From Nereocystis luetkeana (lineage: Eukaryota > Sar > Phaeophyceae > Laminariales > Laminariaceae): a stretch of 64,000 bases of DNA. The notes beneath the pieces were generated by a model, which saw only the letters and a program-made list of their open reading frames with translations, ran no database searches and was not told where the DNA came from. Position 1 is the stretch's first letter. Every line of letters begins with the position of its first letter. This document shows positions 1 to 64,000 of the stretch, piece after piece. The stretch spans positions 4,101,049 to 4,165,048 of the forward strand of contig JARUPZ010000002.1 in assembly GCA_031213475.1 (NCBI GenBank), given 5' to 3'. The position numbers and the translations under genes are program-made.

Positions 1-290
1 TACCCGGGTACCTACCTGACTCTGGAGGTACCGGGGTACCCACCCGACTCTGGGGGTACCGGGGTACCTACCCGACTCTGGTGGTACCGGGGTGCCTACT
101 CGACTCTGGTGGTACCGGGGTATCTACCCGACGCTGGTGGTACCGGGGTATACTCGACGCTGGTGGTACCGGGGTATCTACCCGACTCTGGTGGTACCGG
201 GGTACCTACCTGACTCTGGTGGTACCTGGGTATCTACCCGACTCTCGCGGTACCGGGGTATCTACCCGAGTATTACATAATCAATCAGGT
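1..290. repeat. Minisatellite, ~30-bp unit with GGTACCGGGGTA core
   Basis: About nine imperfect tandem copies of a 28-30 bp unit containing GGTACCGGGGTA followed by TCTACCCGACTCTGGT. Units differ by single substitutions (ACTC/ACGC, TGGT/TGGG). The array is cut by the window start, so its full length is unknown. Translated frames give repetitive peptides that I do not regard as coding. Confidence 0.9.
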
Positions 291-733
291 TTCGTACCTG
301 CGGATGCCCGGAGTATACAATTCCCTCCAGTATTAATAGTAACCACACCGCTTGGAGGCCTTTCCCTTTTTCCGTATATTAGGGTTGTGGATCTAGTCTA
401 TTAATAGCCCCTTCCGCCTGTTTTAGTCAGCCGTCCATTGGAAACATCTTTCGCTTCCCGTCGGTGACACTCCTCTCGCATGCACCACTCGATACCTTAA
501 ATCTTCGAACGCGCCACTTCCGCTATCCGTCCCTTCCCCCCCCCCCTTCCCGCCCCCCATCCCATTCCTCACCCCCCCACCACTCCCCACGCCCACGCCA
601 ACGCCCACTCCCCACCCCCCACTCCCGACCCCGCCCCGCCCCGTCTTTTCCCTGGTGATGACTCACGAAACAGCCCCGCAGCAGCGCGCACACGCAGCAG
701 CAGTGGAGGGAGTGGAGGGAGTGGGAGGATGCG
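291..733. other. Intergenic, upstream of the Ser/Arg-rich gene
   Basis: No gene is supported here. 535-655 is a C-rich, nearly pure pyrimidine tract (runs of C broken by T and A) ending about 80 bp before the first ATG of the next gene, which may belong to its promoter or 5' UTR. Two TATTAATA words occur at about 332 and 401. Confidence 0.5.
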
Positions 734-2255
734 ATGACGAGCGCGCTGGAGAACCGCAAGTCTCGCGGGAGCGAGAGCGCCGGAGAGGGGGCGGAGCCCG
801 CGGGGCCGGACGCCTCCTGCAACGAAGACTCCACGGTGTGCAACTCCCCCTGGAGTAGCGAGCGGGGGGGTGGGGGAAGCTTCGGTGGGTTTAGCGGGAA
901 TAGCCTGCGGGCGTCCTCTACGCACGGGGAGGGGGACGTGGCCGGCGGTAACGGGTCCGCGCGTTCCCGCGCCCGATCGGGTACTGCGCCGGAGACGACG
1001 AAGGATGGCGCGCGGTTGCCGCGGCGGGGGCGGGCGCCGGCGAAGCGGGACTCCCCCGTCCAGAAGGCTGAGTGGTGGAGCTGGAGGTCGTACTCCCCCC
1101 CGTCGATGCTGATGCGCCGGAAAAGCGCGGAGACCCTGCGGAAACCTCCCGCGGACAGCAGCAGCAGCAGCAGCGGCAGCGGCAGCGGCAGCAGCGGCAG
1201 GAAATCGTCTGCGCCGTTCGGAAGATCTGCGAGCGGAGGGGCAGGGACGGGGGGAGGGTCGGAGAGCGGGAGGGGGGGGGGGCGGTAAGCCTTACCTGTT
1301 GTCTCCTCTGGGGTCGGACGGACTACAGGACGGCGCCGCTGGCGCCGGATCTTCCTCTTCCCAGGTGGGAGAGTCGGTGGTGCGCTCCAGCGGAGGCTAC
1401 CTCCCGCCGCGACACCCCCTAGCGGCCTTGCAGGTGTCGCCGACGAGCACCCGCGCGAACGGCGGCTCGGGGTCCGATGCGGCGGGCGCGGATGGGACGG
1501 CCGGCGTCGAAAGCGGAGGGGAATCGAGCGGCGGAGAAGGCGCGCTCGTCGTCGGCGCCGTGCCCGGCCGGCCAAGGGTTAAGGCCAGAGGGCAGGCCAG
1601 AACGCGTGCGAAGGGGCCGGCGGGGGGCGCGCCCCCGCGTTCTCCGACGGCGCGCGGCGCGCTGGCGTTGGAGCAAGGGGAGGGGGAGGATGAGGAGGAG
1701 TTGGGCCCTGCTCCGACGGAGGGGGAGGCGTGTGAGACCGGGGGGAGGGGTGGCGGCGGCGGCGGCCGCGTCGGAAGAGGAGGAGGGCCCTCGTCGGCCC
1801 GGAGACGACGAAAGGCCGCGGACGACTCGAGCTCCCATCGTCGATCTCGCTCCCCCACGCGATCGCGATCGCTCTCCGGAGTGCTGTCGGGGCTCGCGGA
1901 CTGGTTGATGCCCGGCATGGACAGCGGCCCGAGCCGACTGATCAGGGTCGAGAGCGGCAGCGAGCTGCTGATGGAGGTGTACCCGGGCGAGGCGAAGTCG
2001 CCGGAGAAGCCGGAGCGGCCTAGGTCCGCGCCGGCGACCCCGCGCGGGCGCCGGCAGACGTTCTCGGTCTTGCGAGAGGGCGGGTGGTTCTACAACGGCG
2101 ACTCGGATTACTCGACGGAGGAGGAGGGGGGCGGCGACAGCGACGACGAGGGCTTCTGGGCGGACGCTGGCGCGACGGAGCTGCGCCAGGAAGTCGGGGA
2201 CGGTGGAGGGTTGAGTGTCCTGAAGCGTCTCCGGAAGCTGTTCACGGGTCTTTAG
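734..2255 (+). CDS. Ser/Arg/Gly-rich acidic protein of unknown function, two exons
   Basis: I do not recognise the family. The proposed model is join(734..1284,1391..2255), 471 codons. The donor CG|GTAAGC at 1285 sits exactly where the first frame would stop; the acceptor CTCCAG at 1390 is the one that keeps the second frame, although its pyrimidine tract is weak. The N-terminal half is low-complexity Ser/Gly/Arg with a more ordered patch around EWWSWRSYSPPSMLMRRKS. The second exon has an acidic stretch, an RS-rich patch (HRRSRSPTRSRS), then a denser C-terminal part with LSGLADWLMPGMDSG, RRQTFSVLREGGWFYNGD, an acidic run and a basic amphipathic end (LKRLRKLF). RS dipeptides suggest a nuclear phosphoprotein, but this is inference. 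Alternatively, translation could begin at the ATG at 1299 without splicing. The long minus-strand frame over the same DNA is a GC-rich shadow. Confidence 0.55.
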
Positions 2256-3528
2256 GGAGAGGGAGGGTAGGGAGGGGGAGTGGGAGAGAGAGGGGGGGGG
2301 GGCAGCTTTTTTGCGGACTTGAATTGAATTGACGAGGCGGTTTTTTCTTCTTGTTTGTTTTAGTTTTTTTTGGTTTTGTCGGTCGGTGGGCGGGCGGGCG
2401 GGCGGGGAGTTGTGCCTTAGACACAGGTCTCAACTGAAGCAGCCGAGGCGTACGCGTTTGTGCAGCAGGATGTGGTTTCGCAAGCGCTCTTGATGGTGGT
2501 TCATAGTCGCCCACGCGCTTGAGGGCAAGGGGTACGTAAGCGGCGATGGCAAAAGTCAGTCGGGCTGGCTGGCGGGCTGACTGACTGATCCCGTCGTGCG
2601 CTCATTCGGCCGTTCCTTCTCCCCCACCCGGCAGTGCATGAGCTAGAAGAATTTCTTTCGCGACAGTAAAGTCGCCGCTTTTTTTCTGAAGTGCGTCGAT
2701 GCGTCCCGCCGGCCTAAAAAACGCCTCCTTTTCCTCCTCCAAGAGACTTGGACACAAGACTATTAATAGGCGGAATACGCGATTAAACCGATAGACGTCG
2801 TCGAATTTACCCATCCGTTTTTTTGTTTTTTGATTTATTTATTTTTTTGCCTCCGATCAGTTCGGGGGTTTTCGAACGGACGGAAGGGCAGCCGAGAGGG
2901 GCCCGGACCCGTTACCGAAGCTTCTTTTGCTTCGGTAGAACGTGGGTAGGGAAGTTTTGGCTCAAGACTGCTCTGCCAACTTCAGGGGTGTGTTGCTTCG
3001 GTAGTCCGTGGGTAGCGGGGCTCGCCGTGACTGCTGCCATTTTCAGAAGCTTGTCGCGGCGGGTAGGGGGGCAGTCAGTGCGCGGGTATGTGGAGTTCGC
3101 CATGACTACTGATTACGACGACATTTTTTTTTCTTCTTTTTGTTCTGTTGTCTGTGAGCTTCATCCAGTCTTTTCGTCGAGAAGTGTGCGGGCGGGCGTT
3201 TCGAGGGGCTTTCGCTTAAGCATGCATGCGATAGAGCGCTTGCCTGCCCGCCGCCCCCCCCCCCCGCCCACCCGTCGCCCTGTTCGTATTTTTAGATTTT
3301 GTAGGAAGAAGCCTGTCGCGGCGCGCCCTCCCCATCTATCTCTCGCTTTCTCTCTCTTCCCCCCCCCCTCCCCCCCCCCCCCTCTCTCCTTCCTCCCCTC
3401 CGTCCATAGGCCGCGCACTCGGCGTTACTAACCTCTTGAGAAAAAGCGGTGTCGGTCACGTGATGCGCGTGCCTGATTGTATAGGGGGATGGCAGCGCAT
3501 AGGGGGGGGGGGGGGGGGGGGGAGGGGG
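2256..3528. other. Non-coding, 3' of the Ser/Arg gene
   Basis: Contains T- and G-rich simple sequence (2330-2410) and two diverged tandem copies of about 70 bp around 2925-3065, each with TTGCTTCGGTAG, CGTGGGTAG and GACTGCT. C-rich runs lie at 3255-3275 and 3355-3390. Open frames here are short and show no recognisable motif. Confidence 0.4.
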
Positions 3529-3606
3529 GGGGTGCTCAATGTCACGCATGGCCGCGGTGGTATGACCATAGACCCGAGGGAGAGGGGGGGGGGGGTCTGA
3601 GACAAA
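3529..3606 (-). repeat. Poly-C-tailed repeat fragment, inverted copy
   Basis: Read on the minus strand, this is the dispersed unit CTATGGTCATACCACCGCGG / CATGCGTGACATTGAGCAC followed by a long C run (the poly-G at 3506-3532 on the plus strand). It matches the fragments at 10.7-10.9 kb, 17.4 kb, 48.8 kb and 49.4 kb. The shared tail is a C homopolymer directly after a GAGTAC-like end. Confidence 0.6.
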
Positions 3607-4033
3607 GAAAAGAGGGTACAATAATTAAGTGTTTTAGTTGTGGAGCATGTATCGACAATAATTATTGTACGGTGTTTTTTTATTTGTTTTGTGATGAAGT
3701 GGGTGAACGAGGAATTTTAGACAGCCGGCCAAGAGACCCTATATAGCTGTAGCTTCATCGGGGTGATTGGTTCATGCGAGAGAGAGAGAGAGAGAGAGTC
3801 GGAGAAAGCCGCACGCTGTGCTTGCTGCGTGTCTTTCCTGGTTTGACTGTCATGCCTTGCCGGGCCCATGTGCTTTTGTTCATTCTTGGGAGGCGCAGGC
3901 GCCGAACGAATTGAAGAAAAGAATACCATATGAAGAGATGAAAATACAGTCAACAGGAAGTCCGCCGGTTTGTTTATTTTTTGTTTGTTTTGTTTTGTTT
4001 TTGGCTTCCACACTTTTTGCGACAGAGGGCCTT

Positions 4034-4049
4034 GATTGCCTGTCTGCCT

Positions 4050-4125
<76 letters not shown>

Positions 4126-4138
4126 TCCTGCCTGCCTA
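4034..4138. repeat. (GCCT)n microsatellite
   Basis: About 25 copies of GCCT, nearly perfect with two TTCC interruptions near the ends. It gives a CLPA peptide repeat in one frame, which I do not consider a gene. Confidence 0.97.
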
Positions 4139-5285
4139 AACTGTCGGTCGGTTTATCGGTTTGATCGGTCGGCGCTTAGCACCCGCCCTGAAAATAAATA
4201 CAAGTACGTGTACTTTTGTGGCGGTGGGTTGGTGGAGTAGTAGAAGAAGTTTCCCGCTCTCTTCGCTAGCGGCGGCGTACCGGGCGAGCGGGCGGTCGAT
4301 TGTGGTGGCAGTGGTGGGTGAGTGGGTTGGAGTGCGTGGGGTGTGTGAGTGGTGGTGCGTTTTCTCAAAACAGCCCACGAAGAGACACGCACTGTTGTGC
4401 GCACGTTTACGTAAGGCTTTTTTATCTCTTTCCATCCATTTTCTATTCTAATGGTTTTTCGACAGGGAGGAGTGTCCCGTTGTTGTTGTGGTGGGGGGGG
4501 GGGGGGGGGGGGGGGCATTCAAAAATCGAAGGCAGAGGGGAAGGGGAAGGGGGGGAAGGTGGGAGAGAGTAGGAGGTGGAAGAGGAAGAGAAAGAGAGGG
4601 TCGTGTGCTGGCGTGCGTGCGTGCTGTTTAAGGATCGTGTAACAATATTATTATTCGCATTGCAAGCAATAGGCGTCCTTTTGTTTTTTTTTGTTTTGTT
4701 TTGTTTTTTTTTCTTTCGAACAAAAAAACAGGTAACGAGAGAGCTAAATGCTACCACGTTATGCCTGTCTTTCGTGGCACGGGCTGCTGGGTGTCACGGT
4801 TTGTGTAACGCGAAAGACTCTTCTTTTCATTATAAACTGTTGTGTCTTACGTGTCTTATCTGTGTCATGGACAGAATAAGCTCAGAACAAATGGCGGTAT
4901 TTGTGTACCTTTCATATCAGGTATACATGCATCATACCCTATATACCTGGTAGATATACCACTACAGGTCGATCGATAGCAACCTGCTTGTGGAAAAAAT
5001 CATTCCCAGAGGTACCGGGTAGGAGTGAGTGTACCATCGTTTGTTGCCGGCCTACTCGCTGGATGGTTTTGTCTCCGCTAGAAGCAGGCAGGTGGGTTTT
5101 TTGCTATGCTTCTCTGCACGGAGCATACGACCGATCGCACTAAACAGCCCCCCCCCCCCCATAAAAACGCCGCTGAGACTAGTATATAGTAGCAAAACAG
5201 CAATAGACCGTCGTCGCTGCAAGTAACCACATCATTAGCATACGCTCTCACGGGAAAAAAATGGTATCAGGCATTTGCCCCCTCT
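4139..5285. other. Non-coding, G-rich and T-rich simple sequence
   Basis: Contains a 26-base G run at 4491-4515, T/G-rich tracts at 4680-4715 and a TACCTGGTA word at about 4943. No frame has convincing coding character. Confidence 0.4.
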
Positions 5286-5348
5286 AGAGGGATGCGTGGT
5301 CAATGGTCAAATGACTTAAGGCAAGCAACAAATGAGTACGCCCCCCTT
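5286..5348 (+). repeat. 5'-truncated tail of the APE-type LINE, poly-C end
   Basis: Matches the 3' end of the LINE remnant at 12.8-16.9 kb: AGGGATGCGTGGTCAATGG, then TCAAATGACT, then CAACAAATGAGTACG, then a C run. Only about 60 bp of tail survives. Other copies are at 11.13, 11.21 and 17.47 kb. Confidence 0.7.
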
Positions 5349-5882
5349 CCTTTCACCCGCCTCGATGCCGTGGTATGTGTATGTGCACTTTCTGCTTAAT
5401 TGTTTATATTACAACTTCTGCATTCAATTGCCAGGAGCTCAAATTAAATAAATGATAAAAAAAAAACACCCTGCGGGCTCTGCTTACAACCCCGCTTGGG
5501 GCGGCATACGTAGCGACAGAAACAATGACAACTCTTCTTGGTGTTTTTAAACCGCCCGTGAGATAGATAGAGAGGGGCGGCAGCGCCGCGTTGGACGGAC
5601 GGGTGGGTAGGACCATGTATGTGTTGCTATACCGTGCCGTATGTACACGGCTCCTCGCATTGTCGGATGACGGTGTGCTCGGTCACCGCATCCCGCAGTC
5701 ACCACGGAGTGGCCGTTGTTGTTGCTTTAATAATAATCATAATATTTTTACATATATATACCTGGTATTATATATAATATATATAGTATATACCTGGTAT
5801 ATATACCGTCAAAGTTTTTTCTCTAAAAAGTGTTTACATTGACACACGACACGAAATTGGAACGTGGAAATGTGTGGTGAAC

Positions 5883-5973
5883 TTAACCCTTTTAGTGCTG
5901 CAGTCCCGTTTTGGGGGCAACCGCTCTAATTTCAAGTAGTTTGTACCCAAAACGGGACTGCGATTCTAAAAAT
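5883..5973. mobile_element. piggyBac-like MITE (family B), degenerate right end
   Basis: The left end is TTAA followed by CCCTTTTAG and CTGCAGTCCCGTTTTGGGG; the right half has the inverse, CCCAAAACGGGACTGC, then ATTCTAAAA. The TTAA target on the right has decayed. Immediately after it, 5974-6015 carries the phrase CACCAATCCGCCGGAGGATA followed by an A-rich tract. The same phrase recurs inverted at 52407-52450, so that is a separate small repeat. Confidence 0.75.
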
Positions 5974-6015
5974 TTCACCAATCCGCCGGAGGATAAAACA
6001 AACTTAAAAAAAAAA

Positions 6016-7288
6016 CTGAAAAGTGTCCGGAGACGGGGGGGGGTTGCGTGGTTGTTTCTGGCCGGCGCCTGGGCGTGTGCCCTATTACTACCCGCTGAAG
6101 GCTCTTATTCCGAGCATTCTTCCCTTGTGGGGACGAATTTTGCCCTCCTTGGCCTTCCTCGTGCTGCTGCTGCTGCTGCTGCTACTGCAACTGCGAAAGC
6201 CTGCAGTTTGGTTCCTCCATTCCCCTCTGACCGCGCTACCACGCAGCCCAACAAGCAGCTGAGACGATCGTCCTCTCGCGTTCGTACGACCGCTTTTGGT
6301 ATAAATACGGTGCAAACAGAGCGCAGACGACGGACGGGGTGATGTGTTCCACCGCCATATAAAGTATATACGAACCCCCCGTATTGTTTCTCGATTGGTC
6401 AACATCCCTCCGGTACTATGGACTGTACTATGTAGGAACACCCTCTCTAAAAGAAAGGCCTTTTTTATGTTCGTTGGTTGGGAAAAATAAAAGGGAACGC
6501 ACTATATAATGACAGGCCTGTACCGTATGGGGCACCAGAGGTAGGTCTAAGATCATGGGGGTGTCACCAAATTGTTTGGAATAAGAGTCGGATGTAAGTA
6601 CGCGCACTCTGCGCTTCTGAAAGAAGAAGAGTTGTTCCGGCTGCCTTCCGACATACCTGGTACCGGCACCAGGCTTTATGTATTATTAGGCGTACAGCGT
6701 AGTGGATAATTAATTGCCTGGTACAATAATAGGAACTTCCAAAAATTGTCGTAGAACCAAAACATTAGGGGACCAAATGGTCAGCAACTTCCAAGTATGG
6801 AACCAAAATGTTTTTAATATGCTTGTCTTCCGACAATGTAGCGTAGATGCCGTTCCGATATAAACCGAATACCCTTCCGTGAATCAGCAGTGCAACCCTC
6901 ATGCGCTTCTCTGCCTGCCATTTCCCAATTTCCATTCCCCACATCGTTCCATTTTCAGGTACCAGTACTATAGTATATCCTATTCCTCGTCAACGTTCCA
7001 TCCCCAGGTCATTGTCCGCATTCCTCCGGCTTCTCCCTCCCTTCCCCTATTAGCGGCCTGGCGGTCCCTCAGGGCTAGTTTTGACAGCAACTTTCAAGTA
7101 CGGACGGAACCACAATGTTATTGACATTAATAGGAAATTTCAATAATGGAACGAATACAGACACAGTAGTATCACTCCAGCTGACCAGAAACATATGGTA
7201 CGTTTGGTATTCATAACAACCTTCAAACGAGAATTATATTCCTGGCAGAGGCCGGCGTGGTGTGCTCTTCCTCATCCCTGTGGCAGCG
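6016..7288. other. Non-coding spacer
   Basis: No supported gene. A short CTG-repeat patch is at 6160-6185. Diverged copies of a phrase ending GGACCAAATGG / GGAACCAAAATG recur at 6750-6810 and 7100-7150, suggesting an old tandem duplication. TACCTGGTA occurs at about 6655. Confidence 0.4.
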
Positions 7289-7780
<492 letters not shown>

Positions 7781-7782
7781 TA

Positions 7783-8207
7783 GTGAACCTCTTGGGGCTT
7801 CGGAAGAGAGAAAAATATCGTTACGTACAGCTATTATAGGCGGCAACTCGAAAGGCTGATGATGTGCCTTCGCGGTTTAAAGGCGAACTGAAAAAAAACA
7901 ACCACACACGCATAATCTAATCGTCTCAAAACATTCAACAGAGTGTTCGGCTCTGGCCCTACGTGCGACGATACGGGAGCGGCACGATCCTACTCGTATG
8001 CCTCTGTGATATGATATACTTTTGTTTCCGAGGTTTCCTTCTTTCGGGAAAGTTATGAGTGATCCATGTTGAAGATCATGCTGCACATTGTCGGATGGCA
8101 AGAGAAATAATAATGTAGCATCGGGCTATAGAATCGGTCACGACATAGCCCGCGGTACCAAAGCCCTGAATACCCTACGAGTATTGCCGGGGCTCTGAAG
8201 TTTCCCT
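7783..8207. other. Non-coding spacer
   Basis: No gene seen. 8035-8101 is similar to 27798-27871 (TTCTTTC, GATC, CATGCTGCAC, TGTCGGATGGCAAG), a short dispersed repeat of unknown kind. Confidence 0.4.
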
Positions 8208-8245
8208 TAGGGGTTAGGGTTAGGGTTAGGGTTAGGGTTAGGGTA
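8208..8245 (+). repeat. Interstitial telomere-like TTAGGG array
   Basis: Six consecutive TTAGGG units (the first reads TTAGGGG). TTAGGG is the telomeric repeat in brown algae and many other eukaryotes. The array lies inside repeat-rich sequence, not at a contig end. Confidence 0.95.
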
Positions 8246-8337
8246 GCCGATGGGAGAAGAGTAGGCAAGCGCCCGGGGAAAGTTACTCGGACAAGTGTCT
8301 TTGTCCATTTTTTTTGTTTTTGTTTTTTTTAATCATC

Positions 8338-8495
8338 GCTTTTACTTTCCAGCCTAACGCGTAGGAGGTTTTACCCTCAGCGATCTCCTGGACAAGCCGT
8401 GGTCACAGGTGTCTACCCTTCTCCCCCCCCGGTACGTGCCTTTATTTTTTGTCGCGCATAGGGTTCAGCATTCCCACTGCTCGTCGATTTTCATC
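8338..8495 (-). repeat. Dispersed repeat E, copy 1
   Basis: The reverse complement matches 29990-30170: CGACGAGCAGTGGGAATGCTG, CGCGACAAAAAATAAAG, a G run, CTGTGACCACGGCTTGTCC, GTAAAACCTCCTA and AGGCTGGA. No coding capacity. The G run in the middle varies between copies. Confidence 0.75.
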
Positions 8496-8815
8496 GAAAG
8501 TAGCTAACTCACGCTCTCGCGCTTTCCGCCAATCAATTTTTTATGCAAGAAAAAGCCCTCTACGTGCATGCCCTCGGTGAGGCTTCATGAACCCACGAAA
8601 TTGATCTTGACAGGCACGCGGACCACCTATCAAGCCACCGGGGATGCCGTCTAGCGGGTTCACAGGAGGAGAGCAGAGCGGGCTTGACGCCTTGAATCAA
8701 AGCCCCTGTCGAACCGATATCAGCAACTCTCTTTCATTTCTCCTCCTGAAGAGGACTGAAAAGAACACACAAAAAGAAAAAGCCTCCTCAACGAGAAAAG
8801 CTCCCTTCCTCCCTA

Positions 8816-8920
8816 TTACGGGGGACCATAGTTAATAGGACCAAATAATGTTAGTAAAAAGGGGCAAATATATAGGTTTTTATGTATACCATAGGTCCTA
8901 TTAACTATGGTCCCCCGTAA
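8816..8920. mobile_element. 105-bp MITE (family A)
   Basis: An intact copy: TA target duplication at 8814-8815 and 8921-8922, perfect terminal TTACGGGGGACCATAGTTAA and its inverse, and a central AT-rich part. The TA duplication and short non-coding body fit a Tc1/mariner-type MITE. This copy is in the opposite internal orientation to, for example, the one at 22317. Confidence 0.95.
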
Positions 8921-8922
8921 TA

Positions 8923-9486
8923 GCCAATTCAGATATAGTTCCTGCTTTCCATCCCCCTTGCCACGATATTCGAGTTCTACTACACTTCTGGGAGCTCACA
9001 CTTCTACTGGTGGGTGGTTTCCGAACCAAAACTTGGCATTTTTTTGTTTCGGTCACAGCGTCGGGACCCCCTCTCCTTCCCGGAAGGAGTTGAGGTCGGT
9101 CGACGCCTTGGCGTGCCCAAAACTGACCCTTCTTTCAGGAAACGTTTGGGTCGGCCGAGGCTTTCGCGTGCTCAAAACCGGTCGATCCCCCTTCCTGATA
9201 CGGGGGAAACGTGCGGGGATCAGGGCCGAATAGATAGGGTTTATATAAATAGAGAGATGCGTGGTTTTCGGTCCCGCGGTGGGTTCTGAGTACGATAGGC
9301 CATAGGCTCCTCGAAAATGGCGTGCTTACCCAGGGGGGAGGGGGAGGGGTCAGTAAATGGGGTCAACTCGCACCAAGGAGGCACACCCTTATCCTGTAAG
9401 GAGACACACTCTTTTGTGACGTTGCTGCGGTAAGAGAAAAAAAATGGCGGAGGTCGTCTTCGTAGCCCCCGAAGCGCTCCTCCTAT
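8923..9486. other. Non-coding spacer
   Basis: Two diverged copies of a ~100-bp unit lie around 9020-9200 (each with a CCAAAACT/CAAAAC, CCCTTC and GGTCGG..GCC pattern). No supported gene. Confidence 0.35.
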
Positions 9487-9850
9487 ACTGTCTGAGGTAA
9501 CCTCCCACCTGTCTCAGGTAACTTCCTGCCTGTCTCAGGTAACTTCCTGTATGTCTGAGGTAACCTCCCATCTGTCTCAGGTAACTTCCTGCCTGTCTCA
9601 GGTAACTTCCTGTATGTCTGGGGTAACCTCCGACCTGTCCGAGGTGACCTCCCGCCTGTGCAAGGTAACCTCCCGCCTGTCTCAGGGTAACTTATTTTCC
9701 TCTTTGACTGAGGTAACCTCCCCCGCCTGTCTGAGGTAACCTCCTATATGTGTAAGGTAACCATCCGCGTGTCTTGGGTAACTTCCTTCCTGACTGAGGT
9801 ATAACCTCCAACCTGTCTAAGGTAACTTCCCACCTGTCTAAGGTAACAAG
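9487..9850 (+). repeat. 21-bp minisatellite, about 17 units
   Basis: Imperfect tandem units of the form GGTAACTTCCTGCCTGTCTCA, with C/T and A/G variation and occasional 1-2 bp indels. It encodes an SQVTSCL-like peptide repeat in one frame, but indels break the frame along the array. No unique spacers, so it is not a CRISPR. Confidence 0.95.
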
Positions 9851-9991
9851 GTCTAAAGTAACCGGGCTACAACTCTCGACGACCCAACCCGGCCAAGATC
9901 GACCTGCGACCTAAACGGTACACGGCGACGCGGAACGCTATTCAACAGGTACGGATATCGGTGCAATCAACATGACGAGACAGGGAGGCTA

Positions 9992-10096
9992 TTACGGGGG
10001 ACCATAGTAAATAGGACCAAACATTGTGAGTAAAAATAGCGAAATATATAGGTGTCTGTGTGTATCGTAGGTCCTATTTAATATGGCCCCCCGTAA
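9992..10096. mobile_element. 105-bp MITE (family A)
   Basis: TA at 9990-9991 and 10097-10098; ends TTACGGGGGACCATAGTAAA and inverse. Exactly 105 bp. Internal sequence is somewhat diverged. Confidence 0.95.
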
Positions 10097-10189
10097 TAGG
10101 AGCCGGGCAAAGGAGTGGGGTCAAGTGATGGTCTCGCGGAGTGTCACTTAATTTTATTGGGGAAACCAACCCACGCTCTTTTAGGATTG

Positions 10190-11310
10190 AGTTTCCCTCC
10201 TCTCCTCCCCCCCTCCCTCCCCACGCCCTTGCTCCCCCCCCATACGACTACGGCCATGCATGAAAAGGAGTACACCCCCCCCCCGAAATGTATTGTATAT
10301 AGGTTGGGTTGGCGACGGTTGGCAACGACACTGTAAAACAGGCCGCTCACTACTTGAGCTAGACAACCAGGGTACCGTTTTTTTAGTTTTGTTAGTTTTT
10401 TTGGCGATCGGTCACAGCTGGTGGTCGAGTTGAATCGTTTGTGTCGGGTGGAGAACTTTTACTCCGCATAAGGGTAGCGATCGTATCACCTAGTGTTTAC
10501 GGTAAGGCACCCAAGAGGCGGTTGCATAGTCCTCCCATTGCCGTCTCTGGAAGTGACCACACCGCAAAATAAATTAACTCATTGGAGCTGTCATCCATGT
10601 GCGAGTCCGCCCCACAGCCGGTCCTTCATGCGACTCGCCGGACACCTCACGGCCCTTCGCGCTTGGTGCAAGCAATGCCTGCCTGGTCGATGAAAACCCG
10701 ACATGCTCCGTCGAGGTACTGTAGGGATGCGAGGGCCTATGGTCCTACGACTACTATGATCATGCATGATACCGATTACCCCCCCCCCCCCCGACATGCT
10801 CCGTCCCGGCATTGTAGGGATGCGAGGGTCTATGGTCATACGACTACGGCCATGCATGAGATCGAGTACATATCTCCTGTCGAGTACAGCACAACCCGCC
10901 CCCCCCCCCCACCCTCCCCCACCCCCCCCCCACCCTTTTCTCCCCTCCCTCCATGACATGAGTACACGAACGCAGCATGAGTACACCCCCTCCTTGGCTT
11001 TCACTACGGAAGGGTCGCTCGCAGAAGGCATGGCTCCGCTGTCCACGCACTTGTTTTGCGAAGTGAGGGTGGGAGGGGGCGGGACAATAGAGTCCTGCAA
11101 GGACTCCCCCCCCCCCCCCGATAGGTGCTCCGTCTCGAAAGGGATGCGTGGTCAATGGTCAAATGACTAAGACAAGCAACAAATGAGTACGCCCCCCCCC
11201 CCCCCCCGCCCGATAGGTGCTCCGTCTCGAAAGGGATGCGTGGTCAATGGTCAAATGACTAAGGCAAGCAACAAATGAGTACACCCCCCCCCCCCCCCCG
11301 CCCGATAGGG
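10190..11310 (+). repeat. Cluster of poly-C-tailed repeat fragments
   Basis: At least seven fragments follow one another head to tail, each ending in a C homopolymer: near 10270 (CATGCATGAAAAGGAGTAC tail), 10785, 10900, 11107, 11195 and 11285. Two tail types occur. One reads GGGATGCGAGGGTCTATGG, CATACGACTACGGCCATGCATGAGATCGAGTAC then C(n). The other is the LINE 3' end, CTCCGTCTCGAAAGGGATGC, GTCAATGGTCAAATGACTAA, GCAACAAATGAGTAC then C(n), present twice in near-identical tandem form (11128-11208 and 11212-11300). The pattern suggests repeated insertion of 3'-end fragments whose tails are C runs. Confidence 0.8.
10296..10790 (+). repeat. ~500-bp dispersed repeat G, copy 1
   Basis: Shares with 16938-17450 the phrases TTGGGTTGGCG, GGCAACGACACTGTAAAACA, CCAGGGTACCGTTTTTT, CGGTAAGGCACCCAAGAG and CGCTTGGTGCAAGCAATG, in the same order and with the same poly-C end. 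It overlaps the poly-C cluster and probably represents a longer 3' fragment of the same element type. No intact coding frame. Confidence 0.8.
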
Positions 11311-11457
11311 AAAGTAGGACGGGAGGGAGAACACTTTCGAGTCACGCTAAAGCCGAAAGCGAGCATGGAGCGGCAGAGGGTGGAGACAGAAAAAGTGTCG
11401 GCAAATGGTTACACTACTAGGGTTGGAGAGTTGCTGTTGTTTTTTTGTTGTTGTTTT

Positions 11458-12035
11458 CTCACATTAACTCTCTGACGAAGGAGTCCGTGGTCACACAAAG
11501 GTGCTGGAGCCCTATTAATAGGAAGATCCGAAAAACAAAAAAAAACCCCGAAAATTCGGCTGCCTCAAAATACACGAGACGGAAAAAGCGCACACGAGCT
11601 AAAACCAATGTGCAAAACTGAACTAACATGGCCGCGGGTATATCCTCTCAACTATAATATAGAAGAGTACCCCCGTTCCCACCACTAACCAACTCGTGGC
11701 TGCTGACTACAGCGGATGCTGTCTGAAGTGCTGCCTGCACCGTACGAAACGCACGGTAGTCGTGAAAACGAAATAGGAACACACCTGCCTGCTATCTCGA
11801 GTGCTGTCAGAGTGAAGACTCGCGGGTATGCAGTGAAAAAAGGAGCAATCGAACCTTACTACCACACGAAATCAACGATCGCCATCTCTTCCTGGACTGT
11901 CTGACACAAAAATGTGCAGCACAGATATGATACCACGTCCCTGATAATTGCGTAGGTTATTCCCCATGAAGGGTATACAACTCGTTTAACTACAAATTTT
12001 AATACCAGTGACGAGTACCGGTAGATACTATTCTG
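11458..12035 (+). repeat. ~570-bp dispersed repeat F, copy 1
   Basis: Nearly identical in order and content to 38519-39090 (CTCACATTAACTCTCTGACG at the start, GAGTACCGGTAGATACTATT at the end). Both are preceded by a TTG microsatellite. This copy carries TATTAATA at 11513-11520 where the other copy has only TA, a clean 6-bp difference. Frames inside differ between copies, so it is not coding. Confidence 0.9.
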
Positions 12036-12697
12036 CCTCGTGAAAAACAATACCAGGAAAAAACAAACTATGACTGCTTCTCTCGTGATGATAGTGTGCG
12101 CGCAGATCATGGGTCTCCTTTCACCGTCTTCCTGCCGCTCTTCATGGCCGCCTCGTCGCCTTGGCCCAATCCACCCGCTCCTTTGCGCGTGCACTCGTTG
12201 CCATTCCCTTCCAGTCGATTCCCTTTCTCCGTCATCCTGAAAAACAAAAAGCTCCTCGCACTTGCGGTTTTGATCTGAAAAATACAAATTCTCGCGCATG
12301 GGGAGGTCAATCCGTCTCTTCCCCGCACGTCGACGCTCAGTCTCCCTCCTCCCTTGTCGTCGAATCCAGCCTCCTACCGGCGCAATAGACTGTGCCGTAG
12401 TGTGGCCTGTGGTGGCGCCTGCCCCCGCGCACGGACACCCCGATTAAGCATTGCTGCTCTGCCGCAGCTGCCTAAAAAAGACGCGCGAATCGTAGGTCTC
12501 CGTGCCTGACGCACCACGTACGACCCAACTCTACTGCCGCCTGAGCCTCGCGGCCACAGGCAGCAGCAAGAAGGTATCACTCCTTGAGGGTGAGTCCGGC
12601 CTTACACCCGCCAGAAAGACCTACCCCACTCGCTATTAGCCTGATAGGGCATGCCTCGCAGCATCCCTTGCCGAGGCAGCGAGGGGAACGGAATATA
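12036..12697. other. Non-coding spacer
   Basis: Short overlapping frames occur on both strands but none has a recognisable motif or splice context. Confidence 0.35.
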
Positions 12698-12802
12698 TTA
12701 CGGGGGACCCTAGTTAACAGGACCTATGGTGTACATAAAAACCTATATATTTAACCATTTTTACTAACAATATTTGGTCCTGTTAACTATGGCCCCCCGT
12801 AA
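12698..12802. mobile_element. 105-bp MITE (family A)
   Basis: TA at 12696-12697 and 12803-12804; ends TTACGGGGGACCCTAGTTAA and inverse. Exactly 105 bp. The two halves share an AACAGG variant of AATAGG, as do the copies at 15564 and 17690, marking a subfamily in this region. Confidence 0.95.
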
Positions 12803-13063
12803 TAGTATGTATAGCTGGTGGAAGAGCGAGGCTCAGACGCGGTCCTCATTTGCACGAAGTTAAGGGGGAGTAAGTGGATCGAAAGGGATGGGGCAGAAAT
12901 AAGAAACGTAGGGGGCGCGGAGCAAGCAGGAAAAACCGGAAACGGAAACGGAAACGGAAACGGAAAGAATGCTCAAAGAAGAGCATTGTAGAAGTACTCG
13001 TAGCGACTACGGAGAAGGAGCAACTGACAAGACCAGAGTGGGTAGATAGTGAATAAAAAACTA

Positions 13064-13955
13064 TGCTGAAAATAGGGATCATGGAACGTGTGTGGATTCG
13101 TCGCGGAAGAGCGCAGAAGGATAGAAATCGCCGAACAAGTAAGTAAGCGCGACCTAGACATGGTGGGAATTCAAGAGTCGTGGGAGAAAGGGGGGGGGGG
13201 GAAGATAGGATGCAAAGTTGGAGAGTACGGGTGAGTAGGGAAAAAGAGGAAGGGGCACAGCAGTAGCAAGAGCAGGGGGGGTGGGGGGGGGGGCGTAGGG
13301 TCCCTATCAACAGTCAAAGAATACCTGTGTGGCATAGTAGAGGTTATCAAAGACACCAAATTCGGCGAAAACATATGGACAAAGACACCTGGGGAGCGGG
13401 GGGCATACTATTAATACTACTTCTTGGGAAACATCTACAGTATATGCCCCAAGAGCCGAAGAATACGGTAAAGTATATACAGAGGAAGTTCGGAGAAGTA
13501 GTGGTGGATGCACAGAAGTATGGAAGGCAAGGAGGAGTAGCGCTAGTGGGAGACTTTAATTCAAGAATTTTTGTAAGGCGAGCAAACCGAATGAGAACAC
13601 TGGACGATATGGGCAAGTGACGAAGAACAAAAAATGGGGAAGAGATGGTAGAGTTTAGGACCGCAGTCCCGTTTTGGGGACAAATTACTTAGAATTTGAG
13701 TGGTTTGTCCCCAAAACGGGACTGCGGTTCTAAAGGGGTTAAGCACAACGAGATGAAGACGTTGAACGACAGAGTAAAAAAAAGCGATGCCAGAATGGAC
13801 TAGGAAGGGCATACAGAAGGGAGAAAGCTCTATCCTTGACTTCATAGTAGTCGAAAATGGAAATAGTAAGGAAACGGAAGTGCACGTATGCGCAGCGGAC
13901 CAAGGAACTACGGATCACTGTCTGATATGGACAGACAGTCGGTAGACGAGAAACA
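13064..13955 (+). pseudogene. APE endonuclease domain of the LINE, broken
   Basis: Pieces of an endonuclease/exonuclease/phosphatase domain in at least two frames. The GDFN motif at about 13549-13560 and the terminal DH pair in GTTDHCLIW are preserved. The domain is split by a family-B MITE at 13654-13742, inserted between an EEMVEF-like and an AQRDED-like segment, which shows that the MITE moved after the LINE arrived. Confidence 0.75.
13654..13742. mobile_element. piggyBac-like MITE (family B), nested in the LINE endonuclease
   Basis: Core AGGACCGCAGTCCCGTTTTG and inverse AAAACGGGACTGCGGTTCTA, with an intact right TTAA (13739-13742). The left terminal CCCT is not intact. Inserted in the endonuclease region of the LINE. 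Confidence 0.85.
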
Positions 13956-14929
13956 TCAAACCTAGGCGAGGTAGGAAATTATACAGATGGAGAACAGATA
14001 AACTAGAAGAAAACTAGAAGAACAAGAGAAGCGGGAAGAGTTCTAGGAAGAGGTGGCCAAAAATGTGGAGCAACTTTCGGAGCGATTGGAAAGAATAGGT
14101 ACAACAAGGGACGATGTAGAGAGGGACGATGCAGGAGCTTGGACAATGGAAGGGCGGGAGAAATTGGTCAAGACCAGAGCAAGTAAGGGAATAGGGAATA
14201 CGTTGATAGTATGCAACAGAGCAGTAAAATGGTGGTATGAGATTGTGAAAAAGGCTATAAGAGCAAGGATAAAGTCACGCGAAAGACAGACAGACATCGA
14301 GTGAAACTACGTCAAGAGGGGAGGGGTGTGCTATTATATTATAGCTGGAAAGAAAGTAAAAAGAGATGGCAGAGAAGAAGAAGAATATAGGGATATATGG
14401 AAAGACGTGGTGGATAAGACGGGTGCAGACTCTGAGGGCGAGATGCCGCAGATGAGGGTGGGGATAAAAGGGGTACTGGGTGAAAAAGAAGGAGAAGCAG
14501 ACACGGGAATAGCCACCTTAAGAGCACAGAACGGTAAAATGGTTGGTAGGCTGAAGGGGAAAAGAGTACTTATAGAGCATTACCGTAAGCTAGGAACGGC
14601 CAAGGTGTCGATGAAACGCTCGGCGCGGAATTCGAGAAGTATGTCAACGGGTGGGCAGAGGCGAACGTAGATGCATCAGAAAGGGAAGACAGTGCTTCAG
14701 TACGATTACAGAGAGACTTCACAGAGGAAGGAAGTAAAGCAGTGCGTGTAGCTAAACTTACGCATAGAAAGGCAGCACAGGGGCAGACCAAACAGTGGAT
14801 TACTTTATGAAGTACGGGGAAGAAGGAGTGCTTAAACCATGATGGCGATGTTGCATAACTGGATATGGAAGGACTAGCACGCACCTAGGAGGTGGAGAGA
14901 AGGAGTAGCATTAATAGTGAGCTTATTTA

Positions 14930-15540
14930 AGAAAGGAGATAAGGCTGACCCGGGGAACTATAGAGGGATAGCGCTATTAATGTTGAGTACAGGTCTTCGC
15001 AGGCAAAACATTTGGGAAAATTTTGAAGCATCGAATGGTAACAATGATCGAGTTTCAAGACAAAATAGGCAAAGGGTAAGCAGCGTACCGTAGCTGCGTA
15101 GACCATGTGTACACTCTAGGTAAGATAATCCAAGGTAGGAAAGACGCGGGACTACCAACGTGCTGCTTCTTTCTAGATGTACAGAAGGCCTACGACGACA
15201 CAGCATGGAGAAAGGGATTGTGGAAAAAGCTGTGGGAAATAGGGATTACAGGGAAAATGTGATTAAAAAATATTGCGGAATGTGCGAGAAGTGCTGTTGT
15301 TGCTGGACGCGGAAATATCGAAGTGTGTTGATATTTTACAAGGGGTTGGTTGCACAGAGATAGATGCACGTCGTCGCCAGATCTATTCAAGATATAGATG
15401 TTAACGACCTGACAGTGGCAGTCGAAACAGCAAGGGCAGGGAGTCACGGTGAGGGAAGATACGGTGTCGAGATTTTATGTTTTCGGGTGACTTCGAGGGA
15501 ATACCAGAAACACCCGAAAGATTGCAGAAAGAAATAGAGA
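14930..15540 (+). pseudogene. Reverse transcriptase core of the LINE, broken
   Basis: Contains DPGNYRGIALL, then after frameshifts CCFFLDVQKAYDDTAWRKG (RT motif A), and MFSGDFEGIPETPERLQKEI where the catalytic xDD motif normally lies; the first Asp is replaced by Gly. An in-frame TAA directly follows KEIEKAL. The rest of the protein continues, interrupted, to about 16885. Confidence 0.8.
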
Positions 15541-15563
15541 AGGCGCTATAATATATTACTCTA

Positions 15564-15668
15564 TTACGGGGGGCCATAGTTAACAGGACCCAATATTGTT
15601 AGTAAAAATGGTTAAACATATAGGTTTTTATGTGTACCATAGGTCCTGTTAACAATGGTCCCCCGTAA
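15564..15668. mobile_element. 105-bp MITE (family A), nested in the LINE
   Basis: TA on the left at 15562-15563; the right flank has decayed to CA. Ends TTACGGGGGGCCATAGTTAA and inverse. Lies just after the RT catalytic region. Exactly 105 bp. Confidence 0.95.
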
Positions 15669-16937
15669 CAGGAAATGGAGGGTGATGTGGCGAGTCTCCG
15701 AGAAATGCGCAGCAGGTGTTTGTAACGAAGATAAGGTAAACCCGATAAATTTCAGTCGGAAGTGGGGAGAAGGTGAAGTATCGATCGTAGACCAATATAC
15801 GTAACTTGGCGTAGATACCTTAAAAGACTGTTCTTGGGATACACACGTAGCTAAAGTGATGGGGCAGGGTAAATAAAGCACACGTAGGCAAGATGGATGC
15901 GGTCCTAACAGACTCGCACCTTGACACTAGGACCAAGCGATGTATCCTGATGAACGTGACGTTACCAAACAAAGCTAGAATATGCTGGAGATGTGTGGGA
16001 AGGGAACGCGAAGTTCGTAAAACAGTTGGAAACAGTACACATGACAGCAGCTAAAAAAATCCTAACATGCTCAAATACGACGAGTAATACAGTGCTAAGA
16101 GCAGAACTGGGAATGTACCCACTCAAGACAGATAGAGACATAAGAAAGTTGGAATGACAATACAACCAAAGGAACTTGCCCAAGAAGAGGTTGCCAGTCA
16201 AAGTTGATTAGAGCTGTATGGGAGAAAGTATGGAAGGGTATAGTAGGAAACCAAAAAAGAGATAATGTCCGTAGAGAAGTTTCGGAGACACAAGGCAGAA
16301 GTAAGAGAAAAAAATGGAAAGAAAGGGAAACGCCAGCGCTAAGAAACAAGGTGAAATCGGAGAAACACGTAAGAGATATACGGGGGATTAAGCGAAGGGA
16401 TACTACTGAAAACGTATTTGCACGGCCCAATGGACTTCGCGAAAAAGCTGAAACCGCGATTTCGTGTAGGTGACCTAGACCTGCCAGAAAGAAGAAAGAG
16501 GTATACCAGTAGCCGGGAGGAGGGGGAAGTAGATGCGCAGATGAGCCCATGTGGCAAGGCAACAGAGTAGAAGTCACGCAGTAGGAGAATATGAAATGCA
16601 CAAGGAGGAACGGGATGTGTTAAAAGAGGAGACGAGGGAAATAGATGGATGTGACATGGAGGAGTTTGATACACCAGATAGCAGCGAGAAAACGGTCGCT
16701 ATCCTAGGAGATAGATGGTGGCCACAGGCGGCGAAACAGGGGGGGGGGGGGGTACGATTGGCAAAAAGTTTGTAATGTATGGAAACAACGTAATGAGCGC
16801 TTAAAGGTTGGAGGTGTCTTTATTAGAAGTAGGAACGGTTGCTCCGTCTCGAAAGGGATGCGCGATCAAAGGCCAAATGACTAAGGGAAGCAACAAATGA
16901 TTACCCCCCCCCTCCCTCCCTCCCCCCCCCTATTTTT

Positions 16938-17450
16938 TATAGGTTGGGTTGGCGTCGGTTGGCAGCGACACTGTAAAACATGCCGCTCACTACGTGAGCT
17001 GGACAACCAGGGTACCGTTTTTTGTTTTTGTTTTGGCGGTCGCCCACAGCTGGTTGTCAAGTTAGATCATTTGTGCGAGGTAAAGAACCTTTACTCCGCA
17101 CAATTGGGAATGATCGTATCACGTAGTGTTCAAGGTAAGGCACCCAAGAGCCAGTTATATAGTACTCCCATTGCTGTCTCTGGGAAATGCCTACACCGGA
17201 AATTAAATCAACTCATTGAAGCTGTCGTCCATATGCAAGTCCGCCTCAAAAGCCGTTCTTAGCAGGATGCAGCTCACCCTTCATGCGACTCGCCAGACAC
17301 CTCACGGCGCTTCGCGCTTGGTGCAAGCAATGTCTGCCTGGTCGGTGAAAACCCGGCATGCTCCGTCCCGGCATTGTAGGGATGCGAGGGTCTATGGTCA
17401 TACGACTACGGTCATGCATGAGATCGAGTACATCTCTCCTATCGAGTACC
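16938..17450 (+). repeat. ~500-bp dispersed repeat G, copy 2
   Basis: Collinear with 10296-10790. It starts immediately after the poly-C end of the LINE remnant and itself ends in TCGAGTAC plus a C run at 17444-17466. The head-to-tail join again suggests insertion next to an existing poly-C tail. Confidence 0.8.
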
Positions 17451-17473
17451 CCCCCCCCCCCCCCCCGCTCCCT

Positions 17474-17560
17474 CCCCTGCTCCGTCTTGAAAGGGATGCG
17501 TGGTCAATGGTCAAATGACTAAGGCAAGCAACAAACGAGTACGCCCCCCCCCCCCCCCCA
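17474..17560 (+). repeat. LINE 3'-end fragment with poly-C tail
   Basis: CTCCGTCTTGAAAGGGATGC, GTCAATGGTCAAATGACTAA, GCAACAAACGAGTACG, then C(n). The fourth or fifth copy of this ~65-bp end in the window. Confidence 0.75.
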
Positions 17561-17689
17561 CTCGCCAGACATGCCTCGTTGATAGATGTAGGTGGCGCAG
17601 CGGGGACCCACCAGTCCCGCCGTCGACGCTACTTATGAAAATGTTATCGCAGCGGGGGGACACAATCCATCGTTACTCAATTTGCGCTA

Positions 17690-17794
17690 TTACGGAGGAC
17701 TATAGTTAACAGGACCTATGGTACACATAAAAACCTATATGTTTAACCCTTTTCACGAACAATATTTGGTCCTGTTAACTATGGCCCCCCGTAA
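17690..17794. mobile_element. 105-bp MITE (family A)
   Basis: TA at 17688-17689 and 17795-17796; ends TTACGGAGGACTATAGTTAA and inverse. Exactly 105 bp. AACAGG subfamily. Confidence 0.95.
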
Positions 17795-17796
17795 TA

Positions 17797-18288
17797 GAAA
17801 TAGTGTAGCAATTGTTCTCTAAAGTCCCCCGTGTGGATAGCTTACCAAAAAGTCCGTCGTTCTTACCTTGTCTTGGAGACGGGCGAAGAATGAGGGATGG
17901 GGGCAAGGGCTGACACCGAATGGTCGCTCCTAAGGTACCGCACACCCTCCGACACAAACAACAATCCGTACAGCAATACCTATTCAAAATGTCCCACTGT
18001 GTTTGGGAATATCACACGTACCCCCCCCGCCCCCGTCAAATCAGGAGGTCTTATTTCTGGACTCGGAGACTGGAGGGAGGAAGTAGAAAGGGTGTGGGGG
18101 GGGGATTTCGAGAGGAGCCCTGGCTATCTTGCAGTCATGTGTTTACTCGTAGGTAACAGGTGTTGGTGTCGAGGTTAGTGGAACCTGTGCTCCCCCGAAG
18201 CTTTCGTGTCTTCGCATGGTTTGCTTACTAGCTCACGACTTGTCGAGGGCTATAATAGCGTTCGATCGATCGCTGTGTAGGGTATGCA
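17797..18288. other. Non-coding spacer
   Basis: No gene supported. A G run at 18097-18105 and several short frames only. Confidence 0.35.
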
Positions 18289-18451
18289 CCATTGCCCACC
18301 CGAAAGGAATATGGCGAGGCGTATCGCATTACCTGGGCGGCCTATTGCCCACCCGAAAGGAATATGGCGAGGCGTATCGCATTACCTGGGCGGCCTATTG
18401 CCCACCCGAAAGGAATATGGCGAGGCGTATCGCATTACCTGGGCGGCCTAT
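18289..18451 (+). repeat. Perfect 53-bp tandem triplication
   Basis: Three identical 53-bp units starting TTGCCCACCCGAAAGGAATA and ending CCTGGGCGGCCTA. 53 is not a multiple of three, so the repeat is read in all three frames. Perfect identity indicates very recent expansion or an assembly effect. Confidence 0.97.
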
Positions 18452-19320
18452 ACTTCAAGTAAGTTGCGTACAGTATAATATACGTGGCATTTGTGCTGGA
18501 TTTTCTTGGCGACGGGTGGTCAAGCCCTCTGCCTCTGCTTGCTGTTTTGTTCGGCGGCGGTCCATCGGGAGCACAACAAGGAATGGCAGTCTTATTGCAG
18601 GTACACCTGCAGAGAGGAGACAGCAGGGAAAGCTGCAAAGCCGTGAGCCTTGAGGAATCCCTGCCTGGTATACTTATTGCTTGATTGAAGCATGGGGGCC
18701 CGCCAGCAAGAAACGTCTATTATACGTATTGATTGTAGCATGAGCAAGCCTTAGAACCTTGGTGTGACACCGTCCTCGAACAGCCTTTTTTAGAGTTTTT
18801 CTAGGCCGTTGTATAGGCTTCAGCGTAGCACTCGCCCCGTGAGCACGATTGATTTCTCAATCTATCTGATGTTTCTTGCATAATACATACAATGGGCACC
18901 CGCAGTCAAGAAACATCATGCTGAAAAAAAAAAAACAGGCTCAGATCGGCACGAGCAAATAAGAAACATTGGGTTAAGAAACGCAGCCTAACGGTGAGAC
19001 CATCAACTCTAAATCCTATACCTCTCTGACTGTTAATATAAACACCGTTCGATATCGGTCTCAGAGTCCAAATGGGTGTTATATTTTCGGTCAGAGTGGT
19101 ACATACTGCGAAGTACGGGAACAGTGAGAAACAAGGTCGGTAAAAAAAAAAACAGGCATTGATTGAGAGCCTGGACACCGAATTGATTTCGTGTCTTCTT
19201 GTCGTCGCCTGGCGCCCGCTGTAGCGTCGCCCGAAGAGTGAGCATCATGCCCCTATACTTTACACCTCGTGGTTTTAGGTTGATTCGCATTCGTTCGTGG
19301 GGGGCTTTATTGCTGTAATA
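18452..19320. other. Non-coding spacer
   Basis: No gene supported. CAAGAAAC recurs near 18705 (GCCAGCAAGAAAC) and 18905 (GCAGTCAAGAAAC), hinting at short diverged duplications. Confidence 0.35.
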
Positions 19321-19620
19321 TTACCAGGTAGGAGATACCTGGTAGGAGATACCAGGTAGTAGGTAAGCTGCGAGCTCGCATCTGGTAGGTCTTGTTGCCC
19401 ACCAGTATATTATTTTTATATAGGTATATATATATAAAATAGGTATATATACCTATATATATTATATATACCTATATATTATATAACATATATCATATAT
19501 CTATATATATATCTATATAACATATATCATATATCTATATATATCTATATAACATGTATCATATATATATATAGATATTTATCTATATAGATATATGATA
19601 TATGATATATTTATACCAGG

Positions 19621-19665
<45 letters not shown>
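19321..19665. repeat. TACCWGGTA triplet and AT-rich palindromic tract
   Basis: 19322-19358 has three 14-bp units TACC(A/T)GGTAGGAGA in which the central base alternates A, T, A. 19410-19660 is almost pure TATATA sequence with many short palindromes (TATATAGGTATATATA, ATATATGATATATGATATA) and another TACCAGGTA at about 19615. It could extrude cruciforms. No coding. Confidence 0.9.
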
Positions 19666-19667
<2 letters not shown>

Positions 19668-20076
19668 GGTATACCTGGTGGTGGAGGTAAATCTTGAGGA
19701 GAGGAAGGCACACTTACTATTCATGACATGTACCTGGTATGTGTTACTCGAGATATTTTTGTTTGACATTTTTTATAGGGCGCTTTTGCCAACATGTATG
19801 TACGATTTGGCTGGATACGTTTGGGCACTTGAGGAACTTGAGATACGTGAGCAGCACCCACCTGCTATCAGTACCTTCGTTGCGTAATTGTTAACACCCG
19901 CTCGCTGTGCGTTGTGCCCCTCGCTGGCAAAAGTCACACCGACTGCACCGTCTGCGGCGCAAGTTGAAGTGACATTTATTTGTTTTGTGAGTATCAGTTA
20001 GAGCGATCCGCCGAGCGCCTGCTTCACGTGCAGGAAGTCCAATCAATCAATCAATGCTGTATGTACGAAATAGATA
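19666..20076. other. Non-coding spacer
   Basis: TACCTGGTA at about 19730. No gene recognised. Confidence 0.35.
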
Positions 20077-20181
20077 TTACGGGGGACCATAGTTAATAGG
20101 ACCAAATATTGATAGTAAAAATGGTTAAATATATAGGTTTTTATGTTTACCATAGGTCCTATTAACTATGGTCCCCCGTAA
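20077..20181. mobile_element. 105-bp MITE (family A)
   Basis: TA at 20075-20076 and right TA at 20182-20183. Near-consensus and exactly 105 bp, so probably young. Confidence 0.96.
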
Positions 20182-20576
20182 TATGTTGTAGCAGCTACTA
20201 TTAATAGCTGCTTGTGCTTTTGTGCTCGTGTTGACGTTATCCTATCGTATTTGCCACTACTACCGGTATGATTGCCCTTGAACCCCGCAACATCATTCAC
20301 TGTTGTTCTGTTTTGTTCCGTGTAAACGACGCTGATTGAATGGGAGACCTGAATTTTGTCGTCTCGCCGCGGTATTCTGTGTTATTACACATGGGCGCCA
20401 ACTAATTAGGAGAAGGAAATATTTTTACTATTCATATGAATAATAGCTTGTTACTACCCTGTGTGACGCACGTACACGTAACAGGTACCAGGTATATTTC
20501 AATATTATGGTGCGCTGATGATTTACTACACTAGAATATGATACCCTTTTCTGCGCTGTGGGCAAAAAACATACCA
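20182..20576. other. Spacer between MITEs
   Basis: TACCAGGTA at about 20485, TATTAATA at about 20199. No gene. Confidence 0.35.
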
Positions 20577-20681
20577 TTACGGGGGACCATAGTAAGTTGG
20601 ACCTACGGTGCAAACCAGAACCTAAGTATTTCCCTATTCTTCCTAACAATATGTGGGCCTATTTGCTATGGTCCATCGTAA
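20577..20681. mobile_element. 105-bp MITE (family A), diverged
   Basis: Ends TTACGGGGGACCATAGTAAG and GGTCCATCGTAA; right TA at 20682-20683, left flank CA. Exactly 105 bp despite many substitutions, so an older copy. Confidence 0.9.
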
Positions 20682-20743
20682 TAGCAATAGCAATAGGTGC
20701 AGTAGTACCCGCTCCGCCGGGGTCCATATGAATAGTATTACTA

Positions 20744-20848
20744 TTGCGGGAGACCACAGTTAATAGGACCTACGGTACAGACAAAAACCTATACATTTAC
20801 CTATTTTCGATGACAATATTTGGTCCTATTTACGATGGTCCACCGTAA
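20744..20848. mobile_element. 105-bp MITE (family A), diverged
   Basis: Ends TTGCGGGAGACCACAGTTAA and TGGTCCACCGTAA; left TA, right CA. Exactly 105 bp. 62 bp from the previous copy. Confidence 0.9.
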
Positions 20849-22316
20849 CAGCACGAGGTGGAAGGGCAGAAAAACGCCAGAAAAAGACGACGGACAGAAG
20901 AGCGCGTGTTGACAAGTAAATTTATTTAGGAATACATTCAATGATCACCAGCCGCCGTTTTCCGATTGTTGTTGGTTCTATGTTTCCGATGACGAAGGAG
21001 AGAAGTTAGATTCATTAATAAATTCGGTGTACCCTGGTAATAAATTCGGTATACCCTGGTTACCAGGTACAGTATATAAGTACGAGCTGCATTTCGTTGT
21101 TGTTGTTGCTGCTGTTTGGGTTTGTTGTTCTGAGTATTCTTGTTTTTGTTCGATGGTGTTATCTTTCTACGAATAAATGCGCGCAGCATGATAAAACATT
21201 AACAAGCAGTAAAACCAAACGTCGATCACCCATAATAGTAAAAGCAGCTATTAATACATACCAGGTACTGTATTGTATGCAGCGGATGGATGCGTACGAG
21301 GTTCAGCGTCTGTATAGGGAGACAGACAGACGCACACTACGGAGGTACAGCTTAGCATGTACCTGTGGTATGGTGTACTCTCCCGCGGTAATACAAAAGC
21401 ACTACGAGTAGGGCGCATGCTGGGTTGGTGGTTAGTGGCTTCTTGGGTGATTTTGGGCGTGTTCGTCGACAGAATCAGTGTCTGTACTCGTATTTCGTAA
21501 CTCTCATCGGAAATTATTCACAGCCCAAAGTTGGCAGCACCACGCCTGGTAACGTGGTGCCTGGTACGTATAGAGTAAAACACGCACACGAAACGAAAGA
21601 AGAGAAAAGGAAGAGAGCACCGAGAGTGCCAACAGAAAGGGAGAACACAAAGATCCGCAGGAGGAGAGGCCCGGGAAGTAGTGAAGGGAGGCGGTTTCGA
21701 AGTGGGAGCTCTGACAGGCCAGGGATGTACCAACCGAGCACGCTCAGGGGTTGAGATCTAAGTATGTGTTTCTATATGGTGTGATGATTTTTCATTCTCC
21801 TGCACGCTCCATGGCTCATTCTTCGTAGAGACGGCCGAGAAAAAAACGCAACAATATTTCGTTTTTTGTTTTTTTTTAGTTTTGCATAATATAGGTCTGT
21901 CTCTGTACCATCTGGGTCCCAAAGAGTAAACATGTCACTACTACATACTTGTAGAGCACTTGTACACAGCACTACTCCTACTCCTGTAACCCGCGCCTCT
22001 ATCTAGACGTGCTTGTTGTTGACAGTCCCAGTCAGGTTTAGCATATATATAGCCGCGGCGGGGGGGGGGGGGTATAAAGTATGGGCATTTTTCTTCTGTA
22101 TGTATAGCAATCAATGTGATGCAGTGTTCTTCACAGGGGGTCTTTCGCAGTCCAGGAGGAGAGGTGAGGCTCCGCTTCGGCCACTCTAGTTTGGCGGTGA
22201 GCTCAAAATCCCTATACCAGGTTCTCATTAGATAAAGTACGAGAAACTCAGTACATAAACATCCAGTCCTATCTATATAGGGGCAAGAGGACCTCCCCAC
22301 CCGGCAGAGCTTGCTA
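20849..22316. other. Non-coding spacer with scar words
   Basis: Contains ACCCTGGTAATAAATTCGGT-type tandem pairs (21028-21068), TACCAGGTA at about 21063 and 21259, and a G run at 22060-22070. A frame at 21425-21754 is Arg/Lys-rich but has no motif or splice support. Confidence 0.35.
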
Positions 22317-22421
22317 TTACGGGGGACCATAGTTAATAGGACCTATGGTATACATAAAAACCTATTTATTTAACCATTTTTACTAACAATATTTGGTCCT
22401 ATTAACTATGGCCCCCCGTAA
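22317..22421. mobile_element. 105-bp MITE (family A)
   Basis: TA at 22315-22316 and 22422-22423. Near-consensus and exactly 105 bp. It lies directly before the second LINE. Confidence 0.96.
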
Positions 22422-22730
22422 TAGCGATAGTGGCCTGCCAACCAACGAGCCAGGGCAAAGGTGGGCGGCGCTAAGGAGTACAGTGCAATTCGCCGACCTC
22501 CTCTAACGAGACGCCCCAGGACCGGGGCCGGCTAGTTATCTCGCAACCGGCGTGTACAGCTCTTTCGAGCTCATGGTACGTGCCCACGGGAGGAACCCAG
22601 CCTCTTCGTTCCTATTATGTTCGCTGTTCAGTGATGCTCTGGGCCTGCCTCAAGAGGGTCATCTCGATCTCCCCCCGCTCAAGGGTCACCAACCCGACGG
22701 CTCTGCATTGGACCCCATGTCCAAGAACAC

Positions 22731-23087
22731 TTGGCGGGCCTCGACGCCGAGCGGGAGGAGCGCCTCACAAGATGGACCCTCGGGGTTCAAGACGCGCTGG
22801 AGGCGGGTATCGCGCCCCCTCCCTTTCCGAGGCAGGCGACGCCCCCACCGAGAGGAACGGAGTCGACGATTGAGAACGATCCGATGTTGAGAAGTCGGCT
22901 GGAGCACGAAGACGAAGCTCCGGGCTCCTCAGAGAACCACCAGAACGAGGGAAACAGGGATACCATACCAGAGGCACAGCCCGGAACGCCCCGAGCAAGG
23001 CCGGAGACCGCGTCGACAACACCCGAGGTGACAGTTGCAAGAAACAGGGGGGGGGGGGGGGGGGCGGGGGGGGTTTGCAAGGGATAG
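22731..23087 (+). pseudogene. Possible ORF1 remnant of the RLE-type LINE
   Basis: One frame has good coding character: GLDAEREERLTRWTLGVQDA, then a Pro/Ser-rich acidic stretch with SRLEHEDEAPGSSENHQNEG. It runs into a G homopolymer at 23047-23070, where the frame is unstable. No known domain. Whether it is ORF1 or an extension of the main ORF cannot be told. Confidence 0.5.
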
Positions 23088-24000
23088 AAGAGGTCGATCG
23101 AGGGAATCTGAGGGAAGATCACGAGCAGCCAGCACAGGAAGAGGGGCGGACACTAGTACGGAGCGAAACCCCAGGCGGAGGGGTAGAGCGCCACCTTCAT
23201 CAGCAGGCCGGGAGGGGGGGGGGAGGGGGATGGGGGGAGGGGGATGGAAGAAGCGAGGGGGGTGGGGGGGGTGGGGGTGGCGGGAGTAGCGGGGGGAGTG
23301 GGGGGAGAAGGGGGGACGGGTGGAACGGGGGGGGTGGAGGGGACGGGGGCGGTGAGGGGAGCGGGGGGAACAGAGGGAGAGGGGGCAGCGATGAGAGAGG
23401 AGGTGGCGGGGGGAAGAGGTAGCGCAGCACTCTTGTTGGCCGGCCAGGAAGGGGGCGGGGGGGGCAGGGGGGGCGGGGAGAAAGGATGACGGAAGGAGAA
23501 AGGGGAACGGGGAGAGGGGAGGGGGCGGGGGAAGCAAGGGGAACGGGGGGAGCAGGTGGAACAGGGGGGCCAGGGAGAGTGGGAGGGGCGGGGGGAGAAG
23601 AAGGAATGGAGGGGGCGGCGGGAGCGGGGGAAACGGTGGGAGGAGATAGGGCGGCGCCCCCTCTGGCAGGTCGGGGGAGGGAGAGGGGGACAGGGAGGAC
23701 GGGGGGGGCAGGAGAAACGGGGGGGACGGCGGGACAGGGGGGAGCGGGAGGTGTGCAAGTAGCCGCGAGAACAAGGGGAGCAGGGGGACCGTGGAGCGAG
23801 CGGGGAGCGGAGAGAACAAGGCGGACCGAGGGATCGAGAGGGATGGAGAGAACGGGAGAGGCGGGGACGGGTACAAGGAGCGAAGCTAGCGGAGAGGGGG
23901 AAGGGGTTTAGGGAAGGTAGAGGAGAAGCGGAAACCGGAAGAACGCAAACTAGTGGTGGAGAGAGAGGCGTAGGGAGAGGAACGAGCCAAAGAAGTGGAG
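23040..24000 (+). repeat. G-rich internal repeat region of the RLE-type LINE
   Basis: Nearly pure purine on the plus strand, dominated by GGGG runs separated by A, C or GA. Landmarks CAGCAGGCCGGG (23201), TTGGCCGGCCAGG (23437) and CTGGCAGGTCGGG (23664) recur every 227-236 bp, so the region is an imperfect ~230-bp tandem repeat. The minus strand is open over long distances as Pro/Ser/Leu-rich frames, a composition artefact. Strong G-quadruplex potential. Confidence 0.8.
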
Positions 24001-24136
24001 AGAGAGGAGCGGGGACGATAGGGGCCATCAGACACCAAACGGTGAGGCTCCGGCAGGAGGATCTCCCAGGTCGCAGGGGAGGAGAACAGGGAACGGGACG
24101 CACCCCCGGGCCTTTATTGGCAACACCACAGGTGGA

Positions 24137-27100
24137 GTGGCAAGCGGGGTCTGCGGTGTAACACTTCAGCAAGGGCACCGGGCGGTACGTTTTCCATGTG
24201 GGCAAGGGCGCCACGTGCTCCTCGTTCGTAGTGTGGTAGAGGCCCTAGCGAGAGGCCCCGCACCGGCACCACTCCGCTGTCCAGCCGCCGACTGCGGAGC
24301 CCGACATCCCAGACGGGACGCGCTGGAGGCAGCGGTCCAAGCTGACCCGGGTCTTCGCAATCGAGCGGCGCGGATGAGAGGGGGAACCATAGGTGACGAG
24401 GACCTACGCAGCCGGGGGCTTTGGTGCGGATGGGACCAAAACAGCCTGTTCAGAGGGCCACCACTCGATGCCGTTTCCTTGAAAGACCTGGGGCAACGTT
24501 TCGCAACCGAGAATACAGTACAGCCGCAGCTGGCAGGAGCACATGCGCGCTTGAGCGTCCACGCCCTTGGCATCCTCAACCACGCTATGGGAGAGCACCG
24601 GCCGAACCGGGACTCGGCGACACCGAAGTCGCTCTTGGGGGCGATAAAGTTATGGTACCCCATGCCAGCCCTTGCTCCACTCACCGGACGGCCGGATAAA
24701 GAGGCGACGGAGGTTCGCGCTGGCGGAGAGCGTGGACATAGTGTAGTGCTCCTGCTACCATGGCTGATAGCGTACACCAGGAGAGAGGGCTTGGGACAAC
24801 GGGATGCCGCCCAGGAAGCTTCGGAAGAGGCGAAACTTGAACGAGCGTCGTCGGCGTGTCGCCACGCGGGAGGGGTCAAAGTGGCAGCACGCAACCTTCT
24901 GGCAAAACCACGATCAGCGGGGAACGTGGAACACGTTGATGGCCAAATTTCCCCCGAAAACCATGCCGCCGTGTCCGCGGCGGCGGCCGCAGTGCTAGCG
25001 AGCGGCACTGAGGTGGAAGATGGAAACGCCCCCCCGCGGCGCCCTGACGATGGGTATGCCTCCGAGGTGATAATCGACGTCATCAACTCCCGGAGCGCCC
25101 TCTCAGGCCCCGGAAACGACGGTCAACGATCAGCCCATCTACAATCCATCATTCAAACCGATATCGGCAGAGAGGAGCGCGGAAGTGGCGTGACAGCCTT
25201 CTGGCGGAGAATCGTCGATGAGCCGGACGTGTTCCCGCCAGAGTTCTGGCAGCTCTTCCTGCAGTCGAGCCTCGCTGCGTTAGGGGAAAAGTGCCGGACG
25301 GTCTGCGTGGGTATGACATGGAGGAGGCTCATCACCGCAGGGGCTATGCGACAGTGGCGACCGCGGTTGGAGGAGGTATACCGAGAGGTGGGGCAGTTTG
25401 GGGTCGCCGTACCCGGAGGAGTGGATCATGTGGGATTGAGGGCTAGGATGCTACACGAGACGGGCAACTGGCTTGTTCTCTCGGACTGCTCCAACGCCTT
25501 CAACACCGTAAAAAGGACGGCGGTGCTAGGAGAGGTGGTAAAAATCGTGCAAGCGCTCACGCCTTTAGTGGCCAAGTGCTACGGCACAAGATCAGCCGGC
25601 GTGTATTTCCGGATGGACTCAGGAAAGATCAGGATGATCGCTTGCTACAGCGGTGTCCAGCAAGGGGACCCCACATGGGATCAGCAATGGTTTGCTTGGC
25701 GTTACGACCGGGGCTGAAGCGATCCCGGCAGGAATTCGAGAGACAAGGAGCGGGATCCTTCGCGTACATGGGCGATGCTTCTCTCGGCCTTACAGGGATC
25801 ACGGCCAACACGATTAGAGCATTCGCCTTCCTCCGACGAGAGCTAGAGGACATCGGCATTGTGGTCAACGCCGCCAAAACAGTGGCACTGCCGCCAAAAG
25901 GGCACGCCCCGACGAGGGAGGAGATTTCGCTCCTTGAAATCGTTGAGATCCGTGTCGCAGACGAAGGAGGGGTGACGGTGGTGGGTGTCCCAATCGGAAC
26001 GGAAGAGTACGCGCGGGGGCGAGCAATGGAGGTAGTGAGGGGTGGGGGCGCGGACCGCCTTGCGCGCTGCCTCGCTAACATGCCCGACAAACAGGCGGCG
26101 GCCCTCATCACCGTCCAATCTCTCGGGCAACGGACGAGTTACCTCGAAAGGGCTCTGGACCCGGGGTTGTCTCTCGAAGCTTGTAAAAGAGCAGACAACG
26201 GGGCCCAGTGGGCGTACGAGAAAATCCTCGAACTACCGGGAGCGGCGGAGGCACAGTCGTTTTTCCAGGAGGGGTGCCCGGATAGTCGGCTGACTCTCAA
26301 ACCTTACCAGCAAGCCCAAGCATGCCTTCCTACGGGAGCGGGAGGGTTCGGGCTGCCGTCGACAGAAGCAAGGAGACTGTCGGCATCCATCGGGAGCAGG
26401 GTGGGGACCTTGCCGAAGGTCCTAGCAGACCTCACAGGGCCGTTAGGGGATAAGTTGAGGGAGGGGGCTCCCAGAATCGAGCATCATTGCTCAGCTGGGA
26501 AACAGCTTGCGGGAGACTAGGGATACATGGGGGGTGTCACAGGAAGCGATGGCGGGCATCGTCCCCGAATCATGGTTGTAATGGGGTCTAGGCGCAGAGG
26601 GGGGCAGGGCCTCGAGACCCCCAGAGACCGACATGCTGGCTGCACACGACGCCACAACCACGAACTCATGCAAAGTCCGACAGAAGTTGGGCAGGTTGGT
26701 AACCCAACGTCGGCACGCAGCCCACGCTGCCTCGCTAGAGGAGCTCCCGGAGACGGCACGCCCCCCGGACCGGGCGACTCGATGGGTGGGGCCGAAACCA
26801 AAGCCCTCGCCAAGGCTCGCTATAGGAGCCTACAGGGGGCAGGAGCTACGGCATGCCTTGGGGCGAGACCAACGAACTCACTCCGGGTCATACCCGCAGA
26901 AGAGTTCGTGGGCATGAGAAGGCGGTCCATTGGGATAGGGGAACACGTGGCAGTGAGGTGCCCCTGCTGCGATGCAGTAGACGTGGACACTCGCCACGCG
27001 CGCATCTGTCCCAGAGCAGGGGCGCAGGCAAATCAACACCAACCGCTCATCCACGCGACGTCCCGAACGTTGAAGCGGCTGGGAATTCCACACCAAGTGG

Positions 27101-27660
27101 AAAGCGGCGAATTGTTCACCGCTGACCGAAATCTGCGGATGGACATTGTCGTCAGGGGAGGAGGTCTACGGGATGCTCCTAATAGGGAGTATAGGGAGAA
27201 GTCCATCCTGCTGGACGCCACCCATGCGGATCCTCAAGCGCAGGTACTCCTGCGAGGAGGCAGTGACGATCAAGATGGATCAGCTGCCTCTACCTCCGAG
27301 GCGCGCAAGCGTCAACACTACGCTCGTCCGGGACATGTGTCCTTTGACGAACGGAGTCACAAACTTGCCACTTTAGCAGTGGAAAGCTTTGGGCGTCTCG
27401 GGATAGAGGGCAGTAAGTCCATCGACCAGCTGGCTGCTAGTGTAGTGGGCGGGAGGGATGGTGGGTCGATGGGGAGGAAAGGATTGGCGAAGGAACGCCT
27501 ACTCCAAATCGTCTCCGTGACTACACACGTCGCCATTTCGAGGAGGGTATCGCGATTTAGACTCCAGCTTAGGGGTCGTCAGGAATCGAGAAGGAGCAGG
27601 GAGGGGGGGGATGACAGACCCACACCGATGGCGTGGGGATGGAGCTTGGATGCGGGTTAG
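24137..27660 (+). pseudogene. RT plus restriction-like endonuclease ORF, frameshifted
   Basis: First part, 24137-25717: N-terminal FPCGQGRH....RCPAADCGARHP, resembling a RING/IBR-type finger with Cys positions lost; then RT blocks CRTVCVGMTWRRLITAGAM, LVLSDCSNAFNTVKR (motif A Asp at 25484) and YSGVQQGDP (motif B, 25650-25672). Right after motif B two extra bases shift the frame. The second part, 25576-26520, holds SFAYMGDASLG at 25756-25788, where YxDD is expected, so the first catalytic Asp is Gly. It stops at TAG 26518. Frame then switches near 26520-26640 and again near 26805 (RWVGPKPKPS to LAKARYRSLQ). The last part has C-X2-C-X8-H-X3-C (26959-27012), then RMDIVV and ILLDATHADP (27135-27240) as candidate endonuclease acidic residues. 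At least four disabling lesions. Confidence 0.88.
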
Positions 27661-27730
27661 GATTGAAGAATAGAAGGAACGAGTACATATTAAGATGTAG
27701 GAGGGAGCAAAGACAACACATAGAGTATCG

Positions 27731-29989
27731 TAGATAAAACATAAAAGGAAGTAGACATAGAAGGTAGATATACTTGGTGTATAGGTTTTCTTCGTATACG
27801 GAGATTTCTTCTTTCAGGAATGTTCTAATTGATCACAGTGAAAGCTCATGCTGCACGATGTCGGATGGCAAGCCTAACAGCAACATCTATGTAATAGTAA
27901 AGGCGCTTCAAAGTGCAACAAGGTGGTGGGTATTTTACCTATACTTGCAGCTACTGCTACTGCCTAAAGTTAGTTGTTACAGTATATAAGTATTGACAGA
28001 ACTGTGTATTTTCCTACTTGCAAGTATATACTGCCTGTAGGAAGGAGGGTCACATTCGGTAACTATGCCGCATACTTTGGTACCAGTAAGTATCATGTGT
28101 GGCTCTGTGATGAACGACTATTATTGTGCAGTACCGGTATACATTTTGATCCAGTGATCGATTCGCGTATATAAGTATGTTGATCCCCTGATCGATTCGT
28201 GTATATGGTTCTGTGTGAGGGTTTTGATTACTATGCCGTGAAGTCAACAACAATTAATTGCAGTAGCAATCAATGCCGCCTGTGCAATGTGCGTTTTTCA
28301 CACATTTATACATATCTGCGGTAACGCATATCAGCGCAGATCAGCGCAATTAATATCTACCGATCGGTCCTATTCTCGTTCTACATTGATATTCCCGGTA
28401 TTCTATTATCCTTGTTACAATCCTAATCGTATAGATACTTACAGCATGTATAGTCTATACCGGCGGCACGGTGTGTGCTCTCGCCGATCAAAGTCATCAA
28501 TGTCCGTTCTCGTTCGTATAGCGCGGCGCCCAAAATAAATAACCTAAATACATGGTTCGGTAACAAATTACCGAAGAAATGTTGGCGTTAATATTCAGTC
28601 GTAGCTGTGTGTTGCTGGTGGTGTGCTGTTGCTGTGTTGCAACAAAGCGTTTCGGCACACCCCGGATAGATCATCGATCCCACCGAGTTATTTATCACGC
28701 ACGGTGGTTCCTACTATTACTACATGGGCCCAAAACGTGGGTAAAGATAGGTTTCCCAGAGTATTTATGAAGGATACAAACATGTCATATACCAGGTACG
28801 ATGGGAAAAAGAAGCCTATCGTCAACCGTGTGTCATATTCTAAACAGACAACATTCTCGATTCACGCAGTATCATCGTAGAGTGCTTGATATTTGAGATA
28901 AAACGCACCAAAAAAGTTGTAAGGGGTGTTTGTAGAGTAAATCGAGAGTGGATAACGCCTTCGATGTCGGCTTGGGAGAAAGCTCTATTTATTTGTGAAA
29001 ACTCTTCTTACTCTTTTCCCATCACTATATTGAGAAAACATCAAATTGAAAATTTCGAGAAAATATGGATTAGTAATTTTCCACGAAAGTTCTTGCCCGC
29101 AGTTTACCTGAAATTCAACGATTTTTCCGAGAAAATTATTTGGAAAAAAGCCGGTACACAGAGCTGAATCTACGTCTTCTTCGTAGAGTGGGTTGTTCCG
29201 TCTCCCGAAAAAAATGTAAACAGCCGGCATTGATTGCGGACGAAGGCCACGCCCGACATGCGATGTGAAGTGCCATGTGCGCACGCAAATCTTGAGAAGG
29301 ACAGTGCCTAGCGGGCCCTCAGCCGCACCGAAGAGCGGCACCCTGTCGCAATAGGTCGGTTGCCTCCGGCTAGAGGAGGAAGCGCGCTCCACTATATGCG
29401 CTGCCAGCTGCTCATCATCATGGAGGACGTACGTGACGAGAGAGAAGGAAAAACGCGAAACACGGACGGACCGGGGACAGACCATGTGTGTGTGTGGCAT
29501 GTGGCAACAGGCACGAATGAAGAAGATAGCAGCAGTCGATAGGACGGTCGGTCCCTGCTGTGGCTCAGGTAGATCTGCCCGATGTTCGTTCCCGACAGAG
29601 CGCCGGCGTATTGTGGAGTGCGCGGGGGTGGGGGCGTGCGTTGCCGTGTGGGGAGTGGGGAGGGTGGGGAGTCGGGGGCAACGAAACCAACTGGGTGGCT
29701 TGGAGCTCGGAGGGTCAAGGATTAATCAACTTCAACAGGAGGGATCCCCTCGCAGGATGTACAACGGCCGTGTTCGCGCGTTGGAATGGTTCCGGTTTAA
29801 TTGAAGTCGGTGCTTTGGGTCTTGTTTTGGGCTCACATGTACTATAATGTGTGTGGGCCTCCGTGATAGAGATATTTCAAGGCAGATGTATACTATTGTA
29901 TACAACAGTTACTATTATTATACCAGGTACCTGGTATTAATTACTGCAGATAATAAGCGGAAAGCGCGAGGAGAGCGTGAGCTAGCTAC
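27731..29989. other. Intergenic, repeat-derived
   Basis: 27798-27871 resembles 8035-8101. TACCAGGTA at about 28790 and TACCAGGTACCTGGTA at 29919-29934. Frames at 29360-29850 are Gly/Arg-rich on both strands, with no motif. No gene supported. Confidence 0.4.
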
Positions 29990-30170
29990 ATTCGATAAAA
30001 ATCGACGAGCAGTGGGAATGCTGAACCCTACGCGCGACAAAAAATAAAGCCACGTATACCGGGGGGGGGGAAGGGATGGCACCTACCTGTGACCACGGCT
30101 TGTCCAGAAGAAGAGACCGCTGTGAGGGTAAAAACCTCCTACATGGTAGGCTGGAGTGTAAAAGTAAGTA
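29990..30170 (+). repeat. Dispersed repeat E, copy 2
   Basis: Inverted relative to 8338-8495; the shared phrases are given there. The G run at 30061-30070 corresponds to a C run in copy 1. The copies differ at a TA-flanked pentamer (CTACATGGTAGG here, CTACGCGTTAGG in copy 1 on the same strand), the kind of site where scars occur elsewhere in the window. Confidence 0.75.
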
Positions 30171-31620
30171 TGCCATGATTTAAAAAAAAAAAACACGTAC
30201 GAGCATACTACCTGTACTATAATATTACCGAAAGTTACCACCAATTATTTTATGCTTGTCATCCTGTGAAGGTGTTACCTACTGAGCAATCCGACGATGT
30301 GTACGAAGTGTTGTTGTAAAAACAAAAAAACGACTACCTGGTATTATTAATAATAACAGAAAGTAAGTCAAGAACTCTCCAGTATACCTACCTGGTACCT
30401 GGCACTATTTATTACCAGGTAATACTTTCGAAGTACTTTTTTACTTACACTGCAGATAAATCTATTTTACCTGATTTTGTATGATCTACAGTGTGGTACA
30501 TAGCTCATCATAGATAGGTTGCCGGGCGGAAGCCGTACGACACACACGTTGAACTCCCTGTGGGTTGGACCTACAGTATATCATCTTCTTCTGTACCAGG
30601 TATAATATATATGGTACCTGGTACAGAAGATCCTGCTCACAGTCAACATAATAGATGTATCATCACGAACGAACGGCAGATATATAAATAAATGATCTGG
30701 ATGCATTGATCCATCTATCTATCTGTGGGTGATCTATATGTGGTGCTGTAGATAGTATAGTGACATGTGATCCGTTTGAGGTGTGCAACGTTGCAACACG
30801 GTCGTCGTGCAGTATTGGGGCACGAGAGTGAGTGAGGGTGAGCGTGTATGATGATGAGTGTGCACAGCCGCAACTTTCTTTTGAAGGCAAAGCCGCGGGC
30901 AGAGAGAAACAACAGATAGATACTGTAAGTAGATGATTCTGAAGATACTTTGTTGGCGGTAGCGCGGAAGCCCGGAAGGCAGAAACTCTTGTGTGCGAAC
31001 TCGTCCTCGTACGTGAGGTCGAAAGCCCACCTGGAGGACCTCAGCACAATAAAAAACGTTACTGTGTGTTCTACTACTGTACGTAAGCGTTACAACTATA
31101 CGAACGAGCTCTGTGACACGGGCTGCGCGAGCTTGTTATGGTACGCGAGATCCACGAGAGCCATAAGGGAGTTATTTACAGCGTGAATCAAACCCGCCGC
31201 AGCCGCAACCGTTTCGAGCGCCGGACATCAATGACGTTACAGCTATCTGTATCAGCTACGATCAGCGTTACAGCTATACGAGCGAGCTACCAGGGTACGA
31301 GGCACGTATGAGCCACGAACCACGAGCCTTGAGCGACGAGTGAGTTTTGAGTTTACAACTATTGCCAGGGTATATACAACGGAAATCCGGAAATCCAGTC
31401 CGCCGCAGCCTCAATCCTCAAAACTCAAAGTAGACCCAAAACCGCCGTGTCGAGCCAGAAAATTGCGAAACGAAACTTCGTTCGATAGTTCTTCGGTTTC
31501 ATTCGTCATCCGACAAACCGATTATAGAATGGAATCGGTTTCTAAATTCGGTACAGAAACGGAACGGAGGCCGCTGTGTGCCTTGTCAATCTCCTTTTTC
31601 TTCCGCTTCTTCTTCCTCTT
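30171..31620. other. Intergenic with several CCWGG scars
   Basis: TACCTGGTA/TACCAGGTA at about 30336, 30389, 30410, 30597 and 30614. Diverged GTTACAGCTAT...CGAGC repeats at 31090-31290. No coding sequence recognised. Confidence 0.4.
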
Positions 31621-31812
31621 CTCCTTCTTGCTTGCCCATACATACCTCACAGCAGTACTAGTCCCACATATACCAAGCACTCAAGCCTTCCCTTCCACAC
31701 CCGCGCAGAGCACGCACAGATCGCACAGCCCGCACTGTAGAGCAAAGCGAGGCCCGCTGAGGAGCACCACCTTCAATCCAGCGAGAAGCGGGTCGGGCTT
31801 CCCAGCGTTGAG
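31570..31812 (+). promoter_or_regulatory. Pyrimidine-rich leader of the PH-domain gene
   Basis: 31585-31635 is almost entirely pyrimidine (repeats of TTCTTCC/CTTCTCC), 180-230 bp before the proposed ATG at 31813. Such initiator-like tracts are common near transcription starts. No TATA box is evident. The transcription start is not determined. Confidence 0.35.
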
Positions 31813-32459
31813 ATGGCTCTAATTCAATCGGGCCCGGCGGCAGCAGGAGGCGGAGGGGGCAACCCGGCCCTACCACGTATAAGCTCCAGGACCTTCCGAA
31901 TGTCTGATCAGGACGACAAGGCAAGTGGTTATCCCTGCTAGCTGCGACCGGTTGATCGTGACGCAGAGCCTAGCGTCCACCAGAGGGTTGCTCTGCTGCG
32001 TGCGTGGGTTCGAAGAGCGAGCAGCGCTGGAGCTCTTTTTTGTCGCTGGCCCTGTTCTGTGTGCAAGCCGGTCTCGTATATTTGTTTCAGTGTGTAAAAA
32101 ATATAAGAGAATTACACGAGTGACTGCGAGGAGCCTCGTTTTCCAAACCAATTTCCATCCTTGGTTGTGCCCCTGGCAGCTGACTGAGAGATCAGCGGCC
32201 AGCCTTTGTCGCTCAATTTAGCGGGATCGATGTGTTCACGAGTGGGCATGGGAGGGGTGGGTGCAGCCCCAGGCGCAGGCATCGCGTGAGATGAGAGTCA
32301 CGCAGGCTGTAATCTCTGATACGCTGGCTGTTATTTTTTTTTTGTTTTTCAATTTCGTTCTGCGTTGTTGAATTTCTAGCTTTTTTCGACCTTCGGCCCC
32401 GTCAAGCATACACGCCGTTGAGTTACGAGTACTGCTGTAAGTCAACTTACGCAGAGCTG

Positions 32460-32492
<33 letters not shown>

Positions 32493-35400
32493 CACGCTTG
32501 GTATTCAATTTTGACTCGGGTGCGGGTATCGCTCTCGTGCCCGATGCATATCAACAACTACTGGCTACTACAGTTGTGTGCTGTAGTTGACATTTTGGTG
32601 GCGTGAGGATGCACACGGCAGACCAACGGAACGATTCAAGTTTGGATAACGCCAGAACTGCTGCTGTACAAGCAGCACGTATGTACCTGGTATATATGTA
32701 CGAGTACAGCGCAGCAGCAGTAGTACACGCGTTCCTTTAATTTTTTCACGTCCTCTATTCAAAAACGTAGTAAAAAACTGCCCTACTCATTGTGTTCATC
32801 AGACAACATCAGACATACATAACTACACTGTTGATGAGCATCAAAGCGCTTGATGCACTTGATGATACGGAATGACCACCACTGCACGCGTTTCGGCCCA
32901 AATGCCGAACTGAACAGACTGGAGACCGACACAAATGGGTCCGACTCCTGCTCCGCCATAACAAAGCCAGCTTCTCCTCCGCCCTCGCTGGCGTGCTCGA
33001 TCCTCACTACTGTCCCTGTTACATGCACCCTTCCACCATCTATTATCCGTCTTGTCTGATTTTGTGAACTCAGAGACCGGGGGAGGGGTCGACGTCATCA
33101 ACTTGAAATGCACGATATCGAGAAATGGAAAATGCACTATCTTCTCTCGTACGCGCCTACTGCTGTTGGTATCTATACTGTAGTATGGGAGTGTACCAGT
33201 GTGTGTGTACACTTCCGTACGACTCGAAACTCGAGGAGCAGCAGGTTTATTCCGCCGCTGCCTCTCTGTTGCTGGTAGGCTGCTTGCTGCTCCTGCCTGC
33301 TGCTGGAGGTGATGATGAGGGTGCTGCTGCTGCAGTTCTTGCTTCTTGAACCAGTTTGTTTGTTTCTCGTTTTCGTTCGTCTGTTCCGTCTGATGATGTA
33401 CTTGTACTGGTACCACCTATCGTATGTGTGTACCCGTATTAAATAATGTCTGCTTCGTTGTTTGATTAATCATTGCGATCGTCGAATGATGATGACGGAT
33501 GAAAGATGATAGCGACCATTACTAGAACAGACCACGCAAGCATCGGGAAGGAAAAAGGGGGGCGGGGCGGGAGGGGTGTACGCAGCAGTACGTGCTGCTG
33601 TAGTGGCACAGGGTACCAGGTCGAGGTACCAGGTACGGCAGTACCATGCAATACCCGAGGGTATGGCAATACGCACGCATCAATCGATACCGTCGTCGTG
33701 ATGCTTATATATTCGAATACTCTTTACTATTAAAAGTAGTATTAATACTGTTGATATTACTACTTTGCTGTACGTACCCTTGATACCCGTACTGACCACG
33801 TACTGCTGTAACACGGATCGTACTGATGTTGGCATCAGACGTCAGAGGTCATACGGCAACAATTGGTCGACTCGGTGCCTTGATCTGTGATGTTTCATGT
33901 TACGGCGGGTGGATGCCCGTCGCTTGTCGGGAAATCAACGGCGTACCATACGAACCGACGTACAGAGTTACCAAGGTAGTAGTTACCTGGTAGTACGTAG
34001 GCTGCGTCGGGGGTACCAGGTACCAAGTACCTGGTACCTGGTACCTGGTATGATTTATGCCCTCTAATGTAGATTTAGAGTGTAGGCTTAAAAACAGTAC
34101 CTGGTACGCACTAACTGACTGTAGTGTTCTGCAGTATTGTTCTCTAAGCCTTTTTTGTCGCAAAAAATCATGGCGTAATCTTGGACCATCCCAGCCGAGC
34201 GACACACGCTGCACTCACAGCAATGACTGCTGTACGTCTGTCTGCATGTCTTACTCCTCGTTTGCTTGCGTTTTGTGGTTCGCTGTCGTCGGCACTGCTG
34301 CTGTTGCAGGCTAGTCAAGAGGCCGTTCTGAGCGAATTCAAGGCGCGCTTGGCGGAGGGATTCAGCCTCACCAAGCACAGCCGCTCGGGGAAAGCGAGGT
34401 TAGATGCTGCGTGCCGCACATATTATATGGTTATACTCTTTACAACTATCAATATACGGCGTACCTGGTATATGTATTTCTCTGTAATTATCAAACTCGT
34501 TTGAGCTTGGTCGGTGTTATTTGCTTGGTTGCTTGCCCGGCGGCCATTTCCTTTTCTTTAGCTTTCCAAGACCTTTTTTGTTGTGCCTTCTTCGTTCTTG
34601 CCCTGTGGCTATACATGCATGCACGAGTAGCTGGTACGAGGAACGAACGCCTGCTGTGTTGTCTCCCCCTTTTCACCTCGCGACGCCCCCGGGATTTCTA
34701 GTCAAACGTAATCCCGAAGGAGAAACCTTTTATATTTTATTCGTACGTGGTGATGTTTATCAATATTAACAGCAATCAAGTTTTCGTCTTTTCTTCGGAC
34801 ATTTTTCTTCATATTATACACGCGCGCGCTTTTAGACAACACGTTCAGGAAGCGCGTACGAGTAGACAGAGGAAGGCGGTCCGGACACGGGCGGTCGTCG
34901 ATGTTTGTGCGCGATCCGTGCAGTGCATCAGTGTGTCCGTATGCACATCATATTGAACCAAACACCCCGATCATCATCAAGGATACAGCGGTATGTGTTC
35001 TTCGCATGAAGCCGTTCTTTCTACCCGTCGATGTCCAGCACAACCAGTTGGCACATCATGTACGTCGGTATTTTTGTTGAGGGCCGGGCAGAGGTCGGAG
35101 CTCGGAGCAGGCAAGTTTTGTACTTTGGACCAGGTGTATTTCATTTTTCGGAATTTTCAATTTTCCTCCGACCTCATGTTGAAATTTTTTTTTTCTATCG
35201 CCGTGGGTTTCCAAGAGCGAAGGCTTTTGTTGTCATTTTTCGCCCACCTGGGGTCTTGCGACTTTTACTGGAACCGGAAAACACAAAACGAAACAGGTTT
35301 TCCCGTCATCGTGCAGGATCCCGTGAGCAATGCGGTCAGTAGTCGACAGTCGTTGGGGTCATTTATGTACTCTACCCAAAGCAAAGAGAACAAACCACCG

Positions 35401-38400
35401 CCACGAGTCTTTGCCTCACATCAGGGCACGGATCACGCTAAACCTTCCAAGGATGTGTGTAGCATGATCCGTTCTTCCGAGAGCTCTCGCTCCCAAGTTT
35501 TTGAGGGCCGCAAGTAGTATTCTTGTTCGTGGGGGTGTTGGTGGTAGCCCGTTGATGTATCAGTTTTTGTGTCCCCGATCGGAACCTCGTGTTCTGTGCA
35601 GCGAAATGTTGATCCACAAATGGAGCAGGCTGCGTATCACGCCCCAAGCGAGACCTCCAGGCACTAGACCACCCACAGCCCTAAAAAAACTGAATCACCG
35701 ACGACTCTCTCTCTCTCTCTGTGCAGTGGGACACGCACCCTCGAAGTGCTGTAGTGGCCCGTGCTCTGTGGGGCAAGCACTCGGTGACAGCGGTTAGTGG
35801 TGCGCTGAAAAACACGTACCAGGTACCAGGTAGTATTTCTTGCCGCCTCGCGGAGGTAAAAAAAAAAGAAGGCAAAGCATTGTTGTGTGTGGGTTACAGC
35901 ACGAAAGGCATCCCGCGTGATCTTTTATTAATACCAGGTAGTCTTTTGTTTCTGTTTATGGCCCCCTGGTAGTGGTCCTATTGATGCGGATAGACTTCAG
36001 ACTCGAGGCGGTGTCAGACCAGAGGCGAGGCCACTCCGCCATTGGAGAAAAACCTACCATCACGGGAGACCATAGTAAATAGGAACAAATTCTGTCAGTG
36101 AAAATAGGTAAATTATATACCAGGTAGGTTTTGTGTGTACCGTAGGTCCTACCAGGTATTTACTACGAGTATGGTCCCCCGTAATATTAATAATACATGT
36201 TCCAAATGTGTGTACCAGGGTAAACTATTAATAGGATGCAACACACCCATAATGTGTTGTATTGTAACACCGGCCTACATGCAGTCAACCCTTTAAGCAC
36301 TGCAGTCCCGTTTTGGGGACAACCCACTTTAAGTCCAAGTAGTTTGTCCCAAAGACGAGACTGCAGTCCTAAAAGACAACCCCGTGGGCGCTTCTGGTGT
36401 ATCTACGTATGTATCTAACTGGGTGGAGCCTCTGACCGAAGGTCCCTCAGCCCGGACAGACTATTCCGTTTCCGCTTGACGATTTAGGTATTTCAAGCCA
36501 TATGTAGGTACAGTTAGTACTCCCGGTATATATTATCTGCGGCAGCAGGAGCTCATGTTTTAGGGTGGAAAACGTACGATCGGCACGATCTAGCACATGT
36601 ATCCTGGGCTGGATTTATATGTACTGTGCAGATCCTCTTCAACCTCTCACTACGACAGGTGAGGAACTAGATGATCTACTGCTGTAGACAGATGGATAGA
36701 TCATGATCTGGCCGAGGTGTTGTTTGGCGCTTACTGATCCCGTACAACCTGAACCACAACACACGAGAAAAGCGATTCAGCGATTCCTGCAGGCCTGCCT
36801 ACGAAGGACGTCGTGAGCGTAGGTAGCACTCTCACCCCGTTCGCGCACCACGTATGTACAGAGGGCGGTGCTCGATTTCGCGGCTTTCGGCTTTTTGTGC
36901 GCAGGCCATCCGTCACCTCAGGTCGTTTTGGATGAGACTTGCTTGCGTTTTGTGCCCTCCGGGATCGCATTGTTGATGGCATGGTTGATGGCATGGTTGC
37001 GGTTTTCGTCAGCGCCGACGCCGATCCACGTAATTCTACCTCACTATTAATTCCACTAGTTCACTATTGAAATCAGAAGCAGAGAACCTCTCGTCGCATG
37101 GAATACAAGGTTAAGGTTTCGTGCTGACCAAAAACACCCTATATACCCTATCCTAGCCAAAACAAAAAAAATGTTGTTGTACCCGTATGTTGTTGTTGTT
37201 GTTGTACTCGTATGTTGTTGTTGTCTTCACATTAGATCGTCCTTTCTACCCAGCCTTCATCAGTACACCCAGTGTCCGTCCTGATCCCTTATCCTAGAGA
37301 GATACTGATTCTTCTGCGGTCACAGACTGTGAGACAGAGGAAGACCAAAAATAAACGCGAGGATCGGGGCTGAACAGGCTAACTCTGCTACCCCCACCGC
37401 GAAAAACGAGGAAATGGGGGGGGGGGGGGGGGGGGGGAAGAGGAAAGGTCCGACCCGCGGCCTCAAGATACATTGATTCCGTTCCGGTAGGTATTCTATT
37501 AATAGATACCAGGTATCCTCGTTGGGCGCATGCGTCTCAGGTCCAGGCTTGCGGCAGACAAACCCCGTCCGCTCCGCAAGCCGCAAACATGTTCTCCTCG
37601 TGTTTGGACGCTTCTTGAATCTTGTTTTTTTGTTTTCTTCGAGTGGCTGCGAGTGGGTACTTCTTGTCTGCTTTTGTTTTCGTGTACGTGAAAAGTTATT
37701 CAATGCCTGATGCGGTGGCTTCTACCGTAACCTTTGCTGCTGCTGCTGTTTTTTTTTACTGCTACCGTACCACCCCCCGGTGATAGGATAGCACACCCCC
37801 TCGGGCGATTTCCAAAGCTGATGTTTTCGACAACGGGGAGGGAGTGAAACGGCAAGCGACGCGTCTGAAAATATCTCGGCGAGATATTTCCGATATTATT
37901 TCCAATGCCATCATTTTCGTTGTTCGTGTTTGCCGCCTCCCTTACGGCATGCTTTCGAGAAAATAGGTTCTGTTTTTTTTTTTTTTTTTAGGGAAGTTGT
38001 TATTTTTGCGTGTTATACGACATGGTAGGTGGTACTGCTGCTGCTGCTCCTGCTGCACCACCATTAGCGTCTGTAGCCTCTACTCGTAGCCTACATTCAA
38101 ACTTGTCCTAAGTACGTTTTCACCCTTTTTGTAGATGCAGTCTGCCATAAAAGGCCGATCGTTCGAGTTGCCTCGTCCCAGGCCCTTTCGCGCGACACTT
38201 CACGGACTATGTATGTACACAAAAAATACAGAGAAATTGCACGTACGTGCAAGGTTCTGGGTGGGGCGCTGCGGGGTCAAAGCACCAGACGGCAACAGGG
38301 TGTGCCAGGTGGTACAAAAACTACCCTCTGGTACGTACCTTCACTCTCAGGAAGACCACGCGTGTGTGCGCAATTTCTCCGCTGGTTTGTACCAGTATGA

Positions 38401-41400
38401 AGTTGCCCTCTGTACCGAGCACCAGGGCATGAATTTCGAAGGCTCGAGAGAAAATTTTAATATTTTTCTGCAGGCGTAAAATCGGCACATACAAGCACAC
38501 TTGTTGTTGTTGTTGTTGTTCTCACATTAACTCTCTGACGAAGGAGTCCGTGGTCACACAAAGGTGCTGGAGCCCTAGGAAGATCCGAAAAACAAAAAAA
38601 TCGAAAATTCGGCTGCCTCAAAATACACGAGACGGAAAAAGCGCACACAAGATAAAACCAATGTGCAAAACTGAACTAACATGGCCGCGGGTATATCCTC
38701 TCAACTATAATATAGAAGAGTACCCCCGTTCCCACCACTAACCAACTCGTGGCTGCTGACTACAGCGGATGCTGTCTGAAGTGCTGCCTGCACCGTACGA
38801 AACGCACGGTAGTCGTGAAAACGAAAGAGGAACACACCTGCCTGCTATCTGGAGTGCTGTCACAGAGTGAAGACTCGCGGATATGCAGTGAAAAAAGGAG
38901 CAATCGAACCTTACTGCCACACGAATATCAACGATCGTCATCTCTTCCTGGACTGTCTGACACAAAAAGGTGCAGCACAGCAGTTATGATACCACGTCCC
39001 TGATAATTGCGTAGGTTATTCCCCATGATGAAGGGTATACAACTCGTTAAACTACAAAAACCAGTGACGAGTACCGGTAGATACTATTCTGCACACTATA
39101 TCGCCCCGGTGGTTCAAGTCGAATTCTACTTGTGTTTGAGTCCTGGGTTCGGGCCCCAGGTGGGTCGGACATTTAACTTTATTTGCAAAAATCAAAATCA
39201 AAAGGATTCAATCGTTGAGGGCGCCTTGCAGCGTGTGTGTGTGTGTGTGTGTTCTTCACATTAAACCGTTCTTTCTACCCGTCGACATCCAGCACAACCA
39301 GTGTCCGTGCCGATTCTTCAATCCTAGAAGAGATACAAGTTCTGTGGTCACAAAGCTACGCCACAGAGATACTACGTTGCCACGTGTGCAGTGTGCACTG
39401 CAGTGGGCAATGCAAAGCCATGTCATCATACCTGGTACTAGATACGACAGGCACGACATACGCAATCTATGAAATAGTGAAACGAAAAGAAACAATCAAA
39501 GAGAAAACAAAAACAAGGTAGACAAATCGAAAGAGAAAAAGAAGAAAAATGAAACCAAAATCTAAGAGAAACAATCTGTCGTGCCCCCCCCCCGCAGGCG
39601 AGGTGGCCAACACTTGAAAAAGAACGAGCTGGAAAAAAGAAGAAAAAACAAAAAACACCACTGCTTGTGAACAGAGTAAGACAAAGAACCAAGGAGAAAG
39701 TAACAAGGAAAAATAACGTGGGTAGTCACAATTCGATGCGAGTCGACCAGGGAAGAAAAGGCTGAAATCTTCTCGCGATAAAAATGAAGGCACGTACCGT
39801 AGCGGGAAGGGGGTAGAAGAGCCTGCTATGTGACCCCGGATCTGAGTTACGAGTTGGAAGGAGAGAGAGAAGAAGATGTGCGACGATAATAAATGGAATG
39901 AGCAAAAAAAAAAAAAAAAAAAAGTCCAGGCGCGAACCCGTGATTCGTTTTTTTTCTGTGGTCCTCTTGCTGACATTGTCTGCCCCCTTCATTGTTTGTG
40001 CTCGTACTATTAACCCCTTTAGAACCGCAGTCCCGTTTTGGGGGCAAACCAGTCAAATTTCAAGTAGTTTGTCCTCAAGACGGGACTGCGGTCCTAAAAG
40101 GGTTAATATTATATCATACCGACTCTGTTGACGGCCCATACTGCTGCTGGTCGTACAAAACATAATACCCGAAACGACGCTCGCTCTGTTTTCTTTGTTT
40201 CACATGAAAGAACGGAAGGAGCACGCTTTTTTCTCTTTTCTGATTCTCTTTTTTTGGGAATCGTACCCGGTACGATGATAGCGAGGTGTGAAGACTGCTG
40301 TATGTTATAGCGGGCATGGGTGCCGCGGACGTTATCTCGAATCTCGGAACTTTTTGAATTCCAATTTTGTACCGCCGGGAATCCAACAAGATAATGCTTG
40401 TGCAACGATGTATATGATGTGTAAATTCCAAATTCCCTTTTTACGTATCATCTAACATACCAGGTACATATCATACATGACCTGGTACCTCGTATACGTA
40501 TACCTGGTACCAGGTACATCATAACAACATACGTGTTAATTTCAGTATACCTGGTATCAGGCCATTGCAACGATTGCATAACCCTCTTGCACTTAACTCA
40601 CCCTCGTACCAGGTACGAACTACGAAGCCTATTTTCATATTATTCCATTCGTCCACGTGATATTATATCATACTCGTACGTACCTGGTACCTGGTGTCAT
40701 GGAATCGAGCTTGTTTTCAGTTTTCGTCGACGTGCCTGGCCCGACCTTGCCTCCGTCCGTCTCTATTTCTTTGAGTATCTCAGCCGTTTCGCTGTATCAT
40801 TATAGCACGTCACGTACGTAGGTACTTGTGCCATGTGGGTTCGTGTAAAATGTACCGGAACAGCAGCAGTGGTGGTTCAGTTATAAGGCGACTACTAATA
40901 CTATGTACTACTATTAATAGCTGTACTATTGCTGTGTGGTGACAGGCGGCTTGAAGCCGCCTCATACTTGTGGCCGTACTCGCCTAATCGCCGAACAACG
41001 CCTTTGTAAGGCTTGTCGACGGTGCCTTTGTAAGGCGTATCGCCTCACATGCCGGTACTATTCAGCCATGCAGCAAACAGCATTAGTATTTTTTTGAGTG
41101 CCAACTGTCAGGCTTGGAGCTGCGAGAGAACGTGTTCTATCGTGTTCCCAGGACGCGTGTTTTCCGCGCAAGCTTGACGTCCAGCTACATCGGGATAGTC
41201 TGTGATGAACGGCAGCTGTGGACCTGCAGTATACTGGTATACAATGAGGTCTTGCTGCCTACTTCCATCAGATTATTGTCGTTTGTTTCAGCTCGTACTG
41301 CACCTGGGTGTGAGATGCCTTGCATATCATGAAGAACGCCTCAGATACGGTACACTTTACTAGTACACTTACATACTATCTAATACCAGGGTATGAACCA

Positions 41401-44400
41401 ATGATCAGTACCGCTCTAACGATCTCCAAACATGATGTGCAAATAGATTTTGCTCTGCGATTCACCTTTTACGTCTACTTGCTTGGCCGGGTCTCTTGTA
41501 GGCATACATATGCCGTCATGGAAGCCAGTTTTGGCGGGTGTAGTAGACTGGTTTTACTCATGGATGGGGTGACTTCGGTCCTACGACTGGTGTAGCTTCG
41601 CAACCGCACTACTGCTGTGACTCGGCAGACTCAATTTCCTTCTCATTCACAATCAGTCGTACCCTGGTAGGTTTTATGATTTTGTGGTTTCGCGATATGT
41701 AGCTACCTGGTACATAGTATTAATAGAATGTCTCCAAGCCTTCCTTTGAGCGAGAGGTGAAGAGCCACTCGCCTGAGTGGCCTAAACGTACGTAGCGAGA
41801 AAAAAAGACCACTGCTGCAGTGCTATGATATAATATCATGTTGTTGGAACCACACGCGAGCGACACCAAATTCTCCGAGTTCCATGATTTATCCTAGACA
41901 AAAAAATCATGGGTGAGGTAAAGGCGGCTTAGGACGAGAGTTGGATTTGAGCGGGGGGAAGAGAGGGGGGGGGGGGGTGATTGTGAGATAGTGGGTTTCG
42001 CCTTGGAGAAGGGGTGTATTTGAATGGGGGGGAAAGGGGCGGGGGGGGGGGCATGGCGTCTCGTCGTTGCTGCTTGCTCCGGCATACACTCCAAGCTGCC
42101 CGAAGATCACCGACGTATCTGAAGAAACATATATTGCGCGAAGAGCTGTATAATATTAGTAGCGGTTGCGAAAACAATGGACTGCCTGTGCAGCGCGCGG
42201 CGAGGTGAGGGGCAGCAGTGCCTTACGATGTATTTGTACTTTTTCTGTGTAGGGAGTCGTTTGAATAAGGCGATCGCCCGCGTTCGTATAGGTATCTCCA
42301 TAGCCTATACAAGGCACAAGGCAAGTTGTAAGCTCCTACTTTATACCTGGTAGGTCGTGTCAAGGCATGTTCGCCTTATCCCCTTTAGAACCGCAGTCCC
42401 GTTTTGGGGACAAACTACTTGAAATTTGACAGGTCTGTCCCCAAAACGGGACTGCGGTTCTAAAAGTTATGCTATTAATAGCCGTACTCGCGTCATAAAG
42501 TATGTCTTACCAGGTAGAACTTGCAACGGGAACCACCTCTTCTGTTTTATGTTATCATATCATACCAGCTGCTGTGTACCTGGTACAAAGGTACCATGGG
42601 TGAAAATAAAAATAAAGTGTCGTGTGTGATTAAATCAGTCTGTTTTGAGCCGAGCTGTTTCAGCCGATCTGATTCAGCCGATCTTGATTCAGCGCCCTAC
42701 CGACGTGCACTACCGACGTGCACTATCAACTATTAATATGAAGCCCTTTAGGACTGCAGTCCCGTCTTATGGACGAGAATTTGAAAGGTTTGTCCCCAAA
42801 ACGGGACTGGAGTCCCAAGAGGGGGTTAATAACTGCATACTTTTAAGCCTGTTCTTCTCTCTAATCCCCATTACGGAGGACCACAGTTAATAGGACCAAA
42901 TATTGTTGGTAAAAATGGTTAAATATATAGGTTTTTATGTATACCATAGGTCGTATTAACTATGGTCCCCCGTAATACCTGGTAATGAATTGGCCCACAC
43001 ACCGGGAGCGCCGTTCGGAACTTTGAGAGCTGCGTTCAAGTTTTGGCGACAGCCCGCTTGAAATTTGACATTACGTATAGGTTTTTGTAATGTGGGGAAA
43101 TGGCTTCAACAAAGGGGTTGAAGCGGTACGTACCTTGATGTACGCATCATAAGTGCCGATGTACTATTACGGGGGACCATAGTTAATAGGACCAAATATT
43201 GTTGATAGAAATGGTTAAATATATAGGTTCTTATGTATACCACAGGTCCTATTAACTATGGTCCCCCGCAATATATATACAGTATAAGAGTAGCCAAATG
43301 TACAAGTAGCGCGAGCTATGATACTATGATGGGAAAACATCTTGGAAAATTATCGAGAAATTGTGTCTGGGCAGAATTGCCTACCAGGTATGTATTAATA
43401 CGTACGTACTGATAATATTAATAATCGTGAATATCACAACTACAAAAGCAGTACTGCTTGTATGTATACCTGTACGTCTGCTGTGAAATCGACCGGTTGA
43501 GTGACCGATACTGAAAAAATTGAACGCGCTCATGATCTGTGCGTACACGTATAATGTTCGAATTCCATTCAAATATATAGTTTTCTCGTATTTGTGTATT
43601 TTCAACCAAAGTTTACAGATTTAGACCTATGCCAATGGTACAGCGAAGTTGCAATAAAAAGTTTGAATTTCAAAGATACCCGCCAAAAAATTCAGAACAC
43701 GCTTCCCATGGGCCACCTAAAAAAACAAAAAGTTCCTAACTTTTGGAAAAGCCCGAAAAAAGCAAATCTGGGGCCGATGTTGGGCCAACATCGGCTTGAG
43801 AAAAACTCAGGCTGATCTTTGGTTCGAAGCGGCGAGATTCCGAGTCCTCGGCAGACATCGATCAACAAAACCAACGACTGCGTCATGAATTCTGAACGGC
43901 GTGCACTCGTTAGGGGCTCCGACCCACCCCAGGGTCACCGTCTTCACACCATGGCCGGTGTCATGTGGTGGGAGCTGACCAGACGTGTGATAAAAAAACA
44001 TTTGGCCGCTGGTTTGCACAAAGCAGAAGACAACTTCTCCATCCGTCTCGAATGGCAAAAAAAAGACTTTTTTTCAGGTTTGGGAGGATACCGTAGGACG
44101 CCGCCGGCAAGCTCTCGCCCCCTAGACCATGGATCCGCCTGATATCTTCGAGGCCGTCATCTATACTCGTTGGGCTTGCCAGATACCGAGTGGGTTGGCC
44201 GTGGGCTGAGTCTATGTCAAGATCGAGCGTCGATCGTCGCACGAGCTGGTTTCGATCACCGTGTTGACAATTTGCGACCAGAAAAACACAAATTGCGCCG
44301 CCTGCAGCCGTTGGGGAAAAAAAAAGAAAAAATCAAACATTTTTCTCTTTTTACGAGAAAAATTTCGGCTGTTTTTTTAAAGCGATAAATTTGAAAAATA

Positions 44401-47400
44401 ACTTTTGAACTTCGCGTTTCCATTGGCATAGGTCTTGCAGCAGTATTCATATCTTGATAGTTTTCTGGCCGAATATGCTCGTCGTCGTCCTCGGGATGGT
44501 CGAAGAAGACACTGGCACACCCCTTCAATTCCACCCTGGGGTACCGTTCAGCCCTTTTAGAAACGCAGTCCCGTTTTGAGGGCAAACAAGTTCGGTTTTG
44601 AGTGGTTTGTCCCCAAAACGGGACTGCAGTCCTGATCGGACTGAGATAACACACCCCCGGGGACGAATTTCAGGAAGACCCGGTTTCCATCAAGACATGG
44701 GGGTCGCACACAACGAAAAATGGTTGCTCTGGAAAGATTCCAGGAAGAAGGTTGCATAGACGCACCGCTCGTCGTACTCAGTACGCCCTCCTCCCCGTTG
44801 TCGAGAAACCCACCTTTAAAAATCGTCCGAGGGGGTGTGTTATCATATCACCCTAGTGTGATCGGGTATCCCCAGCGCTTTCTGGGGCAGTTCTCAATTT
44901 ATCTACTACTCTTATGTAGAATACTCAAAACCTGATACGAGTACGTCGAGACTATTACGGGGGACCATTGTAAATAGGACCAAATATTGTTAGGAAAAAT
45001 AGTTAGTTATGTGGGTTTGTGTGTGTACCGTAGGTCCTATTTACTATGGCCCCCCGTAATTTTTTGGCCGTCGTGGCATTTTCGTCAGAACCGAGGCCCA
45101 ATCGTTCTGCCGTAAAAAGCGCGGCCTGTCCCGGGAGCTGTCAACATACCGGAACTTGGTACGAACGTAGACTGCGAGACAAACCAAAACACAACTTTTT
45201 TTTCCAATCCTTTTAGGACCGCAGTCCCGTTCTGGGGACAAACCAGTCAAATTCTAAGTAATTTGTCCCCGAAACGGGACTGCAGTCCTACAAGGGTCAA
45301 GGCGATAGCCCTTCTGTAAGGAAAGTAAAACTTGGAACTCTGGACGCACGGAAATGTACTCCACGCGAAAAAAGCGTCATGAATGGCTGATTGCTGATGA
45401 TGACCGCTTGCCGGCAGTCGAGACTGGTGTGGTTTAGGGTTATTATGTTATGATATTACGATGCTTTGTGCACGAGACGAATGCGGCTATCTCTAACCAT
45501 ACCATAACAATGTACTATTACGGGGGGCCATAGTTAATAGGACCAAATATTGTTAGTAGAAATGGTTAAATATATAGGTTTTTATGTATACAACAGGTCC
45601 TATTAACTATGGTCCCCCGTACTATCTGTATCTACCCTGACCCTAGACCCTGTCCTAATATCAACCCTTCTAGGACTGCAGTTCCGTTTTGGGGACATAT
45701 TGCTTGGAATTTGAGTGGTTTGTCCCCACAACGGGACTTGCGGCACTGAAAAGGGTTATAACCGTAACACTACCCTCAAAATAATCCTCGGAACGATCCA
45801 GTATCTATCGTGTCCGGCGGGCAAAAACTATTTACTGTAGAATCAGAGACGACGCGTTTTTGCATTGGTGCGAGTGTTTCTGTTCATGTATGTATACGTC
45901 ATATTACGGGGGACCATAGTTAATAGGACCTATGGTACACATAAAAACCTATATATTTAACCATTTTTACTCACAATATTTGGTCCTATTAACTATGGTC
46001 CCCCGTAATAGCAGTAACAGCAGCAGCAGCAGCAGCAGCAAGGTGCTGCCACATGTCATGCGGGCACCCAAGGAGGAAAGGGGCGAGGAGAAAAACGCTG
46101 GGGAGTTTGGTTATAGGTGGAGATGGCTTGTGAGCAACCCTCCCACGCCTCGCCTGTCTTGGCTCCTGACCTAACACGTGGCGGGCACACAATTTACATA
46201 CGTATTACCTGGTACAACATTAACAGGCCGTCCACGCCCCTCCTCTTCCTGCCCTCCGCTCCCCCCCCCTCCCCACCCCCTTTCGACCTTGTCTTTTCTC
46301 GAATCGCCGCACCGTTTGTTCTGTTTTTGTTTCGGGTTGGTTCCGCAGCGCTCGTATGATCTACTCTGTGGATGACGGGGTACACTTCCGCATGGCCAAG
46401 GGAAAGCGAGCGTCGCTGTCCAAGCTCACGCTTGGCACGCCGGAATTTTCGTTGCTGTCCTTGGCGCAGGCAAGTTTTTGGGTCGAGGGCGGGGGCGGGG
46501 GCGGAGGTGGAGGCGGAGGGGGAGGGGGGAGTTATTCATCCACGGGTCAGCAGCCAGGCGTCTTTGTTTTGTCCTTTTGTCTTTTGCCTTTTGTCGGCCG
46601 TTTTATGTTTTTTGTTTTTGCAGGGGCTTCGCAGATCTTGGAACCAACCTCGACGAAATGGATGGTTCAAGTACAACGTGACTCTGAATGCTTTATTTGT
46701 TGTAACTCACTAATAGTTTCCGCCTGGAAGTTTCATCGGAATGAATAGGTCGTGAGTGGATAGTGTGGTAGTTGCTCTGCAGCAGTATTAATAGTGTCGA
46801 GACACTTGTAGGTATATTTGTTGTTCGTTGTCGAGTTTACCTTTTGCTCGGAGGGTTGCTCAACCAACTTATTCAAGAAAATGGTTGACACGCACTGTGT
46901 ACGAGACGAATAGAACTACGTATGTTCCACGTAGGATATGTGCGGGACAATATATGTATGAATGCGGCGGATCAGTACCCGACCAACACCCGACCCGGGA
47001 TTTTTTTCTCAAACCCCAACTCTGACCTGGCGCTTGTTTGCCGGGCGTGGCAAGGCTCTGTATAGATCGCAACACCTTAGTATATACCAGGTATTAAGAG
47101 GTGGCACGGCTGCTGTCCACTCTATGCTGCTGCGCCCTGCTGCCATTATTGTTTCCTGTTTTGTCGGAAGTGGAGGTGTGTGAATTTCGTACACATTCGC
47201 TAGAGGTGAACAACGTGTTTTGCTCTTCCCCCCCCCCCCACCCTCCCCCCGCGCTTTGTTTCTTCCATAGCCATGTATTTGTTGTGCTGCTCCTGCCATT
47301 CGTCGACTTATTCGTCGAATTTTTGTGCTGCTCTTACATTTATGCCTGGTATCACCTATCGATGGCCGTGTGCTACTGACTTCGGTTGACGACACGGAGG

Positions 47401-47545
47401 GGAAAGGTGCATAAGGTTGCTTGGGGCAGGTGTGCTTGGTCGGATTCACTTTCCTCTGGGTCAGATGGATGGGCCCGAGGCCCGCCGAGCGTTTTGTTGG
47501 CTACAATGTTGTCGACGGAGAGCATTCCACTGATGCTGCCGCTGT

Positions 47546-47576
<31 letters not shown>

Positions 47577-49310
47577 GCTACCGAACTGACCGATTCGATT
47601 CGAACCGATTCGGCCGATCGATGCGGCCGCTTGCGGCATCTCTCTTATCTCTCTCGTCGCTCGACAAGAGTCGGGATGATCGGGGAGCGCTTTTTTTTGT
47701 GTTCTAGCATCAGCACCACCCGGGCCGCGGTGGTCAGTGGTTTCATGAGCCGCGCGCGAGCTTTGACTGATTTTCGTGGATGTTTTTTGTTTTTTGTTTT
47801 TGCTGTTGATGTGCTATTCCTTGTTTTCGTGTTCTGTGTCGGTGTGACGGGCCCCACCCACCCACCCACCCACCCCCTCTTGTGCTGTTTCGTATCGCCT
47901 TCTCTTGTGTTTTTTTTTTTCTCGTTCCGGTTTCTATTTTCTGGTGTTTTTGTCAGGTGCGCATGGGGACTGACAAAGACCCAGAGCACGAAGACAAGAC
48001 CGGTTCGAACCCGCTGCGTCAAGGCTGTCCCACAGAGGAGGCCCTGCGAAGAGGCTTTAGTCTCGTTTATCTTTCGCGGACGGTGAGTGAAACCAATGGT
48101 GTGATTCTGTTTCGGATACATGCGGTGACGATTGTAAGTGAGGCTGGGCACTGGCTGGCTCAGTCAGTAGCCATTATACTGTCGTCAAAAGTTAAATTAG
48201 TCTACCGGCTTGCAGTAGCATCCTGTCTCTCCTCTCTGCCCTCTCGTCCCCAAACGCATATAGGGGGTTTCCTTACAGTTATATAATATGGCGTGTTTCT
48301 TGGCCGTGCCTAATGTACTACAGGCGAATATGCCGGCCAGGTCAATCAGTGTATTACTACTGCCAGTACATACTGTGCCAGTGCCCAGCCCCAGTTATAA
48401 CCCTTTTAGACTGCCCTCTACATATACGCAGGTTTTACTCTAATTCTTAAGTCGTTTGTAGAGACAGGAAGGTGCGGTCCCAACAGAACGGGTTTAACCG
48501 TTTTAGGACTGCAGTCTCGTTTTGGGGACAATTGGGAACAAATTACTTGGAATTAGACTGTTTGTCCCCAAAACGGGACCGGAGTCCTAAAAGGGTCCAA
48601 GGGTGTTCGAATGTGGCGGATCAAGAAGCCGGGTCGGGCGGGGGGGGTGGGGTGGGTAGAAAAGGCGCGCCAAGGCCATGGTACTATTAGTACTGTAGTT
48701 GTAGTACATGGGGTGGCCAATCGAGGGGTCGAATCGCAGTCTCCTAAGATATTTGGAGGGGGGGAGGGGGGTGTACTCGATATCATGCATGGCCGTAGCC
48801 GTATGACGCAGGGGGGTGGGTAGCCGTTTTGGAAGCTCTCTCTGCATGTTGGAAGGAGGTGCCGTCATAGGGTTTTGCAGGGGGGGGGGGGAGGGGGTCG
48901 CGTGGAGGACCACGGAGGCCGTTCGGCCGGCCGGCGTCAGCGTTGAGAGTACAGTTGAGGGTGGGTCTGTCGCAGTCGTCATGACGCTCCGGAAACATTC
49001 GGACCCCCGAGAGCCTGAATTCTCCCCCTCCCTCCGCCATTCTGACCCCCTCCCCTTCTTTCTGCTTTTTATCCCCCCCCCCCACTCCTCCCCCGCTCGG
49101 ACCCCCTCCCCTGCTTGCTGCTTCAATGTGTTGGTGGCACGTTTGCCGTGTGTCTTACTCACTCCGCAGCTGGACTTTTCTTGCGAGACAGAGGAGGAAA
49201 TGCATTACATTGTGGGGGGGTTTCGGGCGCTAGTGGCGGAGTCAGTAGGCATCGGGGCAGGCTCCGCGGCGTTCGGCAAGCAATCGTGGGTCAGAAAGGG
49301 TACCCGCTAA
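31813..49310 (+). CDS. PH-domain-like protein, six exons over 17.5 kb
   Basis: Proposed model: join(31813..31920,34310..34398,35216..35296,46349..46469,47957..48082,49170..49310), 221 codons, all splice phases compatible (0,2,2,0,0). Exon 1 is a Gly-rich start ending MSDQDDK. Exons 2-3 give FKARLAEGFSLTKHSRSGKA and AFVVIFRPPGVLRLLLEPE, like the first strands of a PH fold (the TKHxRxGK motif is typical of one PH subgroup). Exon 4 holds MIYSVDDGVHFRMAKGKRAS and SLLSLAQ. Exon 5 holds VRMGTDKD...FSLVYLSRT. Exon 6, LDFSCETEEEMHYIVGGFRA, fits the last strand and C-terminal helix, and ends at TAA 49308. PH domains bind phosphoinositides or proteins at membranes; a cytosolic adaptor role is inference. 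Introns 1 and 4 have GC donors (AAG|GCAAGT, CAG|GCAAGT). Intron 3 is 11 kb and full of transposons, so a further exon there cannot be excluded. The exon 2 donor (GTTAGA) is weak. Confidence 0.68.
34014..34050. repeat. Tandem TA-CCWGG scar array
   Basis: 37 bp made of TA followed by five 7-bp steps: CCAGG-TA, CCAAG-TA, then CCTGG-TA three times. Consistent with repeated events at the flanking TA of earlier ones. Lies in intron 1 of the PH gene. Confidence 0.95.
34995..35060 (+). repeat. Dispersed repeat H fragment
   Basis: CCGTTCTTTCTACCCGTCGA, then TCCAGCACAACCAGT. Shares this phrase with 37193-37330, 39243-39370 and 61183-61270. Type of element unknown. Confidence 0.65.
36060..36184. mobile_element. 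105-bp MITE (family A) with three internal scars, 125 bp
   Basis: Length is 125 bp = 105 + 7 + 7 + 6. Against the consensus, TACCAGGTA replaces TA at 36118-36126 and at 36150-36158, and TACGAGTA replaces TA at 36164-36171. Each is an insertion with a duplicated TA. Outside these the copy aligns normally. Located in intron 3 of the PH gene. Confidence 0.93.
36285..36378. mobile_element. piggyBac-like MITE (family B)
   Basis: TCAA then CCCTTTAAGCACTGCAGTCC and an inverse GACTGCAGTCCTAAAAG. Diverged; flanks no longer TTAA. Confidence 0.8.
37193..37330 (+). repeat. Dispersed repeat H, longer copy
   Basis: Preceded by a TTG microsatellite, then CTTCACATTAGA, CTTTCTACCCAGCC, CAGTGTCCGTCCTGAT, CTAGAGAGATAC and CTGCGGTCACA, in the same order as 39243-39370. 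Confidence 0.7.
37331..38518. other. Intron sequence without recognised features
   Basis: A G run at 37417-37437, TACCAGGTA at about 37508, and a CTG-repeat patch at 37735-37750. A frame at 38135-38479 follows a TTTTTGTAG that could be an acceptor, but its product matches nothing I recognise. Confidence 0.35.
38519..39090 (+). repeat. ~570-bp dispersed repeat F, copy 2
   Basis: Collinear with 11458-12035. At 38576-38577 it has only TA where copy 1 has TATTAATA, making it the apparent empty site. Preceded by (TTG)n as in copy 1. Confidence 0.9.
39243..39370 (+). repeat. Dispersed repeat H
   Basis: Begins after a short (GT)n: TTCTTCACATTAAACCGTTC, TACCCGTCGACATCCAGCAC, AACCAGTGTCCGTGCCGATT, TTCTGTGGTCACA. 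Confidence 0.7.
39728..39923 (+). mobile_element. SINE-like element (family D), copy 1
   Basis: ~175-bp body starting ACAATTCGATGCGAGTCGAC and ending AAATGGAATGAGC, followed by a 20-base A run. Body and tail position are shared with 53912-54141 (minus) and 60774-60969 (plus). No coding capacity; a poly-A-tailed retroposon is the simplest reading. A clear tRNA-type promoter is not visible. Confidence 0.8.
40010..40106. mobile_element. piggyBac-like MITE (family B), intact
   Basis: TTAA on both sides (40010-40013, 40103-40106), ends CCCCTTTAGAACCGCAGTCC and inverse GGACTGCGGTCCTAAAAGGG-type. A TTAA duplication with CCC-initial inverted repeats is the piggyBac signature. Confidence 0.93.
40107..42374. 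other. Intron sequence rich in CCWGG and TATTAATA scars
   Basis: TACCWGGTA words lie at about 40458, 40500, 40507, 40551, 40605, 40681, 41705 and 42345. Short direct repeats of GCCTTTGTAAGGC at 41000-41035. G runs at 41965 and 42040. No gene recognised. Confidence 0.4.
42376..42470. mobile_element. piggyBac-like MITE (family B) flanked by TTAT
   Basis: TTAT at 42376-42379 and TTAT at 42467-42470 flank CCCCTTTAGAACCGCAGTCC and its inverse. Identical TTAT on both sides suggests insertion into a non-canonical tetranucleotide rather than decay of TTAA. Confidence 0.85.
42743..42831. mobile_element. piggyBac-like MITE (family B)
   Basis: Starts GCCCTTTAGGACTGCAGTCC; right TTAA at 42828-42831. 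The left flank has decayed. Confidence 0.8.
42871..42975. mobile_element. 105-bp MITE (family A) with an adjacent scar
   Basis: Exactly 105 bp. The right target TA (42976-42977) is followed by CCTGG and another TA, that is TACCTGGTA at 42976-42984, so a scar sits on the target-site TA itself. Confidence 0.95.
43167..43271. mobile_element. 105-bp MITE (family A)
   Basis: TA at 43165-43166; right end GGTCCCCCGCAA then TA. Exactly 105 bp. Confidence 0.95.
43623..44435. mobile_element. Non-autonomous DNA transposon (family C), copy 1, 813 bp
   Basis: Begins AGACCTATGCCAATGG and ends with its exact inverse CCATTGGCATAGGTCT. The interior is collinear with 61838-62674, with scattered substitutions and small indels. 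Frames inside differ between copies and none looks like a transposase, so it is a deletion derivative or MITE-like unit. The target duplication is not clear (flanks TTT|...|TGC). Confidence 0.88.
44552..44636. mobile_element. piggyBac-like MITE (family B)
   Basis: CCCTTTTAGAAACGCAGTCC and inverse GGGACTGCAGTCCTGAT; flanks decayed. Confidence 0.8.
44955..45059. mobile_element. 105-bp MITE (family A)
   Basis: Left TA at 44953-44954; right end CCCCCGTAA, followed by TT. Exactly 105 bp. Confidence 0.93.
45208..45300. mobile_element. piggyBac-like MITE (family B)
   Basis: CCTTTTAGGACCGCAGTCCC and inverse GGGACTGCAGTCCTACAAGG, right flank TCAA. Confidence 0.82.
45518..45622. mobile_element. 105-bp MITE (family A)
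   Basis: Left TA at 45516-45517; right end reads CCCCCGTAC with one substitution. Exactly 105 bp. Confidence 0.93.
45661..45758. mobile_element. piggyBac-like MITE (family B)
   Basis: TCAA then CCCTTCTAGGACTGCAGTTC; right half CACAACGGGACTTGCGGCAC, AAAAGGG, TTAT. Confidence 0.8.
45904..46008. mobile_element. 105-bp MITE (family A)
   Basis: Exactly 105 bp, flanked by TA at 45902-45903 and 46009-46010, followed by an AGC repeat (46015-46040). It lies 340 bp before exon 4 of the PH gene. Confidence 0.96.
48494..48600. mobile_element. piggyBac-like MITE (family B) with an 11-bp internal insertion
   Basis: TTAA then CCGTTTTAGGACTGCAGTCT; after GGGGACAA there is an extra TTGGGAACAAA before ATTACTTGG. 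Right end GGAGTCCTAAAAGGG. In intron 5 of the PH gene. A left-end fragment of the same family (TAACCCTTTTAGACTGC) is at 48397-48414. Confidence 0.82.
48770..48816 (-). repeat. Poly-C-tailed repeat fragment, inverted
   Basis: GGGGGGTGTACTCGATATCA, then GCATGGCCGTAGCCGTATGA on the plus strand: the GAGTAC-plus-C end read from the other strand. A longer inverted copy is at 49425-49490 and includes the GACCGTAGACCCTCGCATCC segment. Confidence 0.7.
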
Positions 49311-50666
49311 GAGAGAGAGGGCGTGGGGGCGTCCGGAGTTTGGGGGGGGAGGGGGGGGGGGCGGGTGACAGAGGCGGGACGTGGGAGGGAGGCGGGGGGG
49401 GCGTCAGGGCGCCAATAGTTGCGGGGGGTGTACTCAAATCATGTAGTGCATGGCCGTAGTCGCATGACCGTAGACCCTCGCATCCCTTCGGTTGCCGTAG
49501 GGGGGGGGGGGGGGGGGGCGGAACGCCGGAGGGAGGCAGGGAGGGCGTGGGGGGGGGCGGGTGGGTAATGGGCGTGCGAGAGACTGATACCGTGCGCTAT
49601 GTTGTGATGCAACGCGAAGGGGGGGCGGGGCGGGGGGGGAGTCTAATGCGTGGAAGGCGTGTTGGGTGATTTCGGGCGGGCGTGTCTGCCGGGTGGGGTT
49701 CCCGGACCCTCTCTTTGCGAAATAAAAAGATTTTTGAAGCTTAAGGTCGCGGGTCCGTGACGCGAGGAGGAGGGGTTGGAAAGGGGAGCGGGGGTGGGTG
49801 AGTGGGAGGGGGGGGGGGGGGGGGGGGGGGGGGGAGGGAGGCGCTGACGGACGCCTTCACGGCGCTACTTTTTCCGCTATGAATTAGCTTTCTGTGCTTC
49901 TGTGGTGCCAAGCAGGCTGTGGAGAGGTAGGGGCGTTGCGATAGAGGGGGGGGAGAAAACCGCGAAGGTATTGCCGACTTGCCTCGATTATTGGAGGGGT
50001 GAGGTGGGGGGACGGCGGTCTAGACGACGAGCACCATGGGGGGTGCTTGGGGGCTGAAACTCCGAGTGCGGAGTGCAACGGGAAGGGGTTGGGGGGGGGG
50101 GGGGGGGGTAAGTGGAGTGTGTGCTAGGGGCGAGGTGGCGTAGGGGAGGCGCCGGGACTTTAGCCCGTTGCACCGATAATAGTAGCGAGCGGCGCCGGTG
50201 GTACGACCACCAAGGGAAGGAAAGACGATGGGTGCCATAGTTATGAAAAGTCCGTGTGCGTGTGCGTGTGCGTGTGCGTGTTTTTTTTCTATTTTCTTTT
50301 CTCTTCTTTTTCATTTTCTTTTTCATGTTATTGTATGTGTGTGAGAATGGGGGGGGGGGGATCACGGGGCGGATGGGTGTATGGATGAATGGGTACCGGT
50401 GGGGGTGTTGGAATGTCAGCGTTGGGGGGGGGGGGGGGGAGGTAGAGGAGCTGCTGGGGTGATGGTTGTCGGGTGTAGCGGGCTGGATTGGTTTGGCTAG
50501 ATCCACCCGAGCTTGCATCGCTCGGGCAGCGCATTTTTCGTTCCGCGAGACAGTCGTTTGTGATAAGACTTGGCGAATTTTAAGGTTCGTATGACACCTT
50601 CAAGCGTTTTTTTTTCTGTTTTGTGTTTTCGGAGGCCTGTCTTCAATTTTGTGCGATAACGGACCT

Positions 50667-50697
<31 letters not shown>

Positions 50698-50853
50698 ACC
50701 TCCCTCCCCGCAAGCACGCTTTCCTATCTCCCTACCGCTGGGTGGAATTTGGTTTAAAGGTTTCGCTGTTTGAGGGATCTAAAAGGTTAATCGGCATCGT
50801 CGAGCGGTTGTGTTTTTCCCCCCTAGCTGGCAAGTAAGCGGAGCCTGTGGATA
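49311..50853. other. G-rich, poly-G-interrupted region before the gap
   Basis: Downstream of the PH gene. Contains an inverted poly-C-tailed fragment (49425-49490), G runs at 49500-49518, 49810-49835 and 50090-50108, a C run at 50668-50697, and a (GTGTGC)n patch at 50255-50282. An AATAAA lies at about 49720, a possible polyadenylation signal for the PH gene. No other gene is supported. Confidence 0.4.
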
Positions 50854-50953
50854 NNNNNNNNNNNNNNNNNNNNNNNNNNNNNNNNNNNNNNNNNNNNNNN
50901 NNNNNNNNNNNNNNNNNNNNNNNNNNNNNNNNNNNNNNNNNNNNNNNNNNNNN
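50854..50953. other. Assembly gap (100 N)
   Basis: Exactly 100 unknown bases, a conventional placeholder for a gap of unknown size. It sits in poly-G/poly-C-rich sequence, a likely cause of assembly failure. Confidence 0.99.
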
Positions 50954-51585
50954 AGTCGGTCGGCATCTCCCAGCGGCTTTTGATTGCGCCGGTCTGTCGG
51001 TCGTTGTTTGCGGTCGGTCGCTCCCATCTTTCAGCGCTTTTTGTCGCGTCCTCAGGGGGATAGCGGGATGTGCAAAAAAAAGTCTATAATGGTTTCCACA
51101 TTTTTCTCGTTCGTTTCGTTCGGTGTGTCTTGTTTTCCGGTTAAGTTTTGGGTTTTTATTGCCCACGCCGAATTGAACTGATCTGGCAATGATGCCGGAC
51201 AGCTAGGGGCGGGGCTTTGGTGACTGTGTGGACTTTTGTTATCATGAGCTGAACTTGGAGCGATGATTTTTCGTTTTTCGTTTTTTTTTTTCTTGTGGGG
51301 GGGGGGGGGAGGGGGGGGGGGGAGGGGGGGGGGTAGAGACGTGCGAATAGTTCCGCATCGATCACCATCTTCAATGTTGACGAGCAGCCGGCACAAAACC
51401 ACCCCCTCCCCCCTTTTGCCGTGACATATGCGCCAATGTTTTGGCTCTATAGGTAAGAGTCCTGCACAGGTGGTTCGTCCACAGTCTAAGGGGAGCTTGA
51501 TGAGCATGATAATATTATCTACCTTGCCGTTGTTTTTTTTCTACGGGCTTCAGCCGGTGGACTCGCGTTTGGAAAATATATTTAT
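50954..51585. other. Non-coding after the gap
   Basis: Poly-T and poly-G tract at 51270-51335. No gene recognised. Confidence 0.4.
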
Positions 51586-51835
51586 GGCCCTCGTTCACTC
51601 AGTCTAAAACCAGCATATTTCACATCAGTCTCAAATTGGTATATATACGACTGTCATAATGGCCCCCGTTCAGCTGTCTAAAACCAGCATATTTCACATT
51701 AGCCTAAAATTGGTGCCTGGTATGTATAAAACCGTCAAAATGTTACACGTTCAGCAGGGCCTCAATCAAACCAGCATGTTCCACACCAGCCTAATACAAT
51801 TGGTACAGATACCACCGTCAAAAATGTAATATCTA
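51586..51835 (+). repeat. ~80-bp tandem repeat, three diverged units
   Basis: Each unit has CGTTCA(C/G)..., AACCAGCATATTTCACAT, CC/TC then AAATTGGT, TATA..AC and CGTCA(A/T)AATG. In unit 2, TTGGTA of unit 1 reads TTGGTGCCTGGTA, another CCTGG-type insertion, at about 51712. Confidence 0.85.
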
Positions 51836-51888
51836 TCTAACCTACTGTACTATTAGTAACAAATATAGTTGTCTGAACACTGACTTTC

Positions 51889-52245
51889 AAGACTGCAGTC
51901 CCGTTTTGGGGACGGATTACATCTGTGTTAGAATGTTAGTGGTATGGTATATATGGTGGTACGGTGCGGTGGACATATTATTTGGCTAATACCGCTTGGT
52001 GGTACGGTTTGTTTAAGTACATGAGGTAGTATGTAAGAATCGCATACGTCGAATGAATCTCATCTGTAAACAAACTATTAATAATTAATATATCGATCAT
52101 TGGAACAAACTACTGTAATATAACCTTGAAAGTATAAGGGATGCGGACAGACAGACAGATCTGCAGTTTCCAAAGTAGAGACTCACTTTTACAAACTGTG
52201 AATAATTTGAGTGATTCGTCCCAAAAACGAGACTGTAGTGGTACT
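51889..52245. mobile_element. piggyBac-like MITE (family B), interrupted
   Basis: Left half at 51889-51925 (AAGACTGCAGTCCCGTTTTG, GGGAC) and right half at 52203-52245 (TTTGAGTGATTCGTCCCAAA, AACGAGACTGTAGT) are separated by about 275 bp of unrelated sequence. Either the copy was split by an insertion or this is a longer family member. Moderately sure. Confidence 0.6.
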
Positions 52246-53911
52246 ACGAAAGGGCTGGGCCTCGGAAAGCGCAAGTCAACGCCTAAATAAAGATACCATA
52301 GACAGCTTCGCGAAATAAATCTTGAACCTATACTCACGACGAATGTTGGCGGAATAGAAGTTTTTTCCCCAAGCCTTTGAACGACTGTACACGACACGCA
52401 CCTTTTTTTTTTTTTTTTTTTTTTATCCTCCGGCGGATTGGTAAAAATAAAGCTTGAGCTCACCACACTTCTTCGTTCTCGTGTCGAGGGTCAATTTATC
52501 CTATAGCTCCCGTAGCAACATCAGCACAGGCTGCTGTTACTACTGGACGACACGCGCAATGGCAGACGAAATAGGGCACGGTCACCGTACCCCAGAAGAA
52601 GTCGAGAGGGGAGCTTCGGGCGTGGAGTAAGCAAGTACCAGGTTTGGCAAAACAAGAACACGAGGGATGATTTGACCCGAAGACTGCTGCATACCTGGTA
52701 CTCCGGTACTATTTACAGTAGTAAGACTGAACGACCACCATCAACCCAAACTGACTCCCCCGCGACTGGGTCAACGGGATTTTTCAACCGTTAGACGGTG
52801 GCATCAGGCACGGTAAATCGCGTATGCCCGTACGTATGGCTGTATCGCAAAACAAGACGAGGGAGATCGATGCTGCTCAGATCCAAAACAGTATCATAGC
52901 CACGCAGACGCCATCCATCACCGAAGCGTAGTAGGAGCGCGATGCAATAGCAGTGCGTGCAGAAAATACGCAGTCCACGTTGGTCCAGGCCTATCAAATA
53001 AATGCTGCTATTAGTACTAGTTAGTGCCTGTAACAAGCAGCAACTGTTGTAACTAATAGCAGAACACATGCCGATGCGGCAACACAGCAGTAGAAACTCC
53101 GTGTACCTTTCGTCAAATTTCTACAGTCGCTAAAAGTAAAACTGTTTTGCCCCTTTTTCAAGAATTTACCTCAAATCCTACCTTCGGTGTTTCTTTCGAG
53201 CAGGGAACGTAGCAACTAAAAAAGTATTTTTGGCAAACGCTCTAATTATACACCACCAGACCATATCCCGTAAACGGCTCCTTCGCTGCGAAAAGAGGAG
53301 CGACTGCACAAGAAATGGGATGGAAGACGAGCCTCGGGTCCTCACGTAGAAACGTATGCGTCCATGCGTAATCCCTCCAATCAAGCAAACGCACCACCCT
53401 CCCGGTCCCGTCAGGCTAGCCGGCAAGGCACGGCAGCACACCCTTATGGTACTGGCGGCATCGGCGTGTTCCGCCGATTGATGACCCTTGTACATACACG
53501 GCACAAACAAACCGGTCCAGCTGCCAGCCAGGGCTCCGCCTACGGAAATACCCACGACTAGCACGAGCTCCGCGCCCCCGAAGCACCCGAACACTTGTTC
53601 GCATGTAGAAACATGTTTATCGCTTCTCACATACAGGCACAGCTCAACGCCCCCCCCCCCCCCCCCCCCCCCCCTGCCCGCACTGCTTCCGAACGCTTGT
53701 TGTGAAAACCACAAGATACCATCGTTCGTTTCGCTCCTCCCCGTACACCGAGACAATCTCGGTTTCTCTTGGTGTACGTACTGTCCTACGAAAGTCTCCC
53801 GAGTGCTGAAACTTCTGCGGCGTTCCACGATAGAGGTTCACCCTAAATTTTCTGGGGCTCCTCACTTGAGGAGCTCCATACCTCACCCCACAACCGACTT
53901 CAGCAAAAATC
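52246..53911. other. Intergenic, no supported gene
   Basis: 52407-52450 is the inverted copy of the AATCCGCCGGAGGATA plus A-tract phrase at 5974-6015. A C run lies at 53650-53675. A 216-codon minus-strand frame (53178-53828) spans that run and lacks motifs. Confidence 0.4.
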
Positions 53912-54141
53912 GTTTCTTTTTCTTTTTCTTTTTCTTTTTCTTTTTCTTTTTCTTTTTTTTGCTCATCCCATTTATTATCTTCGCACATCGTCTTCTCTCT
54001 CGCCTTCCAACTCGTAACTCAGATCCGGGGTCACATAGCAGGCTCTTCTACTACCCCCTTCCCGCTACGGTACGTGCCTTCGTTTTTATCGCGAGAAGAT
54101 TTCAGCCCTTTCTTCCCTCGTCGACTCGCATCGAATTGTGC
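53912..54141 (-). mobile_element. SINE-like element (family D), copy 2, with (AAAAAG)n tail
   Basis: Minus-strand copy of the unit at 39728. The tail has turned into seven AAAAAG steps (TTTTTC on the plus strand, 53912-53960), an example of a microsatellite born from a poly-A tail. Confidence 0.85.
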
Positions 54142-54326
54142 CTACCTACGCTGCAAGGCGCTCTCAACAACATCCCGATGAATAATCCCGTGGCCCAAGT
54201 GTAATCAAACGTCATTTTCCGAAACAAGATTGGCATCGCGACGATTTCGGGCTAAGGAGCCCCGTCATTCAGAAACCATTGTAGCAGAAATGCGCTACCT
54301 CTATCGCAGAACGCGTCCTCTCTTTT

Positions 54327-57300
54327 CTACATCTGGCTTGGATCTAATGGCATGAGCTCTCTGCCTCCCAAGAAGGGGAGGAGGAGCAGGAACGGCACCA
54401 GGGACAACACCGTGTACAGGATCACGCGAACCTGCAGAGGGGCAGAGGACAGAAACGAGGAGAACAATGTACACAGGTTTAGGGCGGCGTTCTGGTAGTT
54501 TGTGTGTGTGTTTACTCGCGTGTTGTTGTGCTATCAGTGATGTTCTTGCGCTCTGTTGCGGGAAAGTGGTTGCAAGGGGATCTGCGGCGATCCGCGGACT
54601 CGAAGATTTAAGTCATCAAACGTTTCCCCCAACGTCCCATCCGGTCCTCTTCAAGTTGGAAAGTCGCGAACGATCATCAGCCGTTCTGCTTGAACTCTTG
54701 AGGGGTAGTCAGATCCCTCACATTCATCTTTTTTTCACTCTCGTTTCGTGTTACGATTCATGCAAGTTTCCACAAAAATAAAATCGTTGACCTAAAATCG
54801 TTAAATAAACGCTGAAAATAGCATTTTCGGGTGGGCACAACAGCAAAACAGGCAAAAAACGCTAGAAACAAAAAAAAAAACACGTGAGCGGTAATGAAAA
54901 CTAAATCTTTGCTTGCGGGAGTTTGTGTTCATCGACGTTGATAACATTATCGGAAAGCCAAGCACATCAGGCATCTTTCTCTTTTGGGCGACATTCGTGT
55001 TCATGATGTGCGTACGGAGTTACGGCGTAACGAAAATACCAGGGATCTTTACTTTACGTTACCCGTCCGTGCACGGTGCGGTTTTTTCAAATCGAAAATC
55101 CTACGGTCCGGTTCGGTGCGGTTTTAGAAAATCGGAAATCTTACGGTTCGGTGCGGTTTTCAGGTATTGTAAATCCTACGGTGCGGTTCGGTTTTGATAT
55201 ACATCCTACGGTGCGGTTCGGTGCGGTTTTCAGCTATTGTCAATCCTACGGTGCGGTTCGGTTTCGAGATAAATCCTACGGTGCGGTTCGGTGCGGTTTT
55301 CAAAACTCGGAAATCCTACGGTGCGGTTCGGTGCGGTTTTAGAAAATCGGAAATCTTACGGGGCGGTGAGGGGGTTGTGATATATCATACGGTCCGGTTC
55401 GGTTCGGTCCCCCGTTGAATCGTTTTTTCTACGGCGCGGTTCCAATCCCCATAGGAAAAAAAACGTACAACACACGCTTTTCTCTACGGTGCACCGCACA
55501 TATAAACCGTACAAAACCGCGGTTTCGTACGGTTCTCAGGCTTTTTATCGGGGCACTAACGCAACCGCTGTTTCTCTACGGTGCACCGTACGAATAAACC
55601 GTACAAACCCGCGGTTTCGTACGGTTCTCAGGCGTTTTTTCTCGGGGCACTAATAACGCACTAACAAAACCGCTCAAGGCAGCGTATGAATAAACCGTAC
55701 AAGACCTCGGGTTCATACGGTTTGCGTGCCAGGTACATCTTGTTTACTTTATACTTCATAGGCAAAGCCAAGAGAGCAACAGCACACACACCATAAAAAA
55801 TTAATGAATAAATAAAAGTTGAAGAGTAAAAAAAGTAAAAAGATAGATTGCACGATGCGTGCCGGCACCATACGTCGGTAATCCGGTAATCCGGTAATGT
55901 GCATGTTTCAGATTGAGTACTGATGTGACGCTAAATGTTGCACATTGTCATCTTCCAGGGTACATTTACGTGTAACACACGCCAGCATTTTGCTCTATAC
56001 TGCACCAGGTACAGTACAGAGTACCGAGAGTTATGTTCTTGGGGATAACCCAGACAGCCGTCACAGAGACCGCTACGCCCCTCCCCCCTTGCGTCCACTC
56101 GTGAACATGTTCCTGGAGCACACAAACAACAGCAGCAGTATTAGAGAATGATACTTATTATAATATACAAGGTACATATATGCGAACCCTCCTACTGCTG
56201 TTTTCAGTTTTATGTGCCGAGAATATTACATGTTACATCAGGCCTTGATCGCTCATAAGGAACAACAGTCAACGACCACGGAATTCCCAGCATCGGCAGC
56301 TTGTGATTTCATATTTTCCGGCAGGTGTAATTCCGGAGACTCGCGGTATAAAATCTATCAGAAATATTGAACTATAAATAATTAAACTTCTTTTTGTTTT
56401 TCGACCTCAAAAATATTCAAAATATGAAATACCATAAGATGAACCAAGCCAGCGGGAACACTTTTGACACGAAACCGTGCGGAAACCGTCATGGGCCGTG
56501 CGAAACCGTGACCGTAATGCCCCGTTCCGCGGCCGATGGAACGGCGGTTTTTCTACGGTTTCAAGTTAACCGCACCGTTGAATACCCGATTTAACGGTTT
56601 TTGGCACCGTATCTTGACGCACACGGTGCGGTGCGGTTTCGATGGCATTCCTACGGTGCGGTTCGGTGCGGCTTTCAGATATTGTGAATCCTACGGCGCG
56701 GTTCGGTGCTGTGATATATCCAACGGTGTGGTTCGGTGCGGTTTTAAAATATCGCAAATGCTACTGTGCGGTTCCGTGCGGTTTTTAGATGTCGAGAACC
56801 CTACGGTGCGGTTCGGCACAGCAGCAGTGCGAGTAGAAGTAGTCGAACAGCGGGTCTTGATTTCAATAACATGTTACAAGCAGCAATATCAGTCATCAGC
56901 AAGTTGTCTCTACCCCGTTTTATTCACCGATGCACGAGCATCGTTTTCGCCGATGCACGAGCATCGTTGGACTTTTCTCGTGGAGTGCTGCCGGAAATCA
57001 ACATCAGCGTATGACAAGCGTCCCCTTGCTCGCTGTACTACCATTGCTGCGCTCTACCACCATAAAGCCGCAGGAAGCTGCTACTACTGCCGTTGTCGTG
57101 GTAACCATCACGTATATACGAGCACGTGGTTGCGCAGCTGTATAGACTTACTTATATATGTACCTGGTGTATATATTTCCTGAGCGTGCTCGGTTGGTAC
57201 ATCCCCGGCATCTATTTCAGAGCTCCCACCGGGATACCGCCTCCTTCTATTACTTGCCGGCGAGATCATCTTTCCCTCCCATCTGGATACCGCCTCCTTC

Positions 57301-59984
57301 TATTACTCGCCGGCAAGATCATCTTTCCCTTTTTCTTCTTTCGTTTGGTGTGCGTGCGTGTACCCAGAGCACGGCACCGCGGGTGAGCCCGGCGCCGTCG
57401 CGGGTGCCAGCGGGCGCTGGCGGATCGAGGGCGGGGGGTTGCAAGGAGCGCGGTCGCCGTTTTTTTGGCTAGGCTTCGCGTGTGTCTGGAGACACGAGGG
57501 GAGCATGAATGGGTTCTGTCTGGCGTCCTGGTGTGGGGTTGGATATACTTCAAGTAATATGCACGAGTCTATAAGGGTCGTTTGGGATTGCAAACTAAAA
57601 TTCAAGCAGTGCTTATTTTTCGACCAAGATGCATTTCAGAGAGAGAGCATCAGAGTTTGAGCACCAACATTGTCGAGCTGGCGAACGAGCGCCACGGTGA
57701 GCGCCGGGCTTCACGCGAGGCGCGCGACGGGGTTCACTGTTGAAGAGAGGGAGGAAAGTTATACCCGGACCGAATCGGCGGCGAGGCGGTCGCGAGAGGG
57801 GCGAGCAGCGTTTGAGGCAGAGAGAAGGTCTGCTGTCCGATTTTCATTTTACCGGCGTAAGGTGTTCCAATCAGGCGGAGAATCATCTGAGGGGACGGCG
57901 ACTCTTTTTTCTTTCTGAAATTATTCGGTTTTCATTTTTTTCATTGTTTTTAAAATTCCGCGCCGTGCTGTCCTTCTTCTTTCGTAGGGTTGGGTCCTGG
58001 ATCAGTATATACTGGCAGTACTCCTTGTACTGGACTAGAGGCTGCCAGTACAGCCAGTACTTGGCCCACCTACGTACGTCCTACACTATGCCTCCTACAC
58101 CACATGGAAACCCACCGAATTTCGCCGGATCAGAGGGGAGAGGCTCTGTGAGACGAAGGCACGCACACACTAGAGGGAGTTGGGTACACACGATGGAACA
58201 ATCTAATAGCAGTAGCAGCAACGCGCCCTCTGCAGACCCGAACGGCGGGTCTCAAAATCCCGAAGCCGCCGCGGCCTCGAGCGAACCCGGTGAAGCAGAA
58301 ATAGTGGCGGTCGCGCCACCTACTGCTGCTGCTGCAGGCCATCAGCAGTCGCAGCAGAACCAACCGCTTGAGGGAAAGCTGCAACGGGTGAACCACGAGC
58401 TTCGTAAGTCAAAGCCGGCTAGCGCGTACATGCGCTAATATTCGAGACAAGCATTTCAATTAAAATATTACCAGGTACAATACATACAAACTTTGAAACT
58501 TTGAAGTATTTTATTCATGGCTTCGAGTGAGGACGTGTTGATGAAATATGACCACCATGGCTTTCAACTTGCTTCAAGATGTTTCGGGAGCCGCTTGCTG
58601 ATGAATATGTTGAATACACAGCCGTGTGATTAGTGATTAGCTATGTCACCCACCGATGTCAAGAACATTAGTCAACATATTTGACTGTTGTCCACAAATA
58701 TTTTGCGTTAACGTACTACTGTATTTATACCCGAGTCCCGCAGCATCGAAGTGGCCCAAAATCAACCAAATAATATGTTATACTCGTACTCGTAGTGAAG
58801 CCAAATCGCGTAAAAACACGCCTCCGTCGGGGCGCCTCCAGCGGGGCCCTCCGGGGGCGCCTCCGGCGGGCGCCCCTCACCAGCCGGGGGGGGGCGGTGG
58901 TCGCGGCTGCGCCGCGGCACCAGTGTACTGTTTGGACCCAGTGTACTGGCTGCTGACGCAACCAGTACCCAACCCTTACTTTCGTACATACGGTATCAAA
59001 AAAACAAAACAAGTTCGTACCCTACCTGGGGTATGTACGCACATGCATGCGCCGTTCGGGTTGTTTTCCTGAGTGGAGCATGGAACTCTTGACATTTGCT
59101 AGTCGCCTGTTCGCACCTAATTGTTTGGGTCGTCTGTCCCGTTCCATTCTTCATATTACGGGGGGCCATAGTTAATAAGACCTATGGTATACATAAAAAC
59201 CTACCTGGTATATATGTAACCATTTTTACTGACAATATTTGGTCCTATTAACTATGGTCCCCCGTAATAGTGAGCTAGCGTAGCGGGCGGAACCGTCGGC
59301 TACGCGAAGCGCTTGTTGCACAAATACGCACCAGCCGCAGCGCCGCAGCAGTTACGAGCTGGCAACAGCAGTCATGTTATATACCAGTATGAGAGAACGA
59401 AACTGCTGGCATTCCTGTAAATGGAGTGTTCGTCCGTTTCATTAAATGGCGCGCACCTTTTTCGATTCTGACTCCTCCTCCTCCACCTCCGCCCCGCCAG
59501 TCTGCGGTTTCGGGGCCTCGAACGATATCCCCTTCGCCAAGTCCAATCCAGCTCCCGCCGCGCCGCCGGTAACAGCGTCAGCCGCAGCAGTTACATCGCC
59601 CACAGAGTTCACCTGCGCCTCCGCGCTGCTGCCGGGCGCGACAGACGATGTGTCAGAAGCTGGTACAGAACTCGGGGCACTCTCTTCCCCACCCGAAGCA
59701 TCACCCACCGCACCGAGGCACGAGCGCCGGCGCCCTCGACGCGGCAAGGCCTTCGCTACTGCGACGTCACCGGCTGCGTGGATCGCAGTCGTCGTCGTGT
59801 GTCGTACGCGGGACGGTGTCAACAGCAACGGGGTTGCTGTTGGTCTAGCCGCGTGAGGCGCATGAGGCGTGGACGCCAAGAACGATCGAAGCGATGGGGA
59901 ACGCGCCACCACAACGAACGAGAGGCCTCCGGAGAGTTGAGCGGCCACGAGTAGGGCCACGAACACGGAGCTGGGGTGCATCAT
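54327..59984 (-). CDS. Plastid-targeted, single-pass membrane protein, two exons
   Basis: Proposed model: complement(join(54327..54431,59457..59984)), 210 codons. Exon 1 starts MMHPSSVFVALLVAAQLSGG, a signal-peptide-like hydrophobic stretch, followed by LSFVVVARSPSLRS. A Phe right after the predicted cleavage site and then a Ser/Arg/His-rich, acid-poor stretch is the bipartite presequence used to enter complex plastids in stramenopiles. The middle is Ala/Ser/Gly-rich; it ends in an acidic run EVEEEESESKK. Donor AAG|GTGCGC at 59456; acceptor CTCTGCAG before 54431; both phase 0. Exon 2 encodes VRVILYTVLSLVPFLLLLPF, a membrane span, then LGGRELMPLDPSQM and stop. The mature protein is probably an N-out or stroma-facing, tail-anchored protein of an inner plastid membrane; function unknown. 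The 5-kb intron holds minisatellites and a MITE. Retaining the intron would stop after VRAI. Confidence 0.72.
55070..55430 (+). repeat. Minisatellite CCTACGGTGCGGTTCGGTGC
   Basis: About nine imperfect units of 25-40 bp built from CCTACGGTGCGGTTCGG and TGCGGTTTT plus AAATCGGAAAT or TATTGT spacers. It encodes a SYGAVRFGAVF-like peptide, but units differ in length modulo three. Inside the intron of the plastid gene. Confidence 0.92.
55480..55725 (+). repeat. ~90-bp tandem repeat, three units
   Basis: Units contain TCTACGGTGCACCGTACGAA, TAAACCGTACAAACCCGCGG, TTTCGTACGGTTCTCAGGC and TTTTTCTCGGGGCACTAA, starting near 55483, 55573 and 55680 (third shortened). The palindrome GGTGCACC and the paired CCGTAC/GTACGG words could form hairpins. 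Confidence 0.88.
56590..56830 (+). repeat. Second block of the CGGTGCGGTTCGG minisatellite
   Basis: Six units related to those at 55070-55430, beginning CACGGTGCGGTGCGGTTTCG and ending CCCTACGGTGCGGTTCGGCA. The two blocks are 1.2 kb apart. Confidence 0.9.
57225..57335 (+). repeat. ~55-bp tandem duplication
   Basis: GGATACCGCCTCCTTCTATT, ACTTGCCGGCGAGATCATCT, TTCCCTCCCATCT is repeated with three substitutions. Confidence 0.9.
57336..58087. other. Sequence within the plastid gene intron
   Basis: Contains short CCAGTAC-type direct repeats (58005-58070). Open frames on both strands have no motif. It may contain the leader of the candidate exon at 58088. Confidence 0.35.
58088..58403 (+). CDS. 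Candidate first exon of an unknown gene
   Basis: From the ATG at 58088 the frame encodes MPPTPHGNPPNFAGSEGRGS, a Ser/Asn/Ala/Gln-rich middle, and EGKLQRVNHELR, ending exactly at a consensus donor CTTC|GTAAGT (58404). An alternative start is the MEQSNSS Met at 58193. No downstream exon was found, and it lies inside the opposite-strand intron of the plastid gene, so it would be a nested or overlapping gene. Function unknown. Low to moderate confidence. Confidence 0.35.
58404..59155. other. Non-coding spacer
   Basis: TACCAGGTA at about 58469. 58815-58915 is strongly GC-rich with GGGGCGCCTCC/GGCGCCTCC repeats. No gene supported. Confidence 0.35.
59156..59267. mobile_element. 105-bp MITE (family A) with one CCTGG scar, 112 bp
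   Basis: 112 bp = 105 + 7. TACCTGGTA at 59202-59210 stands where the consensus has a single TA (CCTATATAT). TA flanks at 59154-59155 and 59268-59269. It lies just downstream of exon 1 of the plastid gene, within its intron. Confidence 0.95.
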
Positions 59985-60249
59985 GCTGCCTAGCGGATAG
60001 CGAACGCAGCAGTGACTTGCATGACACACGACACGCGATAAGTTGGTTGAGGATTTCGAACGTTATGGAAGCCTTGTATATTCGGGTTGAGGGTTGAGCT
60101 CTGTCCGAGGGTTTTCCATGAGTATATTGGCGTTTTGTTGGACACAGAGGACCCACTGCCGACGCGACAGAGACGGCATGAAAACTGCGACGCCACTACG
60201 CATCTTAGATCGCAGTACAGGTGTTCTCTGGGGCCAGAGAGGACGTACT
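59985..60249. promoter_or_regulatory. Divergent promoter region between plastid-protein and hydrolase genes
   Basis: 265 bp separate the two proposed start codons on opposite strands. The region must hold both leaders and probably a shared bidirectional promoter. It has no TATA-like box and no repeats, in contrast to the surrounding DNA. Confidence 0.45.
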
Positions 60250-60394
60250 ATGGGTTGGTTATCGGGATTGGCGTGGTGCTCGGCCGGGGTCGGTGCTCTA
60301 GGCGTGGCTTTTGGCGCTCTTTTGTTCGTGTTCCAGGACAAGCTTCTCTACATTCCGTACGCACCCATCCGAGATCCCGATGACAACCCGAACG
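60250..60394 (+). CDS. Bem46/ABHD13-type alpha/beta hydrolase, first exon (partial)
   Basis: Encodes MGWLSGLAWCSAGVGALGVA, an N-terminal membrane anchor, then LLFVFQDKLLYIPYAP and RDPDDNPN. The FQDKLLYxP ... NPxG signature is typical of the N-terminus of the Bem46/WAV2/ABHD13 family of membrane-anchored serine hydrolases (catalytic Ser-Asp-His lies further on). The exon ends at AACG|GTGAGA (60395), phase 1, which would complete the Gly of NPNG. The catalytic exons were not found in the following 3.6 kb, so they lie beyond the window. Start choice: the Met directly before the anchor; the frame is open upstream to 60094, so a longer N-terminus is possible. Confidence 0.72.
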
Positions 60395-60499
60395 GTGAGA
60401 TGCGATAAAGCAATCTGAGGCGTTGCTCGCTATGATATTGTATCCTCCTACTTCGGCTGCTGTGCTTTTCTCGCCAGCGAAGAACTGAAAGCTCTCCAC

Positions 60500-60596
60500 T
60501 TAACCCTTTTAGAACCGCAGTCCCGTTCTGGGGACAAACCAGTCAAAATTCAAGTAGTTTTGTCCCCAAACGGGACTGCGGTTCTAAAGGGGTTAA
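60500..60596. mobile_element. piggyBac-like MITE (family B), intact
   Basis: TTAA on both sides (60500-60503, 60593-60596); ends CCCTTTTAGAACCGCAGTCC and inverse GGACTGCGGTTCTAAAGGGG-type. Inside intron 1 of the hydrolase gene. Confidence 0.94.
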
Positions 60597-60773
60597 GTGA
60601 TAACAAGTACTTCCGCGCTTTGTACCTACGTTGGTACATACCGAGATGTCCTTAAATATAAGAAACGTTTTGATTAAGTATTGATACGTAAATGGTCCCT
60701 AATATTACGAGACAGGGGTATGCTCGTTGCCAGTACCTGGTACTTTTTACTGCTGACAGTGTCCCACTCAAGG

Positions 60774-60969
60774 CACAATTCGATGCGAGTCGACGAGGGA
60801 AGAAAAGGCTGAAATCTTCTCGCGATAAAAATGAAGGCACGTACCGTAGCGGGAAGGGGGTAGAAGAGCCTGCTATGTGACCCCGGATCTGAGTTACGAG
60901 TTGGAAGGAGAGAGATAAGATGTGCGAAGATAATAAATGGGGTGAGCAAAAAAAAAAAAAAAAAAAAAA
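60774..60969 (+). mobile_element. SINE-like element (family D), copy 3
   Basis: Starts CACAATTCGATGCGAGTCGA and ends GGGGTGAGC plus a 20-base A run. The copy is nearly identical to 39728-39923 over its body. Confidence 0.88.
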
Positions 60970-61182
60970 GGTGTCCCGCTCAACTTTGGGGGTGAGGCTT
61001 CATTTTAGATGCTGTACGTACTTTGAACTACTGCCCGGTAAGAGTAAGGACTACGCAGTGTTTCAGTGTTCGTAGCGCACGGGTAATGGAGGCGTCGTCA
61101 TCACTGCCACCCATACGGGCGCAAAGGTATCCTACTACACGTGCAATGTTGCAATGATATAATACCTGGTGTGTGTTCTCCG

Positions 61183-61275
61183 TTCTTCTACTCGTCGACA
61201 TCCAGCACACCCAGAGTGTCCGTGCTCGTTATTCACCCTATTATAATAGAGAGATACGTACGTACCTGTACTTCA
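61183..61275 (+). repeat. Dispersed repeat H, interrupted by a MITE
   Basis: CCGTTCTTCTACTCGTCGAC, ATCCAGCACACCCAGAGTGT, CCGTGCTCG, AGAGAGATAC; the ending AAGTTCTGTGGT resumes at 61404 after the MITE at 61282. Confidence 0.7.
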
Positions 61276-61281
61276 GTACTA

Positions 61282-61392
61282 TTGCGGGGGGCCATAGTTA
61301 ATAGGACCTATGGTATACATAAAATCTATACCAGGTATATTTAACCATTTCTAGTAACAATATTTGGTCCAATCAACTATGGCCCCCCGCAA
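61282..61392. mobile_element. 105-bp MITE (family A) with one CCAGG scar, 111 bp
   Basis: 111 bp = 105 + 7 - 1. TACCAGGTA at 61329-61337 replaces a TA of the central ATATAT. Ends TTGCGGGGGGCCATAGTTAA and GGCCCCCCGCAA share the same base changes on both sides. Left TA, right GA. Confidence 0.93.
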
Positions 61393-61837
61393 GACTGCTG
61401 TACAAGTTCTGTGGTAACGTAATCAAACACGGAGATACTGCTGTACTGCTGTATCATAGTACTAAATATCTGCTGTAGATAAATCGCATTGCAGTATTCG
61501 CAAGCCGATTAGACTACGCGATGGCATGTCACCGTCCTGGGTACGACACGCACAGCAGCGTACATGCATACGCCAGCAACCTACTTACAGTAAACACATC
61601 AAGAGAGATTTTTAATGAAGCAAAACAAAACAATCATGGAAGTAGATTGACTTTAAACTAAATTAAAAGGCAACAAAAGAAGGGAATACGAGAGAGTACA
61701 AAGCTCGGAAAAGAACACAAAATGACGCCGAGCACGAGAGCCAAGACTGACACGCAAGGAGGATGGAAAGAAGGGAGATATCCCGGGGGGGGGAAACGAA
61801 ATAATTTTTGTGAGAAACCAAGCAAATCAGCTTCCTA
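61393..61837. other. Non-coding spacer
   Basis: A tail of dispersed repeat H, a G run at 61785, and no recognised gene. Confidence 0.35.
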
Positions 61838-62674
61838 AGACCTATGCCAATGGGACAGCGAAGTTTCAATAAAAAGTTTGCATTTCAAAGATACCCGCCA
61901 AAAAAAAACAGAACACGCTTCCTATGGGCCACGTAAAAAAAAAAAAAAAGTCCCTAACTTTTGGAAAAGCCCGAAAAAAGCAAATCTGGGGCCGATGCTG
62001 GGCCAACATCGGCTTGAGAAAAACTCAGGCCGATCTTTGGTTCGAAGCGGCGAGATTACGAGTCCGCGACAGACATCGATCAACAAAACCAACGATTGCG
62101 TCATGGATTATGAACGGAGTGTGCTCGTTAGGGGCTCCGACCCACCCTAGGGTCACCGTCTTCACACCATGGCCGGTGTCATGTGGCGGGAGCTGACCAG
62201 GCGTATGATAAAAAAACATTTGGCTGCTGGTTTGCACAAAACAAAAGACAACACTTCTCCCATCCGTCTCGAATGGCCAAAAATAGACTTTTTTTCAGGT
62301 TTGGGAGGATACCGTAGGACGCCGCCGGCAAGCTCTCGCCCCCTAGACCATGGATCGACCTGATATCTTCGAGGCCGTCATCTATATTCGTTGGCCTTGC
62401 CAGATACCGAGCGGGTTGGCCGTGGGCTGAGTCCATGTCGAGATCGAGCGTCGATCGTCGCACGAGTTGGTTTCGATCACCGTGTTGACAATTTGCGACC
62501 AGAAAAACACAAATTGCGCCGCCTGCAGCCGTTGGGGGGCAAAAAAGAAAAAATCAAACATTTTCCCCCTTTTTTCCCCACAGCGGCGATACGAGAATTT
62601 TTTCGGCTGTTTTTTGAAAGCAATATATTTGAACAAAAAACTTTTGATCTTCGCGTTTCCATTGGCATAGGTCT
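61838..62674. mobile_element. Non-autonomous DNA transposon (family C), copy 2, 837 bp
   Basis: Same 16-bp inverted termini AGACCTATGCCAATGG / CCATTGGCATAGGTCT as 43623-44435 and the same orientation. Flanks CCTA|...|AAAC give no obvious target duplication. Differences are mostly in A and T homopolymer lengths plus a CCCCACAGCGGCGAT-type insertion near 62577. Confidence 0.9.
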
Positions 62675-63179
62675 AAACAACGAGAAAAAACAAAGCAGCC
62701 CACGAACAGGGTCCCTATGCCGCAGCGGGCATGGGTTTCGGTTTCGGATGCAGCTTGGAGCCAATGCCACGAGGTCTGTCACCTCCTTATTTATTTCGGG
62801 AAACACACCGAAGCGGGGGGAACCTGCACGACAGAAACGTCGCGGGAGAATTCCCCAGGCGAAGAAGAGGAGAGGGACTCCGCCCCTTAGTACTTCGTCG
62901 GCGACCATATCTGTCAGTGTCGCTGTCGTGCCTTTTTGCGTACGTGCGACTACTCGTGCTGTTGGTGCGAGGGTACTGCTTGTAGTCTACGCGTCTACTA
63001 CCTGCACCTGGTGCTTTTCTACAAGCGGCTCCTGCAGCCGGCAGCCGATGATCGACCACGTGTGCTTTTACCAGGATTGATGTTGCGGGTTCGTATCCAC
63101 GCATGAATATCTCAAGGTTACGTTGCGTTGTGCAGGGTTTGTGGATTGCGGGTTTTGAGGGTATGGAGTTGTTGTAGAA
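62675..63179. other. Non-coding spacer
   Basis: Open frames on both strands, no motif. Likely intron of the hydrolase gene if it continues to the right. Confidence 0.35.
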
Positions 63180-63490
63180 CTCCACACGGAAGTTCCGGGT
63201 AATGCATGGGGGTCTTACGTCACTCGCAGAAGTTCCGGGTATTGCATGGCAGTCTCACATCGCTCGCAGAAGTTCCGGGTAGTGTGACACGGGCATACAA
63301 AGCTCGCGGAAGTTCCGGGCAGGTGTGAAATGTTGTACCCGTACCCCGGATATCTTGGCACTGGCGTACAAAACTTAGTGTAGTTCCGGTTACGGGTATG
63401 AATGTCATATATACAGAACTTGAGGAGTTCCAGGCACGGATATGGACGTTTTCACAGAACTCACCGAATTTCTGGGTACGGGTGATACCC
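63180..63490 (+). repeat. ~55-bp minisatellite with AGTTCCGGGTA core
   Basis: Six or seven diverging units, each with (G)AAGTTCCGGGTA, a TGCATGG/ATGAATG segment and CGCAGAA/ACAGAACT. The first two units are the best conserved. Confidence 0.85.
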
Positions 63491-64000
63491 GGGAAAATAC
63501 CCCGGATATGGTTCTGCACGTGCCCTTCAGAACACAACCTTGGAATACGTGACACGGTAAATTAAACCACTGCGTACCTGGTATGTATGTATGTATGTAT
63601 GTCCCGAAGTTAATGGTCCTTGTTTATTAATATTAATTCCAATGCGGCCTTTATTTGCAGAAGAGCTACTGGTTCCTTAAAACACAGGTTCTTATTTTCT
63701 CACTTTTCATTCTCCGTTGCCTTTCTGAGCAGGGCAGCTTCTAATTTTATTTTATCTTGGGCTCTCGTCAACAACCGCCATTGTTCTCTCGGTCTCATCT
63801 GCTGGTCTCGCCAGTTCTCGCTTCTATCATCCCCCCGTTCCCGACGTTGATGTCGATGAATTCAGCAGCAGCAGCAGCAGCCCAGGCTTCTTCGTCCGGC
63901 CGTGACCGATGCTGTACTCGGACGAAAAAAACACAAACACAAGCATTTTTCCACTAGACAACTTGGGGCAGATCAGGTAGATCATTCCCACTCGTTGATG
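63491..64000. other. Window end, no firm gene
   Basis: TACCTGGTA at about 63577 followed by (TATG)n. The ATG at 63851 opens MSMNSAAAAAAQASSSGRDR, driven by an AGC repeat, which could be an exon but lacks other support. Confidence 0.35.

What the first reader, a model, noticed from the sequence alone, without database searches (positions are those of the whole stretch)
36060..36184. Ultra-short TA-CCWGG-TA insertions, caught inside copies of a 105-bp MITE
TACCAGGTA/TACCTGGTA (reverse complements of each other) occurs about 50 times in 64 kb; two specific 9-mers are expected about 0.5 times (2 x 64000 / 4^9). MITE copies prove it is an insertion. The copy at 36060 is 125 bp = 105+7+7+6 with two TACCAGGTA and one TACGAGTA where the family has plain TA. 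The copy at 59156 is 112 bp = 105+7. The copy at 61282 is 111 bp with one, and at 42976 one sits on the target-site TA. Every other near-full copy is exactly 105 bp. Each event adds CCAGG or CCTGG plus a duplicated TA. This looks like the excision footprint of a Tc1/mariner-type transposon (TA plus terminal bases plus TA, central base A or T), but with a 5-base footprint and at striking density. I know of no described element that fits.
Basis: partly seen in the sequence, partly recalled or inferred. Interest (0 to 1): 0.93.

Follow-up and report, generated by a model that had tools for sequence, protein, structure and literature searches.

The report
Genome-wide scars of an unseen transposon
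A short 9-letter word sprinkled through this genome looks like the scar left when a piece of jumping DNA lands at a TA site and is cut out again; the scars are extremely common and some differ between two copies of the genome, but the element that makes them was not found.

Summary
TACCAGGTA/TACCTGGTA occurs 56 times in the window (0.59 expected) and 182,395 times in the 465-Mb genome, against 1,744 for the reversed word. In MITE copies it is plain TA turned into TA-CCWGG-TA. One MITE TA has an insert beginning CC about 1,960 times (control 56); of 100 listed, 96 read as scars: CCAGG, CCTGG, CCGG, CCA, CCAG, CCATGG, CCAGGG and others, alone or in tandem. This is a spectrum expected from end joining after excision of a TA element whose ends read CCAGG. 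A second scar, TATTAATA (93,112 sites, control 10,689), fits excision of the MITE itself: its ends start TTA, the flanking preference matches, and a 4.27-kb relative encodes a DDE_3 transposase found in ten near-identical places. In host DNA from another source both scar types are polymorphic. The parent of the CCWGG scars was not found in what I could read.

The parts
36059..36185 (+). MITE-1 copy carrying three inserts
   Evidence: aligned with 17 other window copies; inserts listed
36118..36126 (+). TACCAGGTA scar at the TATATA hot spot of the MITE
36150..36158 (+). TACCAGGTA scar inside the MITE
36164..36171 (+). TACGAGTA, a CGAG insert where the family has TA (possible further scar class)
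   Evidence: L139:298 has CGAGG at the corresponding TA
59155..59269 (-). MITE-1 copy with one scar at 59202 at the same TA as 36118
61281..61392 (-). MITE-1 copy with one scar at 61329, at a neighbouring TA of the same TATATA
42870..42976 (+). MITE-1 copy; scar 42976-42984 sits on its target-site TA
34028..34050 (.). three scars in tandem (TACCTGGTACCTGGTACCTGGTA)
19322..19358 (.). three scars at 14-bp spacing with central base A, T, A
40458..40689 (.). cluster of six scars in 232 bp
30594..30623 (.). two mirror-image scars in the arms of a short inverted repeat
11513..11520 (.). TATTAATA, the scar class assigned to MITE-1; the paralogue has plain TA here
   Evidence: 11442-12036 aligned with 38504-39092
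36185..36192 (.). TATTAATA abutting the end of the MITE copy 36059-36185

Best explanation
TACCWGGTA is an excision scar. A cut-and-paste DNA transposon inserts at TA and duplicates it. It later leaves with staggered cuts a few bases inside its ends, and the host joins the broken flanks with end-derived letters between the two TAs. Most of the scar spectrum can be written as i letters of a left end CCAGG... joined to j letters of a right end ...CCTGG: (3,2) or (2,3) gives CCAGG/CCTGG, (2,2) CCGG, (3,3) CCATGG, (4,2) CCAGGG, (5,2) CCAGGGG, (4,0) CCAG, (3,0) CCA. The dominant central A or T is what a mismatch between the two overhangs would give, resolved either way. Shown: insertion at TA with TA duplication, recurrent events at one TA, the scar spectrum, the target preference, a difference between two sources of host DNA. 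Inferred: the end sequence CCAGG, the staggered-cut step, and that the element is of the Tc1/mariner superfamily. Not found: the element.
For: Counts 182,395 against 1,744 control. MITE alignments with plain TA as empty site. Inserts at and beside one TA differ, and for 8 of 11 copies the first-listed nearest copy has none. One MITE TA: 970+994 against control 31+25; of 100 listed, 96 read as scars (91 classed by script, one of them later excluded, plus six with a point change by eye). Of the 100 listed of 275 sites with CCWGG followed by A, C or G, by my count by eye 69 are CCAGGG+TA, 6 CCAGGGG+TA and 2 CCTGGG+TA. Flanks of 273 sides are enriched for TA at offsets 0, 2 and 5: 54, 59, 67 against 22.4, 24.4, 22.3 expected, like the ATATATAT target of a Tc1/mariner element in PMC7913693 (passages). 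In the same genome TATTAATA behaves as the scar of MITE-1, whose ends are known: similar flank preference to MITE insertions, TA versus TATTAATA between paralogues, a 4.27-kb relative with a DDE_3 transposase. Two of the four indels of 2 bp or more in host DNA from another source are scars, one of each class.
Against: No element with TA-CCAGG...CCTGG-TA ends was recognised in the window or the 264-kb sample, nor among the hot-spot sites listed (100 of 1,964, 100 of 275 and all 62). No transposase could be tied to it. A dominant 5-bp scar is longer than the 2-4 bp quoted for Tc1/mariner (PMC7913693, passages). CCAAGG, CCGTGG, CCGGG and CTGG do not follow from the simple rule, or only with an extra step. 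At the hot spot CCAGG outnumbers CCTGG 46 to 25 (p 0.017), which a symmetric repair does not predict. Left-right symmetry of the target is only weakly supported (p 0.061; p 0.09 in the window alone). 36059 and its nearest copy L139:607 share one scar.
Confidence: 0.9

Rival explanations
1. The 7-bp unit is inserted directly as a tiny autonomous or enzyme-made insert, with no larger transposon ever present.
For: No parent element recognised beside 149 exact scars in 264 kb or among the listed hot-spot sites; the insert is very uniform.
Against: Variants CCGG, CCA, CCAG, CCATGG, CCAGGG, CCAGGGG look like different lengths of two element ends; TATTAATA in the same genome has a known element behind it.
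Confidence: 0.05
2. The inserts are ancestral variants of a few MITE subfamilies, spread by MITE copying.
For: Several MITE copies share the same insert at the same TA, among them 36059 and its nearest copy L139:607; CCAGG exceeds CCTGG there.
Against: Different inserts at the same TA, and for 8 of 11 copies the first-listed nearest copy has no insert; only 11 of the 149 exact scars of the sample lie in the MITE copies listed.
Confidence: 0.03
3. The word is a binding site or motif kept by selection.
For: Strong enrichment and near-palindromic shape.
Against: Inserted with TA duplication; decays at its TA letters mostly by transitions (149 exact; 109 one-mismatch words against 54.8 expected); one site differs between two sources.
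Confidence: 0.02

Closest known systems
Tc1/mariner excision footprints (Sleeping Beauty, mariner, ZB)
   Same: TA target and TA duplication; end-derived letters left by end joining; three-nucleotide 3' overhangs in SB and mariner (PMC7827188, passages); AT-palindrome target and 0-3 bp footprints in ZB (PMC7913693, passages). The SB footprint C(A/T)G with central A or T, and the Tc1 footprint TACATGTA, are recalled.
   Different: Dominant scar is 5 bp; about 180,000 copies in one genome; parent not found.
Passer (pogo group)
   Same: TA target in a palindrome, footprints 0-4 bp (PMC9976928, passages).
   Different: Other target consensus (AAGTACTT); studied in cultured cells.
Stowaway MITEs and associated mariner elements
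   Same: Leave a small duplication and short end sequences on excision (PMC4561436, start of abstract).
   Different: Other element ends (recalled); no count of such scars in what I saw.
DNA transposon excisions between two rice genomes
   Same: Comparative detection of excision scars (PMC4423477, passages).
   Different: There 94 putative excisions, mostly with deletions or filler; here short, uniform scars.
Mariner-Tc1 families of the brown alga Ectocarpus
   Same: MITE with a larger autonomous partner of 4.4 kb (PMC12477816, passages), as proposed for MITE-1 here.
   Different: The word footprint does not occur in that main text. That my host is an alga is a guess; no call names it.

Membership tests
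Tc1/mariner-type excision scar (CCWGG) | sits at TA with TA duplicated | tested here: met
   MITE alignments
Tc1/mariner-type excision scar (CCWGG) | recurrent events with variable repair products at one site | tested here: met
Tc1/mariner-type excision scar (CCWGG) | palindromic AT-rich target preference | tested here: inconclusive
   AT-rich preference clear; left-right symmetry only p 0.061
Tc1/mariner-type excision scar (CCWGG) | scar letters equal the ends of a known element | tested here: inconclusive
   spectrum fits CCAGG ends but no element found
Tc1/mariner-type excision scar (CCWGG) | DDE transposase of the superfamily linked to it | tested here: inconclusive
   DDE_1 and DDE_3 relatives exist; in the nine loci read (L158-L166) no CCAGG ends were recognised, the best such pairs being scars; most of the 45 DDE_1 places were not read
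MITE-1 and its 4.27-kb relative as Tc1/mariner superfamily | TA duplication and terminal inverted repeats | tested here: met
MITE-1 and its 4.27-kb relative as Tc1/mariner superfamily | DDE transposase | tested here: met
   DDE_3 E 2.7e-12
MITE-1 and its 4.27-kb relative as Tc1/mariner superfamily | scar matching its ends | tested here: met
   TATTAATA = TA+TT+AA+TA; the excision itself was not observed

The most novel reading that the evidence does not exclude
A low-copy, very excision-prone TA element (or a host-controlled TA-cutting DDE enzyme) passes through the genome by repeated landing and leaving, so that the scar and not the element accumulates: about 180,000 exact scars with no parent seen in the stretches read. 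Its activity reaches into the time since two sampled haplotypes parted, so the genome would hold a readable record of thousands of germline end-joining events at one defined break.
Probability: 0.3. Interest if true: 0.88.

Novelty: new variant of a known kind. Interest (0 to 1): 0.72.

Why it matters
One MITE position carries a CC-starting insert close to two thousand times, which is a natural, replicated assay of how a germline repairs a transposon break. The scars also count past transposition in a genome where the element itself is hard to see, and they are a source of small insertions. In about 4.9 kb compared between two sources of host DNA, 2 of 4 indels of 2 bp or more were such scars.

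Tried and rejected
Parent search. Inverted TA-flanked ends in the window and sample gave MITE-1, a palindromic family with TTAA at its ends, a 2.3-kb element in L140, some other CC-starting pairs, and pairs of scars whose flanks happen to agree; one search lists among these 19731-21267 and 30335-35940, which match over about 14 letters but only 18 and 16 of 30, so I take them as chance. The output was cut after about 120 rows, within the window part, and these searches reach only 6 kb. One-sided ends: 31 in the window, 116 in the sample. The most promising repeated one (L133:276 and L142:7625) is similar upstream of TACCTGG too, so it is the inside of a repeat, not an end. Hot-spot patterns meant to reveal an occupied site gave scars, decayed scars and some unexplained continuations; three of these were fetched and are members of an unrelated dispersed repeat, the rest were not looked at. 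A candidate in L165 (TACCAGGTTCCGG...) looked like an end; the pattern occurs 6 times with differing continuations, so it is more likely a long scar. L162 is a 1,978-bp pogo-like element with CAGTACC ends.

Family searches. DDE_3 and Transposase_1 gave no match in the genome, yet the MITE-1 relative matches DDE_3 at 2.7e-12; so those negatives are not evidence of absence.

Collections. The MITE pattern was absent from viral contigs. Pfam on 34 window stretches gave nothing convincing; Rfam nothing at its thresholds. Two text searches for the 9-mers returned 119 and 109 papers, 30 of each listed, with no title on this subject.

Dropped before counts: MITE hits under 80 bp (3 of 54); tandem neighbours in flank counts; MITE ends that a fixed pattern did not recognise (63 flanks used from 54 hits); a second, paralogous alignment. 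Loci L123-L130 were left out of the 264-kb counts. The sample comes from one contig, C2.

Full report
What was claimed and whether it is there. The window holds 56 copies of TACCAGGTA or its complement where shuffles give 0.59. The genome in which the window lies (465,085,209 bp, 1,987 contigs, no name given) holds 91,240 forward and 91,155 reverse, against 861 and 883 for the word read backwards. The named MITE copies carry the inserts at the places stated. In the window the sites are clustered: 27 of 56 have a neighbour within 60 bp, against a mean of 7.69 (largest 21) for 1,000 random draws of TA sites.

Insertion, not motif. In 18 window copies of the 105-bp MITE only three have internal inserts longer than one base. 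In a 264-kb sample (window plus twenty 10-kb stretches of the same contig) there are 54 MITE hits, 51 of them 80 bp or longer; 8 hold exact TACCWGGTA. Inserts at or beside one TATATA differ among copies: CCAGG, CCTGG, CCATGG, CCGTGG. Of 11 copies with recognised inserts, the first-listed nearest copy had none for 8. The three exceptions: 36059, whose nearest copy L139:607 has the same CCAGG at the same TA (while the two nearest copies of L139:607 have none); L139:298 and L138:4887, whose nearest copy L138:2068 has other inserts, with scar-free copies at equal distance. So events at this TA are recurrent, though some sharing by descent is possible.

The scar spectrum. The pattern TAAAAACCTACC, which reads from the MITE into the insert, occurs 970+994 times against 31+25. 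Of the 100 listed, my script classed 91 (46 CCAGG including 7 with a second scar, 25 CCTGG including 4 with a second scar, 8 CCGG, 4 CCAG, 2 CCATGG, 2 CCAGGG, and one each of CCGGG, CCA, CCCTGG, CCAAGG) and left 9. One of the four CCAG (C2:8187161) proved to belong to an unrelated repeat. Six of the nine left over are scars with a point change by eye, one of them running into a telomere-like repeat; three are other DNA. So 96 of 100 read as scars; that each is followed by MITE was judged by eye and not for every row. Among inserts CCWGG followed by A, C or G (137+138 sites, 100 listed) I count by eye 69 CCAGGG+TA, 6 CCAGGGG+TA and 2 CCTGGG+TA. This fits ends reading CCAGG with different numbers of letters kept from each side. 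Three of 62 listed inserts CCAGGT followed by C, G or T read CCAGGTGG+TA, which fits 5+3. CCAAGG, CCGTGG, CCGGG and CTGG need an extra step.

A second scar that fits a known element. TATTAATA is the other strongly enriched TA-X-TA word besides simple repeats: 21 outside MITEs in the window against 0.33 by a second-order model; 60 in the sample against 6.1 by a third-order model; 93,112 genome-wide against 10,689 for the reversed word. The MITE ends begin TTACGG, so two letters from each end give TA-TT-AA-TA. Outward flanks of TATTAATA (G 0.58, T 0.60, A 0.53 at positions 1-3 of 117 flanks) resemble those of MITE insertions (0.62, 0.41, 0.49 of 63 flanks). Two paralogous stretches in the window differ by TA against TATTAATA. 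The genome holds a 4.27-kb element with similar ends (25 of the first 29 letters of its right end agree with the MITE consensus by eye). Two copies are 99.5% identical. Its 513-aa frame matches DDE_3 at 2.7e-12; ten places match it at 98-100% over most or all of its length, four of them with one TGA. That it moves the MITE is inferred. This was my control for the footprint logic in this genome.

Target preference. Flanks of CCWGG scars are enriched for T, A, T, A at 1-4 (A2 only slightly) and T, A at 6-7; TA at offsets 0, 2 and 5 is 54, 59 and 67 of 273 against 22.4, 24.4 and 22.3. TATTAATA flanks differ, so a different enzyme is likely. The preference resembles the AT palindrome reported for ZB (PMC7913693, passages), but left-right agreement in my data is weak (p 0.061).

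Age and polymorphism. 149 exact scars stand beside 109 one-mismatch words (54.8 expected), with transitions at the TA letters in excess; 51 MITE copies differ from their consensus by 10% on average. A rough reading is 3-4% decay per letter; this is my estimate. Two contigs filed under bacterial metagenome-assembled genomes contain host DNA at one end. It aligns to this genome at 97.8-99.2%. Over three stretches (2,131, 1,593 and 1,243 aligned columns, slightly overlapping) there are four indels of 2 bp or more: an extra CTGG+TA at a CCTGG scar in the genome, TATTAATA against TA, a GCA repeat and a 15-bp tandem repeat. Whether the other source is the same species is inferred from the identity. 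It also shows that the scars are not an artefact of one assembly.

The missing parent. Nothing with TA-CCAGG ends was recognised. The sample is 0.06% of the genome, so up to a few thousand copies could have escaped (my estimate), and genome family searches proved unreliable for this purpose. Few parents with many scars is possible if each copy moves often, because scars stay and elements do not.

Verdict. The scar reading is well supported; the superfamily of the parent is likely but not shown. As a mechanism it is of a known kind. I saw no description of such density, of a dominant 5-bp form or of thousands of replicate scars at one MITE position; my text searches cover only openly licensed papers, and I saw listings and passages, no whole paper.

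Noticed in passing
window 36164, L139:298, and 54 places in the 264-kb sample: TACGAGTA (or TACGAGGTA) sits where two MITE copies have TA, and TACGAGTA is 5.7 times enriched (54 against 9.5): perhaps a third scar class.
   Followed up: partly
L162:1109-3086 (in C7:10116000-10121400): A 1,978-bp pogo-like element with identical 20-bp ends CAGTACCGGCCCGC..., holding a DDE_1 match in a 542-aa frame; its left TA is the second TA of a TACCAGGTA.
   Followed up: partly
L165 (C17:1211600-1217000): A 599-aa open frame related (38-43%) to the MITE-1 transposase; its element ends were not found.
   Followed up: partly
window 5882-5978, 13646-13742, 36285-36381, 40010-40106 and others: A palindromic family of about 97 bp beginning TTAACCCTTTTAGAACCGCAGTCCCG, apparently flanked by TTAA.
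   Followed up: no
window 24137-27660: Long frames that look by eye like a non-LTR retrotransposon; no convincing Pfam match.
   Followed up: no
L121, L122 (JALZWC010000131.1, JALZWD010000061.1): Contigs filed as bacterial genomes begin with host DNA and continue as bacterial-looking sequence: apparently chimeric records.
   Followed up: partly
window 30594-30623: Mirror-image scars in both arms of a short inverted repeat, as if one arm had copied the other.
   Followed up: no
C1:21794860 (contig length 21,869,845): A decayed scar in MITE-like sequence runs into AACCCTAACCCTAAC, a telomere-like repeat, about 75 kb from the contig end.
   Followed up: no
C25:7101740-7102040, C10:3658800-3659110, C2:8186950-8187260 (L167-L169): A dispersed repeat that contains AAAAACCTACC by itself and so mimics the MITE hot-spot pattern.
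   Followed up: partly
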